Source: a virus
Reading direction: 5' to 3' (one strand)
Virus record (IMG/VR): IMGVR_UViG_3300037296_000160
Coordinates: 1-53,674 of that record
DNA: 53,674 nt
Shown: in pieces, positions 1 to 53,674 of the stretch
Position numbering within the stretch: position 1 is the first letter of the stretch
How the letters are laid out: the number at the start of each line of letters is the position of its first letter
Notes under the pieces: model-generated
Database searches by the model: none
The model's input: only the letters and a program-made list of their open reading frames with translations
Told to the model about the DNA's origin: nothing
Translations under genes and position numbers: made by a program

Positions 1-426
1 TGGAAGGCGACCGCTACCTGTTCACCACCTATTCGCAGCTACAGGCCGTGAAGGGCAAAGAACCAGAGCGCCGCCCGCTTTTGCGCGCACTGGCAGGCAA
101 TGCCATGTTCCTGCTGGACGAAAGCCACGAGGCTGGCGGTCAGGCTGACACAGGCTGGAAAGACCCCGACGCGGTAGCCGACCGCGCGACGTTCATGCGC
201 GAAGTGCTGGCAATGGCAAAGGGGGCCGTGTTTTCGTCGGCCACCTACGCCAAGAACCCAACTGTCATGTCCCTCTACGCCAAGACGGACCTGTCACTCG
301 CCGTTGAAGATATCAGCGAACTAGGGGCCGCTATCGCGCTGGGCGGCGTCCCGCTGCAACAGGCCATCGCCAACATGCTTGTCGAAGCCGGTCAGTATGC
401 CCGCCGTGAACGCTCATTTGAGGGCG
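1..426. repeat. Left copy of imperfect terminal overlap
   Basis: This stretch is repeated at 53249-53674 with four substitutions (positions 62, 170, 191 and 299 here). All four fall at third codon positions of the giant open frame; three are synonymous and one exchanges Asp for Glu. It marks the contig ends of a circular or circularly permuted genome of about 53,248 bp. Confidence 0.95.
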
Positions 427-3400
427 TCTCTATGGCCCTGACGCCGCTCGATATCAACATGACGGTTGCGACGGACACCATCGCCCGCGTGGCCGATATC
501 TTTGACGCTGACATGCTTGTCATGCAGGCCGCGCGCAAAGACGCCATCGAGAACCTAAAGGCGGACGGCCACGCCGAAACGAAGGATGGAGCCGTCGGTG
601 TAGAGAGCGGCGACAGCACCAACTTTGCCGCCGTCATCCACAACGTCGTGAACCAGATGCTACTGGCGTTGAAGGTGGACGCCGTGGCCGACCGGGCAAT
701 TCAGGCTTGGAAGGACGGCGAAAAGCCGATCATGGCCGTCTACAACACCAACGGCGCGCTACTGGATGCGATGATCGAGGGCGAGGGCTTGAGCGTTGGC
801 GACAAGGTCGATCTGCCGTTCAAGGTTATCTTGCACAACTACATCGAGCGCCTGCGCCGCATCACGGTCAAAGACGGCAAGAACGGCGAGGCAATCCGCA
901 TTGACCTGACCGACGCCCAGCTTGGCAGCCGCGCCGCGACCATGCTCAAGAAGCTGCATGAGGACGTGGACAACACCGACTTTGGCAAACTGTCCGCGTC
1001 ACCGCTGGACCTGCTGCACGACAAAATGCGCGCCGCTGGCATGAAGACGGGCGAAATCACGGGCCGCAGCCGCGTCATCGAGGACGGCATCTTGACCGCC
1101 CGCGATGCGTCCAGCGCCGCAAAGAAGCGCACCATGGCCGCATACAACAAGGGCGGGGCAGGGGGCTATGACGCCCTAATCATCAACCAATCCGGCAGCA
1201 CCGGGTTTTCGCTTCACGCGACCGCCCTCAAGGGCAATGACGGCAAGCAACGCCTGATGATCGTCATGCAAGCAGACCCGAACATTGACGTGTTCATGCA
1301 GATGCTAGGCCGCATCCACCGCACCGGGCAAATCCTGTTGCCCAAGTATGAAATCGCCGTCACGCCGCTGGCCGCTGAAAAGCGGGGGTCTGCAATCTTG
1401 ATGCGCAAAATGGCATCGCTGAACGCCAACACGACCGCATCCAAGGACAGCGCCGTCACCTTGGACAACGTCACCGACTTCCTTAACGAAGTGGGCGACA
1501 AGGTCATGCGCCGGTATCTGGCCGAGAACTTCGACTTGGCCGTGCGTCTGGACCTCGATCTGGACAAAGAGAACATCGCGCAGAAGGCGACGGGCCGCAT
1601 GTCGATCCTGCCGCCCGTGGATGCTGAACGCATCTATTCGGAAATTGAAGAACTCTACGCCGCCGAAATCGACGAACTGAACCGCTTGGGCGAGAACCCC
1701 CTAGAGGCGCAAGTCTACGATTGGCAGGCAAAAGAGATATCCAGCGCCGTCATCGAGGCGGGAAAAGGATCTTCTTCGCCGTTCGACGCCGATACCGTGA
1801 TGAAATACCTGTCTGTGCGCCGCCTGACCAAACCCTACTCATGGGACGAGGTGCAGGACCGCTTGGCAGAGGCACAGGACGGCATCACCGGGGAAAGCCG
1901 CGTAGAGGCCGCAGCCGCGCACGTCGGGGAGGTAGGCACCGCCTACATGCACACCCTGCAAGACAAGGTGGACGCGCTGCGCAACACTTGGGAGAAGACG
2001 CGCGCCGAAGACGACAAGGCCGATAACACCGAAGGTTCAACCAAAACGATCAAGGCCAAGAAGGCATACGACGCAGCGGTCAAGCGGTTTGACGAGGCGC
2101 GCACCTCGATTGAAAACACCTTGTCGCGCCTGTCCGACTTTGAACCCGGCACCGCCGTTATGATTGGCACGTCGCGGGGCCATATGTATGGCGTCATCCT
2201 CGATCTGGACGCCAGCGCCATGACCAACAACCCATTGGCGTTGTCCAAGGTCGCTATCCGCATCGCCGTCGCGGACGCAGCGCGTGAGCTGCGCGTTCCA
2301 CTAAGCCGCTTCACCGGCACCGACGCACTGACCATCGAGCCAGCGCCCGCCGATATGGTGCAATTCAACTTCGACAGCGGGCAATCGAGCGCCCGCGAGG
2401 TCCGCGCCGTGGCGACCGGCAACCTTATCAACGCCTTTGCGCGCTTTGGCACGGGCCGCATTGCCTTCTACACCGACGAGAACGGGGCGACACAAACAGG
2501 CGTCGTCATGCCTGCCACGTTCGACGTGCGCGCCGAGTTGGAGCGCGAACCTGTGCGCTTCAAGACCCCCGAACAGGTCACAGCGTTCCTTAATGGGGGC
2601 GACCGCATTGTCGATACTGGCGACGGTGCCCTGACGATCAAGCGCACGGGCTACGAGAACTACGAACTGACGGCCAGCACACGGGCCAAGGTTTACTACG
2701 TCGGCAAGGCCGTGACCGATATCACCGGGCAATGGACGAAGCGCGGCAGCGCCCCGGCCAAGATCACGGTGACAAGCGCGGCAGACCTAAACAAGCTGCT
2801 GGCCGTCTACACCGACATGATCCAGCCGCACTTTGTCACGCACAGCTACAAGGGCGAGGCGCGCGAAATCACAGGCGATGCACTGCCAGATATCAAAGCG
2901 CCCGCAGGGGCGGCAGAGAAGCGCGCGCAACCCCGCAATCTGCGCAAGCGCCGCGACAACCTGCGCAGAAGCCTGTTCATGCGTCTGGCCGACACGGGCA
3001 TGGCCGACGAGGTCAGCTTGCAGCTTGCGCGCAAGATCGTCAGCCGCACCGGCACCCCGCTCGAAGGTTTCCAAAAGGGCAGCGTCATCGCCGTGGCGAT
3101 GGACAGCGCGAACCCCGAAAGCGCCCTCGATCACGAGATTGTCCACGCGATGCGCGACAGCAAGCTATGGGGCAGGGAAGGGGGGCTATTCGGCACCGCG
3201 GATTGGCGCGCATTGGTCAAACAGGTGCGCCGCCAGCCCCAACGCCTCAAGGCCATGCAAGACCTGTATCCCGATCTGGACAGCGCCGCGCAGATGGAAG
3301 AAGCCGTTGCCGAACTCTATGCCGATTATCGCGCAGGACGCGACGTAGATACGGCGCAGGGCATCATGGGCCGAGTGCAAGCGATGCTCGAAACCATAGG

Positions 3401-6400
3401 CCAGGTTCTTAGACGGGAGGGCTATCGGTCTGGCAAAGAGGTCATGGCCGCAATGGCAAATGGCACCCTAGCCGCCCGCGCCCGCGCCGATCTGACAACG
3501 CCGCCAGACGGGGGATCGACCCCGCCAGAGGGGGCAAAAGAGCGCCGCAAAAAATCGGCCGGCACGGCAACCGCCGAAAGCAAAGCGGCCAGCATCGTCA
3601 ACCGCGCCATCGACGCCAGCATGGAGTTGGCCGAGAAGGCAAAGGACGCCGCCACAAAGCAATCTGCCCGCGCGCTTCTATCGAACATGATGGATCACGG
3701 GCAGACGGGCACCTCGATCCTTGCGCTAGTGCCGGGCCGTCCGCTGTTGACGGAACTGGCGCGCAACCTGCCGTCCGCGCGCATCTACCTGCTGGCGAAA
3801 GAGGCCATGGACGCCACGCGCCAGCATTGGGCCGTGGACACCGATACCGTCGCAAAGAAGTGGCAATGGCAGGCGGTGCGCAACAAGACCGCCAATGACC
3901 AGTTTATGAGCCTGATGCACGACGCCACGCTTGCAGGGATCGACCCGGCAGAGGGGGGCATGGACCCGGCCACGCTGGAACGCTTGGTGAAAGAGGAAAC
4001 CGGGGCCGATCCGAAGGCCGACCCCGCCATCGTGCGCGCCAAGATCAAAGGCAACTTCACCGACTTTGTCGCCCGCTATCACGATCTACCCAAGCCGTTC
4101 CAAGACCTTTGGGCCGAGGTCCGCGATATGTATGGCCGTCTGGCCGACGAATGGGACAAGGCCATCATCGACAACCACGAACACGCCGTTGAGCGCGCCA
4201 TCCACAAGATGCGCGAAGAAAACGAGCGCGAGCAGGTCATCGTGGAGGCGGGCACCCTGTCCAAAAAGGACAAGGCCAAGGCCATCGAGCGCCTGCGCAA
4301 CGAAATCGCAGACGCCGAGAAGCGCGCACGGGAGAGCGGCAAGCGGCGCATGGGGGAACTGCGCGCCGCGTTCGAGAGCAACCGCACCTCAAAGCCCTAT
4401 TTCCCGCTGGCGCGCTTTGGCAATTACTACGTCACCCTCAAAGACGAGGCGGGCAAAGTCGTGTCCTTCAGCAAGTTTAAGGGCCAGAAGGAACAGGAGC
4501 GGTTTGCAGCCGAACACGAAGGCAAGTTTGAGGTCATTACCGGCGTCATGCAGCAAGACGGCAACCGTCTGGACAAGTCCGTTGACGCGGGCTTTGTGGC
4601 CGAGGTGGCAGATATTCTATCGCGCGACGGCGTGGATGATGACGTCATGGACGCGATCTGGCAGCGGTATCTGGAAACCATGCCCGATATGTCCCTGCGC
4701 AAGAGCCGCATCCACCGCAAAGGCACCGAAGGTTACACGCAAGACGCGCTGCGATCGTTCGGCAATCACATGTTCCACGGCGCGCACCAGCTTGCCCGGT
4801 TGAAGCATCAGAACGACATGCAAGACGCCCTCGATGACATGGCCGATCAGGCGAAGGCGTCCAAAGACCCCAACCGCGCCATGCACGTCGTCAATGAAAT
4901 CAGCCGCCGCCATGAGTTTACCATGTCGCCTAAAAACGCAGGCTGGACCGCGACCGCGTCTAGCTTGGCGTTTGTCTGGTATCTGGGGGCCACGCCAGCC
5001 GCAGCCATGGTCAACCTGACACAGACCACCATTATCGGCATCCCCATGATGCGCGCCCGCTACAAGAAATCCAGCACGGGCGACGTCACCCGCGAACTGG
5101 GCAGCGCATTGCGCGACTTTGGGCAGGGCAAGGGATACGCGGACAAGTCGTCCAAGCTGACCGCCAAAGAGCGCGAGGCGATGGACGCGGGCTATGATCG
5201 CGGCCTGATGGACAAGACGCAGGCCAGCGATATCGCGGGCATTGCGGAAACCGGCATCGAGTATAACCCGATCCGGTCACAGGCCATGGCAGTTATCGGC
5301 TTCATGTATCACCACGCAGAGCGCGCCAACCGGGAGGTCACATTTCTTGCGTCCTACCGCTTGGGCATCAAGGAAGGCTTGCCCCATGCCAGCGCCATCG
5401 ACCGGGCCGCAGATGCAACGTGGGATATCCATTTTGACTACCAAAACAACAGCCGTCCGCGCTTCATGCAAGACGATTTTCCCAAGGTTTTACTGACCTT
5501 TCGAGCGTTCCAAGTGAACATGATCTATCGCATGGTGCGCGACACGCACCAATCGTTGCACGGGGCCACACCGGAACTGCGCACCGAGGCGCGGCGTCAG
5601 CTTATCGGCATCACCGGGCAAATGGCGCTACATGCTGGCATCACCGGAACATGGGGCTACGGCATGGTCATGATGATCGTCGGGCTGTTCTTTAGCGCAG
5701 CCGGGGCCGACGACGAGCCAGAGCAAGCCTTGAAGAAGCTGATGGTAGGATCGACTGACCCAACCACGGCGCTGGGCCATGCGCGCCGCTTTATAGGGTC
5801 TATGGCGCTATACGGTGTTCCCGGCACCCTGACCGGCACCGCCCTGTCAGATCGCATTGGTATGCCTAACCTGTGGTTCCGTGACCCCTACAAAGACATG
5901 GAGGGCCGCGAAGCCTACACCAACTACCTGCAACAGCTTGTCGGCCCGGTGCCCGGTCTGGCGGAAAAGGGCTTTGTGGGTATGTCGCAACTGATGGACG
6001 GCAAGGTCGAGCGCGGCATCGAGAGCATGGTGCCCAAGTTTGTCCGCGACGGTATGCGGTCTGTGCGCTACCTGTCCGAAGGCGTGACCACCTACAGCAA
6101 CGAAGACCCGGTTGTAGAGCATGTATCGCCCTATCAGGCGCTTGTGCAGGCGCTGGGCCTGACCCCGGCGCAGATTGCCGAACGCTATGACACCAACAAC
6201 GCGATCAAGCGTCTGGAAGGCCGCATCGAGGACGCGCGCAGCGATACGCTGGGCACGATCCGCAAGGCGGTGCGTGACACAGGGGCACTGACACCTGACG
6301 CCGTGGACGCGCTGCACCGCTACAACGCCAAGTATCCCGAATGGATTATCGACCGGGGCACGATCAAGCGGTCACTGTCTGGCGCGCGCCGCGCATCCCA

Positions 6401-6482
6401 GAACAACACGGGCGGTATCAACATCAATGACAAGATCGCAGACCGCGTCTTGGGAAAGGTGGCCCCGACCGTCTTTGATTAA
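3..6482 (+). CDS. Giant polyvalent protein, C-terminal part (strawberry-notch helicase, zincin, LPD38)
   Basis: This is the 3' part of the gene that begins at 44941 and crosses the contig ends in the same frame. The first ATG at 48 is internal, because the frame is already open from base 3. Numbering from 44941, it covers residues about 2771-4929. It opens in the middle of the helicase, with DESH at 2809-2812 and the LGRIHRTGQ helicase-C signature near 3204, as in strawberry-notch (SNO) ATPases. A helicase-associated region follows. A zincin motif HEIVH lies at 3814-3818. A long charged helical region comes next, then a C-terminal block from about residue 4350 (helical, with NREVTFLASYRLG and SRPRFMQ) that matches my memory of LPD38, a large polyvalent-protein domain. 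Hydrophobic helices occur at nt 5640-5700. Polyvalent proteins of phages and conjugative elements are known to travel with injected DNA and counter host defences; that role here is inference. The gene ends at TAA 6480-6482, before a terminator. Confidence 0.85.
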   Translation, partial: EGDRYLFTTYSQLQAVKGKEPERRPLLRALAGNAMFLLDESHEAGGQADTGWKDPDAVADRATFMREVLAMAKGAVFSSATYAKNPTVMSLYAKTDLSLAVEDISELGAAIALGGVPLQQAIANMLVEAGQYARRERSFEGVSMALTPLDINMTVATDTIARVADIFDADMLVMQAARKDAIENLKADGHAETKDGAVGVESGDSTNFAAVIHNVVNQMLLALKVDAVADRAIQAWKDGEKPIMAVYNTNGALLDAMIEGEGLSVGDKVDLPFKVILHNYIERLRRITVKDGKNGEAIRIDLTDAQLGSRAATMLKKLHEDVDNTDFGKLSASPLDLLHDKMRAAGMKTGEITGRSRVIEDGILTARDASSAAKKRTMAAYNKGGAGGYDALIINQSGSTGFSLHATALKGNDGKQRLMIVMQADPNIDVFMQMLGRIHRTGQILLPKYEIAVTPLAAEKRGSAILMRKMASLNANTTASKDSAVTLDNVTDFLNEVGDKVMRRYLAENFDLAVRLDLDLDKENIAQKATGRMSILPPVDAERIYSEIEELYAAEIDELNRLGENPLEAQVYDWQAKEISSAVIEAGKGSSSPFDADTVMKYLSVRRLTKPYSWDEVQDRLAEAQDGITGESRVEAAAAHVGEVGTAYMHTLQDKVDALRNTWEKTRAEDDKADNTEGSTKTIKAKKAYDAAVKRFDEARTSIENTLSRLSDFEPGTAVMIGTSRGHMYGVILDLDASAMTNNPLALSKVAIRIAVADAARELRVPLSRFTGTDALTIEPAPADMVQFNFDSGQSSAREVRAVATGNLINAFARFGTGRIAFYTDENGATQTGVVMPATFDVRAELEREPVRFKTPEQVTAFLNGGDRIVDTGDGALTIKRTGYENYELTASTRAKVYYVGKAVTDITGQWTKRGSAPAKITVTSAADLNKLLAVYTDMIQPHFVTHSYKGEAREITGDALPDIKAPAGAAEKRAQPRNLRKRRDNLRRSLFMRLADTGMADEVSLQLARKIVSRTGTPLEGFQKGSVIAVAMDSANPESALDHEIVHAMRDSKLWGREGGLFGTADWRALVKQVRRQPQRLKAMQDLYPDLDSAAQMEEAVAELYADYRAGRDVDTAQGIMGRVQAMLETIGQVLRREGYRSGKEVMAAMANGTLAARARADLTTPPDGGSTPPEGAKERRKKSAGTATAESKAASIVNRAIDASMELAEKAKDAATKQSARALLSNMMDHGQTGTSILALVPGRPLLTELARNLPSARIYLLAKEAMDATRQHWAVDTDTVAKKWQWQAVRNKTANDQFMSLMHDATLAGIDPAEGGMDPATLERLVKEETGADPKADPAIVRAKIKGNFTDFVARYHDLPKPFQDLWAEVRDMYGRLADEWDKAIIDNHEHAVERAIHKMREENEREQVIVEAGTLSKKDKAKAIERLRNEIADAEKRARESGKRRMGELRAAFESNRTSKPYFPLARFGNYYVTLKDEAGKVVSFSKFKGQKEQERFAAEHEGKFEVITGVMQQDGNRLDKSVDAGFVAEVADILSRDGVDDDVMDAIWQRYLETMPDMSLRKSRIHRKGTEGYTQDALRSFGNHMFHGAHQLARLKHQNDMQDALDDMADQAKASKDPNRAMHVVNEISRRHEFTMSPKNAGWTATASSLAFVWYLGATPAAAMVNLTQTTIIGIPMMRARYKKSSTGDVTRELGSALRDFGQGKGYADKSSKLTAKEREAMDAGYDRGLMDKTQASDIAGIAETGIEYNPIRSQAMAVIGFMYHHAERANREVTFLASYRLGIKEGLPHASAIDRAADATWDIHFDYQNNSRPRFMQDDFPKVLLTFRAFQVNMIYRMVRDTHQSLHGATPELRTEARRQLIGITGQMALHAGITGTWGYGMVMMIVGLFFSAAGADDEPEQALKKLMVGSTDPTTALGHARRFIGSMALYGVPGTLTGTALSDRIGMPNLWFRDPYKDMEGREAYTNYLQQLVGPVPGLAEKGFVGMSQLMDGKVERGIESMVPKFVRDGMRSVRYLSEGVTTYSNEDPVVEHVSPYQALVQALGLTPAQIAERYDTNNAIKRLEGRIEDARSDTLGTIRKAVRDTGALTPDAVDALHRYNAKYPEWIIDRGTIKRSLSGARRASQNNTGGININDKIADRVLGKVAPTVFD

Positions 6483-6656
6483 GCGGAACTGCAAACTTCA
6501 TTAGGCGTTATTGTTTGATAATCAGCACGACTGCTGATAATGAGAGCGTAGGCCGTGAAACCGCCCGTCCGACTGGCCCCGCCCGACTAAGCAGACTGCT
6601 CGCTGCTGAAATCTGGCGGGGCCTTTTTCTGAACAGCCCGACGCAGGAGCGCGGCG
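6483..6656 (+). terminator. Intergenic region with rho-independent terminator
   Basis: GGCCCCGCC (6575-6583) pairs with GGCGGGGCC (6615-6623), followed by TTTTT. The loop holds a second small hairpin (AGCAG/CTGCT). Upstream, ATCAGCA-cgac-TGCTGAT (6521-6538) is a further perfect inverted repeat of unknown role. The terminator closes the virion-gene transcript before the lysis cassette. AGGAG at 6643-6647 serves the next gene. Confidence 0.85.
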
Positions 6657-7022
6657 ATGGACCTGAAAGCCCAATGCCCCATGTATGACCGCGTTTCTTT
6701 TTTCCTACTTTCGCTGACAGCCGCGTTGGGGCTGGGCGACAAGCCGCCAAACTACTGGTTCGCCGTGATCGGTGCGACAATCTACGTTGCCACCACGGGC
6801 GATGACCGCATTGCCGCCCGCGTCCTTAAAGCCTTGCTTTCGCTTATGTTCGGCTTTGCCTTCACGCCTTGGACCATGGAGCGCACTGGCTACGACGAGC
6901 CGTTCGTTATCGCAATCGTCATCGTGTTTTCTCTCATTCTCATTGACCTCGCAAAGCGGTTGCTGGGCGATAAGGGCGTGGTCGAAACCATTATTGGTTT
7001 TTATTTTGGGAAAAAGAAATGA
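6657..7022 (+). CDS. Multi-spanning membrane protein, holin candidate
   Basis: A 121-residue protein with about three hydrophobic segments (residues ~12-24, ~31-63 and ~80-96) and a Lys-rich C-terminus (GKKK). This is the usual layout of a small phage holin or lysis membrane protein. I recognise no specific family. The start is chosen from AGGAG nine bases upstream. It is the first gene after a terminator and overlaps the next gene by ATGA. The position directly before the endolysin operon supports a lysis role, which is inference. Confidence 0.6.
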   Translation: MDLKAQCPMYDRVSFFLLSLTAALGLGDKPPNYWFAVIGATIYVATTGDDRIAARVLKALLSLMFGFAFTPWTMERTGYDEPFVIAIVIVFSLILIDLAKRLLGDKGVVETIIGFYFGKKK

Positions 7023-7558
7023 TCCACACATTGAAAGGCCACAACCACAGCATCGTGATACTCGCGCTTCTTATCCTTATGGCGCAGACGACGGAGTGGG
7101 GGCGCAGCATCTACATCACGCACGTCGCCGACCCCATCTGGATCAGAACCGAGGTCGAGATAATCCCTCAAGCAATGGGCCAGCCACCAAAGATCGAGTA
7201 TTCCAAGGAGACAGACCGGCCCGTTCGCGCCGTCTGGACAGCCATTGTGCGCGGCCACGACCACACGCGCTTGTCTACGCGCCGGGGCGATGGAAACTAC
7301 TTTACCAGCGCCGGGGAAGCGTCCCCCATTTGGTCATGGGACGCCTTCTTTGACGACGGTATCCGCAACGCGCCCCGCGTCCCCATGGAGCCGTTCATGG
7401 TGTGCGTCTGGTATCGCGCGTCTGACCTGCGCGTCGATCTAACCCGCGACACCCCCGAATACTGCTCAAGCGTCTTTGACCCCCGCGTCAACCGCCTTGT
7501 CGGCAGCACGGAAAACCCCATCAAAACTCAAGCCCTCAAAGAAGGATTGCTGCCATGA
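7019..7558 (+). CDS. Membrane-anchored protein of the lysis cassette, unknown function
   Basis: A 179-residue protein with a single N-terminal hydrophobic segment (residues ~11-24) followed by a soluble domain with two late cysteines. It is predicted to face the periplasm (N-in anchor). The start overlaps the upstream stop (ATGA) and its own stop overlaps the endolysin start, so the three genes are translationally coupled. I do not recognise a domain. It could be a lysis accessory protein or an antiholin-like regulator. Confidence 0.65.
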   Translation: MIHTLKGHNHSIVILALLILMAQTTEWGRSIYITHVADPIWIRTEVEIIPQAMGQPPKIEYSKETDRPVRAVWTAIVRGHDHTRLSTRRGDGNYFTSAGEASPIWSWDAFFDDGIRNAPRVPMEPFMVCVWYRASDLRVDLTRDTPEYCSSVFDPRVNRLVGSTENPIKTQALKEGLLP

Positions 7559-8574
7559 CCCTATCGCCAAACGGGCGCATTGTCGCCGCTGCGCGCGCAA
7601 CCGTCGGGATTAAGGAAATCCCCGGCATGTTGCATAACCCCAAGATCATCGAAATGGCGAAGGCCGTCGGGCATGGCTGGGTGAAGGATGACGAAACCCC
7701 GTGGTGCGCGTCCTACGTCGGCTGGGTGTTGCTGACATGCGGCATCAAAGGCACGGGCAAGCTAAACGCGCGGTCCTACCTCGATTGGGGCGAAGTCGTA
7801 GAGATTGCCGACGCCAAGCCCGGTGACGTCTGCATCCTCACGCGGGGCGATCCGAATAGCTGGACCGGCCACGTCTTCTTTGTCACCAAGATCGACAACA
7901 AGCGCATCTACGGCATTGGCGGCAACCAGAGCAACGCCGTCACCGAAGCCAGCTACTTGCGCAATAGCAAGGTTCTAGGCGTTCGCCGCGCCCCCGGTGG
8001 CTTGAAGGCTGGCCCTATCGCATCCAAGCCACTGGCCGAGTTGGGCGGCTACAACGAACGCGCATTGGTCATGCTTTATCAGTCCAAGCTGAAAGAAAAG
8101 GGCTACCCGCTGGGCGAGGTAGACGGTCTGTTTGGCAAGCTGACCCGCGACGCCGTCATGGCCTATCAGGCTGACAACGGCCTGACCGTGACCGGCGCAA
8201 TCGACGGCACGACCGCCGACCTGCTGCTGAACGGCAACAGCAAGCGCCTACTGCCTGATGACCGCGCGCAGATCACCGCCGACGAACTGGAAGCGCGTGG
8301 GTCTGACACGATCCGCGAAGCCAACGGCGGCAAAACCACGTCCATCGTCACGCTTATCGGCAGCGTCTTTAGCTACCTGTTCGCCGCCAAGGACGACATT
8401 GCCAGCGTTGTGGCGACCGCAGAGGGCACCGCCGCGAAAGCGGGCGATCTAGCCCCCTACGCCATCCCCCTGTTCCTTGGCGCGGTCGCGCTTGTCCTGC
8501 TGCTGCGCCATTTCAGCCGCATCAAGGAAGCCCGCGTAGACGACGCGCGCACCGGCAAGAACATCGGGCGCTGA
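7555..8574 (+). CDS. Endolysin: cysteine peptidase/amidase, peptidoglycan-binding domain, C-terminal membrane segment
   Basis: A 339-residue protein. Residues ~1-150 resemble the CHAP/TIGR02594-type family: TPWCASYVGWVL supplies the nucleophilic Cys and GHVFFV the His. Residues ~160-225 form a PG_binding_1-type domain (LKEKGYPLGEVDGLFGKLT, AYQADNGL). The C-terminal third has a hydrophobic helix near residues 300-318 and a basic tail, so the enzyme may be membrane tethered rather than freely soluble. It cleaves peptidoglycan at lysis. The cassette context and ATGA coupling to the upstream membrane protein support the role. Which bond is cut cannot be told from sequence. Confidence 0.85.
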   Translation: MTLSPNGRIVAAARATVGIKEIPGMLHNPKIIEMAKAVGHGWVKDDETPWCASYVGWVLLTCGIKGTGKLNARSYLDWGEVVEIADAKPGDVCILTRGDPNSWTGHVFFVTKIDNKRIYGIGGNQSNAVTEASYLRNSKVLGVRRAPGGLKAGPIASKPLAELGGYNERALVMLYQSKLKEKGYPLGEVDGLFGKLTRDAVMAYQADNGLTVTGAIDGTTADLLLNGNSKRLLPDDRAQITADELEARGSDTIREANGGKTTSIVTLIGSVFSYLFAAKDDIASVVATAEGTAAKAGDLAPYAIPLFLGAVALVLLLRHFSRIKEARVDDARTGKNIGR

Positions 8575-8575
8575 T

Positions 8576-8797
8576 ATGGGCGCGATTGGTTTCACGGTCT
8601 GGGCCTTTGTGAGCGGCGCTGCGGCGGCGTTCGCGTGGTTCCTTGGCCGTGGCAAGAGCGCGCGCCGCGACGAGCGCGCCAAGCTGCAAAAGAAGGACGC
8701 CGACCATGCAGGCACGATTGAACGCCGCGTTGATGCTGTTCGCAGCGATCCTGACCGGATGCAGCGCGATCACGGAAAAGCGGGCTACCGCGACTGA
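8576..8797 (+). CDS. Inner-membrane spanin candidate (Rz-like)
   Basis: A 73-residue protein with an N-terminal transmembrane helix (residues ~3-22) followed by a strongly charged, probably helical domain, as in Rz-type i-spanins. It starts two bases after the endolysin stop. Its 3' half is overlapped in another frame by a lipoprotein gene, the classic Rz/Rz1 arrangement. Sequence similarity to known Rz is not visible; the call rests on topology and position. Confidence 0.65.
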   Translation: MGAIGFTVWAFVSGAAAAFAWFLGRGKSARRDERAKLQKKDADHAGTIERRVDAVRSDPDRMQRDHGKAGYRD

Positions 8798-8945
8798 TAC
8801 CGAAACGGCCCTGTGCATTGCATGGGGCCGTTCTTTGCCGACGCGGTCACACCGCGACACCCAACAGACGCGCGACGAAATCACGGCCAGCTACGCCAAT
8901 TTTGAAGCCGCGTGTCCCGAACAAAACGAGCTGTTACCAAAATGA
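8706..8945 (+). CDS. Outer-membrane spanin lipoprotein candidate (Rz1-like), nested start
   Basis: A 79-residue protein starting at ATG 8706 inside the Rz-like gene in a different frame. The N-terminus is a lipoprotein signal peptide (hydrophobic LMLFAAILTGC, lipobox Cys at residue 19), so it should be lipidated and sent to the outer membrane. The mature part contains a conserved-looking CIAWGRSLPTRS stretch. With the 8576 gene it would form a two-component spanin that disrupts the outer membrane after endolysin action. The stop overlaps the next start (ATGA). Confidence 0.75.
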   Translation: MQARLNAALMLFAAILTGCSAITEKRATATDTETALCIAWGRSLPTRSHRDTQQTRDEITASYANFEAACPEQNELLPK

Positions 8946-10273
8946 GCACACAATTCCCCCGCCGCCCTGATATCTGCATCTTTCATTCACCTTGTAACGA
9001 CGGATTTGCCGCCGCGTGGGCCGTCTGGTCGCGCTTTGGCGACTATCCCGAATACATGCCCATGCAGCACGGCCAACGGCCCCTGCCAGACCCGCTGGAA
9101 TACCGCGATCAACATATCCTGTTCGTAGACTTTAGCCTGCCCCTGTCAGACCTCGAAGTCATGGCAAAGGATGCGGCCAGTATCACGATCCTCGATCACC
9201 ACGCGACCGCAGCCGCCGCGCTTGTCAGCTTGCCCCCCATGGACAAAGACCTTGGCGGGATCAGCAACAACTATGATCCGAGTATCCACCCCGAATGGGC
9301 CACGAACGTGCGCGTGGGCTTTGACATGGAACATTCTGGCGCGGCGCTGGCGTGGCAGTATATCCAACCCGGCAAACCCATCCCGCGCTTGATCCACCAC
9401 GTCCAAGGCCGCGATCTATGGCTCAAGGATGACGACATGCACGATATGGTTCATGCCGTCGTGGGCCTGCGCCTATCACGCCACCAGAACCTATCTGACC
9501 AATTTGAAGCCTTTTCCCGACTTAGCCACGAAATAGAGGCCAGCCCTGACGCCATTGTGGCCGAGGCTGAAATCCTGGCCGATCAGCGGGCCATGTTTGT
9601 GGCGCAGATCGCAGAGACAGCCATCGACGTGAACATCGCAGGGCACGTCGTTCCCGTGGTCAGCGCGCCCTATGCGCTTGTATCCGACGTCTGCCATGCC
9701 TTGCTCAAGGAAGACCCCAAAGCGCCCTTTGCCGCCGCCGTGGTCCACGCCTATGGCAACACCAACATATCCATGCGGTCGGACAATGACCGGCTGGACG
9801 TGGGCTGCATCGCGGCCACCTATGGCGGGGGCGGGCATCGCAATGCGGCCGGTTTTCAAGCGCCGTGGTTCCTGTGGCCCATGCAGATCGAGAACATGGC
9901 CGCATCGCTGGAAGACAAGCCTTTGAAGCCGGTGAAGCTGTCCAATCTTGCGATACAAATTGCTGACATGGTCGAGGTAATCGACATGGTTATGGTGCGA
10001 GTGTTCCCCGAACTGACATGCCGCGCCCGCATCGACGTAGAGGACCGGCCCGCAACGCCATCGGGCTACAAGACGGCAAAGGCCACCGTGTCAATCGAGA
10101 CAAGCATCGACGGCAAACACATAGAAACCTTTACCGAGGCGTATCGCGTCGTTCGCCAAAAAGACGGCACCATCCCAAGGGATCACGTTGAGGCAATCAT
10201 ATCACTCGCCTGCAATATGGGCCACGGCCAGATATGCCCGTCAACGGGCCTGCAAGATATGGTGGACGCCTAA
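8942..10273 (+). CDS. DHH/DHHA1-family phosphoesterase
   Basis: A 443-residue protein using ATG 8942, which overlaps the spanin stop. Residues ~10-30 contain the HSPCNDGFAAAWA motif, ~60-65 VDFSL and ~82-90 LDHHAT, the namesake DHH motif with metal ligands. GGGGHRNAAGF near residue 300 is the DHHA1 substrate-binding motif. The family includes nanoRNases, pAp phosphatases and c-di-AMP phosphodiesterases. The phage enzyme probably acts on short nucleotides or signalling nucleotides, but the substrate cannot be deduced. The C-terminal ~100 residues are extra. It is coupled to the next gene (TAATG). Confidence 0.85.
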   Translation: MSTQFPRRPDICIFHSPCNDGFAAAWAVWSRFGDYPEYMPMQHGQRPLPDPLEYRDQHILFVDFSLPLSDLEVMAKDAASITILDHHATAAAALVSLPPMDKDLGGISNNYDPSIHPEWATNVRVGFDMEHSGAALAWQYIQPGKPIPRLIHHVQGRDLWLKDDDMHDMVHAVVGLRLSRHQNLSDQFEAFSRLSHEIEASPDAIVAEAEILADQRAMFVAQIAETAIDVNIAGHVVPVVSAPYALVSDVCHALLKEDPKAPFAAAVVHAYGNTNISMRSDNDRLDVGCIAATYGGGGHRNAAGFQAPWFLWPMQIENMAASLEDKPLKPVKLSNLAIQIADMVEVIDMVMVRVFPELTCRARIDVEDRPATPSGYKTAKATVSIETSIDGKHIETFTEAYRVVRQKDGTIPRDHVEAIISLACNMGHGQICPSTGLQDMVDA

Positions 10274-10620
10274 TGGCGCGGCACCAACTGCCTGACCGTC
10301 GGCCAGCCGTTACCGTGCTGGCCACATGGCAGACCGAAGGGGGAGGTCATAAAATCCACCTGACGGCAGGCTATGACCTCGAAGGCCGCTTGCGCGAAGT
10401 CTTCTATGCCGACGGCCAGAAAACCGGCGCTGGGCTGCGCGACGTCGTGCAAGATGCTTGTGTTCTGGTGTCGCTGCTTTTGCAGCATGACGTGCCGCTC
10501 GATCAGATCGCCAAGAGCATGGCAAGCGAGACGATCTATTTTAAGACGGTGCCGACAACGATCATCGGCACCATCGTTCGGGCGCTGGGCGATTTGGATA
10601 TCGTGCAGCCCCCCGCATAA
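10273..10620 (+). CDS. TSCPD-like domain protein
   Basis: A 115-residue protein whose start (ATG 10273) overlaps the DHH gene stop. Residues ~35-95 (GRLREVFYADGQKTGAGLRDVVQDACVL) resemble the TSCPD domain found at the C-terminus of class II ribonucleotide reductases and as free-standing phage proteins. The conserved Cys of TSCPD is not evident in that segment. A role in nucleotide metabolism is plausible given the DHH neighbour, but unproven. It is the last plus-strand gene of the lysis-side transcript and converges on the minus-strand replication block only 15 bp away, with no visible terminator. Confidence 0.6.
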   Translation: MARHQLPDRRPAVTVLATWQTEGGGHKIHLTAGYDLEGRLREVFYADGQKTGAGLRDVVQDACVLVSLLLQHDVPLDQIAKSMASETIYFKTVPTTIIGTIVRALGDLDIVQPPA

Positions 10621-10635
10621 TAGGATTTATGTAAA

Positions 10636-10803
10636 CTAGCGCGAATGGTAGGTGTCAGACCGGGCCTTGAGAAAAGCCCCGGTCGCACGGCCAGCCGCAT
10701 CCCCGGCAATGTTTGGCAACAGCCAGACGGCCAGCAAGACAGCCACCGCAACAACACCCCAGAACTGTGCGCCGCGCTTGGGCGCACGATCAGGATTTTC
10801 CAT
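10636..10803 (-). CDS. Small single-pass membrane protein
   Basis: A 55-residue protein with one clear transmembrane helix (FWGVVAVAVLLAVWLLP, residues ~16-32). The start at 10803 is supported by TTGGAGG upstream on the minus strand and overlaps the preceding gene by 14 bases. It is the last gene of the rep-par operon. No family is recognised. Candidate roles include superinfection exclusion or envelope modification by the prophage (speculative). Confidence 0.65.
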   Translation of the reverse strand: MENPDRAPKRGAQFWGVVAVAVLLAVWLLPNIAGDAAGRATGAFLKARSDTYHSR

Positions 10804-11029
10804 ACTTGGCCTCCAACAGATCAATCGCCTCGATCAACAGCGCGCGCACGTTCTTACCCTCTAATTCCAAAGCAAGCCGCCCGTAGCGTTTGACAATATC
10901 CGAAGGCACCTTGGCCCCCAGATGCTTTGCGTGGGCGTCGTCGGCTACCGTGCGATCTTGTGACGTATTGTCGGGCATTGTGGCCGTGCTGCGTGTCGGG
11001 GCTGCGCCCAAGGCGGGTTTCTTCGCCAT
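10790..11029 (-). CDS. Ribbon-helix-helix partition protein candidate (ParG/ParB-like)
   Basis: A 79-residue protein with a flexible polar N-terminus (residues 1-34) and a C-terminal HLGAKVPSDIVKRYGRLALELEGKNVRALLIEA pattern (shown split: HLGAKVPSDIVK, then NVRALLIEAIDLL), resembling an RHH fold: one beta strand followed by two helices. It lies directly after parA, preceded by AGGAG. In type Ib partition loci, small RHH proteins with unstructured N-termini stimulate ParA and bind short phased repeats; this gene has the size, layout and position expected. Phased ACCAC repeats lie upstream of parA. The RHH call is from pattern only. Confidence 0.65.
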   Translation of the reverse strand: MAKKPALGAAPTRSTATMPDNTSQDRTVADDAHAKHLGAKVPSDIVKRYGRLALELEGKNVRALLIEAIDLLEAKYGKS

Positions 11030-11034
11030 CGTTG

Positions 11035-11685
11035 TTACTCCTGTGTGGGCTGGGCGACGCCAGCAAAGGTAAAGATTGCGTCGGCCAGCGCGCGCGCCTC
11101 GGTATCGACGCTGGCAAAGCCCGTCTCACTGGCGCAGCCGCCCCGGTTATGGGCTTGGCGCACAGACGGCATTTCACGCATGGCAGGCAATAGCATGGCG
11201 CAGCCAGTGGTGCGCAGGTAGCGTTGGGCTTCTTCCAACTCACTGCCCCCGGTGCGGGCGCGGCAGAACGCATAAGCGATCCGGTCAGCAGGCACACCCT
11301 TGTCGATCAACTCATAGGCCGCGAGAACCTGCGGGCGCAGGTCGTCCTCACTCAAGCCCGTCGGCATCACCACCGTATGCGCCGCCTTGGCGACGTCTAA
11401 GCTGCGCTTGTCCATGAACGCGGGGGTGTCGATAACCAAAAGGTCGCAAGCGCCGACGTAGGCCAGCGCAGCTTGCGGGGTGCGGCATTTCTCTACGGCG
11501 ATATCGGGGTCTAACTCTGCCGCGTCCCGCCGCTGTTTCCACTCGACCGACGTGCCCTGACCGGGATCGAGGTCGCACAAGCGGACAGACAGGCCGCGCT
11601 TGGCCCCTTCAACCGCCAGCAAGCGGGCTATGGTCGATTTTCCGACGCCGCCTTTTTGGCCGATTGTTGCGATAATCGTAGTCAT
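11035..11685 (-). CDS. parA: ParA-family partition ATPase
   Basis: A 216-residue protein from ATG 11685. The N-terminus has the deviant Walker A motif GQKGGVGKST (residues ~8-17), a Walker A' region CDLDPGQGTS (residues ~37-46), and Walker B DLLVIDTPAF near residue 83. It lacks an N-terminal HTH extension, so it matches the short type Ib ParA class that works with an RHH partner. It would segregate the plasmid prophage. An in-frame ATG at 11712 exists but has no Shine-Dalgarno. The rhh gene follows after five bases, and the Rep gene lies upstream on the same strand. Confidence 0.9.
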   Translation of the reverse strand: MTTIIATIGQKGGVGKSTIARLLAVEGAKRGLSVRLCDLDPGQGTSVEWKQRRDAAELDPDIAVEKCRTPQAALAYVGACDLLVIDTPAFMDKRSLDVAKAAHTVVMPTGLSEDDLRPQVLAAYELIDKGVPADRIAYAFCRARTGGSELEEAQRYLRTTGCAMLLPAMREMPSVRQAHNRGGCASETGFASVDTEARALADAIFTFAGVAQPTQE

Positions 11686-11722
11686 GCGGCACCCTATGTT
11701 GGTTTGTTCCATCTAACCAATA

Positions 11723-11746
11723 GTGGTTTCGTGGTCGCGTGGTCAA
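11723..11746 (-). promoter_or_regulatory. parA operator/centromere candidate: three ACCAC units phased at 8 bp
   Basis: Read in the direction of parA, three perfect ACCAC boxes occur at exact 8-bp spacing with spacers GCG, GAA and TAT. Immediately before the first box the sequence reads TTGACC, a possible -35 element, with weak TATTGG about 18 bp further on, so the boxes would lie across a promoter. RHH partition proteins of the ParG/omega type are known to bind short boxes at 7-8 bp phasing and to autoregulate. Related arrays occur elsewhere in the genome. Confidence 0.65.
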
Positions 11747-12591
11747 GACAATGCTTGTGCCGTTCCCTCGATCATCTGGCTAGGATCATCCCAATGCAGC
11801 AGGTATCCGGTGACGATCCGTTTTTCGACAACAGGCTCGACCTCCACTTGAAACGGGGCCAGCGCGTTGACGTGTTTGACCGCAGGGGCAATAGCGTAGC
11901 GCCAAAGATCATTGGACGACGCCAGCTTGCCGCGCGGCACCCCCAGAACGATATCGCGCATCTTGGCGGGTTTGAACAATTCGGACCTGACGTGCCGCAT
12001 ATTGATCCGCCGCGCCGTGACCTCGAACATGCGGTAAGCATACTTGCTGGGAAGCTGGGCCATTAGGTCCACATCGAGCATCCCCCAAAAGGTGCTGCGA
12101 TACATGACGTCAAAGTAATCGCGATCATAACTATACCGCAAAAAGCCAAAGGGCACGTCGGGCGCAAGACTGTCAGCCTCGTCTGGCCTGACGCTGCCGC
12201 CATGCTTCACGCTGCCAAGTTTCTGAACAGACACGAAGCCTCCGCGCGTATCGCGGACCTGCATGACCGTCTTTTGTAATCGCTTAAGGCTTTTGAATAC
12301 CCGGTCGTTATCGCTGCGCCCGCGTCGCAAGGCACTCATGGGAATCATGAAGTCCGTTAGGCCGCGTTGCACCCTGTCCCGCTGTTCCAGCGCCCCGCGC
12401 AAAAGGCGGTTCTCAATATCGAGGTCTGCCTTCGTCAGCTTATCCAAGCCGTCGATGCTAAAGTCGATCAATTCACCGGGCTTAGCCAAGTTACCCGGCG
12501 GCGTATTCGCCAGCAGAGCGGGTATCATAGACGCCTGCCGTTCTTCACGATCCTGCTTCATCGCGCCAGAGCGAGTTTTGGGGGGGGTCAT
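11743..12591 (-). CDS. Replication initiator protein, Rep_3-type winged-helix
   Basis: A 282-residue protein. The middle and C-terminal part has the signature of iteron-binding plasmid initiators: LPSKYAYRMFEVTARR, then VLGVPRGKLASSNDLWRYAI, then PAVKHVNALAPFQVEVEPV (residues ~180-265), corresponding to the second winged helix of Rep_3. It would bind the iterons at 12744-12826 and recruit host DnaA and helicase. The start at 12591 is the first ATG with a weak AGG upstream; ATG at codon 11 is an alternative. An inverted iteron copy overlaps codons 2-7, suggesting autoregulation. Its stop abuts the par operator. Confidence 0.85.
   Translation of the reverse strand: MTPPKTRSGAMKQDREERQASMIPALLANTPPGNLAKPGELIDFSIDGLDKLTKADLDIENRLLRGALEQRDRVQRGLTDFMIPMSALRRGRSDNDRVFKSLKRLQKTVMQVRDTRGGFVSVQKLGSVKHGGSVRPDEADSLAPDVPFGFLRYSYDRDYFDVMYRSTFWGMLDVDLMAQLPSKYAYRMFEVTARRINMRHVRSELFKPAKMRDIVLGVPRGKLASSNDLWRYAIAPAVKHVNALAPFQVEVEPVVEKRIVTGYLLHWDDPSQMIEGTAQALS
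12571..12587 (-). promoter_or_regulatory. Inverted iteron copy at the start of rep
   Basis: GCGAGTTTT followed by eight G is the reverse complement of the iteron core, differing from iteron 2 by one base over 17. It lies in codons 2-7 of rep, about 157 bp from the iteron array and in the opposite orientation. Inverted iteron half-sites at initiator genes are known sites of Rep autorepression in iteron plasmids. Confidence 0.7.
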
Positions 12592-12623
12592 ATTGGGCCT
12601 GCTCGCCGTTAAATGTTACTGAG

Positions 12624-12694
12624 ACGCTATCAGCGTGGGCAAAACCACGCAAGCGAAAGGAGAAATTAGCGAAAGCGCCAATTATTCTTGGCGC
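12624..12694. promoter_or_regulatory. Palindrome cluster upstream of rep
   Basis: Three perfect inverted repeats lie between rep and the iterons: ACGCT-atc-AGCGT (12624-12636), GCGTGG/CCACGC (12633-12650) and GCGCCAA/TTGGCGC (12675-12694). They may be operators for rep, a leader hairpin or host-factor sites. No convincing promoter hexamers were found here. Confidence 0.5.
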
Positions 12695-12734
12695 CCTTGT
12701 AGAACCAGATCAAAAAAAAGCGACTTTGCTTATT

Positions 12735-12743
12735 TTATCCACA
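12735..12743 (+). other. DnaA box
   Basis: TTATCCACA is a perfect match to the bacterial DnaA box consensus and directly abuts the first iteron. A DnaA box beside iterons is a standard element of Rep-dependent plasmid origins. Confidence 0.85.
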
Positions 12744-12826
12744 CCCCCCCAATAACTCGCTAGAACCCCCCCAAAAACTCGCCCAAACCCCCCCAATAAC
12801 TCGCTGAACCCCCCCCAAAAACTCGC
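12744..12826 (+). repeat. Four 22-bp-phased iterons (plasmid-type origin)
   Basis: The core CCCCCCC-AATAACTCGC or CCCCCCC-AAAAACTCGC starts at 12744, 12766, 12788 and 12810, an exact 22-bp period (about two helical turns). The AATAA and AAAAA variants alternate. The array lies between a DnaA box and an AT-rich region and beside a Rep_3-type initiator gene, so it is the predicted origin of replication. Confidence 0.9.
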
Positions 12827-12831
12827 CCAGA

Positions 12832-12897
12832 TCAGCTTTTTTTTATGTATTTTCAATAAGATAACTTTTGGGAATATAGAATATAAGAATATAAGAA
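12832..12897. other. AT-rich DNA unwinding element of the origin
   Basis: A strongly AT-rich stretch in an otherwise GC-rich genome, directly downstream of the iterons. It includes an oligo-T run and three near-tandem GAATATA repeats (12872, 12879 and 12887). This is the expected position of origin melting. From 12898 to 13037 I see no gene. Confidence 0.7.
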
Positions 12898-13037
12898 ACG
12901 CCAGAAGGTCACAAAAGGCGCAATGAGGCATGGATCAACGATAAGGCGAACACGCGAAGGAACGGTTCAACTTGAAATGAAACCGAAACCACGCTTAGAA
13001 CGTGTCTAATTGACGCCAGCGGCCACGGGAGTTTGCC

Positions 13038-13259
13038 TTGAGCAAGACAGATACACTGATAGCGCCAGAAGGCGCGAAGGTCAGCGCCCGCAAGGCACCG
13101 ATGCAAACTGTAATGGCGGGGGCAGCTACAGCACGGCCATCACAGCGCAAGGCCATGTTGGACGTGCTTAGAGCAGTGACGCTTAACGACGACCCGCAAA
13201 AGCGGCGAGAATTGTTGTCTGGTCTTTCAGCAAAGCTAATTCCGCATCGTCCAAACTAG
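13038..13259 (+). CDS. Small protein of unknown function, TTG start
   Basis: A 73-residue basic, Ala-rich protein starting at TTG 13038 with GGGAG seven bases upstream. No domain is recognised. It lies between the origin and the repressor candidate and overlaps the 3' end of that convergent gene by 77 bases. It may be a small regulator of replication or a chance frame. Confidence 0.4.
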   Translation: MSKTDTLIAPEGAKVSARKAPMQTVMAGAATARPSQRKAMLDVLRAVTLNDDPQKRRELLSGLSAKLIPHRPN

Positions 13260-13617
13260 ACGCTAAGTCGAAGATTTCGATCATGTCGCCAATGACCTTA
13301 CGGTCGCCCAGCATTTCCATCCAATGCTGCAATGCGATTGCTTCATCATCGGGCATATCACTGACCGCCTGACAGACCCATCGCCGCGCTTTTGCGCCTT
13401 CCGATTGGTCCGCATCGTCAACGAGGTCGGCCACGCGCAGCCCAAGGCGATCCATCAAAGCAATGCCAAGATTGAATGAGAACCGTGACGTATCGCCGCG
13501 CAGGAAGCGATAAACAGCGTCGGGCGGGCCTTCCACCAGATCGCGTCTGTTAATTTTCTTGTCTGCCGTGCCGTCCAAAACGTGTTGGCGCAATCGGTCT
13601 GAATAATTTTCCGTCAC
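13183..13617 (-). CDS. HTH transcriptional regulator, lysogeny repressor candidate
   Basis: A 144-residue protein. The start is GTG 13617, because AGGAG lies six bases upstream of it; the longer GTG start at 13635 lacks a comparable site. Residues ~20-65 (INRRDLVEGPPDAVYRFLRGDT, then LGIALMDRLGLRVADLV) resemble a Cro/CI-type HTH. The acidic C-terminus shows no LexA-like peptidase Ser/Lys dyad that I can identify. It is divergent from the terminase genes across a region rich in repeated motifs, the classic place for a phage repressor. Confidence 0.65.
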   Translation of the reverse strand: MTENYSDRLRQHVLDGTADKKINRRDLVEGPPDAVYRFLRGDTSRFSFNLGIALMDRLGLRVADLVDDADQSEGAKARRWVCQAVSDMPDDEAIALQHWMEMLGDRKVIGDMIEIFDLASSLDDAELALLKDQTTILAAFAGRR

Positions 13618-13635
13618 TGGAAACTCCTGTCTCAC

Positions 13636-13847
13636 AGATTTTCATATGTGCAAATAATTGGCCGTATTAAAGTCTTTAAGCGTATATACCTAACTTTAGG
13701 CGGAAATATGGCCGCATTGGTATAGGTTTTCGGCACAAACGTATAATTTAGGCGGCACTGTCAGCAGATGTGCAGATAGTTGATCCTTGCTTTTTACCAT
13801 AATTTGCAGATATGCAGATTGTCGGTAGTCGGCAGGATATTCGACAC
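13636..13847. promoter_or_regulatory. Divergent control region between repressor candidate and terminase genes
   Basis: It contains four TGCARAT-type sites: 13647-13656, 13769-13778, and two overlapping ones at 13802-13811 and 13810-13819. It also contains two direct TTTAGGCGG repeats (13695 and 13747) and a palindrome CCTAA-ct-TTAGG (13689-13700). A perfect TATAAT lies at 13742-13747 with TTGGTA 19 bp upstream, a possible rightward promoter. The repeated motifs are candidate operators for the adjacent HTH protein. Confidence 0.55.
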
Positions 13848-14405
13848 ATGGCAAAATCAGCACTCACGCCGAAGCGCAAACGCTTTTGCGAGTTATACGT
13901 CCTCCACGGCAACGCCACCAAAGCGGCCATCGAGGCGGGATACTCTGAGAAAACGGCGCGATCTATCGCAGCCGAAATGAGAGCCATTCCCGAAGTACAG
14001 GCGCACATCGACCTACTCATAGCCGAACAGAGCCAACGCACCGGGATCGACGCCGACAGCGTCCTAAAAGAGATTGCCAAGATCGCCTTTGCGAACATGG
14101 GCGACTTTATGAAGTTTGACGAAGCCGGGAACCTGTCAGGTCTGTCCGTGGACGGCCTGTCAGACGACCAGCTTGCCGCGATCACCGACTTTTCAACCGA
14201 CGTTGTGATTGAGTTTCCAGACGGCAAGGACGGCGATGCGGTCTATGTCCGCAAGACCCGCCTCAAGCTGGGCAACAAGGGCACCGCCCTGCGCGATCTG
14301 GGCAACCACCTTGGCCTATTCAAGAAGGCCGAGGGCGACGACATGGCCAAGCTGTTGCGCGACCTTGTGTCTGATAAAGCCCTGCCCCCCGGTTCGTTGA
14401 ACTGA
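13848..14405 (+). CDS. Terminase small subunit
   Basis: A 185-residue protein starting at ATG 13848 (AGGA ten bases upstream). Residues ~4-60 (LTPKRKRFCELYVLHGNATKAA, then AGYSEKTARSIAAE) are the Terminase_2-type HTH signature. It recognises the packaging site and regulates the large subunit. The stop overlaps the terL start (TGATG), indicating coupling. An upstream in-frame ATG at 13812 lies within predicted operators and has no ribosome site. Confidence 0.9.
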   Translation: MAKSALTPKRKRFCELYVLHGNATKAAIEAGYSEKTARSIAAEMRAIPEVQAHIDLLIAEQSQRTGIDADSVLKEIAKIAFANMGDFMKFDEAGNLSGLSVDGLSDDQLAAITDFSTDVVIEFPDGKDGDAVYVRKTRLKLGNKGTALRDLGNHLGLFKKAEGDDMAKLLRDLVSDKALPPGSLN

Positions 14406-16105
14406 TGGATGCGCAAAGGGCCATTGCACATACCACCCGACGCGAGACGCCAAGGGCGCGCGACTTGCGGCGCACCCGCATGGCCCCTGCCCGCGCCATG
14501 AGTAAGCACGACCACCTCCCTTGGCCCGAAAACGCCGTAGACCCCGATTTTGTGCCCACCACCGGGCAGGAATTGCTGACCTGCCTGCGCAGCAAGCGGT
14601 GGCGTCTGTATTCGGGCAGGCTTTACAAGATCATCGTCAAAGACAACGAAGACCCCGATGACGAGGGCGTCGTCCTGCCGTTCGCCCCGTGGGCCGAGCA
14701 GACGCAGTATTTCCTAGAGCCAGCCTTGCGCCGTCTGTTGCTCAAGGCCCGCCAGCTTGGCTTTACGACGGCCATCGCCATCGAAATGCTCGACCACGCG
14801 CTTTGGGAAAGCGATCAGCGGTGCGCCATTGTCGCGCAGTCCAATGAGGCGATGGAGGCTATCTTTCGGGATAAGATCATCTTCGCCTACGACAACCTGC
14901 CCCCAATCGTTCGCGCCATGGTGCCCTACATCAAGCGCACCGAACGCATGATCCAGTTTGAGAACAACTCCAACATTCGCGTTGCCCTGTCCTTCCGGTC
15001 TGGAACGCTGAACCGCCTGCACGTTTCCGAGTTTGGCAAGATCAGCGCCAAGACCCCGAAGCGCGCCAAAGAGATCGTTTCGGGATCGTTCCCCGCAGTC
15101 GTGCCGTCTGGACAGGCAACGATTGAAAGCACCGCCGAGGGCAAGGGCGGCGAGTTTCACAAGATATCAGAGAGAGCGCGCAAAAGGGCCGATGACCCGC
15201 GCCCGCTGGCCGCGAAAGAGTGGAAGTTTATGTTTTTCGCATGGTGGCAGGCAAAGACCAACGAAGTGGACCCCACGGGCGTCATCATCAGCGATGAAGA
15301 CCATGAATACTTCAACGGCCTAGAGGAAGCCTTGGGCATCCTACTGCCGAACCGCAAGCGCGCTTGGTATGTCCTGACCCGCGATGACGAACTTGGCGGC
15401 GATGCGGCGATGATGTGGGCAGAGCATCCATCCACCCCGCAAGAGTCTTGGCAGAAGGATCGCAAAGGCCACTACTACGCCAAACAGATGCTAAGTGCCC
15501 GCGCCAACAAGCACGTCGGCCTGTTTCCCCCGGTCAAAGGCGTCCCGTGCATGGGCGTCTGGGATATCGGCCACACCGACGGCACCGGCCTATTCTTGTT
15601 CCAAGAGGTTCTAGGGCACCATCGCTTTGTCGCCTACATCGAGGGCTGGGAAGAACCCTATGACTACTACACGCGGCGCATGGTGCAGACCGGCCTCGTG
15701 TTGGGCACCCAATACCTGCCGCATGACGCTGACAACCACATCATGCTCAAGGATATCACCACGACGCCGCGCACGATGCTGCAAGAACTCTTGCCAACCG
15801 TCCCGTTCGTCACGGTCCAGCGCATCCCCGAAAAGCCCCTGCAACATGCCCTCGTGCGCAAGCACTTTGAATTGATCCGCTGGCACCAGCCGGGGGAGGG
15901 CATGGAGGACGCCCTCGAACACATCGACAACTATCAGAAGTCTTGGAACACGGTCACGGCCCAATTCAACGACACCCCCCTCAAAAATGAAGCAACCGAG
16001 TGTGCCGACGCGCTGGGCATCTACGCGCAGGTCGTTGAGGCCGGTGCATTTGCGATCACCAGCCGCCGCCGCCCACGCCGCCCCAAAGGAGGCAAAACCC
16101 TATGA
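14405..16105 (+). CDS. Terminase large subunit
   Basis: A 566-residue packaging motor. The ATPase domain has an atypical Walker A region LLLKARQLGFTT (residues ~113-124), the QSNEAMEAIFRDK segment and VSEFGKI, and IESTAEGKGGEFH as the coupling region (residues ~240-252). The nuclease domain begins near MGVWDIGHTDGT (residue ~383, first catalytic Asp). The N-terminal ~30 residues are basic and may not be native; ATG 14498 is an alternative start. It translocates DNA into the prohead through the portal encoded nearby. Confidence 0.92.
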   Translation: MDAQRAIAHTTRRETPRARDLRRTRMAPARAMSKHDHLPWPENAVDPDFVPTTGQELLTCLRSKRWRLYSGRLYKIIVKDNEDPDDEGVVLPFAPWAEQTQYFLEPALRRLLLKARQLGFTTAIAIEMLDHALWESDQRCAIVAQSNEAMEAIFRDKIIFAYDNLPPIVRAMVPYIKRTERMIQFENNSNIRVALSFRSGTLNRLHVSEFGKISAKTPKRAKEIVSGSFPAVVPSGQATIESTAEGKGGEFHKISERARKRADDPRPLAAKEWKFMFFAWWQAKTNEVDPTGVIISDEDHEYFNGLEEALGILLPNRKRAWYVLTRDDELGGDAAMMWAEHPSTPQESWQKDRKGHYYAKQMLSARANKHVGLFPPVKGVPCMGVWDIGHTDGTGLFLFQEVLGHHRFVAYIEGWEEPYDYYTRRMVQTGLVLGTQYLPHDADNHIMLKDITTTPRTMLQELLPTVPFVTVQRIPEKPLQHALVRKHFELIRWHQPGEGMEDALEHIDNYQKSWNTVTAQFNDTPLKNEATECADALGIYAQVVEAGAFAITSRRRPRRPKGGKTL

Positions 16106-16536
16106 GTTATGGAATTGATCTGGAACTGGCCCACGCCGAGTTTGACCGAGGCGACCTGCGCGTCACGATGACATGGCTGTTCGAGGGGGCCGACCGGGCC
16201 ACCCCGCAGCCCTGCATGGTCCTGTCCCGCAGCGTCGAGCGCCAAGACCGCATGAAAATGCCCGTCGTCGTCACACTGGATAACGCTTGGCGTTGGGACC
16301 CCGCGACGTGGATCGAGTTTGACACCATGGAGCGCGCGTCTGGCTTTGCCGACAGCCTTGGTTTCGCGGTGAACAAACAGACCGTCATCACCATCGCGGG
16401 CCTGATTAACGACTACCTCGATGAATTGCTCACCATGCCCGTCGCCCCGCGCGTGAAGCAGACCAAACAAGCCGAAATGACGGTCATCAACCGCAACAGT
16501 GGCGAACAAATGGAAGTGGAGGTTTTGACGCGATGA
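16102..16536 (+). CDS. Conserved-type phage protein of unknown function between terminase and portal
   Basis: A 144-residue acidic/neutral protein, no domain recognised. AAAGGAGG lies ten bases upstream, and both ends overlap neighbours (ATGA), so it is firmly in the packaging operon. Position suggests a role in packaging or head assembly, but nothing in the sequence fixes one. Confidence 0.75.
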   Translation: MSYGIDLELAHAEFDRGDLRVTMTWLFEGADRATPQPCMVLSRSVERQDRMKMPVVVTLDNAWRWDPATWIEFDTMERASGFADSLGFAVNKQTVITIAGLINDYLDELLTMPVAPRVKQTKQAEMTVINRNSGEQMEVEVLTR

Positions 16537-18782
16537 CAAGCATAGCTGTTGGGGAGAAGGTGCGCGAGTTTCGCAGCCTCTTGAACGAAACCCCCGAAGA
16601 TCAGGCGCAGCCGAACAAGCACGATAAGCACCTCGATACAGAGGAAGCCAAGGCGCTGCACCGCGAAATGATGGGCAGCTTTAGCCTTGAGCTGTCCCGG
16701 CAGGCCGCATCCCGCCGCCGCCGCGCCCGCGCAGAGGACTATTACCACGGCGTCCAGTTTACCGAGGCCGAGCGCCTTGAAATCGAGGGGCGCGGCCAGA
16801 CCGCGACCACGCTCAACATCATGGGGCCGTCGATTAACTGGATGCTGGGCACCGAGCGCCGCAACCGGGCTGACGGCAAGGTTCTGCCCCGCCGCAAGGA
16901 CGGACGCACCGACGCCGACTCCAAGACGCAGCTTTTGAAATACGTCGATGATTGCCACCACGCCGAAATGAAGAAATCGGCCGCATTTGCTGATGCGATC
17001 ATCACCGGGCTTGGCTGGCTGGAAACAGGCGTCCGCGATAGCGAAGCTGGCGGCGAACCTGTGTTCGTCGGCCACCCGGCGTGGCGGCAAATGGTCCATG
17101 ACAGCTTTGCCACAGAGTTGGATATGGGCGATGCGCGCTACATGTTCCGCGCCAAGTGGACGGACGTGAACATTGCGACGGCCATGTTCCCAGACCGCGC
17201 GCCAACGATCCGCGCCGCCGCGCTGCGCGACAACGGCATGTCGGGCGACGGCGGCATTGACGGCTGGGGCGATGACGCCATGGACAGCGTCGAGCAATTC
17301 GCCCTCGATACCCACGACTTTGGCTATGAGATTGCCGAGGCAATGCGCCCGCGTGTGCGGCTTATCGAGGCATGGACCCGCCGCCCGATGATGACGCCCT
17401 GCATGATCGGCGGCATGTTCGACGGCGAGATTTTCGACCCGCACAGCCACGGGCACGTCAACGAAGTCATCATGGGCAACGCGCGCGTCAAAGAGAAGCT
17501 GCGCAACCGGATGCAGGTTCACATTATGACGTCGGGCGGGCTGTTGCGGTCCCAGAACTCGCCCTATCGCCACAACAAGTTTCCATTCACCCCCGTCTGG
17601 GGCAACCGGCGCGCGTCTGACAACATGCCTTACGGCGTGGCTGATACGATGATCGACCTGCAAGACGACATCAACAAGCGCCAGATCAAAGCCACCTACA
17701 TTCTGAACACCAACAAGGTCGTGGCCTACGAGGGCAGCGTGTCCGACGTGGACGAGTTTCTTGAGGAAGTGCCGCGCCCTGACGGCGTGATCTGGATTAA
17801 GGAAGGCAAGCAAAAGCCTGATTTTAATGCAGATAAGGAGCTTGGGACGTCGCACCTTAACTCAATGTCTATGTCGATCGACATGGTTCAGCAGCTATCG
17901 GGCATCACTGACGAAAGCATGGGGCGCACCACCAACGCCACGTCAGGCCGCGCGATCAAGGCGCGTCAGGAGCAAGGGGCCATGACCACGGCCCACTACT
18001 ACGACAACTTTAGGTATGCCCTGCAAGTCCATGGCGAGAAACAGCTTTGCGTCTGTGAACAGTTTATCGACAAGGAAAAGCAATTTCGCATCGCCACCCC
18101 GCGCGGGGGCTTTGACTTTAAGACGGTGAACGAACCGGGCAACGCCGCAACGAACATCACCGCGTTTAAGGCTGACTTTCAGATGGGCGAGGAAGATTGG
18201 AAGGCCAGCAACCGGCAGGCGTCCGCTGACAGCTTTATCCAGATCATGTCGCAGCTTGCCCCGGCCAACCCGCAAGTGCTGACCTCGATCCTCGATCTAT
18301 TGGTAGACATGCTGGACGTGCCCTACGCCGAGGAAATCGCCTCCCGCCTGCGCCTGCAATTCAACATTGAAGACCCAGACGCCGACCCCAATGACCCGTC
18401 GCCGCAAGCCGTCGAACAGCGGGCCAAGAAGGAAGCCGCCGCAGCCGCAGCAGGCGAGGCCATGGAGATGCAGAAGGCCGCACAGCAAGCCGAAACCGAC
18501 AAGGCCACCGCCAGCGCCCGCGAAGCGCGCGCCAAGGCCGCACGGTCGGAAATCGAGGCGCAAAAGGAACTGTTGTCGATGGACCGTATCGCGTTCGACA
18601 ACATCAGCGTCATGCAAGCGCAGCGCGGCACCGCCGCGACCGCCGACGCCATGATCGAGGACGCCATCGCGCGTGTGAACGCCATGGTGCAGCCGCAGAC
18701 AGGGCAACCCCCTGCCCCTGCCCCCGATATGCCGCCCCCAGAGGCAGGCATGGACCCCGCAAGCCAACTTATCCCCGCATAA
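16533..18782 (+). CDS. Portal protein, P22-like
   Basis: A 749-residue protein, the size of P22-type portals. Characteristic stretches include TLNIMGPSINWMLGTERRNR (residues ~89-108), the region FPFTPVWGNRRASDNMPYG (~350-370) and LSGITDESMGRTTNATSGRA (~453-472). The C-terminus (~620-749) is Ala/Glu-rich and helical, ending in a Pro-rich tail, as in the barrel of long portals. It forms the dodecameric DNA gate and nucleates capsid assembly. It is coupled to the gene before it and followed by a scaffold-type gene. Confidence 0.92.
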   Translation: MTSIAVGEKVREFRSLLNETPEDQAQPNKHDKHLDTEEAKALHREMMGSFSLELSRQAASRRRRARAEDYYHGVQFTEAERLEIEGRGQTATTLNIMGPSINWMLGTERRNRADGKVLPRRKDGRTDADSKTQLLKYVDDCHHAEMKKSAAFADAIITGLGWLETGVRDSEAGGEPVFVGHPAWRQMVHDSFATELDMGDARYMFRAKWTDVNIATAMFPDRAPTIRAAALRDNGMSGDGGIDGWGDDAMDSVEQFALDTHDFGYEIAEAMRPRVRLIEAWTRRPMMTPCMIGGMFDGEIFDPHSHGHVNEVIMGNARVKEKLRNRMQVHIMTSGGLLRSQNSPYRHNKFPFTPVWGNRRASDNMPYGVADTMIDLQDDINKRQIKATYILNTNKVVAYEGSVSDVDEFLEEVPRPDGVIWIKEGKQKPDFNADKELGTSHLNSMSMSIDMVQQLSGITDESMGRTTNATSGRAIKARQEQGAMTTAHYYDNFRYALQVHGEKQLCVCEQFIDKEKQFRIATPRGGFDFKTVNEPGNAATNITAFKADFQMGEEDWKASNRQASADSFIQIMSQLAPANPQVLTSILDLLVDMLDVPYAEEIASRLRLQFNIEDPDADPNDPSPQAVEQRAKKEAAAAAAGEAMEMQKAAQQAETDKATASAREARAKAARSEIEAQKELLSMDRIAFDNISVMQAQRGTAATADAMIEDAIARVNAMVQPQTGQPPAPAPDMPPPEAGMDPASQLIPA

Positions 18783-18803
18783 TCAGCAAAGAGGAAACAC
18801 CCC

Positions 18804-19652
18804 ATGGCAAACCCGCAGACACACTACGACGATCCGCCCATCAACGCCGAAGATGACGCCGAAATCGTCCTGACCGACGATGACCGCCGCCAGCTTACGC
18901 CAGCGGATATCGAAGCCCTGTCCGCTGTTGTGGATGCAGAGGTCATAGACGAGCAGCCCGCACCCGCGCCTGCCCCTGTGATCGATCAGCAGCCCGCCCC
19001 GGCCCCGGCACCGGCCACGGACTATAGCGCGGATATCGCTGCGCAGGATGCAGCTATGCGCGCGCTACGCGCAAGCTGGGACGACGGCGACGTGTCGGTT
19101 GATGACTACAACCGCCAGCAGGACGAATTGCAGGCCGCGCGCGATGAACTAATCACCGCCCGCGCTTTGCAGGAGGCTAACCCTGCCCCGGCCCAGCCCG
19201 AAGACAACGGCGGCGACCGGCAGGAAGACCCCGCCTTTGCCCTCGATGCGCAGAGATATGCGACCGCCTACCCCGAACTGTTCTCTGACGCGCACTTTAC
19301 CGCGTTCAACGCACTGTTCGAGCAAAACGACGCGCGGGCATCGAGCGCCAACCTCACCACCACGCAGCTACTTGAGAAGACGCACCGCGAGTATGCCGCA
19401 CTGGCCGAGGCACAGCATCGGCCATTGCAGGTATCCCTACCGGGCACCGGAGGCGTTGGTGGCCGCAAGGACGAAGTGCCGCCCAGCATTGCCGACGTGC
19501 CCGCGTCTGGTCTGGACGCGCACCAAGACCGCTTTTCGACCTTGGCAGCCCAGATCGACACGATGGACAACCCTGACGATATCGAGGCCATCTTGGCGAA
19601 GTTGCCCCCTGACCAACGCGATGCGTTCGCGTCATTTGGCGACGACGGATGA
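18804..19652 (+). CDS. Scaffolding-type protein
   Basis: A 282-residue, very acidic protein with two PAPAPAP linkers near residues 52-75 and a helical middle region. No enzymatic motif is present. The composition, and position directly after the portal, fit a capsid scaffold. The capsid gene itself is 9.8 kb away, which is unusual. Ribosome site GAGGAAA precedes the start. Confidence 0.65.
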   Translation: MANPQTHYDDPPINAEDDAEIVLTDDDRRQLTPADIEALSAVVDAEVIDEQPAPAPAPVIDQQPAPAPAPATDYSADIAAQDAAMRALRASWDDGDVSVDDYNRQQDELQAARDELITARALQEANPAPAQPEDNGGDRQEDPAFALDAQRYATAYPELFSDAHFTAFNALFEQNDARASSANLTTTQLLEKTHREYAALAEAQHRPLQVSLPGTGGVGGRKDEVPPSIADVPASGLDAHQDRFSTLAAQIDTMDNPDDIEAILAKLPPDQRDAFASFGDDG

Positions 19653-20044
19653 AGGTAAAACTCACCACCTTAACCGTCACTTTGAGCCGCGCAGCCGTGT
19701 TGCAGTTGCGCGGCTGCAACCTTTGCTACCTCGATAAGCAGGACGACGGCGGCACCGTTTTTGCGGTCAATCCGCAGCCCGACGTCGTCGTCAAGCATCA
19801 CCGCAAAGACCCCAAGACGGGCCTGCCCGAAACGGAAGGTGTGATTTTGGACGGCGTCACCATCGCCATTCAGATCGGTGACGCGATCACCACCAGCCAC
19901 GGCACTGGCCTAATCCGCGTCAAGCGGGGCACGTCTGCCCGCCCGACGTTCAAAGTCAGCGCGCCAGAGCATGACCGCATTACCGTCGTGCGCCGGGGGC
20001 AACCCGTCGGTGGACGCGCCAAAGAACTGGAGAACCAGCTATGA
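19649..20044 (+). CDS. Hypothetical beta-rich protein, possible CsrA-like C-terminus
   Basis: A 131-residue protein overlapping the scaffold stop (ATGA). Residues ~70-115 (ILDGVTIAIQIGDAITT, then VSAPEHDRITVVRRG) loosely resemble the CsrA beta-hairpin order, with an AP-x-x-x-x-V-x-R ending. The N-terminal half has a Cys pair (CNLC). The CsrA similarity is weak and could be chance. It begins the accessory gene run. Confidence 0.55.
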   Translation: MKVKLTTLTVTLSRAAVLQLRGCNLCYLDKQDDGGTVFAVNPQPDVVVKHHRKDPKTGLPETEGVILDGVTIAIQIGDAITTSHGTGLIRVKRGTSARPTFKVSAPEHDRITVVRRGQPVGGRAKELENQL

Positions 20045-20340
20045 CCAGATTGCGCGAGGGCGTCATCGACCTCAATTTGAACGCGCCGGGGGGCGAGTGC
20101 AGCTATACCGTCAACCGTGCCGCGCTGGCCAAGAAGAACCTGCTAATCGACAAGCGGTATACCCGCGTCGTGCGCCTCAATAGCCCAGAGGAAGTGCAGC
20201 AGGCACTAACGAACGCGCAGCACAGCAAGGTTAGCAAAGACCCTTTGACCAAAGCCGTGGCGCAAAGCCTGACCAAAGCCCTGACGCTGGCCGTCAACGC
20301 CATCCAGAGCCACCAGAAGCATCAGGCGGCGGCGAAATGA
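20041..20340 (+). CDS. Hypothetical protein
   Basis: A 99-residue basic protein with a central HSKVSKDPLTKAVAQSLTKA helical region. It overlaps neighbours on both sides by four bases (ATGA). No family is recognised. Confidence 0.65.
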   Translation: MTRLREGVIDLNLNAPGGECSYTVNRAALAKKNLLIDKRYTRVVRLNSPEEVQQALTNAQHSKVSKDPLTKAVAQSLTKALTLAVNAIQSHQKHQAAAK

Positions 20341-20690
20341 GCGGTGACGAGCTGACAGACATGGCCGCTGTTCTGACCAAAGAGGGCGGGCCGAAAGGGA
20401 CAAAGAAGATCCCCATGAAGTCCGACCCCGGCGATCAAGAGAACATGGTGAAGATCAATAACGTCGCGGGCGAAGAACTGCGGCAATTCATCGAGCGATA
20501 TGAGCGCCTAGAGGCCGAGAAAAAAGACATAATGGAGGGCATGAAAGAGGTCATGGCCGAAGCCAAAGGCCGTGGCTACAACGTGAAGATACTTCGCAAG
20601 ATCATCGCCCTGCGCAAGCGCGACAAGGATGACTTGGACGAAGAAGAAGCGGTTTTGGAAATGTATATGGCCGCGTTGGGCATGTCCTAG
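20337..20690 (+). CDS. GapR/DUF2312 (UPF0335) DNA-binding protein
   Basis: A 117-residue protein. Residues ~40-115 (ELRQFIERYERLEAEK, then AKGRGYNVKILRKIIALRK) match the GapR family of alphaproteobacteria. GapR binds AT-rich, overtwisted DNA ahead of forks and is frequently found in alphaproteobacterial phages. A ~40-residue N-terminal extension is specific to this copy. It supports host assignment and may act on the AT-rich origin or on transcribed phage DNA. Confidence 0.9.
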   Translation: MSGDELTDMAAVLTKEGGPKGTKKIPMKSDPGDQENMVKINNVAGEELRQFIERYERLEAEKKDIMEGMKEVMAEAKGRGYNVKILRKIIALRKRDKDDLDEEEAVLEMYMAALGMS

Positions 20691-21115
20691 TGACACCCGC
20701 CGCGCGCCAGCTTGCAAAAGCCGAGAAGGATGCGCGCGCCCGCGAGAAGCAGGTTAAGCGCGATGCGCGCGCCGCCACAGCCCCGGCCAACAAGTATGGG
20801 GCCAAGCGCACGGTCGTAGACGGCATAACATTCGACAGCAAACACGAGGCCCGCGTGTGGGGGCAGCTAGGCTATGCCGAGCGGTGCGGGCTGATACGCG
20901 ACCTCAAGCGGCAGGTGCCCGTGTTCCTGATAGGGCAGCACGGCCCCCTACTGGCCCGCAACGGCAGACCTATGCGCCTGACGTTCGACTTTACCTACAT
21001 CGACGCGGAAACCGGCCACCTGATCCACGCCGACGCCAAGGGCAAGCCAACCCCTGACTACGAGGTCCGCAAGGCCGTCGTGATCGCCATGGGACTGCAC
21101 GTCCTCGAACTGTAA
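20690..21115 (+). CDS. DUF1064 family phage nuclease-like protein
   Basis: A 141-residue protein with GTG start overlapping the GapR stop (TAGTG). The N-terminal ~30 residues are basic and helical. The motifs KYGAKRTVVDGITFDSKHEA, LTFDFTYID and ADAKGKPTPDY match DUF1064, which is related to the endonuclease/Holliday-junction resolvase fold: Glu of KHEA, Asp of DFTY, and D-x-K of DAKGK are the likely catalytic residues. It probably processes branched DNA during replication or packaging. Confidence 0.8.
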   Translation: MTPAARQLAKAEKDARAREKQVKRDARAATAPANKYGAKRTVVDGITFDSKHEARVWGQLGYAERCGLIRDLKRQVPVFLIGQHGPLLARNGRPMRLTFDFTYIDAETGHLIHADAKGKPTPDYEVRKAVVIAMGLHVLEL

Positions 21116-21141
21116 ACAACGCCGCCCAGGTGCTTACCAAA

Positions 21142-21312
21142 ATGACCGACAAAGACCTTGATACACTGGCCGATACCATCACCGCAGCCCTATCGCGCTG
21201 CAAGACGGTCAAAGAGGTTGTGGACACCGCAAACCACTACCGGGCCGACGTGGAACACATGAAGACGGCCAGCCGCACCCGCGCCATCCATCTAAGCAAT
21301 CTGCGCAGCTAG
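21142..21312 (+). CDS. Small helical protein of unknown function
   Basis: A 56-residue protein from ATG 21142; an in-frame GTG at 21130 would add four residues, and neither has a strong ribosome site. The protein is predicted helical with a single Cys. No family is recognised. Confidence 0.5.
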   Translation: MTDKDLDTLADTITAALSRCKTVKEVVDTANHYRADVEHMKTASRTRAIHLSNLRS

Positions 21313-21488
21313 CAGATCAAGATGCTGGGTAAAGAGGCACAGCCCGAACAAGCACAAATGCAGATTTAATAAGATGCTTAGAAAAAAAGATTTGCAAATA
21401 CGCTGATTGACGCTAAAACCCTGTGTGTGGTCGAAACCATTAGACCACGATGCGACGAAACGTCTGCACATAGCCACAGGAGGCAACA
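21313..21488. promoter_or_regulatory. Intergenic control region upstream of the accessory operon
   Basis: It is AT-rich compared with flanks. It carries a perfect palindrome ATTTGCAAAT (21390-21399) and AAATGCAGAT (21356-21365), the same motif seen between the repressor candidate and the terminase genes. A TTGACG element lies at 21407-21412 without a clear -10. An inverted repeat GTGGTC/GACCAC (21427-21448) and a degenerate 8-bp-phased ACCAC array (21436-21459) follow. AGGAGG at 21478-21483 serves the next start. Confidence 0.5.
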
Positions 21489-21782
21489 GTGACCGAGCAG
21501 CAAGTCCCTTCAATGTTCGTAGCCAAGCGCACCATCCAACTGGACGGACGCAAGCTATACGACGTCGCCCTAGTGTTCGTGATCGACAAGGTCATGCCGT
21601 CAGGGATCACGCTTTGCCACCCGTCCACCACCTACATGACCCGCGTAAGCCCGGTTGAGCGCATCGCCCACAACATCACCGGGACAGTCAAGTTTCGCCC
21701 CGACGCGGACGGACGCCTGCGCCAGATCGAGCGCCGCAAGATCGACCCGAACGGCTGGGCACAAGTCAAAACCACAACCTAA
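21489..21782 (+). CDS. Hypothetical protein
   Basis: A 97-residue protein with GTG start and a strong AGGAGG five to six bases upstream. First gene after the control region. Beta-rich pattern, no family recognised. Confidence 0.6.
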   Translation: MTEQQVPSMFVAKRTIQLDGRKLYDVALVFVIDKVMPSGITLCHPSTTYMTRVSPVERIAHNITGTVKFRPDADGRLRQIERRKIDPNGWAQVKTTT

Positions 21783-21833
21783 TCACCACAGGCGACCGCA
21801 CAGGTCTGCCGACACGCCACAGGAGGCACCCCC

Positions 21834-22196
21834 ATGACAATCGCTTTCACATTCAACGACACCGACCGCCCTGACCTTGGCGCTTGCAGCCCCTTTGGCG
21901 TCATCGAGACGGTTTCGCACTTTGCATCCACCCGGCACATCATGGCCGACCAGATAACCTTTGTGGCGTCTGAAACAGGCTGCGGCTACCACCTGATGCC
22001 CGACGCGCTGGCTATGGTCGATGAACGCCTGCGCGGCCTGCGTGGCTACGAGGCCAACTCGCCATGGTTCGATACAGGTCTGGGCCAAGCGATTATTGTC
22101 GTCACCTTCCAAAGCATGTTCAGCGCCCAAGCGATCAAGGAAGCCTTTGCGCGCCTGATCTGGCTCGATGAAGCAACAGCGGAGTGGGCGGCATGA
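21834..22196 (+). CDS. Hypothetical protein
   Basis: A 120-residue protein. The leader repeats the 13-base GCCACAGGAGGCA element found before the previous gene, giving a strong ribosome site. No domain is recognised. The stop overlaps the next start (ATGA). Confidence 0.65.
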   Translation: MTIAFTFNDTDRPDLGACSPFGVIETVSHFASTRHIMADQITFVASETGCGYHLMPDALAMVDERLRGLRGYEANSPWFDTGLGQAIIVVTFQSMFSAQAIKEAFARLIWLDEATAEWAA

Positions 22197-22417
22197 GCGG
22201 CAACCTTCGCAAAACCATCGAGCGCGCAGCCATCGAGCGCGACTACGGCAGCGCCGTCGCCCAGACCAAAGACGCGCTGGGCGTGGTCAAAGAAACGCGC
22301 GCCGTATTGGTCCTGCATCACATGGATCAAGAAGATTGGTTCCGCCTGCCGGTCCCACTGCGCCGCCGCCTGCTGGGCGACTACGCCGCAACAGAAATCC
22401 GCTACCAACTAGACTAG
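22193..22417 (+). CDS. Hypothetical protein
   Basis: A 74-residue charged helical protein starting at ATG 22193, which overlaps the upstream stop; an in-frame start at 22184 is less likely. Contains a WFRLPVPLRRRLLGDYA segment. Function unknown. Confidence 0.6.
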   Translation: MSGNLRKTIERAAIERDYGSAVAQTKDALGVVKETRAVLVLHHMDQEDWFRLPVPLRRRLLGDYAATEIRYQLD

Positions 22418-22421
22418 GAAA

Positions 22422-22445
22422 ACCACATGACCGTGAAACCACCCC
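22422..22445 (+). repeat. 8-bp-phased ACCAC array across a start codon
   Basis: Units ACCAC-ATG-ACCGT-GAA-ACCAC-CCC, period 8. The spacer of the first unit is the start codon of the 22427 gene, so a protein bound here would cover the translation start and its leader. Confidence 0.5.
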
Positions 22446-22942
22446 TCAAGTTTCTACAATGCGCGCTGGGCTTTCAACACGCCACGGAAGGCATGACCGT
22501 AGCGGACGCACACCGCGTTCGTATCGGCCTGCTGGACCATATGGCAAGCACCACGGGCGCAGTCTTATCCCCTATGCGCGTGGCCGTGCCAAAGGACGTG
22601 CAAAGCCTGCCTGCGTCCATGACGTTCGCCTCTAACGTCGCAGATGACGTAGACACATGGCTTGTGCCAATGCCTGCATGGGCGACGGCGCGCGACAAGT
22701 TTGACGAAATCATGCGCCTTTCCCCGGCTGACATGCCCCCAAACAGCGACCACCTGTCCCTATTGCTCGATACCGTCCTGTTCCGCCTGCGTGAGCCGTC
22801 ACGGGCGGCAACATGGGAGGCGATAGGGGTGCCAGCACCGCGAGGCCGCGCCATGCTGGGTGCCCGCTCTGACAGTGTGACGTGGCCGACCTTCTTCACC
22901 CTGCGCGTCTACGCCTTTGGCGACGAAATGGAGACACGGTAA
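22427..22942 (+). CDS. Hypothetical protein
   Basis: A 171-residue protein; start at ATG 22427 after AGGAAAA. No family is recognised. Its first codons lie inside a phased ACCAC array. The stop overlaps the next start (TAATG). Confidence 0.6.
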   Translation: MTVKPPLKFLQCALGFQHATEGMTVADAHRVRIGLLDHMASTTGAVLSPMRVAVPKDVQSLPASMTFASNVADDVDTWLVPMPAWATARDKFDEIMRLSPADMPPNSDHLSLLLDTVLFRLREPSRAATWEAIGVPAPRGRAMLGARSDSVTWPTFFTLRVYAFGDEMETR

Positions 22943-23421
22943 TGGCGAACTGGAAAACAATGACCACCGCCAAATCCCTGCCCCTGCACCCCAAGCGGGA
23001 GCGGGAGATAACCGAGTGGGCCAAGCGGCACGGATATGACGACGAGGCCATCGCGGCGACCATCGAGGCGCATAAGAACGTGATGACCTACATGAACAAC
23101 ACCTACGTTGCCACGGTCCTCAAGGCCGAGGTCTGGGGGGAGGGCTGGCCCGAAATGGCCCAACTGTCCATTCGCCGCATAGACCGCAAGGTCATCCACG
23201 ATTGGCGCGCGCTGCAACAGATCAAGTCCGATATCTTTGGGGCCAACGCCGAGGGCGTAGAACTCTACCCCGCCGCCGACCGCGTCGTAGATACCGCGAA
23301 CAGCTACCATATCTTTGTGCCCCTCGATCCTAGCATCCATTTCCCCTTTGGCTGGCGCACTGGCCTGCGCGCGGACGATGCGGCACAGAACGAGCGCCCC
23401 GGCGCAGGGGGTGAACTATGA
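22942..23421 (+). CDS. DUF7694-like phage protein
   Basis: A 159-residue protein from ATG 22942. The segments LSIRRIDRKVIHDWRALQ and GVELYPAADRVVDTANSYH (residues ~76-127) match a small family common in proteobacterial phages and annotated DUF7694, as I recall it. The N-terminal ~60 residues are helical. Function unknown. It overlaps both neighbours. Confidence 0.65.
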   Translation: MANWKTMTTAKSLPLHPKREREITEWAKRHGYDDEAIAATIEAHKNVMTYMNNTYVATVLKAEVWGEGWPEMAQLSIRRIDRKVIHDWRALQQIKSDIFGANAEGVELYPAADRVVDTANSYHIFVPLDPSIHFPFGWRTGLRADDAAQNERPGAGGEL

Positions 23422-23714
23422 CCACCATTGCCCTGATCGCCATAGCGGCCCTTGCCTTCGCGCTGGGCGTGATGTGGGAGCGTGACCGCCCGCGCCGCCG
23501 CGCCTTGGCCCGGTTCCGCAACAATGCACCGCTGCGCCGCGCCATGCAGACAGAGGCGTCCCAATGGAACGGACGCCAGCTTGAGCAAATCAAAGCGATG
23601 AACCGTTGCGCAGCGGGCAACTTGCCCCCGCTTGAGGTCCACTACACCCGGTTTCCGCCGAACTGGCACGAGACAATCGGCCAGCACGGCACCAACGAGC
23701 AGACACAAGGATAA
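23418..23714 (+). CDS. Small membrane-anchored protein
   Basis: A 98-residue protein with an N-terminal transmembrane helix (residues ~2-19) followed by a very basic Arg-rich segment, so the bulk is cytoplasmic or DNA-facing. ATGA overlap with the upstream gene. Function unknown. Confidence 0.6.
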   Translation: MTTIALIAIAALAFALGVMWERDRPRRRALARFRNNAPLRRAMQTEASQWNGRQLEQIKAMNRCAAGNLPPLEVHYTRFPPNWHETIGQHGTNEQTQG

Positions 23715-23715
23715 A

Positions 23716-23747
23716 ACCAATGAACGACGAAACCACGAAACCAGTAA
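23716..23747 (+). repeat. 8-bp-phased ACCAC array across a start codon
   Basis: Units ACCAA-TGA-ACGAC-GAA-ACCAC-GAA-ACCAG-TAA, four boxes at 8-bp period, spanning the ATG at 23720. Same motif family as the parA operator. Confidence 0.55.
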
Positions 23748-24496
23748 CCGCATTGCCGCCCGCAGACTTCAACGCCATGGCGCTGGAAGCACTGACAGCC
23801 GCGTGTGACCCGGCCCGCGTCCAAGAGATTGTGGCGAAGAAGATCACCGAGACGGTGGATCGCGCCATTGAGGACGCCACGCGCAGCTACTCGCCCTTTG
23901 GTCAGGCACTAGAGGGGAAGCTGAAAGACGCGCTGTCCATCCAGAACCTCAATCTGCCAAGCTACAACACGATCATCTGTTCCATGGTGCAGAAGGCCGT
24001 AGAGGCCAACGTGTCCGAATTGATAGCGGGCCGCTTGAAGACAGACCTCGATGCTATGCTGGCCGTCGCGCCCAAGACGATCAAGCTGTCAGAGATTGTG
24101 ACCTCGATGCGATCTGAACACGAGGGGAATGACTACGGCCCGGTCGTGACCTGCCACGTTGACCAAGACGGCGGCGATGATGACTTCTGGGGGCGGAACT
24201 GGACGATCTGGCTTGATGACCGCGAACACTACGATTGGGCCAGCCGCAAGGATGCGTCGGTAAGGATCGCCGTGCGCCACGGTATCCGCAAAAACATGGC
24301 CGAAGCTGGGCACCCCGAACACGTCGGCACCATCAGCGCGGTCTATGAAAACGGCGGTGTGCTGGCAGATATCAAGAAGGGCTTCACCAGCCGCAAGAAC
24401 TACGGCTTGGCCAATACCCTGCTGGGCTACTACGCCGCTGAAACCGTTATCGTGGTCGATGAAGACGACGTTGTAACCAGCGTGGGGGATTACTGA
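23720..24496 (+). CDS. Hypothetical protein
   Basis: A 258-residue protein, helical in the first ~120 residues and mixed in the rest (DDDFWGRNWTIWLDDREHYDW near residue 150). No known domain recognised. Start after ACAAGGATAA; first codons lie within an ACCAC array. Coupled to the next gene by a one-base overlap. Confidence 0.65.
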   Translation: MNDETTKPVTALPPADFNAMALEALTAACDPARVQEIVAKKITETVDRAIEDATRSYSPFGQALEGKLKDALSIQNLNLPSYNTIICSMVQKAVEANVSELIAGRLKTDLDAMLAVAPKTIKLSEIVTSMRSEHEGNDYGPVVTCHVDQDGGDDDFWGRNWTIWLDDREHYDWASRKDASVRIAVRHGIRKNMAEAGHPEHVGTISAVYENGGVLADIKKGFTSRKNYGLANTLLGYYAAETVIVVDEDDVVTSVGDY

Positions 24497-24822
24497 TGCC
24501 CGCCGCGATCAAGATGAACAGCATGGTCAAAGCTGTAGACCTTGCCACAGGCAAAGAGAGCGAGAGCGTTGTAAGCTGGGGGGTGTTGCCGCCCGCGCCA
24601 GACCGGTGCCAAACCTGCGCCGTGGACCACACGCCAGACCAGCCGCATGACGCGGGTTCGCTTTTCTACCAATTCACGTTCGGCAATGAGCATGGCCGCG
24701 CCCCGACGTGGACCGACGCCATGGCGCATTGCACCGCCGCTGTGCGCGACGAGTGGACCGACAACCTGCGCGCCATGGGCGTGGATATCCCAAAGATGGA
24801 GGGAAACGACGATGCAAGCTGA
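24496..24822 (+). CDS. Conserved-type phage protein with Cys pair
   Basis: A 108-residue protein with CQTCAVDHTPDQPHDAGSLF and GRAPTWTDAMAHC. These motifs recall a small protein family frequent in phages of proteobacteria, function unknown. The CxxC plus later His/Cys could bind zinc. The end overlaps the clamp gene start by 11 bases. Confidence 0.7.
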   Translation: MPAAIKMNSMVKAVDLATGKESESVVSWGVLPPAPDRCQTCAVDHTPDQPHDAGSLFYQFTFGNEHGRAPTWTDAMAHCTAAVRDEWTDNLRAMGVDIPKMEGNDDAS

Positions 24823-25957
24823 CCCGATAGCCCAAGCCACGATAACCACCAAGGACGCGCGCCGCATTGCCGCCGCCATGGGGGGTGTCATCGAGCGCCG
24901 CAACACGATCCCGGTGCTGGGGTGTCTGCGCTTCAAGATCGCCAAGGGCGGTATCAGCGTTACCGGTACAGACCTCGATATACGGATGACCCTGCACATA
25001 GAGGCCGAGACGTCGGGCGAAGCTGTGATCCTGATAGACGCCGCCCGGTTTGCTGGCTTTGCTGGCGCTGGGCTGGGCGACATAGTGCTAAAGGTCATCC
25101 CCCCGGCCAAGGGGTCACAATCGCAGATGAACGTCATCGAGTTATCGAGCGGCGATATCACCCTGCAACTGCTGGACCGCCTGCCACCAGAGGACTTTCC
25201 GACGTTCAACCAGCACTTGAAGGGCGCAAAGGCTTTCCCGGCCACGCAAAGCGACCTGCTGCGCGTCTTCAAGTTGGCAAGCCACTGCATCAGCACCGAG
25301 GAAACCCGCTACTATCTGAACGGCATATACCTGTCCGAGAAGCCAGACGGCACCACCCTGCGCGGCGTGGCGACCGACGGGCACCGCTTGGCCTGCATCG
25401 ACACAGGCGTAGAGACGCAAGGCGGGATGGATAAGACCGAGGGCAAGGGGGCGATCCTGCCCCGCAAGACGGTAGACCTGCTGAAAAGCCTGATGACCGA
25501 GGGGGCCAACGATCCTGTCAACATGCGGCTAACCAACACCCACTGCGCGTTTGTCTGGGAAGGTGTCGAGATAGATACCAAGATGATCGACGGCACCTAC
25601 CCAGACTATACCCGCGTGATCCCCAAGGGGGATGAAACAGGCCGCGTCCAGCTATCCACGGACACGGTGCGCCGGGTTATGAGCATTGGCCGCGCGCTGG
25701 GCGGGGGCACGTCCGTCGCCTGCGCCCTCGATCTGGACGCCAACACCATGACCATCACAGGGATGGAAGGGGAGAAGGTGGCCGCGCCTATGAGCGCAAC
25801 AGGCAAGGGCCGCATAGGCTTCAACTTGAAGTATCTGGCCCAACTGGCGCGCGCCGTCCCGAACATAACGATGCAGGTCATCGAGGCCAACGGTCCCGCG
25901 CGTTGCTTTGGTGACGATCCGCTTGCCATGTTCGTCCTGATGCCGATGCGGGTTTAA
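24812..25957 (+). CDS. dnaN: DNA polymerase III beta sliding clamp
   Basis: A 381-residue protein, close to bacterial DnaN length, starting at ATG 24812 behind GGAGGG. TDLDIRMTL, VATDGHRLACIDTGV and the C-terminal FVLMPMRV are signature DnaN sequences, and three clamp repeats can be traced. It should form a ring that tethers host DNA polymerase III. No phage DNA polymerase or clamp loader is present in the genome, so it must work with host proteins. The frame stays open upstream to 24647 but that part overlaps another gene and lacks a ribosome site. Confidence 0.92.
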   Translation: MQADPIAQATITTKDARRIAAAMGGVIERRNTIPVLGCLRFKIAKGGISVTGTDLDIRMTLHIEAETSGEAVILIDAARFAGFAGAGLGDIVLKVIPPAKGSQSQMNVIELSSGDITLQLLDRLPPEDFPTFNQHLKGAKAFPATQSDLLRVFKLASHCISTEETRYYLNGIYLSEKPDGTTLRGVATDGHRLACIDTGVETQGGMDKTEGKGAILPRKTVDLLKSLMTEGANDPVNMRLTNTHCAFVWEGVEIDTKMIDGTYPDYTRVIPKGDETGRVQLSTDTVRRVMSIGRALGGGTSVACALDLDANTMTITGMEGEKVAAPMSATGKGRIGFNLKYLAQLARAVPNITMQVIEANGPARCFGDDPLAMFVLMPMRV

Positions 25958-25959
25958 CG

Positions 25960-26373
25960 ATGACCCGTGCGCGTGTGACGGCCACAAGACCAGCCGACGA
26001 GAACAACCAAGTGCTGACCGTTGTAGGGGGAGGCGGTGGCTATCGCCGCACACCCTGCCCCGGTTGCCCGTGGCGCACAGAGAACGACGGCGATTTTCCG
26101 GCCGAGGCGTTCAGACATAGCGCAGGGACCGCCTACGACATGGCGCAATCGACCTTTGGTTGCCACGAGAGCGGGGCAGAGAAGCCAGCAACGTGCGCCG
26201 GGTTCCTGCTGCGCGGTGCCGCCCACAACTTCAAGGTTCGCACGGGTGCCCGCATAGAGGGGCTATACAACGACGTTCACGCCGACGGCGCGGACCTGCA
26301 CGACAGTTACAGAGCAATGGCAGAGGCAAACGGCGTCGATCCAGATGACCCCGTTCTTGCCCCCTGCCGGTAA
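25960..26373 (+). CDS. Cysteine-rich DUF6283-like protein
   Basis: A 137-residue protein. TPCPGCPWRTEN, STFGCHES and TCAGFLL place several Cys/His residues as a probable metal site, resembling DUF6283 from actinobacterial and phage genomes. Starts three bases after dnaN. Function unknown. Confidence 0.65.
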   Translation: MTRARVTATRPADENNQVLTVVGGGGGYRRTPCPGCPWRTENDGDFPAEAFRHSAGTAYDMAQSTFGCHESGAEKPATCAGFLLRGAAHNFKVRTGARIEGLYNDVHADGADLHDSYRAMAEANGVDPDDPVLAPCR

Positions 26374-26384
26374 GGAGAAGCCGC

Positions 26385-26594
26385 ATGAGCGACAAACCAA
26401 TGCCAGAGGCGGACTACATCGCAGCCTTCACCGCTGAAATGGTCCGCGTAGGGGGGGAGACGTTCGCAGATGGATCGTCAATCCGCGAGTATGCCCAAGA
26501 GGTAGCGCCCACCTACTACCGTGACCCTATGACCAGAGAGGACGGACCAGAAGCCGCCGTAGAGGCTGACATGGACTGTTGGGAGGGAGCATAA
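26385..26594 (+). CDS. Hypothetical protein
   Basis: A 69-residue acidic protein preceded by AAGGAGAAG. No family recognised. Its stop overlaps the next start (TAATG). Confidence 0.6.
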   Translation: MSDKPMPEADYIAAFTAEMVRVGGETFADGSSIREYAQEVAPTYYRDPMTREDGPEAAVEADMDCWEGA

Positions 26595-26836
26595 TGCTAG
26601 ACACGACAGACAACCGGGCGCTGGGCACTATGGAGTCGCAGCAAACCGTAGACCGCGTGACCGTTGAAACGATAGCAGGCAGTAACGAGGTGTCAGTCTA
26701 CCAAGAACACGCTGCTGGCGGTGTCCAGCCGCCGGGGGAGGTGACGCTGTTTGGTATGAGAGACTTGCGCGCGCTGCACTTCCTGACAGGCGAGTTGATC
26801 CGAGACGCCGAGAACGTAGCGAGGGCGCATCCATGA
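26594..26836 (+). CDS. Hypothetical protein
   Basis: An 80-residue protein from ATG 26594 with GGGAGGGAG upstream; the start at 26579 is disfavoured because the ribosome site fits 26594. No family recognised. Confidence 0.6.
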   Translation: MLDTTDNRALGTMESQQTVDRVTVETIAGSNEVSVYQEHAAGGVQPPGEVTLFGMRDLRALHFLTGELIRDAENVARAHP

Positions 26837-27129
26837 GCGATCTAGTCGAGACGAGTGAGGACATTGCAGTCAAGCTGCGCCTATGGGACGCCACCAAGCG
26901 CGAACTGTTTAGGTTTGCTGACCGATATGCCAAGGCCGCGATACCGGGCAAGAAGCTGTCACCAGAGCAAGAGGACGTCCTGTTTGCCGTAGGGCAGAAG
27001 AAATACCCGCTGTCCCTTGTGGTAGCCATAGCGGACAACATGGGGCTGGATGGGACGCTACCTGCAAACGTAGAGGAAAAGCTGACCATGTATCGCCACA
27101 AGCTGCGCCTGTTCGTGCCGGGGCGGTAA
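26833..27129 (+). CDS. Hypothetical protein, last gene of the accessory operon
   Basis: A 98-residue basic helical protein, ATGA-coupled to the gene before. No family recognised. It is followed by a strong terminator. Confidence 0.65.
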   Translation: MSDLVETSEDIAVKLRLWDATKRELFRFADRYAKAAIPGKKLSPEQEDVLFAVGQKKYPLSLVVAIADNMGLDGTLPANVEEKLTMYRHKLRLFVPGR

Positions 27130-27154
27130 GCCACCCCCTAGCGCACCAAACAAA

Positions 27155-27185
27155 AAGCCCGCCCCGTGATCCACAGGGCGGGCTT
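27155..27185 (+). terminator. Bidirectional rho-independent terminator
   Basis: AAGCCCGCCC (27155-27164) pairs perfectly with GGGCGGGCTT (27176-27185) around an 11-base loop, with A residues before and a T-rich stretch after. It separates the plus-strand accessory operon from the convergent gene at 27287-27493. Nothing else is evident in 27186-27286. Confidence 0.9.
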
Positions 27186-27286
27186 AACTTTGTCTGGCGC
27201 GCTGGGCGGGCCTTTACGATGCTAGGTTTACGTCGCACAAAACGTTGCCATTTATCGTCAAGCAGTTTCAGCATCCTTGTCGGTCC

Positions 27287-27493
27287 TTAAAATGATTGCA
27301 TATACCAAGTGTCGCCGGGTTCGGCGCAACAGTGAATGTCTGTGTGTTTTTCTGGGTCGTATCCGCCGTCTACTTTGTAGAGCAGGCCGTGCTTGATAGC
27401 GATTTCTTGCAGGTCGCCAGCGTCAATGTCATGGCCTTCCGGCCACTCACTAAGCAAATCCTTGGCGAAGGCTTCAAAGTCTGGCTTTTGCAT
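27287..27493 (-). CDS. Small acidic phage protein, minus strand
   Basis: A 68-residue protein with FAKDLLSEWPEGHDIDAGDLQEIAIKHGLL (motif split as LLSEWPEG and DLQEIAIKHGLL), resembling a short family common in phages and prophages of unknown function. AAGGA lies eight bases before its ATG. It is divergent from the recombinase and has two Cys near the C-terminus. Confidence 0.7.
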   Translation of the reverse strand: MQKPDFEAFAKDLLSEWPEGHDIDAGDLQEIAIKHGLLYKVDGGYDPEKHTDIHCCAEPGDTWYMQSF

Positions 27494-27534
27494 GTCTGCG
27501 GTCCTTGTGTGAGTGTTCGCTTCTGATGCCCACC

Positions 27535-27586
27535 TTACACAATCTTGCAGTTGTGTAAATACATAATCGCATACGGTTACTGTATG
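27535..27586. promoter_or_regulatory. Candidate resolvase site (res) or divergent operator
   Basis: TTACACAA-N8-TTGTGTAA (27535-27558) is a perfect 24-bp inverted repeat. ATACGGT-t-ACTGTAT (27571-27585) is a second near-perfect palindrome. They lie directly upstream of the serine recombinase gene, where resolvases usually have their res sites. A perfect TTGACA (27594-27599) follows, with a poor -10. Confidence 0.5.
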
Positions 27587-27628
27587 ACTTATCTTGACAC
27601 CATAGGTGCGCCGTGCGTAATGTTCGGC

Positions 27629-28381
27629 ATGATGAATTTACCCGATTTCAGCGGCAACCTTTACGGCTATGCGCGCGTGTCCACCGAGGACCAGAACCTA
27701 AACCTTCAGCTTGACGCCTTACGGGCGGCAGGCATCCCGGATAGCCGCATCTTCACAGAGAAGGTGTCTGGCACGTCTAAGAAGCGGCCCAAGCTGGAAC
27801 TCGTGCGCAAGATCATGCGCGAGGGTGATGCGCTGTGCGTCTGGCGTCTGGACCGCGTAGGGCGGTCTGTGGTGGCCGTGGTAGAGTTTGTCGAAGGTCT
27901 TAGCGCTGACGGCATCTTGTTCCGGTGCCTGACTGAACCAATCGACACTACCACACCGACCGGAAAGCTGATGCTGCACATGATGGCGGCGCTGGCAGAG
28001 TTCGAGCGCAACATGATCGCTCAGCGGACGCGGGCCGGAATGGACGCGGCACGGTCGCGGGGCGTCAAGATGGGGCCGAAACACCGCATCTTGGATTGTC
28101 CCAAGCGGCTGGCGCGCTTCATTGAGTTGTGGGCCGATGGGCGTATCCCGTCCGGCGACATGAGCGCAAATGATGTGTGGGCCGATCTGAATACAGTGCC
28201 GTCCAAGCTGCCAGAGATGAAGGCACAAAGCAGCTATAGCAACTGGAAGGCACGTCTATTCGCGGGGTTTGAAGCATCGCTAGATCAGGCGATTAGCAAG
28301 GGCGACGACAAGGCCGCGAAGGTAAAGCCGCTGTTCCTGCAATGGCGCAAAGGTATCCTAGAGCAGAAAGGCAAAAGCTAA
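27629..28381 (+). CDS. Small serine recombinase (resolvase/invertase family)
   Basis: About 250 residues from ATG 27629; upstream in-frame starts at 27545, 27584 and 27620 overlap the palindromes or a -35-like box, and none has a clear ribosome site. The catalytic domain is complete: YGYARVSTEDQ contains the nucleophilic Ser, VSGTSKKRPKL and WRLDRVGRS carry the catalytic arginines, and the long helix LAEFERNMIAQRTRAGMDAARS leads to the DNA-binding part. The C-terminal ~85 residues do not show the usual short Hin-type HTH. It likely resolves plasmid multimers; an integration role is not supported. Confidence 0.88.
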   Translation: MMNLPDFSGNLYGYARVSTEDQNLNLQLDALRAAGIPDSRIFTEKVSGTSKKRPKLELVRKIMREGDALCVWRLDRVGRSVVAVVEFVEGLSADGILFRCLTEPIDTTTPTGKLMLHMMAALAEFERNMIAQRTRAGMDAARSRGVKMGPKHRILDCPKRLARFIELWADGRIPSGDMSANDVWADLNTVPSKLPEMKAQSSYSNWKARLFAGFEASLDQAISKGDDKAAKVKPLFLQWRKGILEQKGKS

Positions 28382-29202
28382 TGCGTGGATATACCCTGCC
28401 AGCCGGAAACGTGCAGATTAGCTTTAGCGGCGGGCGCACGTCTGCATACATGCTGCACCAGATACTTGCGGTAAACGGCGACCTGCCAGAACGAGTGCAA
28501 GTCGTGTTTTCAAACACCGGGCGCGAAATGGACGGGACGCTTGATTTTGTGCAAGAGTGCGCCGAACGCTGGAATATTCGTGTGGTATGGGTTGAGGATG
28601 CCAAACGGGGCGGTGACGCTCTTTTTGACGTGGTGTCGCACAATTCGGCCAGCCGTTTCGGTGAACCTTTCAAGCGGCTAATAGAGCGCAAGAAAGCCTG
28701 CCCAGATCAGTCTAAGCGGTTCTGCACAGAGCATCTAAAGATCCTGCCCGCTCGGCGTTATCTTATATCGTTGGGCTGGAAGGAGTGGACGAACGCAGTA
28801 GGCATCCGTGCCGATGAACCGCACCGTCTGAAACCATCCCCCGACAAGCGGGTTAGGAAGTGGTATCCGCTGGAAGATGTAGACAAGCCTGCGGTGATGC
28901 GGTTTTGGGCCGCGCAACCTTTCGATCTGCGCATTGAGCCAGGTTATGGGAATTGCGATGGCTGTTTTATGAAGTCAGAGGCGCAGCTTGCGGCGCTATG
29001 CCGTGACTACCCTGATCGGGCTGAATGGTGGGAAGATATGGAGCGCAAGGCGTCTGCTTTGACCGCGAGTGCTGGCGGCGCGCGGTTCCGTGATCAATTC
29101 ACGCGGGCGCAACTGCGCGACACTGTAGATAGGCAGGGCGATTTCCTTTTTTCCACCGAAGAAGGCTGGTGCCAAAAGAACCACGGCGAATGCACCGGAT
29201 GA
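28381..29202 (+). CDS. PAPS-reductase-like (PP-loop) protein
   Basis: A 273-residue protein starting at ATG 28381, overlapping the recombinase stop (TAATG). ISFSGGRTSAYML is the PP-loop of the adenosine nucleotide alpha-hydrolase fold; FSNTGREMDGTLDFV, FCTEHLKI and GNCDGCF are typical of phage PAPS-reductase-family proteins. True PAPS reductase needs an ECGxH catalytic motif, which is not visible, so sulfate reduction is doubtful. DNA phosphorothioation (DndC-like) or another thiol-dependent nucleotide chemistry is possible. Confidence 0.8.
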   Translation: MRGYTLPAGNVQISFSGGRTSAYMLHQILAVNGDLPERVQVVFSNTGREMDGTLDFVQECAERWNIRVVWVEDAKRGGDALFDVVSHNSASRFGEPFKRLIERKKACPDQSKRFCTEHLKILPARRYLISLGWKEWTNAVGIRADEPHRLKPSPDKRVRKWYPLEDVDKPAVMRFWAAQPFDLRIEPGYGNCDGCFMKSEAQLAALCRDYPDRAEWWEDMERKASALTASAGGARFRDQFTRAQLRDTVDRQGDFLFSTEEGWCQKNHGECTG

Positions 29203-29242
29203 AACCGAACAACCCACGAAGGAGCACCCAATACCGCCTGAC

Positions 29243-29275
29243 AGGCCCGTAGCGCGCCGCTGCGGGCCTTTCGCC
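29243..29275 (+). terminator. Stem-loop terminator after the PAPS-reductase-like gene
   Basis: A 12-bp stem (29243-29254 with 29258-29269, one G-T pair) with a three-base loop, followed by TTTCGCC. It isolates the recombinase transcript from the capsid operon. Confidence 0.75.
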
Positions 29276-29502
29276 TGTCTAAGCACCCGCTGGGGGCCGA
29301 CCTTGTAAAAACCTGACATTTACGCGCCTACGCACGAGGCAGGTCAAACCCTGTTGATCGAGGGCGTGGGCTTGTGGTATCAACCACGTCAACGGCAGAG
29401 CGCAGGAGCGCCGCCGACCGCGCAGGAGCGCGACACACACCCCCCATTCGACTGCGGTGTAGGATGCACCCGGTTCATTCCTTTAATGAACGAGGTATCC
29501 CT
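29276..29502 (+). promoter_or_regulatory. Leader of the capsid operon, promoter candidate
   Basis: No gene is seen in this stretch. It holds TTGATC (29354-29359), a small hairpin GTGGT/ACCAC near 29375-29388, two CGCAGGAGCG direct repeats 20 bp apart (29401 and 29421), and GAGG before the capsid start. A promoter is expected here because a terminator lies upstream, but no convincing -10 was found. Confidence 0.45.
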
Positions 29503-30612
29503 ATGTCTTCCACCCAACTGGCTTTTGGCGACCCGAAGGCCGCTGTTCGTTGGTCCGCTAACCTTGCGCTGGACGTGAACCACGCTGGCTTCTGGTCCAC
29601 CCGCTTTGTCGGCAAAGGCTCGCAATTCGCTATCGAGGAAAAGACCGAACTCGAAGGCGAAGCTGGCGACACGATCCACTTCGACCTGCTGGTCAACCTG
29701 ACCGAAGAACCCACCTTTGGCGACGCCGAGGTTGCGGGCACTGCCGAGAGCATGAAGCACCGTTCTGACCGCATCCACATCGACCAGATGCGCCACCCGG
29801 TGTCTGCGCCCGGTCGTATGGGCCGCAAGCGTAGCGTCCACAACTTCCGCAAAGACGCGAAGATGCTGCTCAAGGACTACTGGGCCAAGTGGAAGGACGA
29901 AGTCACGTTCATCTACATGTCTGGCAACCGGGGCATCAACGAAGACTTCATCATGCGTCAGGGCTGGGAAGGCTTTGCCGAGAACAAGCTGCGCGCGCCT
30001 GACCGTGCCCACCTGATGTATGGCGGCGATGCGACGTCCAAGGCGTCCCTGACCGCTGACGACAAGATGGGCCGCAATGTCATCGAACTGGCGGAAACCA
30101 AGTGCCGCATGATGCGCGCCACGGATCGCAGCGTTGCCAACATGCAGCCGCTGAACATCGACGGGGGCAAGCACTACGTTTGCGTCATGTCGCCGTTCCA
30201 AGAGCATGACATGCGCCAAGACGTCGGCCCGTCGGGCTGGCTGACCGTTCAGCGTGACGCAGCCGCCGCAGAGGGCAAGAACAACGCCATCTTCAAGGGC
30301 GGTCTGGGCATGGTGAAGAACGTCGTTCTGCACAGCCACGAGAACGTCGTCCGCATGGATGACTACGGCGTCACTGGCGACGTCAGCGCCGCCCGCGCCC
30401 TGTTCCTTGGCGCACAGGCCGGTGTCTGCGCACACGGCACCAAGGATAGCCGCAAGTATCTGTGGCACGAGGAAGAAGTCGATAAGGGCAACAAGCCCGA
30501 AATCACGGCGGGCACGATCTGGGGCATCAACAAGTCCCAATTCAACGGCAAGGACTTTGGCTGCATCAGCATCGACACCGCCTGTTCCGACCCGAACAGC
30601 ACCGCAGCCTAA
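29503..30612 (+). CDS. Major capsid protein, N4-gp56 type
   Basis: A 369-residue protein; the open frame reaches back to 29374 but ATG 29503 has the GAGG site and the typical N-terminus (MSSTQLAFGDPKAAVRWSA). FVGKGSQFAIEEKTELEGEAGD, QMRHPVSAPGRM and TLMYGG-like LMYGGDATSKASL match N4-gp56-family capsid proteins, as do HYVCVMSPFQEHDMR and GGLGMVKNVVLH. It builds the icosahedral shell (HK97 fold). The scaffold and portal genes are far upstream, at 16.5-19.7 kb. Confidence 0.92.
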   Translation: MSSTQLAFGDPKAAVRWSANLALDVNHAGFWSTRFVGKGSQFAIEEKTELEGEAGDTIHFDLLVNLTEEPTFGDAEVAGTAESMKHRSDRIHIDQMRHPVSAPGRMGRKRSVHNFRKDAKMLLKDYWAKWKDEVTFIYMSGNRGINEDFIMRQGWEGFAENKLRAPDRAHLMYGGDATSKASLTADDKMGRNVIELAETKCRMMRATDRSVANMQPLNIDGGKHYVCVMSPFQEHDMRQDVGPSGWLTVQRDAAAAEGKNNAIFKGGLGMVKNVVLHSHENVVRMDDYGVTGDVSAARALFLGAQAGVCAHGTKDSRKYLWHEEEVDKGNKPEITAGTIWGINKSQFNGKDFGCISIDTACSDPNSTAA

Positions 30613-30620
30613 CGCGCACC

Positions 30621-30647
30621 GTGCCCGCCGCATCCAGTGGCGGGCAC
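30621..30647 (+). terminator. Hairpin downstream of the capsid gene
   Basis: GTGCCCGCC (30621-30629) pairs with GGCGGGCAC (30639-30647). The following bases TTGTCC are not a U-tract, so it is more likely an attenuator or mRNA-stabilising stem than a full terminator. Confidence 0.6.
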
Positions 30648-30680
30648 TTGTCCTGAACGTCTGACCCAAGAGGCAAACAC

Positions 30681-31136
30681 ATGCTTATCAAATCCCCCAT
30701 CGAGCAAGGCCGTCAGTATTCGACCTCGCCCCATGCCAAGAGCCAAGAGACGGTGCAGCTTGTCACCATCGACCTGTCCAAAGGCGTCACCGCAGCCAGC
30801 GACCTATTGGCCGTCGGCAAGGTGCCCGCCAACTGCCGCCCGACCAGCATCGAGGTTATCGGTGGCGGTCTGCCAGCAACCAGCACTGGCACCGTGGGCT
30901 GGCTGACAGGCGCGGCGCTGGCCGACGACGATGACACCCGCACACTGCCCGGCGAGAACACGATCCAAGCAGGTCTGGTTATCGACGGCACCAAAAGCGC
31001 AGCGGCATCCACGGCCAACTGCCTCAAAATGGCACCCGTCGGCTACGACCGCACCATTGGCATCAAGCTGTCCGCGAACGTGCCCGCTGGCACCGCGTTC
31101 CTGACGCTGCTGATGCGCTACGCATCCCTGCAATAA
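30681..31136 (+). CDS. Capsid decoration-type protein
   Basis: A 151-residue, beta-rich protein with many Ala/Thr/Gly residues, directly after the major capsid gene and preceded by AAGAGG. Small beta proteins in this position commonly decorate N4-gp56-type heads. No specific family is certain. Confidence 0.65.
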   Translation: MLIKSPIEQGRQYSTSPHAKSQETVQLVTIDLSKGVTAASDLLAVGKVPANCRPTSIEVIGGGLPATSTGTVGWLTGAALADDDDTRTLPGENTIQAGLVIDGTKSAAASTANCLKMAPVGYDRTIGIKLSANVPAGTAFLTLLMRYASLQ

Positions 31137-31147
31137 GCCCGCCTGCC

Positions 31148-31180
31148 CCGGCCCCTGCGTGACGGGGGCCGGTTTGTTTT
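31148..31180 (+). terminator. Rho-independent terminator after the decoration gene
   Basis: CCGGCCCC (31148-31155) pairs with GGGGCCGG (31165-31172), followed by TTTGTTTT. Confidence 0.85.
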
Positions 31181-31204
31181 AATCGGGAAGCATAGGAGCA
31201 ACCC

Positions 31205-31876
31205 ATGAAAATCGAATGCACGATCAAGCGCAAAGGCGGCACCCAAATCCCAATGGGCAACCTACGGTATCACTTCAAGCCCGCTGGCTTGAATGTCAGT
31301 GGCCCGCACGTCGCAACCGTCAACGATGACAAGCACATTGGCATGTTTCTGGCCGCGCCCGAAGCATACCGCCACTACGCGGGCGACGGCGATGCAGAAC
31401 AGCCAGAGAAGCTGAACCAGACAGTCATGGAAACCGCGACCAAAGCGCCCGAATTGAACGGCGCTGTTGAACTGTCAAAGGCTATCGGCATCCACGGCGC
31501 CCTGACCCCTGAACAGATTGGCGAAATCCTGGGCGATGCAGCCGCAGGCCGCGCACACAAGCTGACCCAGCCCGTGAAGCGCGCGGACCCTGTCAAGCAG
31601 ACGTCCGACGAACCGCCTGCCGCACAGATCGTCAAGCCAGAGAACGACACCAACACGCAGGTTCCGTTGAACAAGGAACTGGCGAAGCTGGCCGTCACAC
31701 AGACGGTGGACAACGCCAAGGCAAAGAACACCGAGGCCACCACCGACGCGCACACCAAAGACGCGCTGGAAGGCATGACCGACGAGAAGCTGGCCGAACT
31801 CTACGAGGAAAAAGAGGGCCGCAAGCCCCCCTCGAACATCAAGCGCGAGACGATGATCGACGCACTGGCCGAGTAA
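31205..31876 (+). CDS. Head-associated protein with C-terminal SAP/HeH-like motif
   Basis: A 223-residue protein. The first ~60 residues are a beta-rich domain, the middle is a charged linker, and the C-terminal ~38 residues (MTDEKLAELYEEKEGRK, then IKRETMIDALAE) form a helix-extended-loop-helix like SAP/HeH/LEM-type modules, which often bind nucleic acid. In many phages such a protein lies between capsid and connector genes. Exact role unknown. Confidence 0.65.
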   Translation: MKIECTIKRKGGTQIPMGNLRYHFKPAGLNVSGPHVATVNDDKHIGMFLAAPEAYRHYAGDGDAEQPEKLNQTVMETATKAPELNGAVELSKAIGIHGALTPEQIGEILGDAAAGRAHKLTQPVKRADPVKQTSDEPPAAQIVKPENDTNTQVPLNKELAKLAVTQTVDNAKAKNTEATTDAHTKDALEGMTDEKLAELYEEKEGRKPPSNIKRETMIDALAE

Positions 31877-31882
31877 GACCGA

Positions 31883-31906
31883 CGGCGGGCCACGACAGGC
31901 CCGCCG
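31883..31906 (+). terminator. Intergenic hairpin, attenuator candidate
   Basis: CGGCGGGCC (31883-31891) pairs perfectly with GGCCCGCCG (31898-31906) around a six-base loop; no U-tract follows. Confidence 0.6.
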
Positions 31907-31931
31907 CTCACACCTATAGGGAGCCACGCGC

Positions 31932-32630
31932 ATGGCCGTTACTGCCAGAGAAGTATTGAACCGCGTCGTGATCGACCTGCATGATACAGACCACGTCCGT
32001 TGGCCCCTGTATAATCTGAACCTCTACATATCCGACGGCCTGACACAGATCGCGTCTGCCAAGCCCACTGCGTTCAGCAAGACCGTCACCCTCGATCTAG
32101 CTGAAGGCGTAGAGCAAACCCTGCCCGATGACGTCGCCTCGATCCTGCGTGTTATCGCCAACAAGTCGGCAGCGGGCATCATGGGCCGCGCCGTCACCCC
32201 CATCGAGCGGCATCAGCTCGACCTGTTCTGGCCACACTGGCAAGACCCCCGCTACATGCCCTACAGCGCCGAGGTGCAGCACGTCAGCTATGACCCTGCC
32301 AGCCCGCGCACCTTCCTTGTGTTCCCCGGCAATACCGGAACCGGCAAGATCACGGCAACCGTCGCGTCTGGCGTTGTGACCGTGACCAAGGACGTAGGCA
32401 CCGAAGGCACGAAGACCGACCATTACACGATGGAACTAGGCATAGACGACGCCTACCGATCCACGTTGGTCAACTACGTCCTGTATCGCGCCTTCACCCC
32501 CGATCAGGACACACCGCAGGCCGCACAGCGCGCCAACGCATACCTGCAACTGTTCACCGCAGACCTTGGGCAGCGCGCCCAGAATGAAGCGACACAGACG
32601 CCCGACAGCATCACACAACCGGGAGCCTGA
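31932..32630 (+). CDS. Head-tail adaptor protein, DUF6682-like
   Basis: A 232-residue protein beginning MAVTAREVLNRVVIDLHDTD, with LYNLNLYISDGLTQIASAKP and a C-terminal helical bundle. This recalls the phage adaptor family annotated DUF6682, found next to N4-gp56 capsid genes. It likely forms a ring under the portal. Confidence 0.75.
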   Translation: MAVTAREVLNRVVIDLHDTDHVRWPLYNLNLYISDGLTQIASAKPTAFSKTVTLDLAEGVEQTLPDDVASILRVIANKSAAGIMGRAVTPIERHQLDLFWPHWQDPRYMPYSAEVQHVSYDPASPRTFLVFPGNTGTGKITATVASGVVTVTKDVGTEGTKTDHYTMELGIDDAYRSTLVNYVLYRAFTPDQDTPQAAQRANAYLQLFTADLGQRAQNEATQTPDSITQPGA

Positions 32631-32633
32631 CCG

Positions 32634-32738
32634 ATGAAAACCAACGGACCAACCGCCAAGCCATGCACATGCGGATACCCAAAGAAGACGTCGGGCAAGT
32701 GCTGGACCTGTGGCGCAGATAAAACTCACAATTCGTAA
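32634..32738 (+). CDS. 34-residue zinc-ribbon-like microprotein
   Basis: MKTNGPTAKPCTCGYPKK begins a 34-residue protein with a C-x-C and a later C-x2-C (CWTC) pair, a plausible zinc knuckle. GGGAG lies nine bases upstream. The GGGAGCCTGACC leader is repeated almost exactly before the next gene, so the gene may have been inserted with its leader duplicated. It is too short for standard ORF cut-offs. Confidence 0.6.
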   Translation: MKTNGPTAKPCTCGYPKKTSGKCWTCGADKTHNS

Positions 32739-32750
32739 GGGAGCCTGACC

Positions 32751-33437
32751 ATGGCTGAACAACTGCGCCCGCTTGGCGACTTCCTGCAACTTGTCCGCAT
32801 GGAAGCGCCGGGGGCCGCTGACGTGCTGGCTATCCAAGCCCTGCGCCTGTCAGCCGCCGACTATTGCAAGAAAACCCGTTGCTGGCGTCACGCTATCACC
32901 GTGCAGATGGACGCGGACGGCGATGACCCTGTTGTCGTGCCCGATCACACCAGCCTCTACCAGATCGAGAGCGCGCTATGGGGCGATGACCGCGACCCTA
33001 TCACACCGATCGCTTACACCGACGTCATGGACGATTGGCAACTGACCGAGGCGGGCAACTACAAGCCCGACTTTATCACGATGACCAGCACCAACACCGT
33101 CACCGTCCTGCCCAAGATCGCGGGCACCTTGCACCTATCCGTGTTCCTGACCCCTATCGTGGGGCCGTCTGACTTGCTGGGACCGTCGGCAGGCGGCGTC
33201 CCTGCCCCGTATGACGATATCAACCGCGTCCCAAACTTCCTGTTCACGGATCACGCCGAGACAATCGCAAGCGGTGCCCTGTATCGCCTACTGCGCATCC
33301 CCAACATGCCGTTCACCAATCCCGAAATGGCAGCGGCGCACTTCACCATGTTCAATGAAGCCGCCGACCGCGCGTCCAACGTGTCGATCACAGGCAAACA
33401 GCGCGCCCGTAAGCGCGCCCGTCCGATCTGGTATTGA
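32751..33437 (+). CDS. Connector/tail completion structural protein
   Basis: A 228-residue protein with helices at both ends (LQALRLSAADYCKKTRCWRH-like start near residues 25-45) and a beta-rich centre. The shape resembles head-completion/adaptor proteins that plug onto the portal ring of podoviruses. No named family is assigned with confidence. Leader TAAGGGAGCCTGACC gives a strong ribosome site. Confidence 0.65.
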   Translation: MAEQLRPLGDFLQLVRMEAPGAADVLAIQALRLSAADYCKKTRCWRHAITVQMDADGDDPVVVPDHTSLYQIESALWGDDRDPITPIAYTDVMDDWQLTEAGNYKPDFITMTSTNTVTVLPKIAGTLHLSVFLTPIVGPSDLLGPSAGGVPAPYDDINRVPNFLFTDHAETIASGALYRLLRIPNMPFTNPEMAAAHFTMFNEAADRASNVSITGKQRARKRARPIWY

Positions 33438-33438
33438 T

Positions 33439-35034
33439 ATGACAATCAGCATCCCAAAGTTTACCGGAGCCATCCCGCGCCTCGATGACCGACGCCTGCC
33501 ACCGACAGCAGCGGCCCTTGCGCAGCATACCAAGCTGGAAGACGGCACCCTGCGCGCCTACCGGGGCGAGAACGTCGTCCACAGCTTTGGCGTCCCGCAC
33601 GATACCTTTGTAAAGCTGAACGGCACTTGGGAAGGCTTCACTGGCGTCGTTAGCGTTGTTCCCGGCCCGGTTGCCAAGGATCGTATCTACATCGCAGGCG
33701 GCGAACTGGCCCCGCGTGTGCGCCAAGACGGCAATACCGACTTCCTTGGGGTGCCAGCCCCTACGGTCCCGCTGCACATCGAGCGCCTTGGGCAAGCCCC
33801 GGCAGAGACGCCAGCACCGGAAGCCATCACCTACAGCGTTACCTTTGTGACCGAGCGAAACGAGGAAAGCGCGCCCGGTCCGGTCCCGTCCGTGTTCCAA
33901 TACGGTCTGCCGTCCACGTCGTTCCGCCTGACCAACTTCCCTGTGCCCCCGGCAGATCGCGGCATCAACCGCTACCGCCTCTACCGCACCCAGACCGACA
34001 GCCTTGGCGTCACCAGCCTGTTCTTTGTCAAAGACCTGCCAATCACAACGGTCAGCTACACCCACGACGCCGAAACAGACCCAATCAACGAGGAAATCAC
34101 TTCAACCGCCTACGACCCGCCGCCCGATGACCTTGAAGGGTTATGCGCCATGCAGAACGGCATCATCGCGGGATGGGCAGGAAAAGACCTGCTATTTTGC
34201 GAACCCTACAAGCCACACGCATGGCCCGAAGCCTACAGGCTCAAGACAGACTACAAGATCGTCGGTCTGGCCTCGTTTGGCACCATGCTGGCCGTCCTGA
34301 CTGTAGGCACCCCCTACCGCGTCCAAGGCACACAGCCCGACCGGATGCAGATGGAGCAGATTGAGCAGATTGCACCGTGCCTATCAACGGCGGGCATTGT
34401 CGATATGGGATATGCCGCCGTCTACCCATCCACTGCGGGCCTTATGCAAATCACGAGCAGCGGCGCGCAGATCATCAGCGAAGGGCTGTTCGACCGCGAG
34501 GATTGGAACGATCTAAACCCCGAAACCATGCGGGCCGCGCAGTTTGAAGGCGGCTACCTCTATACCCACACTGACGCTGACGGCGTCTGGCACACCGGCC
34601 TGTTCAACCTATCCCAGCAAAGCCCCCAGCACGTCACCCTCGATGTAGAGGTTCGCAGTTTGTGGCACCGGATCGAAAGCGGACGCACGTTCGGACTGTC
34701 ACCAGAAAGCACTGTGCTGCAATTCAACACCCGGTCAAAGGCGCACCGCCCCTACGTCTGGCGTTCGTCCGTGTTCACAGCGCCCGCAGCCGTCAACTAT
34801 GCGGCCTTTATGATCGACAGCGAACCGGAGAAGGGCAAGCCAGAGGGCTTAACCACCGTCCGCGTGTATGCCGACGGCGCGCTAATCCACACCAAAGACG
34901 CCGAAAATAAGACCCCCTACCGCCTGCCGTCCGGTTTTCGCGCGAAGGAGTGGCAAATCGAACTGGAAGGTGTCGAGCGCGTCGCCCGGTTCCGCATGAC
35001 GACGTCCGTTGCTGAATTGTTGGAGACACCATGA
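33439..35034 (+). CDS. Tail hub/nozzle-type beta-rich protein
   Basis: A 531-residue protein from ATG 33439, one base after the preceding gene stop; the frame extends upstream only by overlap. Repeated beta-rich segments (VTFVTERNEESAPGP, RYRLYRTQTDS, GIIAGWAGKDLLFCEPYKPHAWPE) suggest a fibronectin-like module followed by a propeller, as in packaged-DNA stabilisation or nozzle proteins of P22- and T7-like tails. The stop overlaps the fibre gene start (ATGA). Confidence 0.7.
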   Translation: MTISIPKFTGAIPRLDDRRLPPTAAALAQHTKLEDGTLRAYRGENVVHSFGVPHDTFVKLNGTWEGFTGVVSVVPGPVAKDRIYIAGGELAPRVRQDGNTDFLGVPAPTVPLHIERLGQAPAETPAPEAITYSVTFVTERNEESAPGPVPSVFQYGLPSTSFRLTNFPVPPADRGINRYRLYRTQTDSLGVTSLFFVKDLPITTVSYTHDAETDPINEEITSTAYDPPPDDLEGLCAMQNGIIAGWAGKDLLFCEPYKPHAWPEAYRLKTDYKIVGLASFGTMLAVLTVGTPYRVQGTQPDRMQMEQIEQIAPCLSTAGIVDMGYAAVYPSTAGLMQITSSGAQIISEGLFDREDWNDLNPETMRAAQFEGGYLYTHTDADGVWHTGLFNLSQQSPQHVTLDVEVRSLWHRIESGRTFGLSPESTVLQFNTRSKAHRPYVWRSSVFTAPAAVNYAAFMIDSEPEKGKPEGLTTVRVYADGALIHTKDAENKTPYRLPSGFRAKEWQIELEGVERVARFRMTTSVAELLETP

Positions 35035-38000
35035 ACCTGACTGCCGGCACTCTTGAGCGCCTTGAAGAACTAGCCGGTATCCGCAAGGGCGACCGCGCCG
35101 TTCGGTATTCTGACCTCGAACTTGCAAAGACGACATTACGCAAGGCGACGCAATCGGTTGTGAACGGTGCGCTTGAGCAAATCGACCAACCGCCTGCGAC
35201 TATCCCCGGCGAAGGCGATTTTGATACATGGTGGCAGGCCATTGAAGATGGTCTAATTCGCATCGCGCAAGCGGAGGATGACTTAGCCGCAGCCATCGCC
35301 GCTATCAACAGCGTAAACGAAACTGTAGACGCAGCTACGATCACACTTAATGAGCGCATCGAAACCGCCAGCGACCGAATTGACAGCACGAACCAGCAGG
35401 TCAGCCAAGCGCATGACGATATCGCAGCCGAAGCCGACCGCATCCAAGGCATCATCGACAACTTAACGGCCAATTACATCACCGGAGTTGTGGTCGAGGA
35501 GCGCATCGAAACATCAATCAGCGCCTATAATGACGTCATCGACAGTGAAGGCGGGATCGTTCAGCAGGTCCGCGCTAACCTTGCGCAAAACTACTACACC
35601 GCAGTCAGCACAGACGAGGCCATCGCAGCGGCATCCCTAGAACTGTCCAGTCGCATTGGCGACGTAGAGGCCGACCTGTCTCAAAACTACCTGACCTATA
35701 CGGGGACAACGCAGGCCATCGCAGCCGCGTCCCTAACATTGGGCGGCCGCATTGGCGACGTAGAGGCGGACCTCACCAATAACTACTATACCGCTACTGA
35801 AACAGATAGCGCCCTCGCTGTTTCTAGAACTGAACTGCGGTCAGAAATCAGTGACGCAGACGATAATGCTATCGGATTGAGTGAAGACCCTGCCTTTGAT
35901 CGCGGAGGCGAAACTCTGACCGACGCAAGCACCGGAGGCGCAGTATTTCGCGCAATGGTAGAAGTGGCTGGTGCCCGTGAGTTTACCCCTACCACCGACG
36001 ACGAGGTCGGGGGGCAGGACTTTCTGGCTACTGGATACCGAACAGCCCGCACACGTCGCCGCTGGGCCATTGATCGCGCCCGCCGATACAAAATTACGTT
36101 TCGCGTCAAGCTGAACGCCGAAGCCGTCACTGGTAGAGTGTATCTAGGTGTGACCACCTACACCGCTGACGGAAATCCAGCCCCGGCATATCCCGACTAC
36201 AGCCCTGACAACCACGTCAACCAGAACCATTACTTTGCGCATGGCGGCAGTGCGAACAGTTTCCCGGCTGATACTTGGGTTGAAAAGTCAGGCGAGTTTG
36301 ATGGTTCGCAAATCCGCCCAGACGCCGCTTTTATGCGACTAGTGATATTTGCCAACCATGCAGGAGACGAAACGCAGATCACGCGATTATCGTTAGCGCG
36401 CCTTGAGGATATTACCGAAGTCAGCACAGTTTCGGCTAACCTTGCCAATAACTACTACACTTTCACGGACACGGAACAGGCCATTGCAGCCGCGTCCCTG
36501 ACGCTTGGGAGCCGCATTGGTGATGTAGAGGCAGACCTATCCCAGAACTACCTGACGTCCGCTGAAACCGGGCAAGCCATTGCCGCAGCCGATCAAGTGT
36601 TGCGAAGCGACCTCGATGACGTCACCGCAGACCTTGCTACCAACTACCTGACGTCCGCAGAGACGGGCGAAGCCATTGCCAGCAGCAGCACAGACCTGCG
36701 CGCTACATTGCTGGGACAGAACCTTATTGTGGCCGACGGCGCGACCGGACCCGGCACTTGGACCAACACGCCAGCATCGACAGAACGGCCACCCTATGCG
36801 AACCCGTCAGACCTGTCCTTGCGCTGGAACAGCGTGTGCAAAGAAAATGGCATAACCTATCCCGGTAACGTGCTGGGGAAGAAGTTTCGCCTGCGCGGAT
36901 GGTTCTGGGCCACCGTGCCGTTCACCGTCACCCTGCGGGGCACCCGGTCAGATAACAACGCGACGAACCAACTGCTAAACCCAAACCAGCCAGAGACGCC
37001 CGCGACCGACGGCTGGGAGTTTCTAACGATTGAAGTGGACGATATATCGTGGCCGTCCATCAACTACCTGTTGCAGATTATAACCAGCAGCGGGCCGGTA
37101 TACGCGCACAAGCCCACGTTCACCGAGACAGGCACCTTTGCACAGGTCGAAACACAGATCGAGCAGCAGGCGTTCACGATCAGTGACCAGAATGGCGCCC
37201 TTGCCGTCCTGCGCAATGAGATTGAGGCGGAATACACCGGAGCCATTGGTGAAGGTGCAGCCATCTTTGCCGTGCAGCTTGTCGAACCCGGCGACTTGGA
37301 CGGGGCAGCAGCTACGTCTTACCCTGTAACCAAGATCACACCCGGCCCATATGGTCAGGCCAGCGCCCTACGCATCGAAAACACAGGCGGCGGCGGCACC
37401 CCGCCCTATCTGCGCATCCCTGCCCGCGTTCAAACCTTACTGGCAGGACAAGACCTGCGCATTGACATGCTTGTTCGCCCCCAGAGCGGGACAAATATGC
37501 AAGCTATCGTCATGCGCCGTGAAGAAAACTCTGGCGCAGCAAACCTATCGGGCATCACGTCGGGCACTGGCTGGCAATGGGTGACTATCAGGACGGCGGA
37601 TGAAACCGAGGGCGACACGCCCCCTAGTATCAGAGTAAGGCCCGCGTCGGGCACCATGGATATCGCTCAGGTTCTTGTGCGACACGCGGCGACCGCAGAT
37701 GAGGTGCCCGAAATAGGCACCCTATCTGGCAACGTCAGCGATATCCTGGCACTCGACCTTGATAGCTACAGCGGCACTGCCTTGGCGCAGCTAATGACGC
37801 AGCTCGCAGTGGACGCCAACGGCACGTCCGCCACGATAACGCAGCAAGGCACCGCCATTGCGGACATCGAAGGAAATGTAAACGCGCTTTACAAGATCGA
37901 GGTTAAGGCAGGCACTAGCGGCGCGATCCTACAACTGTTGGCCGCGAACGGTCAGCCATCCGTCGCACAGCTTGACGCCGATTTTATCTACCTCAAGGGC

Positions 38001-39197
38001 AAGGTGAACGTTGAAAGCCTAAGTGTGGGCATGGGCGGCAACCTGCTAACCAACACCGACTTCCGCCAAAAACTGCGAGGCTGGGCGCGCGCGTCAGGAG
38101 ATAGCAGTGTAGATGCGCAGACCGAATTAGTGCTGATGGAAGAAGGCGGGTATGCGGCAGGCGTGACAGATCGCGCTTTGGGGCTGCGCCAAGCGTCTAA
38201 CCATAGCGCCGGTTATGCCCGCATCTTTTCACAGCACGAAAGCGTCACCGGTGGCAGAGACTATGCCCACGTCGGCGTCACACCGAACGCATGGTATGAG
38301 TTTTCAGCACAGTTGAGAACGCGCCAATGCGACGGCGACATGTATATCAGATGGATGGACACGGACGGCAACTACCTGTCAACGTCAGCCATACAATCGT
38401 TCACACAAGACGGCACCAATATCTACAACCCCGCCGAGTGGACCCGCACCCGCGTAATGGACCAAGCGCCATCCAATGCAGCATATGCAAACATGGTTGT
38501 GCGCAAGTATGGCTCAAACGGCACGAACGGTAGCGACCTGTTCATGTTCCGCCCGCAGTTTTGCCAGACGACGGCGTTTTCAACCGAGGTAGCACCCTAC
38601 AAGGGCGGCATCACAACGATCATCGACCAAGACGGCCTGTATTCCAATGCCGTCGTCGCCCGACACGTCGCGGCAGACCAGATCAACGCCAACCACATGA
38701 CTATTAACTCAATCGACGGGAAACGGGGACACATTGTCGCTTTATCCGTCGATACGCTGCAAGTCGCGGGCCGCGCAATCACGGCCCCCGACCTTGTTCG
38801 GTCAATCGGCATGGCGTTTGGAGGCTCATTCAACCTTAACCAACGCACGATCACGTCGATTACCATAGGTCGCACCGCAGGCTACGGGACGAAGATCGAG
38901 TTTGCCATGGACTGTAACGACCTTTCCGTCAACGGAGGGCGGAACATTCTATCGCTGACCCTGTGGCGCGGTAATACGAAAATTGAGGAAACCTATTACC
39001 CGCTTACGCACGACACGTCAGCGTATGACTTTTTTACGGGCAACATCGGCATAGCCCGCATTGATGAAGATACGAGCGGCGGCAACACCACCTACACGGT
39101 CAAGGGCCAGATCATCGTGGCAAACGGTGGCACCTATTCGTTCCAGAACCTCACGCCCAACAACGTGTCCCTCTACACAATTCAGTTTAAGAGATAG
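35031..39197 (+). CDS. Long tail fibre/host-recognition protein
   Basis: A 1388-residue protein. Residues ~60-180 are coiled-coil. Two blocks (~182-264 and ~469-554) hold repeats of NNYYT/QNYLT-x-AIAAASL-x-L-x-RIGDVEADL, about 27 residues each. Between and after them lie beta-sandwich modules like carbohydrate-binding domains (around 290-460, 560-720, 750-900 and 1030-1190). The region near 1190-1250 (DQDGLYSNAVVARHVAADQI) resembles the segment after the fibre shaft of lambda J-like proteins, and a final beta domain (1260-1388) may be the receptor-binding tip. AT content rises in places, suggesting module exchange. Confidence 0.85.
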   Translation: MNLTAGTLERLEELAGIRKGDRAVRYSDLELAKTTLRKATQSVVNGALEQIDQPPATIPGEGDFDTWWQAIEDGLIRIAQAEDDLAAAIAAINSVNETVDAATITLNERIETASDRIDSTNQQVSQAHDDIAAEADRIQGIIDNLTANYITGVVVEERIETSISAYNDVIDSEGGIVQQVRANLAQNYYTAVSTDEAIAAASLELSSRIGDVEADLSQNYLTYTGTTQAIAAASLTLGGRIGDVEADLTNNYYTATETDSALAVSRTELRSEISDADDNAIGLSEDPAFDRGGETLTDASTGGAVFRAMVEVAGAREFTPTTDDEVGGQDFLATGYRTARTRRRWAIDRARRYKITFRVKLNAEAVTGRVYLGVTTYTADGNPAPAYPDYSPDNHVNQNHYFAHGGSANSFPADTWVEKSGEFDGSQIRPDAAFMRLVIFANHAGDETQITRLSLARLEDITEVSTVSANLANNYYTFTDTEQAIAAASLTLGSRIGDVEADLSQNYLTSAETGQAIAAADQVLRSDLDDVTADLATNYLTSAETGEAIASSSTDLRATLLGQNLIVADGATGPGTWTNTPASTERPPYANPSDLSLRWNSVCKENGITYPGNVLGKKFRLRGWFWATVPFTVTLRGTRSDNNATNQLLNPNQPETPATDGWEFLTIEVDDISWPSINYLLQIITSSGPVYAHKPTFTETGTFAQVETQIEQQAFTISDQNGALAVLRNEIEAEYTGAIGEGAAIFAVQLVEPGDLDGAAATSYPVTKITPGPYGQASALRIENTGGGGTPPYLRIPARVQTLLAGQDLRIDMLVRPQSGTNMQAIVMRREENSGAANLSGITSGTGWQWVTIRTADETEGDTPPSIRVRPASGTMDIAQVLVRHAATADEVPEIGTLSGNVSDILALDLDSYSGTALAQLMTQLAVDANGTSATITQQGTAIADIEGNVNALYKIEVKAGTSGAILQLLAANGQPSVAQLDADFIYLKGKVNVESLSVGMGGNLLTNTDFRQKLRGWARASGDSSVDAQTELVLMEEGGYAAGVTDRALGLRQASNHSAGYARIFSQHESVTGGRDYAHVGVTPNAWYEFSAQLRTRQCDGDMYIRWMDTDGNYLSTSAIQSFTQDGTNIYNPAEWTRTRVMDQAPSNAAYANMVVRKYGSNGTNGSDLFMFRPQFCQTTAFSTEVAPYKGGITTIIDQDGLYSNAVVARHVAADQINANHMTINSIDGKRGHIVALSVDTLQVAGRAITAPDLVRSIGMAFGGSFNLNQRTITSITIGRTAGYGTKIEFAMDCNDLSVNGGRNILSLTLWRGNTKIEETYYPLTHDTSAYDFFTGNIGIARIDEDTSGGNTTYTVKGQIIVANGGTYSFQNLTPNNVSLYTIQFKR

Positions 39198-39206
39198 GAG
39201 TGCCCC

Positions 39207-39611
39207 ATGGACGACGTGCGCTATGCAAAGATCGACAGCGGATCAGGCCGCATCGTAGCAATCCAGACGAACACTTTGCTGGCCCCTGACGAGGAAGGTG
39301 CCTTTTTGTTTGTTGATATGGTCGATCTGGTGGATGCAGGCGAGAGCCTTGACGACTATTACTATGACGGCGCAGGGATCATGCCCCGACCTGATAAGCC
39401 AGTCATCCCCGCCGACGGCATTGCCCCGCTTGTCATCGACCTATCGTTTAATGACAGCGCCGCCTTGATCGAGGTCACTAATCAGGACGGCGACACGCTG
39501 ACCGTGGACGACACAAGCCTGACCCTGACAACGGCAGGCATATACTGGCTGCGGATCACGCAGCCGTTCCCCCACCACACCCTGCTTGCAAAGGTCCGCG
39601 TCAATGGCTGA
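39207..39611 (+). CDS. Fibre-associated beta-rich protein
   Basis: A 134-residue, beta-rich, acidic protein with a YYYDGAGIMPRPDKP linker in the middle. It follows the fibre gene and overlaps the next gene by eight bases. Probably a small fibre or chaperone component; no family is certain. Confidence 0.65.
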   Translation: MDDVRYAKIDSGSGRIVAIQTNTLLAPDEEGAFLFVDMVDLVDAGESLDDYYYDGAGIMPRPDKPVIPADGIAPLVIDLSFNDSAALIEVTNQDGDTLTVDDTSLTLTTAGIYWLRITQPFPHHTLLAKVRVNG

Positions 39612-40017
39612 TTTTGGGCGAAACCTCGATGCACTCAAGCGCGAACTTGATGACGCTATCAACGCAGAGCGCGACCGGCGCATCAGGGCCGGGTTTTACT
39701 ACGGTCAAAGCCTGTTCGATTGGGATGACGCCACCAAGGCCCGCGTGACAGGTGCAGCGGCACTGGCGGGCTTTGCAATCGCCAAGGGGGCACAAGAGGG
39801 CGACTATTACTGGGCGCGGCCAGATCAGCCATTTGTCTGGGTGTTGCAGGACAACACCTACCTGTTCCTAGATGCGCAGGGCATGTTCGCCGTGTCCCAA
39901 ACAGCCGCATCCCACGAGAGCGACCACGTCTTTGCCGGGATCAGCCTCAAGGTCATGGACCCGCCGCCAGCAGATATCACCGACGACGCATATTGGCCCA
40001 CGGTTGCCCCGGTATGA
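39604..40017 (+). CDS. DUF4376-like fibre-associated protein
   Basis: A 137-residue protein from ATG 39604. The segment INAERDRRIRAGFYYGQSLF-DWDDATKARVTGAAALA fits DUF4376, which is common in tail-fibre assembly genes of phages. The rest is beta-rich. ATGA overlap with the next gene. Confidence 0.75.
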   Translation: MADFGRNLDALKRELDDAINAERDRRIRAGFYYGQSLFDWDDATKARVTGAAALAGFAIAKGAQEGDYYWARPDQPFVWVLQDNTYLFLDAQGMFAVSQTAASHESDHVFAGISLKVMDPPPADITDDAYWPTVAPV

Positions 40018-40301
40018 ACGGCGTCGGCCCCTACTGGTTCCCCGCGTGGCTGCGCGCGTGGCTGACCCGGCAATTCAACCGCGTGTTCGATGAAGCGTCA
40101 CCCGTGCGCCACGACGAAAGCTATGCGCGCGGATACCCTGCGCGCGACGTGTGCGACCGGGGCATGTTGGCCGCGATGCTGCGCGACACCTCCCGTATGA
40201 CGTCCACCGGGCGAATGTTTGCCGCTACCGTGGTTTCGTGGTTATTCTGGGGCTTCAACCGGCTGTTTGGTTGGGTCAGCTACAACAGGGGCAACCGATG
40301 A
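40014..40301 (+). CDS. Small protein with C-terminal hydrophobic segment
   Basis: A 95-residue protein from ATG 40014, Trp-rich at the start (YWFPAWLRAWLTRQF) with GYPARDVCDRGML in the middle and a hydrophobic stretch near the C-terminus. The 3' half contains GTGGT-TTC-GTGGT. No family recognised. Confidence 0.6.
   Translation: MNGVGPYWFPAWLRAWLTRQFNRVFDEASPVRHDESYARGYPARDVCDRGMLAAMLRDTSRMTSTGRMFAATVVSWLFWGFNRLFGWVSYNRGNR
40230..40242 (-). repeat. Two-unit ACCAC array, minus orientation
   Basis: GTGGT-TTC-GTGGT, two perfect units at 8 bp, identical to 13 bases of the parA operator. It sits 153 bp from the array at 40395 and in the opposite orientation. Confidence 0.5.
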
Positions 40302-40732
40302 TCCTTTCCCGCGACAACCAAGCGCACATGCTCGAATGGGCTGCGATTGAAAAGGGCGATGCGTGGTGGCCCGACGCGACCGCGTTTGGAATATACCACG
40401 AAACCACAAAGCCACATAACCTTGTGGCCGTGATCGTGCTGGAGAAGATTGGGCGGCACACCGCTGACAGTCACATCAAAAGCAACGGCAAGCGGCATTG
40501 GGCCAGCAGGCGCATCATCAAGGGGCTTTACACCATCGCGTTCGACGCAATGGGCCTTAACCGCCTTGAAGCGCGGATTGGGGCCACGAACGCCGACAGC
40601 CTGCGTCTATGCGGCAAGCTGGGCTACAAGGTCGAAGGTTTATTAAAGGATGGTCACGGACCCGGCAAAGATGCTATTCTTTGTGCTGTCACGCGCAAAG
40701 ATTGCCGCTGGTTCGACTTACCCGCAGGCTAA
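40298..40732 (+). CDS. GNAT-family acetyltransferase-like protein
   Basis: A 144-residue protein from ATG 40298. The C-terminal part FDAMGLNRLEARIGATNADSLRLCGKLGYKVEGL is characteristic of GNAT motif B (shown split: GLNRLEARI, then LRLCGKLGY), and the acceptor-side motif is near the IKGLYTIAF helix. Such phage GNATs lie near fibre genes and may modify virion or host proteins. The coding sequence contains a phased ACCAC array at 40395-40418. Confidence 0.75.
   Translation: MILSRDNQAHMLEWAAIEKGDAWWPDATAFGIYHETTKPHNLVAVIVLEKIGRHTADSHIKSNGKRHWASRRIIKGLYTIAFDAMGLNRLEARIGATNADSLRLCGKLGYKVEGLLKDGHGPGKDAILCAVTRKDCRWFDLPAG
40395..40418 (+). repeat. 8-bp-phased ACCAC array inside the acetyltransferase gene
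   Basis: ACCAC-GAA-ACCAC-AAA-GCCAC-ATA, period 8. It encodes the ETTKP peptide, shared with arrays in unrelated genes. Confidence 0.55.
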
Positions 40733-40751
40733 TCAGTAAAGGACGCATGAC

Positions 40752-41735
40752 ATGGCAAAGGGCGGTTCCGCACCCAAGGCAGACCCCAACATTGGCAAAG
40801 CCGCACTGATGCAGGCGGAGTTGGGAAACGACTACCTCGCATACATGCAAGATCAGTCCGCCGTCACGAACGGATGGGCGACCGAAGATCGTGCCTATGC
40901 GCAGGACACCTACCGACCTCTTGAACGCGAACTGGTGGCCGATGCGAAGGACTATGCCAGCCCCGCGCGGCAGGATCAGCGCGCCGCCGCAGCCGTTGCC
41001 AGCGTAGGACGCCAAGCGACCGCCGCAAACGAGGCCGAGGCGCGCAGTCTGGCCGCGTCTGGCGTCAAGCCGGGGTCTGGTCGCAGCCTTGCCAGCAGCC
41101 AGCGCGGATCGCTTGCCACGGCACTGGCGAAAGCATCAGCAGACACCACGTCCCGCCGCGCCGTCGAAGCCGAGGGCTATGCGCGCAAGAGTGACGCCGT
41201 GAACATGGGCAAGGGCTACGCCGTCAACCCGGCAACCTCGATGGGCATGACAACGCAGGCCATGGCGTCCGGTTTCCAAGGGGCAATGGGCGGTCAGCAG
41301 GGCATGGCGCAGACTTTGCAGGGCGTCCAAGACGAAAAGTGGAACGCCTACAACGCGCGCCAGCAGCAATCGTCCAACATCATGCAGGGGGCCGGGATGC
41401 TGGCCGGTGCGTTCCTGTCCACCAAGACGGTCAAGACACCCAAGGGGCCAGCGTCTAAGCGGTCCCTCAAGGCCGTGCGCGACATGGATATTGATAAGTG
41501 GACCTACGACAAAGGCAAAGGCGACGAGGGCACCCACGTCGGCCCCTACGCCGAAGACTTCAAGAAGCACACCGGGCTTGGCGACGGCAAACAGATCAAC
41601 GTCATTGACGCCGTCGGCACCTCGCTTGGCGCAACAAAGGAGCTGGCGTCCAAAGTCGATAAGCTGGCTGCAAACGTCGCCAAGCTGACCAAGGGCCGCA
41701 GCCTGCCCCGTCCCGCCGCGAGAGCAGCGGCATGA
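40752..41735 (+). CDS. Ejection protein candidate with S74-like C-terminus
   Basis: A 327-residue protein, Ala/Ser/Gln-rich and helical over most of its length, like internal virion/ejection proteins. The C-terminal part (SKRSLKAVRDMDIDKWTY, then HVGPYAEDFKKHTGLGDG) resembles the intramolecular chaperone domain of peptidase S74, but the catalytic Ser region is not apparent, so it may not autocleave. First of four virion-internal-type genes before and including the polyvalent protein. ATGA overlap with the next. Confidence 0.65.
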   Translation: MAKGGSAPKADPNIGKAALMQAELGNDYLAYMQDQSAVTNGWATEDRAYAQDTYRPLERELVADAKDYASPARQDQRAAAAVASVGRQATAANEAEARSLAASGVKPGSGRSLASSQRGSLATALAKASADTTSRRAVEAEGYARKSDAVNMGKGYAVNPATSMGMTTQAMASGFQGAMGGQQGMAQTLQGVQDEKWNAYNARQQQSSNIMQGAGMLAGAFLSTKTVKTPKGPASKRSLKAVRDMDIDKWTYDKGKGDEGTHVGPYAEDFKKHTGLGDGKQINVIDAVGTSLGATKELASKVDKLAANVAKLTKGRSLPRPAARAAA

Positions 41736-42859
41736 GCGGGGGATTAAGCGCCATTGCGGGCCTTGTCGCAGGCAACAACATGCGAAACGAGCCGTCGTTT
41801 CTTGATCGCAAGGGCCGGTCACTGCGCAACGCCATCGACACGCGCCTTATGCCAGACACCGCAGAGGCGCAGCAGACCTTGCGCGCACCCGCCATCACGC
41901 AGCCAGTTGATCCCGCGCAGGCGCAGCAGACCATGCCCGCGCCCGCTATCACGCAGCCAGTTGATCCCGCGCAAGCGCAGCAGAACGCCACAGCCGCGCG
42001 GCCCCTGTTGTTTCAGCTAAACGACAGGTTTGAAGGCGGCGGGCAATATGACACCCTGTTTGGGCATAGCCAGCGCGACAAGTTTTCAAACGTAGACGTG
42101 TCGAGCATGACAATCGGCCAGCTAAAGCAGTTTTCCGATCCCAACGGCGAATACGGCCAGTGGGTCAAAGGGGAACTTGGCCGCATTGGGCAAAAGCCGC
42201 GCGTTGCAACCCCCATGGGCGGGCACCAGATCGTTGGCACGACGCTGCGCAATGCGGCCACAGACATGGGCCTGTCCGACGACACCGTGTTTAACGTCGC
42301 CACGCAGGACGCCATCGCCATGCACTTGGCCCGCAACCGCATCAATTCCGCAGGCACCATGGAAGGCAAGCGCGCGGCATTGCGGGCCGAGTGGGAAGGA
42401 TACGCCAAGGCATCCGATGCGGAACTGGACGCCGCTATCATGGAAATCGAGGGTCTGCCCGCCAACGCATCCTTTGCAGGGCCAAGCGGCAGCCAAGCGC
42501 GCGGCACCCCGCCGTTTTTCCCTACGGGCGCGACCGAAGGGCCAGCCGCGCAGCAGCAGGTCGAACAGATCGCACAGGTGCAGCCAACCGAGGCAAGCCA
42601 GATGCAGTCGTCCGAAGCGACCGCCCCGGTATCGAGTGGCGGCGCTGGTGGATCACCGGGCGGCGAAGGCAGCAAGCGCGGGCGCAGCCTGCCAAGCCCG
42701 ACCCAGAGCGCACAAGCGGCCCCGGCACAGATCGAGGCACCGCAGGGCGCACCACAGTCCACCATGCAGGGCAGCGCACCCGCGCCCCGTGACGTCGCAG
42801 GCGAACGCCGCGAACAAGCTGCATGGCTGGGCCAATTCTTCGCAACAAAAGGAGCCTGA
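41732..42859 (+). CDS. Virion-associated protein with muramidase-like domain
   Basis: A 375-residue protein. Residues ~90-215 (YDTLFGHSQRDKF, VDVSSMTIGQLKQF, VATPMGGHQIVGTTLRNAA, FNVATQDAIAMHL) resemble a phage lysozyme/muramidase domain with the conserved PMGxxQI motif. It would open a hole in peptidoglycan during DNA injection. Residues ~45-85 are a tandem repeat and the C-terminal 130 residues are Pro/Ala/Gln linker-like. The catalytic Glu cannot be assigned with certainty. Confidence 0.72.
   Translation: MSGGLSAIAGLVAGNNMRNEPSFLDRKGRSLRNAIDTRLMPDTAEAQQTLRAPAITQPVDPAQAQQTMPAPAITQPVDPAQAQQNATAARPLLFQLNDRFEGGGQYDTLFGHSQRDKFSNVDVSSMTIGQLKQFSDPNGEYGQWVKGELGRIGQKPRVATPMGGHQIVGTTLRNAATDMGLSDDTVFNVATQDAIAMHLARNRINSAGTMEGKRAALRAEWEGYAKASDAELDAAIMEIEGLPANASFAGPSGSQARGTPPFFPTGATEGPAAQQQVEQIAQVQPTEASQMQSSEATAPVSSGGAGGSPGGEGSKRGRSLPSPTQSAQAAPAQIEAPQGAPQSTMQGSAPAPRDVAGERREQAAWLGQFFATKGA
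41867..41985 (+). repeat. 54-bp tandem repeat in the muramidase-like gene
   Basis: Two units starting at 41867 and 41921 and a partial third at 41975, each encoding an 18-residue AQAQQT-x-x-APAITQPVDP-type linker. Copy number could vary between strains. Confidence 0.85.
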
Positions 42860-42860
42860 C

Positions 42861-44834
42861 ATGGGCGTAGATTTTCTAGGCGGCGTCGAAGGCTTTTTCC
42901 AAGGCCGCGAAATCCGCAACAAGTGGCAGGATCGCAAGCTGAACCGCAAGCTGGCCGAAAACCAAGAGACGCGGACGCAGGAAAGCCACGGGCTAAACAT
43001 GACCGTCACCCGCGACGGCAACACCCGCGCGAACGAAGCGCACGGGGTCAACCTGACCGTTGCGACGGACGGCAACAGCCGCGCCAACGCAACCCACGGG
43101 CTGAACATGCGGACGGGCACGTCGGCAGAGGATCAGCGCGAGATTGATCGTGCCCGCACCAACCGCGCCAACAGCCGCGCCGACGCCGTGGCCGATGAAG
43201 AACGCGCATTGCTGGCCGAGACTTTCCCAGACCAAGGCGCAGCGCCCACAGCAGCCCCCACAGCGCCAGCAATGCCCGCCGCCGCACCGCAGGCACCCAC
43301 AACCGTTGCAGCGCCCCCAGCGGCCCGCACACCGCGCAGCTTGCCCCAACCGGGCACGGAAGCCCCCGCAACACCCCTGCCCGCCGTCGCCAGCCCGCAG
43401 CAGGTCCAAGCCACACCTTCAGCCACAATCAGCACCAAGACGTCCCGCGCCGATATTGCCGTTGGCGCAGGCGCACCGTCTGCCATGGTGCAATCCGCCA
43501 AGCTGGCCGACGACGGCGAAGCGCAGATTGCGGCAGGCGTGGACGGCGCAGGCGTTCCCCTGACACCCGAAGCCATGGCAGAACTGCAAGTGCAGATTGA
43601 CGAGGTAGACGCCACGTTGGCCGAGAACGTGCCCGCCTATAACCCGGCACCGCGCGAAGCGCCCGCAGCCCCCGCCCCTGCCCCGCGCCAGTTGCCAACC
43701 CCCGCCGAACTGTTGCCGCCGAGCGCAGACGCCCGGTCCATCCCGCAGGCAGCAGCCGACACCGTGGCACCCGTCCCGGTCAAGTCTGGCATGGCACCGA
43801 TTGAAACACTCACCCCGCAAGGTCAGCCGCTATCGCCGCAGGATCAGGAGATACGCGCAGCGCAGCAGGCCGCAATCCCGGCCAGCGCAGACCCCCGTTC
43901 TATCCCCGGCCAAGCCCTGACCACCGTGACCGAGGGCCAAGCCCCCGTGCAGCCAGCCGCGCCGACAGGTGACGCCGCCCCGGCCATCGCCGCGCAGCCG
44001 ACCGGCGCACCCGTCAGCGGGGCACTGACCCCTACCTTGCAAGCGCCAGCCGCACCGGGCACCACCCCCGCCGTGGACACCCTGCCCGTTGCAGAGCAGC
44101 CCAAAGCACCCGGCACCGCAGCGCCTATGTCGCCTGCCCAAAAAACGGCCGCAAAGCGTGACTTGCAGGGCTATGTCACCGGGGAAGCCGCCGACCGCCT
44201 CAAGCAATTTTACATGCGCAACGGTATGCCCGAAAAGGCGCAGGCGTATGAGGCGTTCTTTGAGCAGGAACAGACCAAAGACGCCGTCGAAAGCTGGTCT
44301 GATGCAGTCTTGGCCGCGCAGCTTGGCGACGACGCCGCCTTTGAGGAAAACATCGCCAAGGTCTACAACCGCAACTACGCCGACGGCTATGAGATCATCA
44401 ACGACGGCAAGGCGTTTATCCGCGACGACGCTGGCAACATCGTTGGGGCCGAGGTCGAGTTTCGCAATCTGGAAACCGGAGAGACGTTCACCCGCACCTT
44501 TGAGGGATCGACCGACCTCTACAGCCAAGCCATCAACGCATTGGCCCCGGCAGCTATCTTTGAATATCAGTGGGCCGAGTTTGAAGGCGCAAAGCAGCGC
44601 ACCCAAGCGTTGCAGCAGGCCGCGCAGGATATGCAGATCGCCAAGGATCAGCCCGACCCTACCGCCTTTACAGACCGCGTCCTCAAGATCGCGGGCGAGT
44701 TGGCCGACATGGACCTGACCCCGGCATCACCGGACGTCTACATCGAGCGCGCCATGGGAATGATCGCAGCCGAACAGGCCGCAGCAGGTGCCCAAGGCGC
44801 TGGCGCTGGCGTCCCGCGCTGGACCGGACAGTAA
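42861..44834 (+). CDS. Internal virion/ejection protein, Pro/Ala-rich
   Basis: A 657-residue protein from ATG 42861, directly after GGAGCC; the open frame to the left overlaps another gene. The N-terminus carries three HGxNxxV/M-type 14-residue repeats (SHGLNMTVTRDGN, AHGVNLTVATDGN, THGLNMRTG). Residues ~110-430 are disordered Pro/Ala linker, and the C-terminal ~210 residues fold as a helical domain (YVTGEAADRLKQFYMRNG). Such proteins are ejected with DNA in podoviruses. No enzyme motif is found. Confidence 0.7.
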   Translation: MGVDFLGGVEGFFQGREIRNKWQDRKLNRKLAENQETRTQESHGLNMTVTRDGNTRANEAHGVNLTVATDGNSRANATHGLNMRTGTSAEDQREIDRARTNRANSRADAVADEERALLAETFPDQGAAPTAAPTAPAMPAAAPQAPTTVAAPPAARTPRSLPQPGTEAPATPLPAVASPQQVQATPSATISTKTSRADIAVGAGAPSAMVQSAKLADDGEAQIAAGVDGAGVPLTPEAMAELQVQIDEVDATLAENVPAYNPAPREAPAAPAPAPRQLPTPAELLPPSADARSIPQAAADTVAPVPVKSGMAPIETLTPQGQPLSPQDQEIRAAQQAAIPASADPRSIPGQALTTVTEGQAPVQPAAPTGDAAPAIAAQPTGAPVSGALTPTLQAPAAPGTTPAVDTLPVAEQPKAPGTAAPMSPAQKTAAKRDLQGYVTGEAADRLKQFYMRNGMPEKAQAYEAFFEQEQTKDAVESWSDAVLAAQLGDDAAFEENIAKVYNRNYADGYEIINDGKAFIRDDAGNIVGAEVEFRNLETGETFTRTFEGSTDLYSQAINALAPAAIFEYQWAEFEGAKQRTQALQQAAQDMQIAKDQPDPTAFTDRVLKIAGELADMDLTPASPDVYIERAMGMIAAEQAAAGAQGAGAGVPRWTGQ

Positions 44835-44842
44835 GGCGCTTT

Positions 44843-44862
44843 TCAGGCGGTGCGCCGCCTGA
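44843..44862 (+). terminator. Hairpin between ejection protein and giant gene
   Basis: TCAGGCGG-tgcg-CCGCCTGA, a perfect 8-bp stem. No U-tract follows. It may attenuate transcription into the 14.8-kb gene. AAGGAG (44926-44931) lies nine bases before the next ATG. Confidence 0.6.
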
Positions 44863-44940
44863 TACCCTAGCCCCATCATAACACAGACCTACAGCGCAGG
44901 ACGTGCTGGCGTCTCACCTTGCCCCAAGGAGAGTGCCGTC

Positions 44941-47900
44941 ATGGCCATTAAACCGCGTTCGTTGTCCAACGTGTTCAGCCAAAGCCCCATGCAAGAGGCT
45001 TTGACCACTAAACCGAAAACCCAAAAGACCACGTCGCCCCTCAAGGGATTTGAGGGCATGGCAAAGCAAACGGGCGTCCCGGTCAACATCCTCATGGCCG
45101 AGGCAGAGCGCGCAGGCACCGATGACCCCCGCATGATCGCCACCCGCGCCGCAGCGTGGCAATCGCGCCTGACGTCTGGCGCACAAGTGCCCGATATCGC
45201 CGCCGAACTGGTGCCCGAAGACACGACCACGTTCCTTAACCGCGCCATCGAGATTGACCGCGCCACCTATGGCAGCGAAATCGAGGTTCCCGACGCGGCC
45301 CCGGCCACCCCGGCAAAGGGTGAAGCTGGCGGCATCGAGAACACGGCGCGCACCGTTGGCGGGGCGATGACACGTTTTGGTGCAAGCACCCTCAAGGGCA
45401 TCGGGATTGCAACCGACACCGTGGCCGACGTTGCCACCCTTGGGCAATCGCGCCGCGACATTGACCAGTTTCGTCGCGATGCGGGCTTGCGGGACAAAGA
45501 CGCACCGGGGCCGCAGCGCGGCGACTTCTTCACCGACGCCATGGATATCGCAGCCGAACCCCTGCGCGATGCAGCCGACGGCATCGAGGCGGGCCGCAGC
45601 AGCGATCTAAACGAGGCCATTGCAGCAACGTCGCTAGAGGGCGAACTGTTCGACCCGCGCACTTGGGAAGTATCCGAGGACGCCACCTTGCGCGGTTTCG
45701 CGCACAAAGGTCTGGCCGTTCTGGGCGACCTGCTACCCATCGTTGGTGCCGCCGTTGTCACCCGCAGCCCCGCCGTTGGCGGTGTGCTGGGCGGTCTGTC
45801 CGCTGGCGGTGCCGCTGGACAGGATGCGCGCGACCGCGTGTATGCCGCAGCAGAGGAACGCGACGAAAGCGGCGTGTCCGCGCTTGAGAAAAGCGACAAG
45901 TTTCAAGAACTGGTAGAGCGCGGCCTATCCACGGATGAAGCCACCGAACAGCTTGCAGTCAATGCCGAGCGTTGGGCCGGACAGGTTGCAGGCGTCATTG
46001 GCGGCGCAGGCGGCGTCGCCACCACTAAGATCATGGCCCCCCTTGAAGGCAAGGCGCTGACAAACAGCGTTGCAGGCCGCGTCGGTCTGGCAGCGGTAGA
46101 AGAAGGCGGGCAGGAAGTCGCGGAAGGCGTGGGGCAGCGCATGGCGACCAACGCCGCGACCGGCCTTGAAGACAACGTCATGGACGGCACCCTAGAGGAG
46201 TTTGCGCTTGGCGGCGTGGCTGGCGGTGCCCTTGGCGGCGCATCGACTGCCTTTGACCGGGCCACCCCGCCCGCAGAGCCTACGCCCCCTGCCCTGCCCG
46301 CGCCCGATCTGGTGACGCCGCCCCCGTCCGCATACGGGCCAGACGGCAACCTGCTACCCGAAAACACCGCACCCCCTGCGCGCCCCAAAGGCCGCTTGGA
46401 GGCGATGATGGACGCGACCATGCCGCCTATGGCCATGCCCGCGCCGACCCTGCCTACACCCGCTGAAACACCCGCCCCAGCCGCAAACCCTGCCCCCCAG
46501 GATTTAATGGACGACGGCGCAGTGCTTGAAGACCTGCCGCCCCGCGACTTTGTGGGCGAACGGCAGGCGGCACAGGCGCGCTTGGCCCAACTGGACGCCA
46601 ACGACCGCCGCAATGGCGCGACCACCGAGAGCCTTGAGGCCCGCAACAAGGTCCGCGCCGAACTGGCAGAACTGCCGGTTGATACTGTGCCCATGGGCAC
46701 CTTTGACGCAGGCACCGACCCAGACAGCGGCAAAATCATCACCGCGACCGTGGCCGACGCAGGACCATTTGACTACGAAACCACATACCCATCCCCTGAT
46801 ATCGACCTCTACACCGCAGCCGCGCGCGCGGGCATGATCCTGCCCACCACGCCGCAGGAAACGGCCATGTTCGTTGAACGGGGCTTGGGAGCGTTGACGG
46901 ATGCTGTTTTGGATCAGCGCGCCGCAAAGGCCGGAAGCCCAAAGGCAAAGCGGGCGCAAAAAGCGATTGACGGCATCGTGGCAGACCTTGCTGCGATCTA
47001 TAAGCCCGAAGACGTGGCCGACATGCAGGCCGCAGTCACAGGCTACGCCGACAGCATCGAGGCCAGCGCACAGCCCGCCCCGGCAGACGTCCCGGCCACA
47101 GACGCACCGGCAGAGACACCCGCCCCGTCCGAGGCTGACCTGCGCGCACAGATCGCCGCCGCGACCAATGCCGCGCTGGATGAAGCTGACGCCGCCGAGG
47201 ACGCCGCCAAGCCGTCCAAGCCAATGCCCGCGACCGCTATGCCGCCATCGAGCGTGACGAACAGCGTCAAGATGCTGGCCGACGCTAACTTTTTCCCCAA
47301 GGATGGATCGCCCAACACCTATGAGCGCACCGTGGGCGGCAAAGGCCAGCGTATCGAGCGCGTCAAAGACGGCTGGCGTCTGATGGAGGACGGCAAGGTC
47401 ATCGCCAAAGCCAAGGGCGAAGACGGCATCCTGTCCCTGTCCAACTTCCTGCAAGAGCCAGATGCGGCTATGCCGCCGACCGCCATGCCGCCCGCAACCC
47501 TGCCAGCGGCCAAGCCAGACGCCAAACCTGCGCCTATGCCCGCAACGTCCATGCCGCCGCCCACCGTGCAGCCAGACGCCAAGCCCAAGGAAGATATCAA
47601 CGACCTTATGGCCGACGCGCGCAAACGCCGCGCGGATCGCACTGCGCAGGTGGCGGACCTGTCCAAGACAGATGACCCCGTCCGCATGACGAACAAGGCG
47701 GGCGATTTGGCCGTTCTGGTATCCCCCGCAGCCGACCGCCCCGGCAAATGGCGCGCAACCTACATGGGCGCGGACAAGAAGCCGTCGGGCCATGTTGACG
47801 CGGAGACGAAAGCCGAAGCCCTTGAGCGCGCCTTTGAGGACGGGTTTACCGTGGCCGACCAATCGACCACTAAACCACAAGACGACGCGACCACGGACAA

Positions 47901-50900
47901 GGCAGCAATGCCCGCAACCGCCATGCCGCCCCCGACCGTCAACGCACCCGACCCGAACCCCACCGACGGCCAGAAGGAAGCAGGCAACTACCGCAAGAAG
48001 CACGTCCGCTGGAATGGGCTGGATATCAGCATCGAAACCGCCAAGGGCCAAGAGCGCACCGGCACCGGGCCAGACGGCACACGCTGGGCCGTGACCATGC
48101 CCGCCGACTATGGCGACATCAAAGGCACCACAGGCGCAGACGGCGACCCGCTCGATATCTACATGGGCGAACTGGAAGGCAGCGACACCGTTGTCATCGT
48201 CAACCAAGTGGACGAGCGCACAGGCGCGTTTGACGAACACAAGATCATCGTGGGCACGGGCAGCACCGCCGCCGCGCTGCGCATGTATGAGGAAGGTTTC
48301 AGCGACGGCAAAGGCAAGAGCCGTATCGGATCGTATAGCACGACGTCGCAGGCAGGCTTGAAGGCGTGGATTGAAACCGCCGACCACACCAAGCCCACCG
48401 AACCCGTCAAAGCAAAACCAAAAGCCGACGAAACCGCGAAACCACAAGACGACGCGACCACGGACGACGCGGACGCGGACGGCAGCGATGACACCGCCGC
48501 ACCCAAGGGCGACAAGATTGAAGACTTTGGCGAGAAGATTGGCGGCGCGCGCAAGGACAAGGCGCGGCGCATGGCCGAAGACCTCGCCACTGATATCGAC
48601 GCGGCCAGCATGACCATGACCGAGGCGTTCCCCGTGCCCGACTATGAGGCACTTGCAGCCAGCGGTGTCCCGCACAACAGCCTTGCCATGATCGCAGCCC
48701 TGCGCGCCGCAATCCCGCGCAAGACCCGGCGCAACCGCCGTGGCTGGGCCACAGACGTAGAGGCATCGCGCAAGATCGTCGCGGCCATCGTCGCAGGCGA
48801 GTTGGAAGGCGATACCGTATCTGCGCAAGCCAACGCACAGGTCAGCAACAGCGGGGGATGGAGCGGGCTTGGCGAAGGCACCATTGAAGCCTTTCAGAAA
48901 CTACCGACCTCGATGCTGCACGAAGCGTCTACGCTGGCCGTGGTGCGCGCGACCTTTGGCCGGTCTGACGACGGCAAGACCAACACCATCGTCAGCTACA
49001 CCGTTGGGCCATTGAGCAAATGGAGCGGTTTGCGCGTCACCACCACGGACGACGCTGCAAAGGAGCTGATGCGCCTTGTCGCGCGCGCCCGCGATGACCG
49101 GGCCAGCAAGGCAGGCACCGGGGGCCGCAAGCCGGTCAAGCTGGGCGTCTACAAGCGCACAAGCGACGAGACGTGGTTTGTTGGTTTCAAGGTTTCGGAC
49201 GTCCTGCCGCTATCGCCTAACTTTGAAAGCGCCGCCGCAGCGCGCACCTACATGAACGACAACACCGAGGCGCTGCAAAAGGCCGCTGATGACCTGCGCG
49301 ACGGGCCGCGAGAGCGCACCGACCGCAACCGCAAGCGCAAGGGGCCAGCACACCGGGAGGGCGACGTTACCCCCGAAATGTTCACGGATGCTTTCGGTTT
49401 CCGTGGTGTAGAGTTTGGCAACTGGAACAACGCCAAGGACCGCCAGAACAGCCTAAACGACGCCTACGACGCATTGACCGACCTTGCGGGCTTGCTGGAC
49501 CTGCCAACCAAAGCCATGTCGCTGGACGGCACCCTTGGCCTTGCGTTCGGCGCGCGCGGCACCGGGGGCAAGAACCCCGCCGCAGCCCACTATGAGCCTG
49601 ACAAGATCGTCATCAACCTGACTAAGCGGTCTGGCGCAGGATCGCTGGCCCACGAATGGTTTCATGCAATAGACCACCACCTTGCGCGCATCGACGCCGC
49701 AGAAGGTGGATCGTCCGCAGCCCTGACCGGGGCGACGGCGCGCAATCGCAGCGAATACATGTCTGACCGTCGGTCATCGGGCGCTGGGCGCACCAAGGAC
49801 GCAGCCGAGGCGTTCAACGCCCTGCGCAAAGCCCTGACCGCCGATCACCCGTGGTTCAAGCGCAGCAAGGAAGCCGACAAGGGCCGCTCAAAGCCCTACT
49901 TTGCGACCACCATCGAACTGGCTGCGCGTTCGTTTGAGAAATACGTCATCGACCGCCTGACAACCCGCGACATGGTCAACGACTACCTTGCCAACATCGA
50001 CGGCATGAGCGGCGCATATCCATCCACCCGCGAAATGGCGAACACGGATATCCGCACCGCATGGGATGCTGCGCTGGCGTCGATCACCACCACCTTGGAC
50101 GCAGGCACCGACAACGTGCCGACCTTGCCCAATGCAGACACAAGCCGCCTGTATGAAGGGCCAGAGGCGGGCGAAATCTGGGAAAGCCCCGAAGGCCGCA
50201 AGAAGATCGAGAGCCGCGACGGCGATACCTTCTACATCAATTCGCCCGACGGCAGCACCGAAGTCATGTCAGGGGCCGAGGTAGACGAACAGATTGCCGC
50301 CGACCGGGCGGCGTTGGAAGCCGCCACGCAGGCAAAGAAGGAAGCGCGCACCGAGGCGTATCAGGATCAAACCGCCCGCAACACGGAATGGGAGGATCGC
50401 GCCCGCACCGAGATTGCCAAGTTTGAGGCCGACGCCAAGCGCAAACCCGGCGCAGTGCAATCCAAGCTGTTCGGCAAGACCTACAACTTCCGCGACTATG
50501 GTATGCTGTCACGCGGCGGCATGATGATCGCGCGACTAGATGAAGGCTGGCGCGTCAGCGAGGGCGGCGACCGCCGATTGTCCCGCAACCTGCGCGGACC
50601 CAAAGGCGAAGTCTACAGCGCGGACACATGGACCAAGGGCGGTCTGGATTTTGCCGAATGGTATGGCAATATCCTCGATGCGCGCGCCAAGTCCAAGGTA
50701 GCACCGGCAAAGCCCAAGGCGAAGGCAAAGACCGAGGACGAACTGCGCGCCGAAATCAACGCCGCCACGGTCGCGGCGCTGGATGAAGCCGACGCCGCAG
50801 AAGGGCAGGGGACCGACACCACAAAACCACAAGACCAACAGGCCACGGGACCACGCACGGCAGGTCAAGCCGCAGCGAGCGCGGCAGGCAACCTTGGCAC

Positions 50901-53674
50901 CGCAGCCGATGAAGCCATGACCGCGCTGCGTAAGCTGTTTGGCGATCCTAACACGCTGAACATGGGGCCAGCGTTTTCGCGGGACACATACCGCAACGCC
51001 AAGCCGCACTTTGACGCCGTCGTCCGGTCCTTGGGCGCAGCTAAGACCGATCTGGCAGACCTCGCCCGCGCGCTGGTCCGGTTTCTGTCCAAGCAAGACA
51101 TGGACAAGGACGCCCGCCGCGCGATGCAGCCCTACCTCGAAGAATACTTGTTTGAGGTGCAGTCCAAGGCACACGACCCGTTCAACCCACAGGAGGAAGC
51201 CGCCGATGCAGCCAGCACAGACGACACGCCGAAAGGTGACGCGCCTGATACTGAAACCCAAGAGCCGAGTGAAGTGCCGGTATCGCCGGAACAGCCCGTG
51301 GAACCACCGGTTGCCGATGGAGGGATGCAGCCCGTCACAGACGCCGCGCTTGCCCGTTTCCGTGAGGGCGATGGATTTGCAAACATCGTGCAAGCCCGCA
51401 AGCTGGCAGGCGAAACGCTGGACCGCCCGATCACCGAGGCCGATTACAAGGCCGTCGAAGAAGCTATCGAGGAAGCTATCGTTGTCCGCGCCCGCGAACT
51501 AATCGCAGAAGGCCGCGACCCACAGGCGACATATCAGTCCCTTGTGGACCTCTACGCCATGCAGCCCCTATTGGCGCAGCGCACGTCCAACAGCATGGAA
51601 CTGCAAGCCTACTCAACCCCGGCACCGCTGGCCTATCTGGCGTCCCAGCTTGCAGGCGTGACAAACGAAAACACCGTATTGGAGCCGACCGCAGGCATGG
51701 GGATGCTGACCATTGGCGCAGATGCGTCCAAGGTCATCGCCAACGAACTGGACCCAGAGCGCGCGGCCACGATTAGCCGCACCACACCGGGGGCGACTGT
51801 CACCGCACTGGACGCCACAAAGGCCACGTTTGCGCCCGCTGACGTCGTCATCGCTAACCCGCCGTTTGGCGGCGTGTTCGTGGACGGCAAGCGCCAGCAA
51901 TGGCCCATGGGGCAAACCAAGACGCGCGAAGTGGATCACGCGATTGCGTGGCGCGCGCTGGACGCCATGCCCGACAACGGCACCGCCGTCTTGATCCTTG
52001 GCGGGGTCAAGAAGCAACTGACAGGCGATGACCGCGTCAAAGCCTACCGCAGCGCCGCCAAGGGCAGCTTCTACGCCAACCTCTACGACGCCTATAACGT
52101 GGTGGATCACTTCACCGTGGACGGCGATCTATACAAGCGGCAGGGCGCAGGCTGGCCCGTGGACGTCATCGTTATCCGTGGCCGGGGCAAATCGCTGAAC
52201 CCCTTGCCACAGAAGGAAGCACCCCCCATCTTGAACACATGGGGCGAATTAGAAGGAAAATTGGACCTTGCTGATAGTTTGGGCACCGCCGAAGTCACCG
52301 CCGACCGCACTGGTAGCGGTCAACCTACCGGAAACGGGGGAGCGCAAGCTGACCCTGCTGGCGTTCGAGGGTCTAATGCTGACCAAAATGGCGGAGTTGA
52401 TACAACACGCCGACCCAGCGGAACTGACACGGATGCAGGAACTAGAACCGGCAATCCGTCTGCCGAACAGCAAAGACCCGCTAACGCTGGCGACGTCGAT
52501 ACTGGATCAGACGGACGAACGGGACGCGCTGGGGCTGAACCCGACAGCGTTCCCGGTAACGCTGACCAAAGCGGATCACAGCGAGGAAATGGAAGCAGCG
52601 ATGCAGGAGCAAACGCTGGACGACCTGCTGACAGCACTCGGAGCGTAGCCAAGCGCGCGGCCAACACAGAGGCCGAAAGCGCGTTCCAAGTCCAATACGA
52701 ACCCCGCTCGAAAGCCACCTTTGCCGTGGGCACCCTTGTCCCGGTCAAGATGCAAGACGCCATGAAAAAGGCGCTAGACAGCATCGAGAAGCGCAACGGC
52801 GACATTGACGCCTTTGTCGCCAAGTCGCTGGACTATGACCTTGATGCGATGCTGGGCACCGATACCAAGCCCGGTTACTTTTCTGCCGAACAGGTCGATG
52901 CGCTGGCTATGGCCATCGACAACGTGGGGCAGGGCAAGGGCTTCATCATTGGCGACCAGACCGGCGTGGGCAAAGGCCGCTTTGTTGCCGCCATGCTGCG
53001 CTTTGCAGAGAAGCAGGGCATCACACCTATCTTTGTGACCAAAGACCCCGGCTTGTTTGGCGACATGGTCCGCGACCTGCGCGACATTGGCGAAGACCAA
53101 GCATCGAGCGGCATTTTCCCGACCAACACCACCCTGCGCGGCAGCGGCGCACTGCCCCTGTCTGACAACGCAGGCGACACGCTGGAAAGCCGCAAGCCCG
53201 CAGAGCATAAGAAGGCCGTAGCCGAAATGCTGGCAAGCGGTCAGCTTGTGGAAGGCGACCGCTACCTGTTCACCACCTATTCGCAGCTACAGGCCGTGAA
53301 GGGCAAAGAGCCAGAGCGCCGCCCGCTTTTGCGCGCACTGGCAGGCAATGCCATGTTCCTGCTGGACGAAAGCCACGAGGCTGGCGGTCAGGCTGACACA
53401 GGCTGGAAAGACCCCGAAGCGGTAGCCGACCGCGCGACCTTCATGCGCGAAGTGCTGGCAATGGCAAAGGGGGCCGTGTTTTCGTCGGCCACCTACGCCA
53501 AGAACCCAACTGTCATGTCCCTCTACGCCAAGACGGACCTGTCACTAGCCGTTGAAGATATCAGCGAACTAGGGGCCGCTATCGCGCTGGGCGGCGTCCC
53601 GCTGCAACAGGCCATCGCCAACATGCTTGTCGAAGCCGGTCAGTATGCCCGCCGTGAACGCTCATTTGAGGGCG
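44941..53674 (+). CDS. Giant polyvalent protein, N-terminal part (InPase-like, LPD5, LPD1, adenine methyltransferase, helicase start)
   Basis: The frame runs without a stop from ATG 44941 (AAGGAG nine bases upstream) to the contig end and continues at base 3, for 4,929 residues in total. Domains seen: hydrophobic ejection-like helices near 250-290 and 345-400; Pro-rich linkers; an inorganic-pyrophosphatase-like polyvalent domain (~1015-1150); LPD5 (GEKIGGARKD, from ~1190); LPD1 (FGNWNNAKDRQ, LGLAFGARG) ending in zincin HEWFH at 1571-1575; an N6-adenine methyltransferase with LEPTAGMGML at 2247 and NPPF at 2306-2309; a Gly/Asp-rich linker (~2438-2569); and helicase Walker A GDQTGVGKGR at 2671-2680 and DESH at 2809. 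The combination matches polyvalent proteins such as DarB-type antirestriction factors. A defence-countering, injected role is inferred. Confidence 0.88.
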   Translation, partial: MAIKPRSLSNVFSQSPMQEALTTKPKTQKTTSPLKGFEGMAKQTGVPVNILMAEAERAGTDDPRMIATRAAAWQSRLTSGAQVPDIAAELVPEDTTTFLNRAIEIDRATYGSEIEVPDAAPATPAKGEAGGIENTARTVGGAMTRFGASTLKGIGIATDTVADVATLGQSRRDIDQFRRDAGLRDKDAPGPQRGDFFTDAMDIAAEPLRDAADGIEAGRSSDLNEAIAATSLEGELFDPRTWEVSEDATLRGFAHKGLAVLGDLLPIVGAAVVTRSPAVGGVLGGLSAGGAAGQDARDRVYAAAEERDESGVSALEKSDKFQELVERGLSTDEATEQLAVNAERWAGQVAGVIGGAGGVATTKIMAPLEGKALTNSVAGRVGLAAVEEGGQEVAEGVGQRMATNAATGLEDNVMDGTLEEFALGGVAGGALGGASTAFDRATPPAEPTPPALPAPDLVTPPPSAYGPDGNLLPENTAPPARPKGRLEAMMDATMPPMAMPAPTLPTPAETPAPAANPAPQDLMDDGAVLEDLPPRDFVGERQAAQARLAQLDANDRRNGATTESLEARNKVRAELAELPVDTVPMGTFDAGTDPDSGKIITATVADAGPFDYETTYPSPDIDLYTAAARAGMILPTTPQETAMFVERGLGALTDAVLDQRAAKAGSPKAKRAQKAIDGIVADLAAIYKPEDVADMQAAVTGYADSIEASAQPAPADVPATDAPAETPAPSEADLRAQIAAATNAALDEADAAEDAAKPSKPMPATAMPPSSVTNSVKMLADANFFPKDGSPNTYERTVGGKGQRIERVKDGWRLMEDGKVIAKAKGEDGILSLSNFLQEPDAAMPPTAMPPATLPAAKPDAKPAPMPATSMPPPTVQPDAKPKEDINDLMADARKRRADRTAQVADLSKTDDPVRMTNKAGDLAVLVSPAADRPGKWRATYMGADKKPSGHVDAETKAEALERAFEDGFTVADQSTTKPQDDATTDKAAMPATAMPPPTVNAPDPNPTDGQKEAGNYRKKHVRWNGLDISIETAKGQERTGTGPDGTRWAVTMPADYGDIKGTTGADGDPLDIYMGELEGSDTVVIVNQVDERTGAFDEHKIIVGTGSTAAALRMYEEGFSDGKGKSRIGSYSTTSQAGLKAWIETADHTKPTEPVKAKPKADETAKPQDDATTDDADADGSDDTAAPKGDKIEDFGEKIGGARKDKARRMAEDLATDIDAASMTMTEAFPVPDYEALAASGVPHNSLAMIAALRAAIPRKTRRNRRGWATDVEASRKIVAAIVAGELEGDTVSAQANAQVSNSGGWSGLGEGTIEAFQKLPTSMLHEASTLAVVRATFGRSDDGKTNTIVSYTVGPLSKWSGLRVTTTDDAAKELMRLVARARDDRASKAGTGGRKPVKLGVYKRTSDETWFVGFKVSDVLPLSPNFESAAAARTYMNDNTEALQKAADDLRDGPRERTDRNRKRKGPAHREGDVTPEMFTDAFGFRGVEFGNWNNAKDRQNSLNDAYDALTDLAGLLDLPTKAMSLDGTLGLAFGARGTGGKNPAAAHYEPDKIVINLTKRSGAGSLAHEWFHAIDHHLARIDAAEGGSSAALTGATARNRSEYMSDRRSSGAGRTKDAAEAFNALRKALTADHPWFKRSKEADKGRSKPYFATTIELAARSFEKYVIDRLTTRDMVNDYLANIDGMSGAYPSTREMANTDIRTAWDAALASITTTLDAGTDNVPTLPNADTSRLYEGPEAGEIWESPEGRKKIESRDGDTFYINSPDGSTEVMSGAEVDEQIAADRAALEAATQAKKEARTEAYQDQTARNTEWEDRARTEIAKFEADAKRKPGAVQSKLFGKTYNFRDYGMLSRGGMMIARLDEGWRVSEGGDRRLSRNLRGPKGEVYSADTWTKGGLDFAEWYGNILDARAKSKVAPAKPKAKAKTEDELRAEINAATVAALDEADAAEGQGTDTTKPQDQQATGPRTAGQAAASAAGNLGTAADEAMTALRKLFGDPNTLNMGPAFSRDTYRNAKPHFDAVVRSLGAAKTDLADLARALVRFLSKQDMDKDARRAMQPYLEEYLFEVQSKAHDPFNPQEEAADAASTDDTPKGDAPDTETQEPSEVPVSPEQPVEPPVADGGMQPVTDAALARFREGDGFANIVQARKLAGETLDRPITEADYKAVEEAIEEAIVVRARELIAEGRDPQATYQSLVDLYAMQPLLAQRTSNSMELQAYSTPAPLAYLASQLAGVTNENTVLEPTAGMGMLTIGADASKVIANELDPERAATISRTTPGATVTALDATKATFAPADVVIANPPFGGVFVDGKRQQWPMGQTKTREVDHAIAWRALDAMPDNGTAVLILGGVKKQLTGDDRVKAYRSAAKGSFYANLYDAYNVVDHFTVDGDLYKRQGAGWPVDVIVIRGRGKSLNPLPQKEAPPILNTWGELEGKLDLADSLGTAEVTADRTGSGQPTGNGGAQADPAGVRGSNADQNGGVDTTRRPSGTDTDAGTRTGNPSAEQQRPANAGDVDTGSDGRTGRAGAEPDSVPGNADQSGSQRGNGSSDAGANAGRPADSTRSVAKRAANTEAESAFQVQYEPRSKATFAVGTLVPVKMQDAMKKALDSIEKRNGDIDAFVAKSLDYDLDAMLGTDTKPGYFSAEQVDALAMAIDNVGQGKGFIIGDQTGVGKGRFVAAMLRFAEKQGITPIFVTKDPGLFGDMVRDLRDIGEDQASSGIFPTNTTLRGSGALPLSDNAGDTLESRKPAEHKKAVAEMLASGQLVEGDRYLFTTYSQLQAVKGKEPERRPLLRALAGNAMFLLDESHEAGGQADTGWKDPEAVADRATFMREVLAMAKGAVFSSATYAKNPTVMSLYAKTDLSLAVEDISELGAAIALGGVPLQQAIANMLVEAGQYARRERSFEG
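45004..45035 (+). repeat. 8-bp-phased ACCAC array (giant gene, 5' end)
   Basis: ACCAC-TAA-ACCGA-AAA-CCCAA-AAG-ACCAC-GTC: four registers at period 8, the outer two perfect and the inner two degenerate. It lies in codons 22-32 of the giant gene. Confidence 0.45.
46764..46787 (+). repeat. Degenerate 8-bp-phased ACCAC array
   Basis: ACCAT-TTG-ACTAC-GAA-ACCAC-ATA, with CCCAT in the next register. One perfect box, the others one mismatch each. Confidence 0.35.
47858..47897 (+). repeat. 8-bp-phased ACCAC array, five units
   Basis: ACCAA-TCG-ACCAC-TAA-ACCAC-AAG-ACGAC-GCG-ACCAC-GGA. Three boxes are perfect and two have one mismatch. It encodes the linker TTKPQDDATTD just before the pyrophosphatase-like domain of the giant protein. 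Confidence 0.65.
48417..48464 (+). repeat. 8-bp-phased ACCAC array, six units
   Basis: Boxes in register: ACCAA, CCGAC, ACCGC, ACCAC, ACGAC, ACCAC, with spacers AAG, GAA, GAA, AAG, GCG, GGA. It encodes the linker between the pyrophosphatase-like domain and LPD5. Confidence 0.6.
49173..49196 (-). repeat. Degenerate 8-bp-phased ACCAC array, minus orientation
   Basis: On the plus strand GTGGT-TTG-TTGGT-TTC-AAGGT-TTC, so in minus orientation ACCTT, ACCAA and ACCAC at period 8. It lies in a folded part of the giant protein (encoding WFVGFKVS), not a linker. Confidence 0.4.
50818..50857 (+). repeat. 8-bp-phased ACCAC array, five units
   Basis: ACCAC-AAA-ACCAC-AAG-ACCAA-CAG-GCCAC-GGG-ACCAC-GCA. 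Three perfect boxes and two with one mismatch, in the linker after LPD1. Confidence 0.65.
52268..52648 (+). CDS. Nested overlapping gene candidate inside the giant gene (+1-shifted frame)
   Basis: A 126-residue frame starting at TTG 52268 with AAGGA (52253-52257) ten bases upstream and ending at TAG 52646-52648. It lies wholly within the Gly/Asp-rich linker between methyltransferase and helicase of the giant protein. Here the nested frame shows the high-G/C third-position pattern typical of real genes in this genome, while the giant frame shows unusually A/T-rich third positions. The product looks globular and helical (LLAFEGLMLTKMAELIQHAD, QEQTLDDLLTALGA). No family is recognised. The alternative is chance, because the giant frame's G-rich first positions become third positions in this frame. 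Confidence 0.4.
   Translation: MLIVWAPPKSPPTALVAVNLPETGERKLTLLAFEGLMLTKMAELIQHADPAELTRMQELEPAIRLPNSKDPLTLATSILDQTDERDALGLNPTAFPVTLTKADHSEEMEAAMQEQTLDDLLTALGA
53249..53674. repeat. Right copy of imperfect terminal overlap
   Basis: Repeats window positions 1-426 at an offset of 53,248 bp with four substitutions at 53310, 53418, 53439 and 53547. The frame is preserved, so the giant gene reads straight through the join. Confidence 0.95.

Follow-up and report, generated by a model that had tools for sequence, protein, structure and literature searches.

The phage-plasmid lifestyle is already known, with P1, RcCronus and POI1126 as examples. Origin oriR of P1 combines Rep, iterons, DnaA boxes and an AT-rich region, and its iterons are 19 bp long, compared with 17 bp in RK2; both genomes are unrelated to the phage described here. 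In oriV of RK2, the DnaA boxes are followed by the iterons and these by the DUE, and the beta clamp works with TrfA (PMC4980987). RepA-dependent extrachromosomal prophages have been proved in mycobacteriophages (PMC7157519), an extrachromosomal prophage has been proposed by the authors for the Rhodobacter phage RcCronus and its relatives (PMC4882933), and another phage-plasmid is active in a marine Roseobacter (PMC10090143). The prophage of the Ochrobactrum phage POI1126, a podovirus related to PBC5, PEp14 and BcepIL02, was demonstrated by experiment to be a plasmid; partition genes are present in this phage, and the authors found no replication gene or origin (PMC5492332). Among plasmids, those of Paracoccus carry single inverted partial iterons that adjoin or cover the rep start codon, and in pMOS7 the DnaA box TTATCCACA lies 2 bp from the last repeat (PMC3832669).

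The DNA examined here is the IMG/VR record IMGVR_UViG_3300037296_000160, positions 1-53,674 (the whole stretch of 53,674 bp, hereafter the window), with a GC content of 61%. The two ends of the record (1-426 and 53249-53674) overlap by 426 bp, with 422 identities and 4 mismatches. The genome is therefore circular or terminally redundant, with a length of about 53,248 bp, and it is probably complete; the four mismatches suggest population variants or an assembly overlap. The sequence-only reading had assigned this DNA to a tailed phage, which is borne out by its portal, terminase, capsid, internal virion and lysis genes. The packaging module beside the origin comprises the small and large terminase subunits and a P22-type portal (13812-18782, + strand; Pfam/PHROG-type protein matches), and the window further encodes a major head protein, internal virion proteins, a tail fibre, a holin and an endolysin. 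A giant open frame of ~4,900 residues crosses the record junction (~44,900-53,248 joined to 1-6,482); its product, a giant polyvalent protein, combines an inorganic pyrophosphatase-like domain with LPD5, LPD1, Strawberry-notch helicase and LPD39 domains.

Among the other genes is a homologue of the DNA polymerase III beta subunit, or sliding clamp (24647-25957, + strand; Pfam DNA_pol3_beta_2, E 2e-19; TIGR00663, E 4e-37, just under the cut-off). Clear counterparts of this clamp occur in only two of 35 portal relatives, with weak ones in two more, and it is a possible partner in replication. The phage also encodes a Holliday junction resolvase. Among the proteins scanned, neither a DNA polymerase or primase nor a dedicated integrase was recognised. 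A resolvase-type serine recombinase of 278 aa (27545-28381), consisting of the resolvase domain alone, could resolve plasmid multimers or invert a tail segment. No Rfam RNA and no tRNA were found.

The putative origin opens with a DnaA box, TTATCCACA (12735-12743, + strand), the single match in 53,674 bp even when the relaxed pattern TTWTNCACA is included. By chance, 0.15 such matches would be expected in the whole window and 0.0005 within the ~190 bp around the iteron array. The last base of the box is also the first base of iteron 1, so that the perfect box abutting four iterons, as claimed from the sequence alone, was found in place. The iterons (12743-12826, + strand) read ACCCCCCCAAWAACTCGC, the fourth starting with C, or GCGAGTTWTTGGGGGGG on the rep strand; they form 18-bp units at 12743-12760, 12765-12782, 12787-12804 and 12809-12826. 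Their exact 22-bp period and alternating cores (in order AATAA, AAAAA, AATAA and AAAAA) were likewise seen as first described, and the alternation indicates that a 44-bp pair was duplicated once. At a shift of 22 bp, 54 of 66 positions match, against a maximum of 34 in 500 dinucleotide shuffles and 36 in the next best 600-bp block of the window; the iteron array is far beyond chance. Within 12744-12817, every iteron has a tract of 7-8 C, which reads as G on the rep strand and is longer than in relatives; spaced by about 15 nt, these four G tracts could adopt non-B structures.

The region that follows the iterons (12837-12897) had been described as AT-rich with GAATATA repeats, and it is the most AT-rich stretch of the genome at lengths of 50, 60 and 80 bp. 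Positions 12837-12896 reach 83% AT in a genome of 61% GC, and a tandem GAATATAA repeat occupies 12872-12897; this region is a probable DNA unwinding element. No IHF consensus site was found. The cumulative GC skew has no turning point at 12.7 kb and is uninformative in this genome, where most of the long predicted genes are on the + strand. The sequence features by which an iteron origin is recognised are present, namely several direct repeats near rep, typically of about 17-22 bp (here four, with a period of 22 bp), a flanking AT-rich region and a DnaA box. Their order (DnaA box, iterons, AT-rich region) sustains the likeness to theta-replicating plasmids drawn in the sequence-only reading and matches that of RK2 oriV (PMC4980987). 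On the far side of the origin, two small genes precede the packaging genes. A 150-aa protein encoded there (13183-13635, - strand) belongs to no known family; by eye it looks like a helix-turn-helix repressor, and a role in regulating lysogeny is conceivable.

The gene beside the origin, rep (11743-12591, - strand; 282 aa as annotated), encodes a Rep_3-type replication initiator, again as first proposed: its product matches Pfam Rep3_C (PF21205) with 22.9 bits, above the cut-off of 21.1 (E 1e-4), and is homologous to Rhodobacterales plasmid Reps. The window Rep taken alone did not match Rep3_N (PF01051); both models, Rep3_N and Rep3_C, recognise its homologues from two viral contigs, L011 and L012. 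By tblastn, Rep homologues were detected in 158 plasmid records (best E 2e-25), and the 60 matches listed are nearly all annotated replication initiators from Rhodobacterales, with 32-37% identity. Overall, Rep is 31-37% identical to plasmid replication proteins of Rhodobacterales and Sphingomonadales, and the alignments contain invariant positions through residues 37-267. The window Rep does not have the C-terminal extension present in most plasmid Reps; Sphingomonas, L011 and L012 likewise have short Reps of about this length. In the Rep tree, the window protein is very divergent and stands on a saturated branch, for which reason we claim no donor group.

Used as a single query, Rep found no close relatives in viral or genome contigs or in the phage collection, and a search with the iteron DNA pattern matched no viral contig. 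When solved structures were searched by sequence, no initiator matched Rep; the lone solved-structure match of the L012 Rep, to Cas12f, was judged meaningless. Besides its rep gene (7748-8611), parA (9462-10346) and a tyrosine integrase gene (10572-11531), L012 encodes tail, baseplate and lysis genes. It is another candidate phage-plasmid, with a predicted Rep_3 and iteron origin, ParA and tyrosine integrase, and its Rep is near those of Sphingomonas.

The loci compared with the window, 80 bacterial ones and the two viral contigs, were fetched by Rep alone. Since the arrays were not used in choosing them, a shared iteron design provides independent support. The best repeat period is 22 bp in nearly all 82 Rep relatives. 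Counted from the conserved KPGEL codon, most of these arrays have their centre near -340 and that of the window at -338; among all 83, the window array is the second strongest. The common design consists of a 5-bp half-site, an AT core and GGG. Aligned by their GGG, the units of Rhodobacterales follow CTTAC-NNWTYGGG and those of Sphingomonas and L012 follow GTGAG-NNTTYGGG; the unit of the window is GCGAG-TTWTTGGGGGGG. A DnaA box is present in 22 of 78 relatives, mostly on the far side of the array, whereas that of the window is on the rep side. Several of the related plasmids carry different parAB genes, placed divergently; the iteron grammar follows Rep, not Par.

The Rhodobacterales Rep_3/iteron replicons, such as Paracoccus denitrificans PD1222 plasmid 1 and Parasedimentitalea pQS-1, resemble the locus described here in their homologous Rep, in 21-22-bp iterons that lie on the rep strand, similarly far upstream, and, for most of them, in inverted iteron half-sites at the rep start. 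In contrast, the Rep of the window is shorter and 31-37% identical to theirs, its half-site is GCGAG instead of CTTAC and its G tracts are long; parA lies downstream of rep on the same strand, whereas theirs is a divergent parAB, and the DnaA box flanks the array on the opposite side.

A fifth iteron-like copy, absent from the earlier description, lies in the opposite orientation over rep codons 2-7 (12571-12588, - strand). Its core is AAAA, compared with AAAAA in the iterons of that type, and it carries the same altered half-site, GCGAG, as the four iterons. Of 78 relatives, 60 have inverted half-sites (CTTAC-N17..19-GTAAG) where rep begins; shuffles predict 0.25. The Paracoccus plasmids pAES2, pHAE1, pMARC4, pAES7 and pMOS7 also combine iterons with one inverted partial iteron at the rep start (PMC3832669); these are small plasmids, likened here by site layout and not by Rep kinship. 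On the strength of these two arrangements, the fifth copy is likely a Rep operator for autoregulation. The ATG codons 1 and 11 are both possible starts of rep, and the homologues begin near residues 11-14 of the window Rep in the alignment, so that the fifth copy would sit just before the start codon. We rejected a GCGAG lying 26 bp upstream of the CTCGC in the operator as a candidate second half, since the spacing in relatives is 17-19 bp. No sigma-70-like promoter was found for rep.

Only 30 bp downstream of rep, on the same strand, parA (11035-11712, - strand) encodes a small ParA ATPase of 225 aa (PHROG 164, ParA-like partition protein, E 1e-22), which is 44-49% identical to ParA proteins of Rhodobacterales plasmids and Rhodobacter phages; its best matches come from such plasmids and from phages, those of Rhodobacter among them. 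It is directly followed by a gene for a 79-aa protein (10790-11029, - strand) with a weak Antitox_RHH match (E 0.008, below the cut-off). Small ORFs are likewise found behind parA in two plasmids (L185 and L186), and the 79-aa product is a probable ribbon-helix-helix (RHH) partner of ParA, comparable to ParB. The genes rep, parA and the RHH-like gene probably form one operon. In L185, which is plasmid pDY25-F, two replication initiator protein A genes in opposite orientation adjoin parA (17209-19463). A comparable set is found in the Rhodobacter phages RcCronus, RcRhea and RcSaxon, which are tailed, encode rep, a small gene and parA (ParA 44% identical) and have three 22-bp repeats directly before repA. 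These phages differ in that their Rep belongs to the RPA family (PF10134) and their genomes are ~36 kb long; they gave no match to this portal or Rep among the matches listed.

The portal shares 41-46% identity with those of PEp14, PBC5, Atu_ph08 and Bcep22-type phages. By this kinship and its giant polyvalent protein with a helicase domain, the virus belongs to the Bcep22/PEp14/PBC5-type podoviruses. As a single query, the portal found no viral contig, but an alignment query did. Among 34 portal-related virus records of at least 40 kb, some of which may be fragments, none encodes a Rep_3, RPA or PF03090 initiator and one encodes ParA. POI1126, likened to the present phage by its published description, shares the podovirus group and the partition genes and differs in having no recognised replication gene or origin (PMC5492332), in contrast to the rep-iteron module described here. 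Plasmid unnamed2 of Comamonas thiooxydans CSUSB4 (NZ_CP083940.1), circular and 57.7 kb long, resembles this genome in its related portal, its giant polyvalent gene and its neighbouring rep and parA, but its Rep is of the PF03090/PriCT type instead of Rep_3.

The genome carries the two gene sets that characterise phage-plasmids, one for virion formation, packaging and lysis, the other for plasmid replication and partition (rep, parA). We consider it very probable, from sequence comparison, that the region at 12735-12897 is the theta-type plasmid origin of a phage-plasmid, operating with Rep, iterons, DnaA and ParA in the following way. On the model of RK2 oriV (PMC4980987), Rep, as a winged-helix initiator of the Rep_3 type, would bind the four 22-bp iterons as monomers and, together with host DnaA at the adjacent box, would melt the neighbouring AT-rich stretch, onto which helicase and DNA polymerase III of the host would be loaded. 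By analogy with the beta clamp and TrfA in RK2, the phage's own clamp may join this loading of the replisome. Rep bound to the inverted fifth iteron at its own start codon would limit Rep synthesis, and autoregulation and copy control would be expected of such a system. ParA and the small RHH-like protein would segregate the plasmid prophage. Dozens of plasmids of Alphaproteobacteria share this type of plasmid-style origin, which here comes with the phage's own initiator and segregation genes. A plasmid is therefore the most likely state of the virus within its host, which is probably a member of the Rhodobacterales.

The 22-bp repeats could instead be the centromere (parS/parH) of a type Ib ParA/RHH system and not a replication origin. 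In favour of this, centromeres of type Ib are often found upstream of the par operon, and here rep, parA and the RHH-like gene follow one another closely on one strand and perhaps form one operon. However, homologous rep genes have repeats of this 22-bp grammar also in plasmids with a different, divergent ParA/ParB pair, which argues against a partition site; moreover, the inverted copy sits at rep, not at parA, and the DnaA box and AT-rich stretch fit an origin. We therefore regard a centromere as very improbable. A true origin might still serve lytic replication only, in a virulent phage with no plasmid prophage. A clamp and a Holliday junction resolvase are encoded, and the proteins scanned included no recognisable DNA polymerase or primase, so that Rep could serve lytic replication, but a partition gene is useful for stable inheritance alone, and POI1126, from the same podovirus group, is a plasmid prophage (PMC5492332). 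This makes a purely lytic role improbable.

The module could also be a decaying, plasmid-derived remnant that no longer works, as might be suspected from a Rep that is very divergent and has no C-terminal extension. Similarly short Reps exist, however, in Sphingomonas, L011 and L012, and both Rep and ParA are intact open frames. In addition, the four iterons and the inverted operator copy share the changed half-site GCGAG, as expected of sites kept together by selection, and we judge decay to be highly unlikely.

With a plasmid origin as the preferred reading, and the lifestyle itself already described in other phages, what is new is a concrete, predicted Rep_3/iteron module in the Bcep22/PEp14/PBC5 podovirus group. 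It is tempting, though speculative and on balance rather doubtful, to propose that whole rep-par cassettes are swapped among podoviruses of this group (Rep_3 and its iterons in the present phage, a replicase of the PF03090/PriCT type in Comamonas, and perhaps further ones where rep is unrecognised), that the GCGAG half-site would make the prophage compatible with resident Rhodobacterales plasmids bearing CTTAC iterons, and that the phage's own clamp would work with Rep to capture the host replisome. The genome supplies a testable rep-ori-par cassette in a relative of POI1126, whose own replication gene was not found (PMC5492332). An iteron grammar that extends across more than 80 alphaproteobacterial replicons would make the compatibility between phage and resident plasmid predictable, and the module suggests that plasmid replication modules move into podoviruses.

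Follow-up and report, generated by a model that had tools for sequence, protein, structure and literature searches.

The window analysed here, a 53,674-base stretch of viral DNA (GC 60.8%), encodes a giant polyvalent protein whose methylase-translocase module appears to be a plug-in. It is reasonably likely that two types of this cassette, one with a strawberry-notch (SBNO) helicase and one of the DarB type, have been swapped at a fixed slot of an ejected chassis whose tail stays constant, and that the SBNO type is a second putative antirestriction enzyme. As a giant protein it is ordinary, and it is the cassette exchange that makes it moderately interesting.

The gene is cut by the ends of the contig. 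Its 5' part (44941..53674, + strand) encodes residues 1-2911 and is still open at the window end, whereas its 3' part lies at 1..6482 on the same strand, with base 3 as the first base of codon 2771. The coordinates heading the sequence-only reading (44941-53674) take in just the 5' part of the gene, the remainder being 1-6482. No exact overlap was found between the window ends, and an inexact one of 426 bp at 99.06% identity is present (53249..53674 against bases 1-426). Circularising the contig at this overlap, a check that the same reading had proposed, keeps the frame open through the join. The in-register join runs from the ATG at 44941, which is preceded by a Shine-Dalgarno-like AAGGAGAG (44926..44933, +), to the stop at 6480-6482 and comprises 4,929 sense codons plus one stop. 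The joined gene takes up 14,790 of the 53,248 bp of the circle (27.8%), in line with the earlier estimate of roughly 28% of the genome. Its GC3 is 0.75 overall and ranges from 0.71 to 0.79 along the gene. The longest open frame is 4,955 codons in the actual circle, compared with 394 in 20 shuffled circles.

What if the join were an artefact, with ends from different strains or elements and two frames that are separate genes? The overlap is indeed inexact, with four mismatches in 426 bp. However, three of these are synonymous and the remaining one is a D/E exchange, so variation between strains, kept in check by purifying selection, looks a better account of them than sequencing error. The strongest check, and an independent one, comes from relatives on other contigs. 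L151 (5,129 aa) is a single uncut ORF that aligns to residues 1984-4927 at 41% identity, and the uncut frames of L152, L153, L154, and L156 also align through the junction, the five together at about 40-44% identity. With five frames passing the same point uncut, an artefactual join is barely credible, and the single frame of about 4,929 residues proposed from the window alone holds. A circular map also fits the published reports that JC1 and Parlo are circularly permuted or headful-packaged (PMC9144972; PMC6606913).

The product unites on one polypeptide several domains that differ widely in activity, LPDs among them, as in the polyvalent proteins of Iyer et al. (2017; PMC5512222), and its gene sits among late virion genes, as for polyvalent proteins of the phage type. 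The class assigned to it beforehand was therefore right, and so was most of the domain list. All features below are on the + strand. Residues 1-1000 are Ala- and Pro-rich and weakly similar to other giants. Proline-rich MPxT/MPPxT short linkers occur between small N-terminal domains at residues 762, 844, 849, 866, and 990 (about 47224-47922). They are followed by a pyrophosphatase (InPase) domain (residues 1010-1144, 47968..48372; Pfam PF18823, E=2e-43) with DGDPLD at residue 1067. The general DxDxxD motif is found in 88 of 94 InPase homologues, whereas few InPase relatives show the strict PPase signature DxD[PE]xD. LPD5 (residues 1368-1484, 49042..49392; Pfam PF18799) and a first zincin come next. 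A gamma-class adenine methylase occupies residues 2124-2425 or thereabouts (51310..52215), as judged from PHROG methyltransferase matches and alignment. Its motifs are STP, EPTAGMG, and NPPF (residue 2306), and such motifs have been described in polyvalent proteins for N6-adenine enzymes of the gamma class (PMC5512222).

The helicase spans the junction. Its N-terminal lobe (residues about 2580-2911, 52678..53673; Pfam AAA_34), of which the last 426 bases are repeated at 1-426, contains a Walker A motif at 2671 (GDQTGVGKGR), DESH at 2809, and SSAT at 2848. The C-terminal lobe extends to about residue 3320 (426..1652), with Pfam Helicase_C_4 (PF13871) at 1044-1520 and QMLGRIHRTGQ at residue 3203. 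The combination of AAA_34 and Helicase_C_4 with intact SF2 motifs identifies it as an SBNO helicase. In a relative, L066, the SBNO helicase (L066:3407-6793) has an intein-like insert right after Walker A (GDQTGIGKGR, the insert ending VTHN-C) at about 5450-6050, and this insert, which is absent from the window, matches a LAGLIDADG homing endonuclease.

The C-terminus is where the domain list departs from what had been proposed. InPase, LPD5, LPD1, the methylase, the SBNO helicase, and a second zincin are all recovered by Pfam, NCBIfam, PHROG, or motifs, but the proposed C-terminal LPD38 has to be dropped, as it has no Pfam match in the giant protein or in any of nine aligned C-termini. In its place are LPD39 (residues 4005-4191, 3705..4265; Pfam PF18858, E=3e-37), matched by all nine of these C-termini, and PLxRFG/tail-700 (residues 4235-4916, 4395..6440; NCBIfam NF032893, E=4e-208, and alignment), the conserved tail of the family.

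The two zincins deserve a closer look. Zincin 1 (residues 1466-1701, 49336..50043) has HEWFH at residue 1571 and is CLCA_X-like, matching NCBIfam NF041907 at E=4e-42. The match scores 144.5 bits over 230 positions and does not reach the curated cutoff of 260 bits, and zincin 1 is homologous to CLCA_X while lying outside the curated subfamily. An HExxH motif with a conserved downstream acidic residue, as in CLCA_X-type zincins, is present: HEW.H, Asp1578 (three residues further along), and the downstream Glu1659 are invariant in nine aligned sequences, and the stretch from HExxH to Glu varies in length by well over 100 residues. Glu1659 falls within Pfam LPD1 (PF18796; residues 1645-1716, 49873..50088, placed by Pfam and alignment), and it is therefore probable that LPD1 makes up the latter half of zincin 1 and is not a domain of its own. 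Among solved structures, an AlphaFold2 model of zincin 1 (pLDDT 72, pTM 0.78) comes closest to an HExxH zincin protease, though the match is weak (E 0.08). Since the fold matches are weak, it is from conservation that Glu1659 is proposed as the third zinc ligand. A 2013 paper suggested a nearby Asp, not Glu, as ligand (PMC3650047). Zincin 2 (residues about 3746-3922, 2928..3458; alignment and structure model) has HEIVH at 3814. HE..H and a downstream EE..AE are invariant in 15 sequences. The core of its model is well predicted and the fold matches to HExxH zincins are again weak.

The surroundings of the gene are those of the Bcep22-like giants, in that it is flanked by virion-protein genes and an endolysin gene. 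Upstream, PHROGs assign a GNAT gene (40151-40732), a virion protein gene (40752-41735), a phrog_14527 protein gene (41732-42859), and, as immediate neighbour, a second virion protein gene (about 42861-44834, from a candidate start). An endolysin/tail-lysozyme-like gene lies downstream (7555..8574), all of these being on the + strand. Elsewhere in the window, PHROGs place genes for the portal, the major head protein, and internal virion proteins, together with a phosphoadenosine phosphosulfate reductase-like gene at 28342-29202 that they class as auxiliary metabolic. The gene order around the giant gene is comparable in PEp14, POI1126, LASTA, and Skulduggery. A Rhodobacterales-type host is likely, because contigs from Paracoccus, Frigidibacter, Thioclava, and Rhodobacter are among those that hold the nearest relatives of the tail in cellular genomes.

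In other words, this is a DarB-like giant of the kind already known from Bcep22-like podophages (3,700-5,000 aa), and its C-terminus of LPD39 plus PLxRFG/tail-700 is theirs too. Its size is unremarkable, because DarB-like giants of the same size and gene order are known: PEp14 has one of 4,914 aa, POI1126 of 4,841, Atu_ph08 of 4,877, and Mwe-JY07 of 4,985. The JC1 protein, gp69, has 4,515 aa, takes up 22.1% of its genome, and was detected in purified virions by mass spectrometry with 51 unique peptides (PMC9144972). JC1 gp69 and the giants of PEp14, POI1126, Atu_ph08, and Mwe-JY07 resemble the window protein in size, gene order, and the position of methylase and helicase N-terminal to the tail. 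The LPD39-PLxRFG tails of Bcep22-like giants are 36-41% identical to that of the window protein, and InPase is present in some. The polyvalent concept, InPase, the methylase-helicase pair, and occasional SBNO-type helicases have likewise been described (PMC5512222). In Sinorhizobium phage PBC5 (L010), the giant gene is annotated as a pair of DarB-like genes (6950-14524 and 16156-22698) that share a strand and are separated by a gap, which may be a genuine split or may stem from faulty sequencing.

However, the Bcep22-like giants carry a DarB/SNF2 cassette, whereas the window protein carries the uncommon SBNO type. BLAST detects no homology between SBNO and DarB-type helicases. Pfam gives SNF2-rel_dom plus N6_Mtase for POI1126 but AAA_34 plus Helicase_C_4 for the window protein, and the spacing from NPPF to DExH is 503 aa in the window protein as against 784-789 in POI1126, Atu_ph08, Mwe-JY07, and LASTA. 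A 5,391-aa protein of Bacteroides phage BS-TP4 has an InPase and an SBNO-methylase cassette with a spacing of 504 aa, much as in the window protein, but no LPD39/PLxRFG tail match. Like the window protein, L151, L152, L153, L154, L156, and L099, the last a prophage-like locus of Paracoccus onchidii, combine an SBNO cassette with the LPD39/PLxRFG tail in one frame. The N-terminal parts of these SBNO-bearing relatives vary; L151 also shares LPD5, CLCA_X, and zincin 2, and is without an InPase match. LPD5 proteins of Stx-converting phages resemble the LPD5-zincin-LPD1 stretch (residues 1189-1717, about 36% identity), which is all that tblastn matched.

P1 DarB shares with the window protein an adenine methylase coupled to an SF2 translocase, but it has 2,255 aa, a different helicase family, and no match to the tail. 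Many relatives have cassettes that P1 DarB does match (best E=2e-29), whereas against the window cassette it yields one short methylase stretch at E=0.004, and neither helicase nor tail of the window protein is matched. Orthology of the window cassette with DarB was rejected on these grounds together with the different Pfam helicase family. The PHROG "DarB-like antirestriction" family reaches the window protein mostly via the tail. When the methylase and the helicase N-lobe were compared by sequence with solved structures, one weak match resulted (E=0.016).

How often have the two cassettes been exchanged? A scan of viral contigs with the single C-terminal sequence found no relatives, and an alignment-based scan with the C-terminus recovered them. 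Relatives were gathered in two ways, by tail and by cassette. Among 105 non-redundant tail-bearing proteins, 53 have a DarB-type helicase, nine an SBNO helicase, none both, and 43 neither, some of the last only because the stretch is incomplete. Part of the search for SBNO-bearing loci went by cassette, and the ratio of 9:53 should therefore not be read as a frequency; the switch counts are independent of it. With 43 of 105 showing neither type, incomplete as some of them are, the cassette is not essential to the tail-bearing family. Both types occupy the same slot: the methylase precedes the helicase, and the distance from there to the tail is mostly 450-980 residues. Eight type switches, every one forced by supported branches, are required in a tree of 58 tails. 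A more careful tree of 36 tails, with the long-branched L131 left out, gives seven (bootstrap range 7-7), and a single origin is seen in none of its bootstrap trees. In the SBNO helicase tree, a single supported clade unites seven of the nine tail-bearing copies; L066 and L131 fall outside it. The simplest reading is that the SBNO type may have entered the lineage about three times and was then exchanged between related phages, "about three" being rough because the tree of helicases was built quickly and contains several long branches. Seven to eight switches at one slot favour the view that the cassettes are interchangeable in function, as an argument rather than a proof.

What might such a protein do? 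It is likely a polyvalent protein that a Bcep22-like podophage carries in its virion and ejects to counter restriction. It would be packaged in the head and ejected together with the DNA. Moving on the incoming DNA with the adenine methylase in tow, the SBNO-type translocase would then act in cis, either blocking type I-like restriction or letting the sites become methylated. The zincins would cleave the giant polypeptide into working units, and the InPase would clear pyrophosphate or a nucleotide signal. P1 DarB, a head protein, protects DNA in cis (PMC5512222, PMC9024508), and it is for DarB only that antirestriction has been demonstrated. Because the methylase-helicase of the window protein is of the SBNO type and not a DarB orthologue, its own link to antirestriction is by analogy. 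With that qualification, the general anti-defence reading suggested at the outset can be counted as right.

Perhaps the module mainly helps the virus to begin transcribing or replicating its DNA, or is aimed at a defence of another kind, with any effect of the injected protein on restriction being secondary. No experimentally tested SBNO-type phage protein was found in the literature searched, and Iyer et al. proposed that parts such as InPase act in early replication or transcription (PMC5512222). However, this is unlikely, given that SBNO occupies the slot of the DarB type, switches with it seven to eight times, and has retained the coupling of adenine methylase and translocase. The repeated exchange would be best explained if both types do the same job. 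Quite improbable is a mainly structural or DNA-ejection role in which the conserved tail matters and the enzyme domains are dispensable passengers. The tail is the sole part common to nearly all relatives and cassettes can be absent, but the catalytic residues of methylase, helicase, and zincins are invariant, unlike those of passengers.

The window illustrates how the ends of a contig can conceal a phage's largest gene, and how the basis of a "DarB-like antirestriction" label can be a common tail that went undetected in P1 DarB itself. If the two cassettes are equivalent, their exchange would amount to an experiment of nature on how a methylase paired with a translocase shields incoming DNA from restriction.

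Follow-up and report, generated by a model that had tools for sequence, protein, structure and literature searches.

Nucleotides 52268–52648 of the window, by which we mean the whole 53,674-nucleotide stretch of viral DNA that was analyzed, very probably constitute a genuine and previously undescribed overprinted gene that was missed by gene-finding programs. The candidate gene lies in the +1 frame of a giant DarB-like gene, within the linker between a methyltransferase domain and a helicase domain. Ribosomes would bind an internal Shine-Dalgarno sequence inside the giant gene and translation would start from there in the +1 frame, with the bases of the linker thereby also yielding an acidic protein of ~125 amino acids.

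The nested frame and its host gene

The region contains the following features.

44941–53673, plus strand: giant polyvalent gene, without a stop and open at the end of the record; it resumes at 3–6482
51580–52188, plus strand: adenine methyltransferase domain in the main frame, 5' of the linker, with the motifs YSTP... and IANPPFG and matches to PHROG DNA methyltransferases
52189–52692, plus strand: low-complexity main-frame linker, which hosts the nested gene
52250–52252, plus strand: +1-frame stop codon TAG, just 5' of the nested start
52253–52257, plus strand: Shine-Dalgarno sequence of the nested gene (AAGGA), 10 bases 5' of the TTG and matching the position of AAGGAG in relatives
52268–52648, plus strand: nested gene in the +1 frame, with a TTG start (52268–52270), 126 codons, and then a TAG stop (52646–52648); acidic product
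52693–53673, plus strand: strawberry-notch/SNF2-type helicase domain in the main frame, with PF13872 (AAA_34) from ~52867

The two ends of the record share a repeat of ~425 bases, and the giant gene comprises ~4,930 codons in total. Both parts of its open reading frame (ORF) are matched by PHROG 10089 ("DarB-like antirestriction"), and it encodes the DarB-like arrangement of an adenine methyltransferase followed by an SF2/SNF2-type helicase in one polypeptide.

A preliminary description of the window had proposed an overprinted gene in this linker on the basis of a shifted frame open for about 130 codons, an AAGGA-N10-TTG start, GC-rich third positions, and a low-complexity main frame, and all of these elements were confirmed. 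The nested frame spans 131 codons from stop to stop, or 126 counted from the TTG, and the product of the window member has a net charge of −11. GC content by codon position was 0.69/0.42/0.71 in the nested frame of the window, compared with 0.71/0.69/0.42 for the main frame in the overlap and 0.64/0.45/0.75 for the main frame in the flanks. The main-frame protein is rich in Gly, Asp, Thr, Ser, and Arg across the overlap, and 50-codon windows of the main frame with a GC3 of <0.55 were confined, within 44941–53673, to positions 52201–52710. The nested frame has the GC3 that is usual for the genome, whereas the main frame there does not. Codon usage, compared as a guide to which frame is the older, gave r values in the window of 0.35 for the nested frame versus 0.05 for the main frame, but the nested value exceeded the main value in only 47 of 83 loci. 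The nested start of the window is the weakest of the set, being the sole TTG and having a 10-base spacing.

Conservation and selection of the nested frame

Genome searches were based on alignment A3, given that the narrow alignment A7 missed even a known carrier. Approximately 88 nonredundant relatives, a count of loci that are not independent because of shared ancestry, have a +1 ORF in the corresponding linker, which joins the adenine methyltransferase to the AAA_34/SNF2-type helicase. Of the 42 first-batch loci that have the linker, 41 show this ORF at the equivalent position. In a held-out set, the nested profile was matched by 43 of 47 new loci, always in the +1 frame and in no other, with the remaining four loci possessing divergent +1 ORFs. 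The nested frame was thus not seen to be broken by stops in relatives, and the conservation of its stop, which the preliminary description had suggested looking for, was observed. In a search with the nested protein, all 51 interpretable loci were situated within a continuous methyltransferase-linker-helicase ORF. The carriers are dozens of related phages as well as some bacterial plasmids, and their range extends from Pseudomonadota phages to plasmids of cyanobacteria such as pAQ6 of the laboratory strain Picosynechococcus sp. PCC 7002 (region at about 101013–100507, complement strand; L142:2578–3084). With the exception of L004, they occupy one part of the host-gene tree. The nested gene is absent from Acinetobacter phage L005 and from several plasmid relatives despite the presence of the host module, and cultured phages gave no nested match with either the window peptide or that of L075 as the query. 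A match in a Klebsiella phage (E of 0.2–0.8) corresponded to the N-terminal part of a different protein of 284 amino acids that scored 3.5 bits with the profile, and it was taken as due to chance. The inspected plasmid records carry an annotation for the host gene only; the protein family has remained unannotated because its gene lies wholly inside another gene.

No nucleotide feature is better conserved than the start signal. Over 83 loci, the nested start is ATG in 80, GTG in two, and TTG in one, and it is preceded by a Shine-Dalgarno sequence in 79. The Lys-Glu pair at this site is encoded by AAGGAG in 43 of 45 cases, compared with 47 of 322 elsewhere in the same genes. The conservation of both elements indicates, at the sequence level, that the nested gene has its own initiation signal. 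The prominence of this signal might also be expected if internal translation were a regulatory event that influences ribosome traffic or pausing between the two domains and that yields a dispensable product. We consider this explanation very improbable, however, given that selection runs along the whole nested frame and that residues such as those of an N-terminal W-x-P motif and of motifs at the C terminus show conservation across 82 nested sequences.

Nested peptides were compared with synonymous shuffles that preserve the main protein (200 per locus), with profiles trained on relatives showing <50% identity to the tested peptide. The real peptides outscored all 200 shuffles in 38 of 41 loci; the window peptide scored 31.2 bits, and the best of its shuffles 5.1. 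Five cyanobacterial or Thalassospira plasmid loci also outscored their shuffles with an independent profile, and Bacteroides phage L004 and the divergent loci L021 and L033 were not significant by sequence alone. For 18 disjoint pairs of relatives, differences at main codon positions 1/2/3 amounted to 23/16/62% in the flanks and 45/29/26% in the overlap (chi-square of 556). The synonymous suppression in the main frame that had been proposed as a check therefore took the form of substitutions moving from the third codon position to the first. The dN/dS ratio over 18 pairs was 0.50 for the nested frame and 1.09 for the main frame in the overlap (uncorrected count). These patterns indicate that the nested frame is under purifying selection beyond the demands of the host frame; the linker apparently evolves as a spacer close to neutrality, and constraint falls on the nested gene. 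The overlap would offer an uncomplicated example from nature of a selected gene that shares its bases with a nearly neutral spacer, and other giant phage proteins can be screened in the same way, by looking for a linker with lowered GC3, Shine-Dalgarno codon bias, and a shifted periodicity of substitutions.

Openness of the +1 frame is frequent by chance because the linker is poor in Val, Ile, Leu, Phe, and Met and so yields few +1 stops: the nested length stays open in 34% of the synonymous shuffles of the window and in a mean of 38% over 41 loci. We therefore rejected openness as more than weak evidence, and the conservation tests carry the case. The notion that a disordered Gly/Asp/Ser/Arg linker lacking codons that generate +1 stops has simply left a long, functionless ORF is refuted by the shuffle and substitution tests and has almost no probability. 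The conserved peptide, start, Shine-Dalgarno sequence, and stop, the shifted periodicity, the nested dN/dS of 0.5, and a confident predicted fold all speak against it, and AT-rich cyanobacterial loci stay open in just 0–4% of shuffles. A compensated double frameshift, which the preliminary description had named as a competing explanation, or programmed frameshifting would assign the shifted frame to the giant protein, consistent with the usual genomic GC3 of this frame. This reading is equally remote, given that the +1 relation is the same and the low-complexity main frame unbroken in all relatives, that 67 of 83 loci have a +1 stop no more than five codons 5' of the nested start, followed by a start codon with a Shine-Dalgarno sequence (the TAG at 52250–52252 likewise argues against entry by frameshift), that nested frames end in their own stop, typically ~50 bases 5' of the first conserved helicase motif, and that no homolog has a main-frame protein that aligns to the nested product. 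An overprinted gene inside the linker is thus upheld by conservation, start signals, shuffles, and the substitution pattern.

Product, role, and origin

The product is predicted to be an acidic alpha/beta protein of ~125 amino acids with a compact fold. AlphaFold models obtained from 37 nested sequences, with the L004 row left out of the alignments, had a pLDDT of 92.8 and pTM of 0.87 for the product of a relative and values of 81.3 and 0.74, respectively, for the window member. The product belongs to no known family: searches of Pfam, PHROGs, NCBIfam, and PADLOC yielded no profile match common to several members, only single-member matches (best E of 7e-4). A fold search of PDB and BFVD yielded no Foldseek match at E ≤ 0.001, with a best VIA-align Z of 3.2. 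Scattered weak fold matches were to helical domains of the pyrin, CARD, or FLIP type (Z of 3.2; E of >8).

According to the published passages on such proteins, virions of related phages carry the DarB-like methyltransferase-helicase, which is thought to be injected and to shield phage DNA from host restriction. Given that the nested gene is almost always inside one host gene and would be made from the same mRNA, its product may be a dedicated small partner of this enzyme, such as an assembly partner, packaging adaptor, or regulator, a proposal that we regard as evenly poised. The nested protein is a candidate for an added component of giant virion-borne antirestriction proteins. Alternatively, it might act independently as a separate counterdefense or host-takeover factor, with the linker merely tolerating its gene, which is credible at a probability well below even. 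Host enzymes are frequently inhibited by small acidic proteins of phages, and one solo copy (L061/L202), intact and with its own Shine-Dalgarno sequence, occurs by itself in a contig of alphaproteobacterial origin, where the opposite strand carries a type I HsdM-like gene ~4 kb away. The lack of a methyltransferase or helicase there weakens the idea of a strict partner. The location of all 51 interpretable loci inside the same host gene and the near confinement of carriers to one part of its tree, on the other hand, argue against independent action.

A free linker had been considered an ideal host for a nested gene. The linker does host the gene, but the direction of this relation may be reversed, because the linker protein evolves approximately neutrally, with its sequence following that of the nested gene. 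The nested gene might even be the older of the two, having once been a small partner gene between separate methyltransferase and helicase genes that became fused by read-through in the other frame. This origin is tentative, a little short of an even chance; part of a giant injected protein would then be the protein "shadow" of another gene.

Comparison with known systems

The host gene is of the type that encodes DarB-like polyvalent proteins, described in the relevant sections as joining an adenine methyltransferase and an SF2/SNF2 ATPase within one giant protein (PMC5512222; gp69 of the Bcep22-like phage JC1, PMC9144972). The JC1 passages place gp69 in virions (PMC9144972), and P1 DarB is reported, in the passages concerned, to be carried in virions and to protect against restriction. 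The methylase-helicase section of PMC5512222 and the JC1 passages of PMC9144972 do not mention a nested gene. P1 Ulx, a small protein encoded beside darB and tied to the same antirestriction activity (PMC12810830; AF234172), provides a functional analogy only: its gene is separate and downstream of darB, and its sequence does not resemble the nested profile. The best score with this profile for P1 Ulx, Hdf, or DdrA was 2.9 bits, and homology to them was rejected. P1 iddB is likewise an ORF inside a Dar system gene (ddrB), but it is antisense to ddrB and no relation was found, so it was set aside as a parallel.

The phage spanin genes Rz/Rz1, in the portions of the reports concerned, similarly comprise a small gene in another frame of a longer gene and are widespread in phages (PMC5295617, PMC6139136). 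Those lysis partners are membrane proteins and lipoproteins, whereas the nested product looks soluble and globular and its host is a giant antirestriction-type gene. The polymerase of hepatitis B virus resembles the present arrangement in that its two enzyme domains are separated by a disordered and rapidly evolving spacer that hosts a gene in another frame (spacer/preS/S; PMC8227390, PMC9093120). The virus and the protein are unrelated to those described here, where a gene of double-stranded DNA phages or plasmids bears a bacterial internal Shine-Dalgarno sequence. For hepatitis B virus, it has been proposed that the two domains were once encoded separately, with a primordial short gene between them (PMC8227390), and an older nested gene, if correct, would be the phage counterpart of this polymerase model.

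Nested gene in the linker of the giant gene

The preliminary description had proposed an overprinted gene candidate at 52253-52648, between the methyltransferase and helicase of the giant gene, and this feature was confirmed to the base against the sequence. The features of the window discussed here are as follows.

52253-52257, + strand, Shine-Dalgarno sequence AAGGA
52268-52648, + strand, nested open reading frame (ORF) in the +1 frame relative to the main frame, TTG start
44941 to the record end, resuming at 3-6482: giant gene, continuous across the ends, with domain matches to inorganic-pyrophosphatase-like, LPD5, LPD1, adenine methyltransferase, and AAA_34/strawberry-notch helicase domains
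1-425 and 53249-53673: near-identical repeat of about 425 bases at the record ends, with 4 mismatches in 423 bases
24647-25957 and 28342-29202: DNA polymerase III beta-clamp-like protein and PAPS-reductase-domain protein

Because the two ends of this 53,674-base virus record are near-identical, it probably represents a circular or permuted genome showing strain variation. Its virion genes include those for a P22-type portal, a Phage_capsid_3 head protein, and internal virion proteins.

An open +1 frame alone is unsurprising, given that it stays open in 34% of synonymous redraws of the main frame for the window and in an average of 38% for 41 loci. Codon composition is more telling. Among codons from 44941 to 53673, GC3 falls below 0.55 only at 52201-52710, where the nested frame shows the usual GC profile of the genome. 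For the 41 loci, main-frame GC3 was 0.72 for the flanks and dropped to 0.40 where the frames overlap, with the nested frame at 0.77.

Conservation, constraint, and initiation

With the methyltransferase-linker-helicase segment as query, we obtained two close relatives, 43 further viral loci, and then 80 loci. The +1 ORF was present in 41 of the 42 first-set loci with a linker, mostly starting ~26 codons past the end of the methyltransferase motif. A profile built solely from this first set was then run in all six frames on 47 new, nonredundant loci; 43 matched, all in the +1 frame, and the remaining four contained divergent +1 ORFs at the same place. The nested gene was also found in a Thalassospira plasmid and in plasmids of cyanobacteria, among them pAQ6 of Picosynechococcus sp. 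PCC 7002. In the coordinates of the pAQ6 locus (L142), it lies at 2578-3084 inside an annotated helicase-family gene (1890-6052). Immediately upstream of the latter gene, the annotated products are hypothetical and RelE/ParE-like toxin proteins.

With profiles from relatives of <50% identity, nested peptides outscored all 200 shuffles per locus, in which the main protein was unchanged, in 38 of 41 loci; the cyanobacterial and Thalassospira members likewise outscored shuffles with an independent profile. Differences at main codon positions 1, 2, and 3 in 18 disjoint pairs were 23, 16, and 62% in the flanks and 45, 29, and 26% in the overlap, in which main-frame position 1 corresponds to nested-frame position 3. 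With sites classed by effect in both frames, dN/dS was ~0.50 for the nested and ~1.09 for the main frame; these are uncorrected counts from related sequences, with the direction of the contrast being clear and its exact values uncertain. As judged from these substitutions, the linker protein changes almost freely and the nested protein is constrained.

The start codon was ATG in 80 of 83 loci, GTG in two, and TTG in the window only, and was preceded by a Shine-Dalgarno-like sequence in 79. This region encodes a Leu-Lys-Glu-Lys motif in the main frame, with Lys-Glu being coded by AAGGAG in 43 of 45 cases at the start site versus 47 of 322 elsewhere within the same genes. In 67 of the 83 loci, the five codons preceding the nested start include a +1 stop, often immediately before the ATG. 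Given that ribosomes that had slipped earlier into the +1 frame would terminate there, new initiation would be the simplest route to the nested product.

Linkage to the host gene

The nested protein as query retrieved 52 viral loci, and all 51 that could be judged lay within a continuous methyltransferase-linker-helicase ORF. A search of ~1,100 proteobacterial genomes with an alignment of nested-protein relatives yielded matches only in Rubellimicrobium thermophilum and one other genome. In R. thermophilum DSM 16684 (L002), the helicase sequence of the giant gene gives way at ~4297 to a repeat array, the translation of which (SSPRVRGT/VIPACAGNT) resembles CRISPR repeats; this break may reflect an insertion or an assembly join. 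The other match is a solo nested copy (L061:1480-1863, corresponding to L202; genome G743, contig C29, ~5423-5806) that is intact, with 120 codons and a Shine-Dalgarno sequence, and whose homology to locus L030 is confined to the nested gene. The methyltransferase-helicase is absent from this contig, and none was found by a search of that genome. The surroundings of the solo copy include, at a distance of ~4 kb and on the opposite strand, a type I HsdM-like gene.

Host-gene relatives without the linker gene (an Acinetobacter phage; Vogesella, Bordetella, Pseudomonas, Cupriavidus, and Burkholderia plasmids; and Persicobacter) sit outside the main carrier clade of the host-gene tree. The exception is L004, an ORF of a Bacteroides phage; it clusters with Persicobacter, and its nested similarity was not significant. 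The Persicobacter plasmid (L054:1255-4883) has separate methyltransferase and helicase genes with a 4-base overlap and no nested gene, possibly an ancestral or split state.

Nested product, its origin, and its possible role

Members of the nested family are ~88-198 amino acids long (mean, 125). They are acidic, with a net charge averaging -7.7 and a median pI of 4.5, and carry a conserved NH2-terminal W-x-P along with a helix containing L..R and another helix at the COOH terminus. AlphaFold with 37 nested sequences gave a pLDDT of 92.8 and pTM of 0.87 for the L035 member, and values of 81.3 and 0.74 were obtained for the window member. No convincing match was found in Pfam, PHROGs, NCBIfam, or PADLOC, or among solved structures.

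The methyltransferase-linker-helicase geometry mirrors that of hepatitis B polymerase, two domains of which are proposed to have once flanked a short gene and to have been fused later via a spacer (PMC8227390). A similar order, with the nested gene first and the domains fused through a spacer afterwards, fits a linker that evolves neutrally and a nested frame with high GC3. Codon usage at 83 loci revealed no clear older frame, and both frames share one known distribution, so that this order remains a proposal.

P1 DarB and the giant proteins of the Bcep22-like type both resemble the host module. The Dar proteins of P1 are reportedly ejected along with the DNA and shield it from type I restriction (PMC12810830), and JC1 gp69 was detected in virions (PMC9144972). 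A second protein translated inside the linker would be located beside the nascent methyltransferase-helicase, which fits a dedicated partner of that protein; we put the chances of such a role at about even, and the product may instead have an independent counter-defence role. The nested product as a dedicated partner would have a parallel in P1, in which the small protein Ulx is encoded next to darB.
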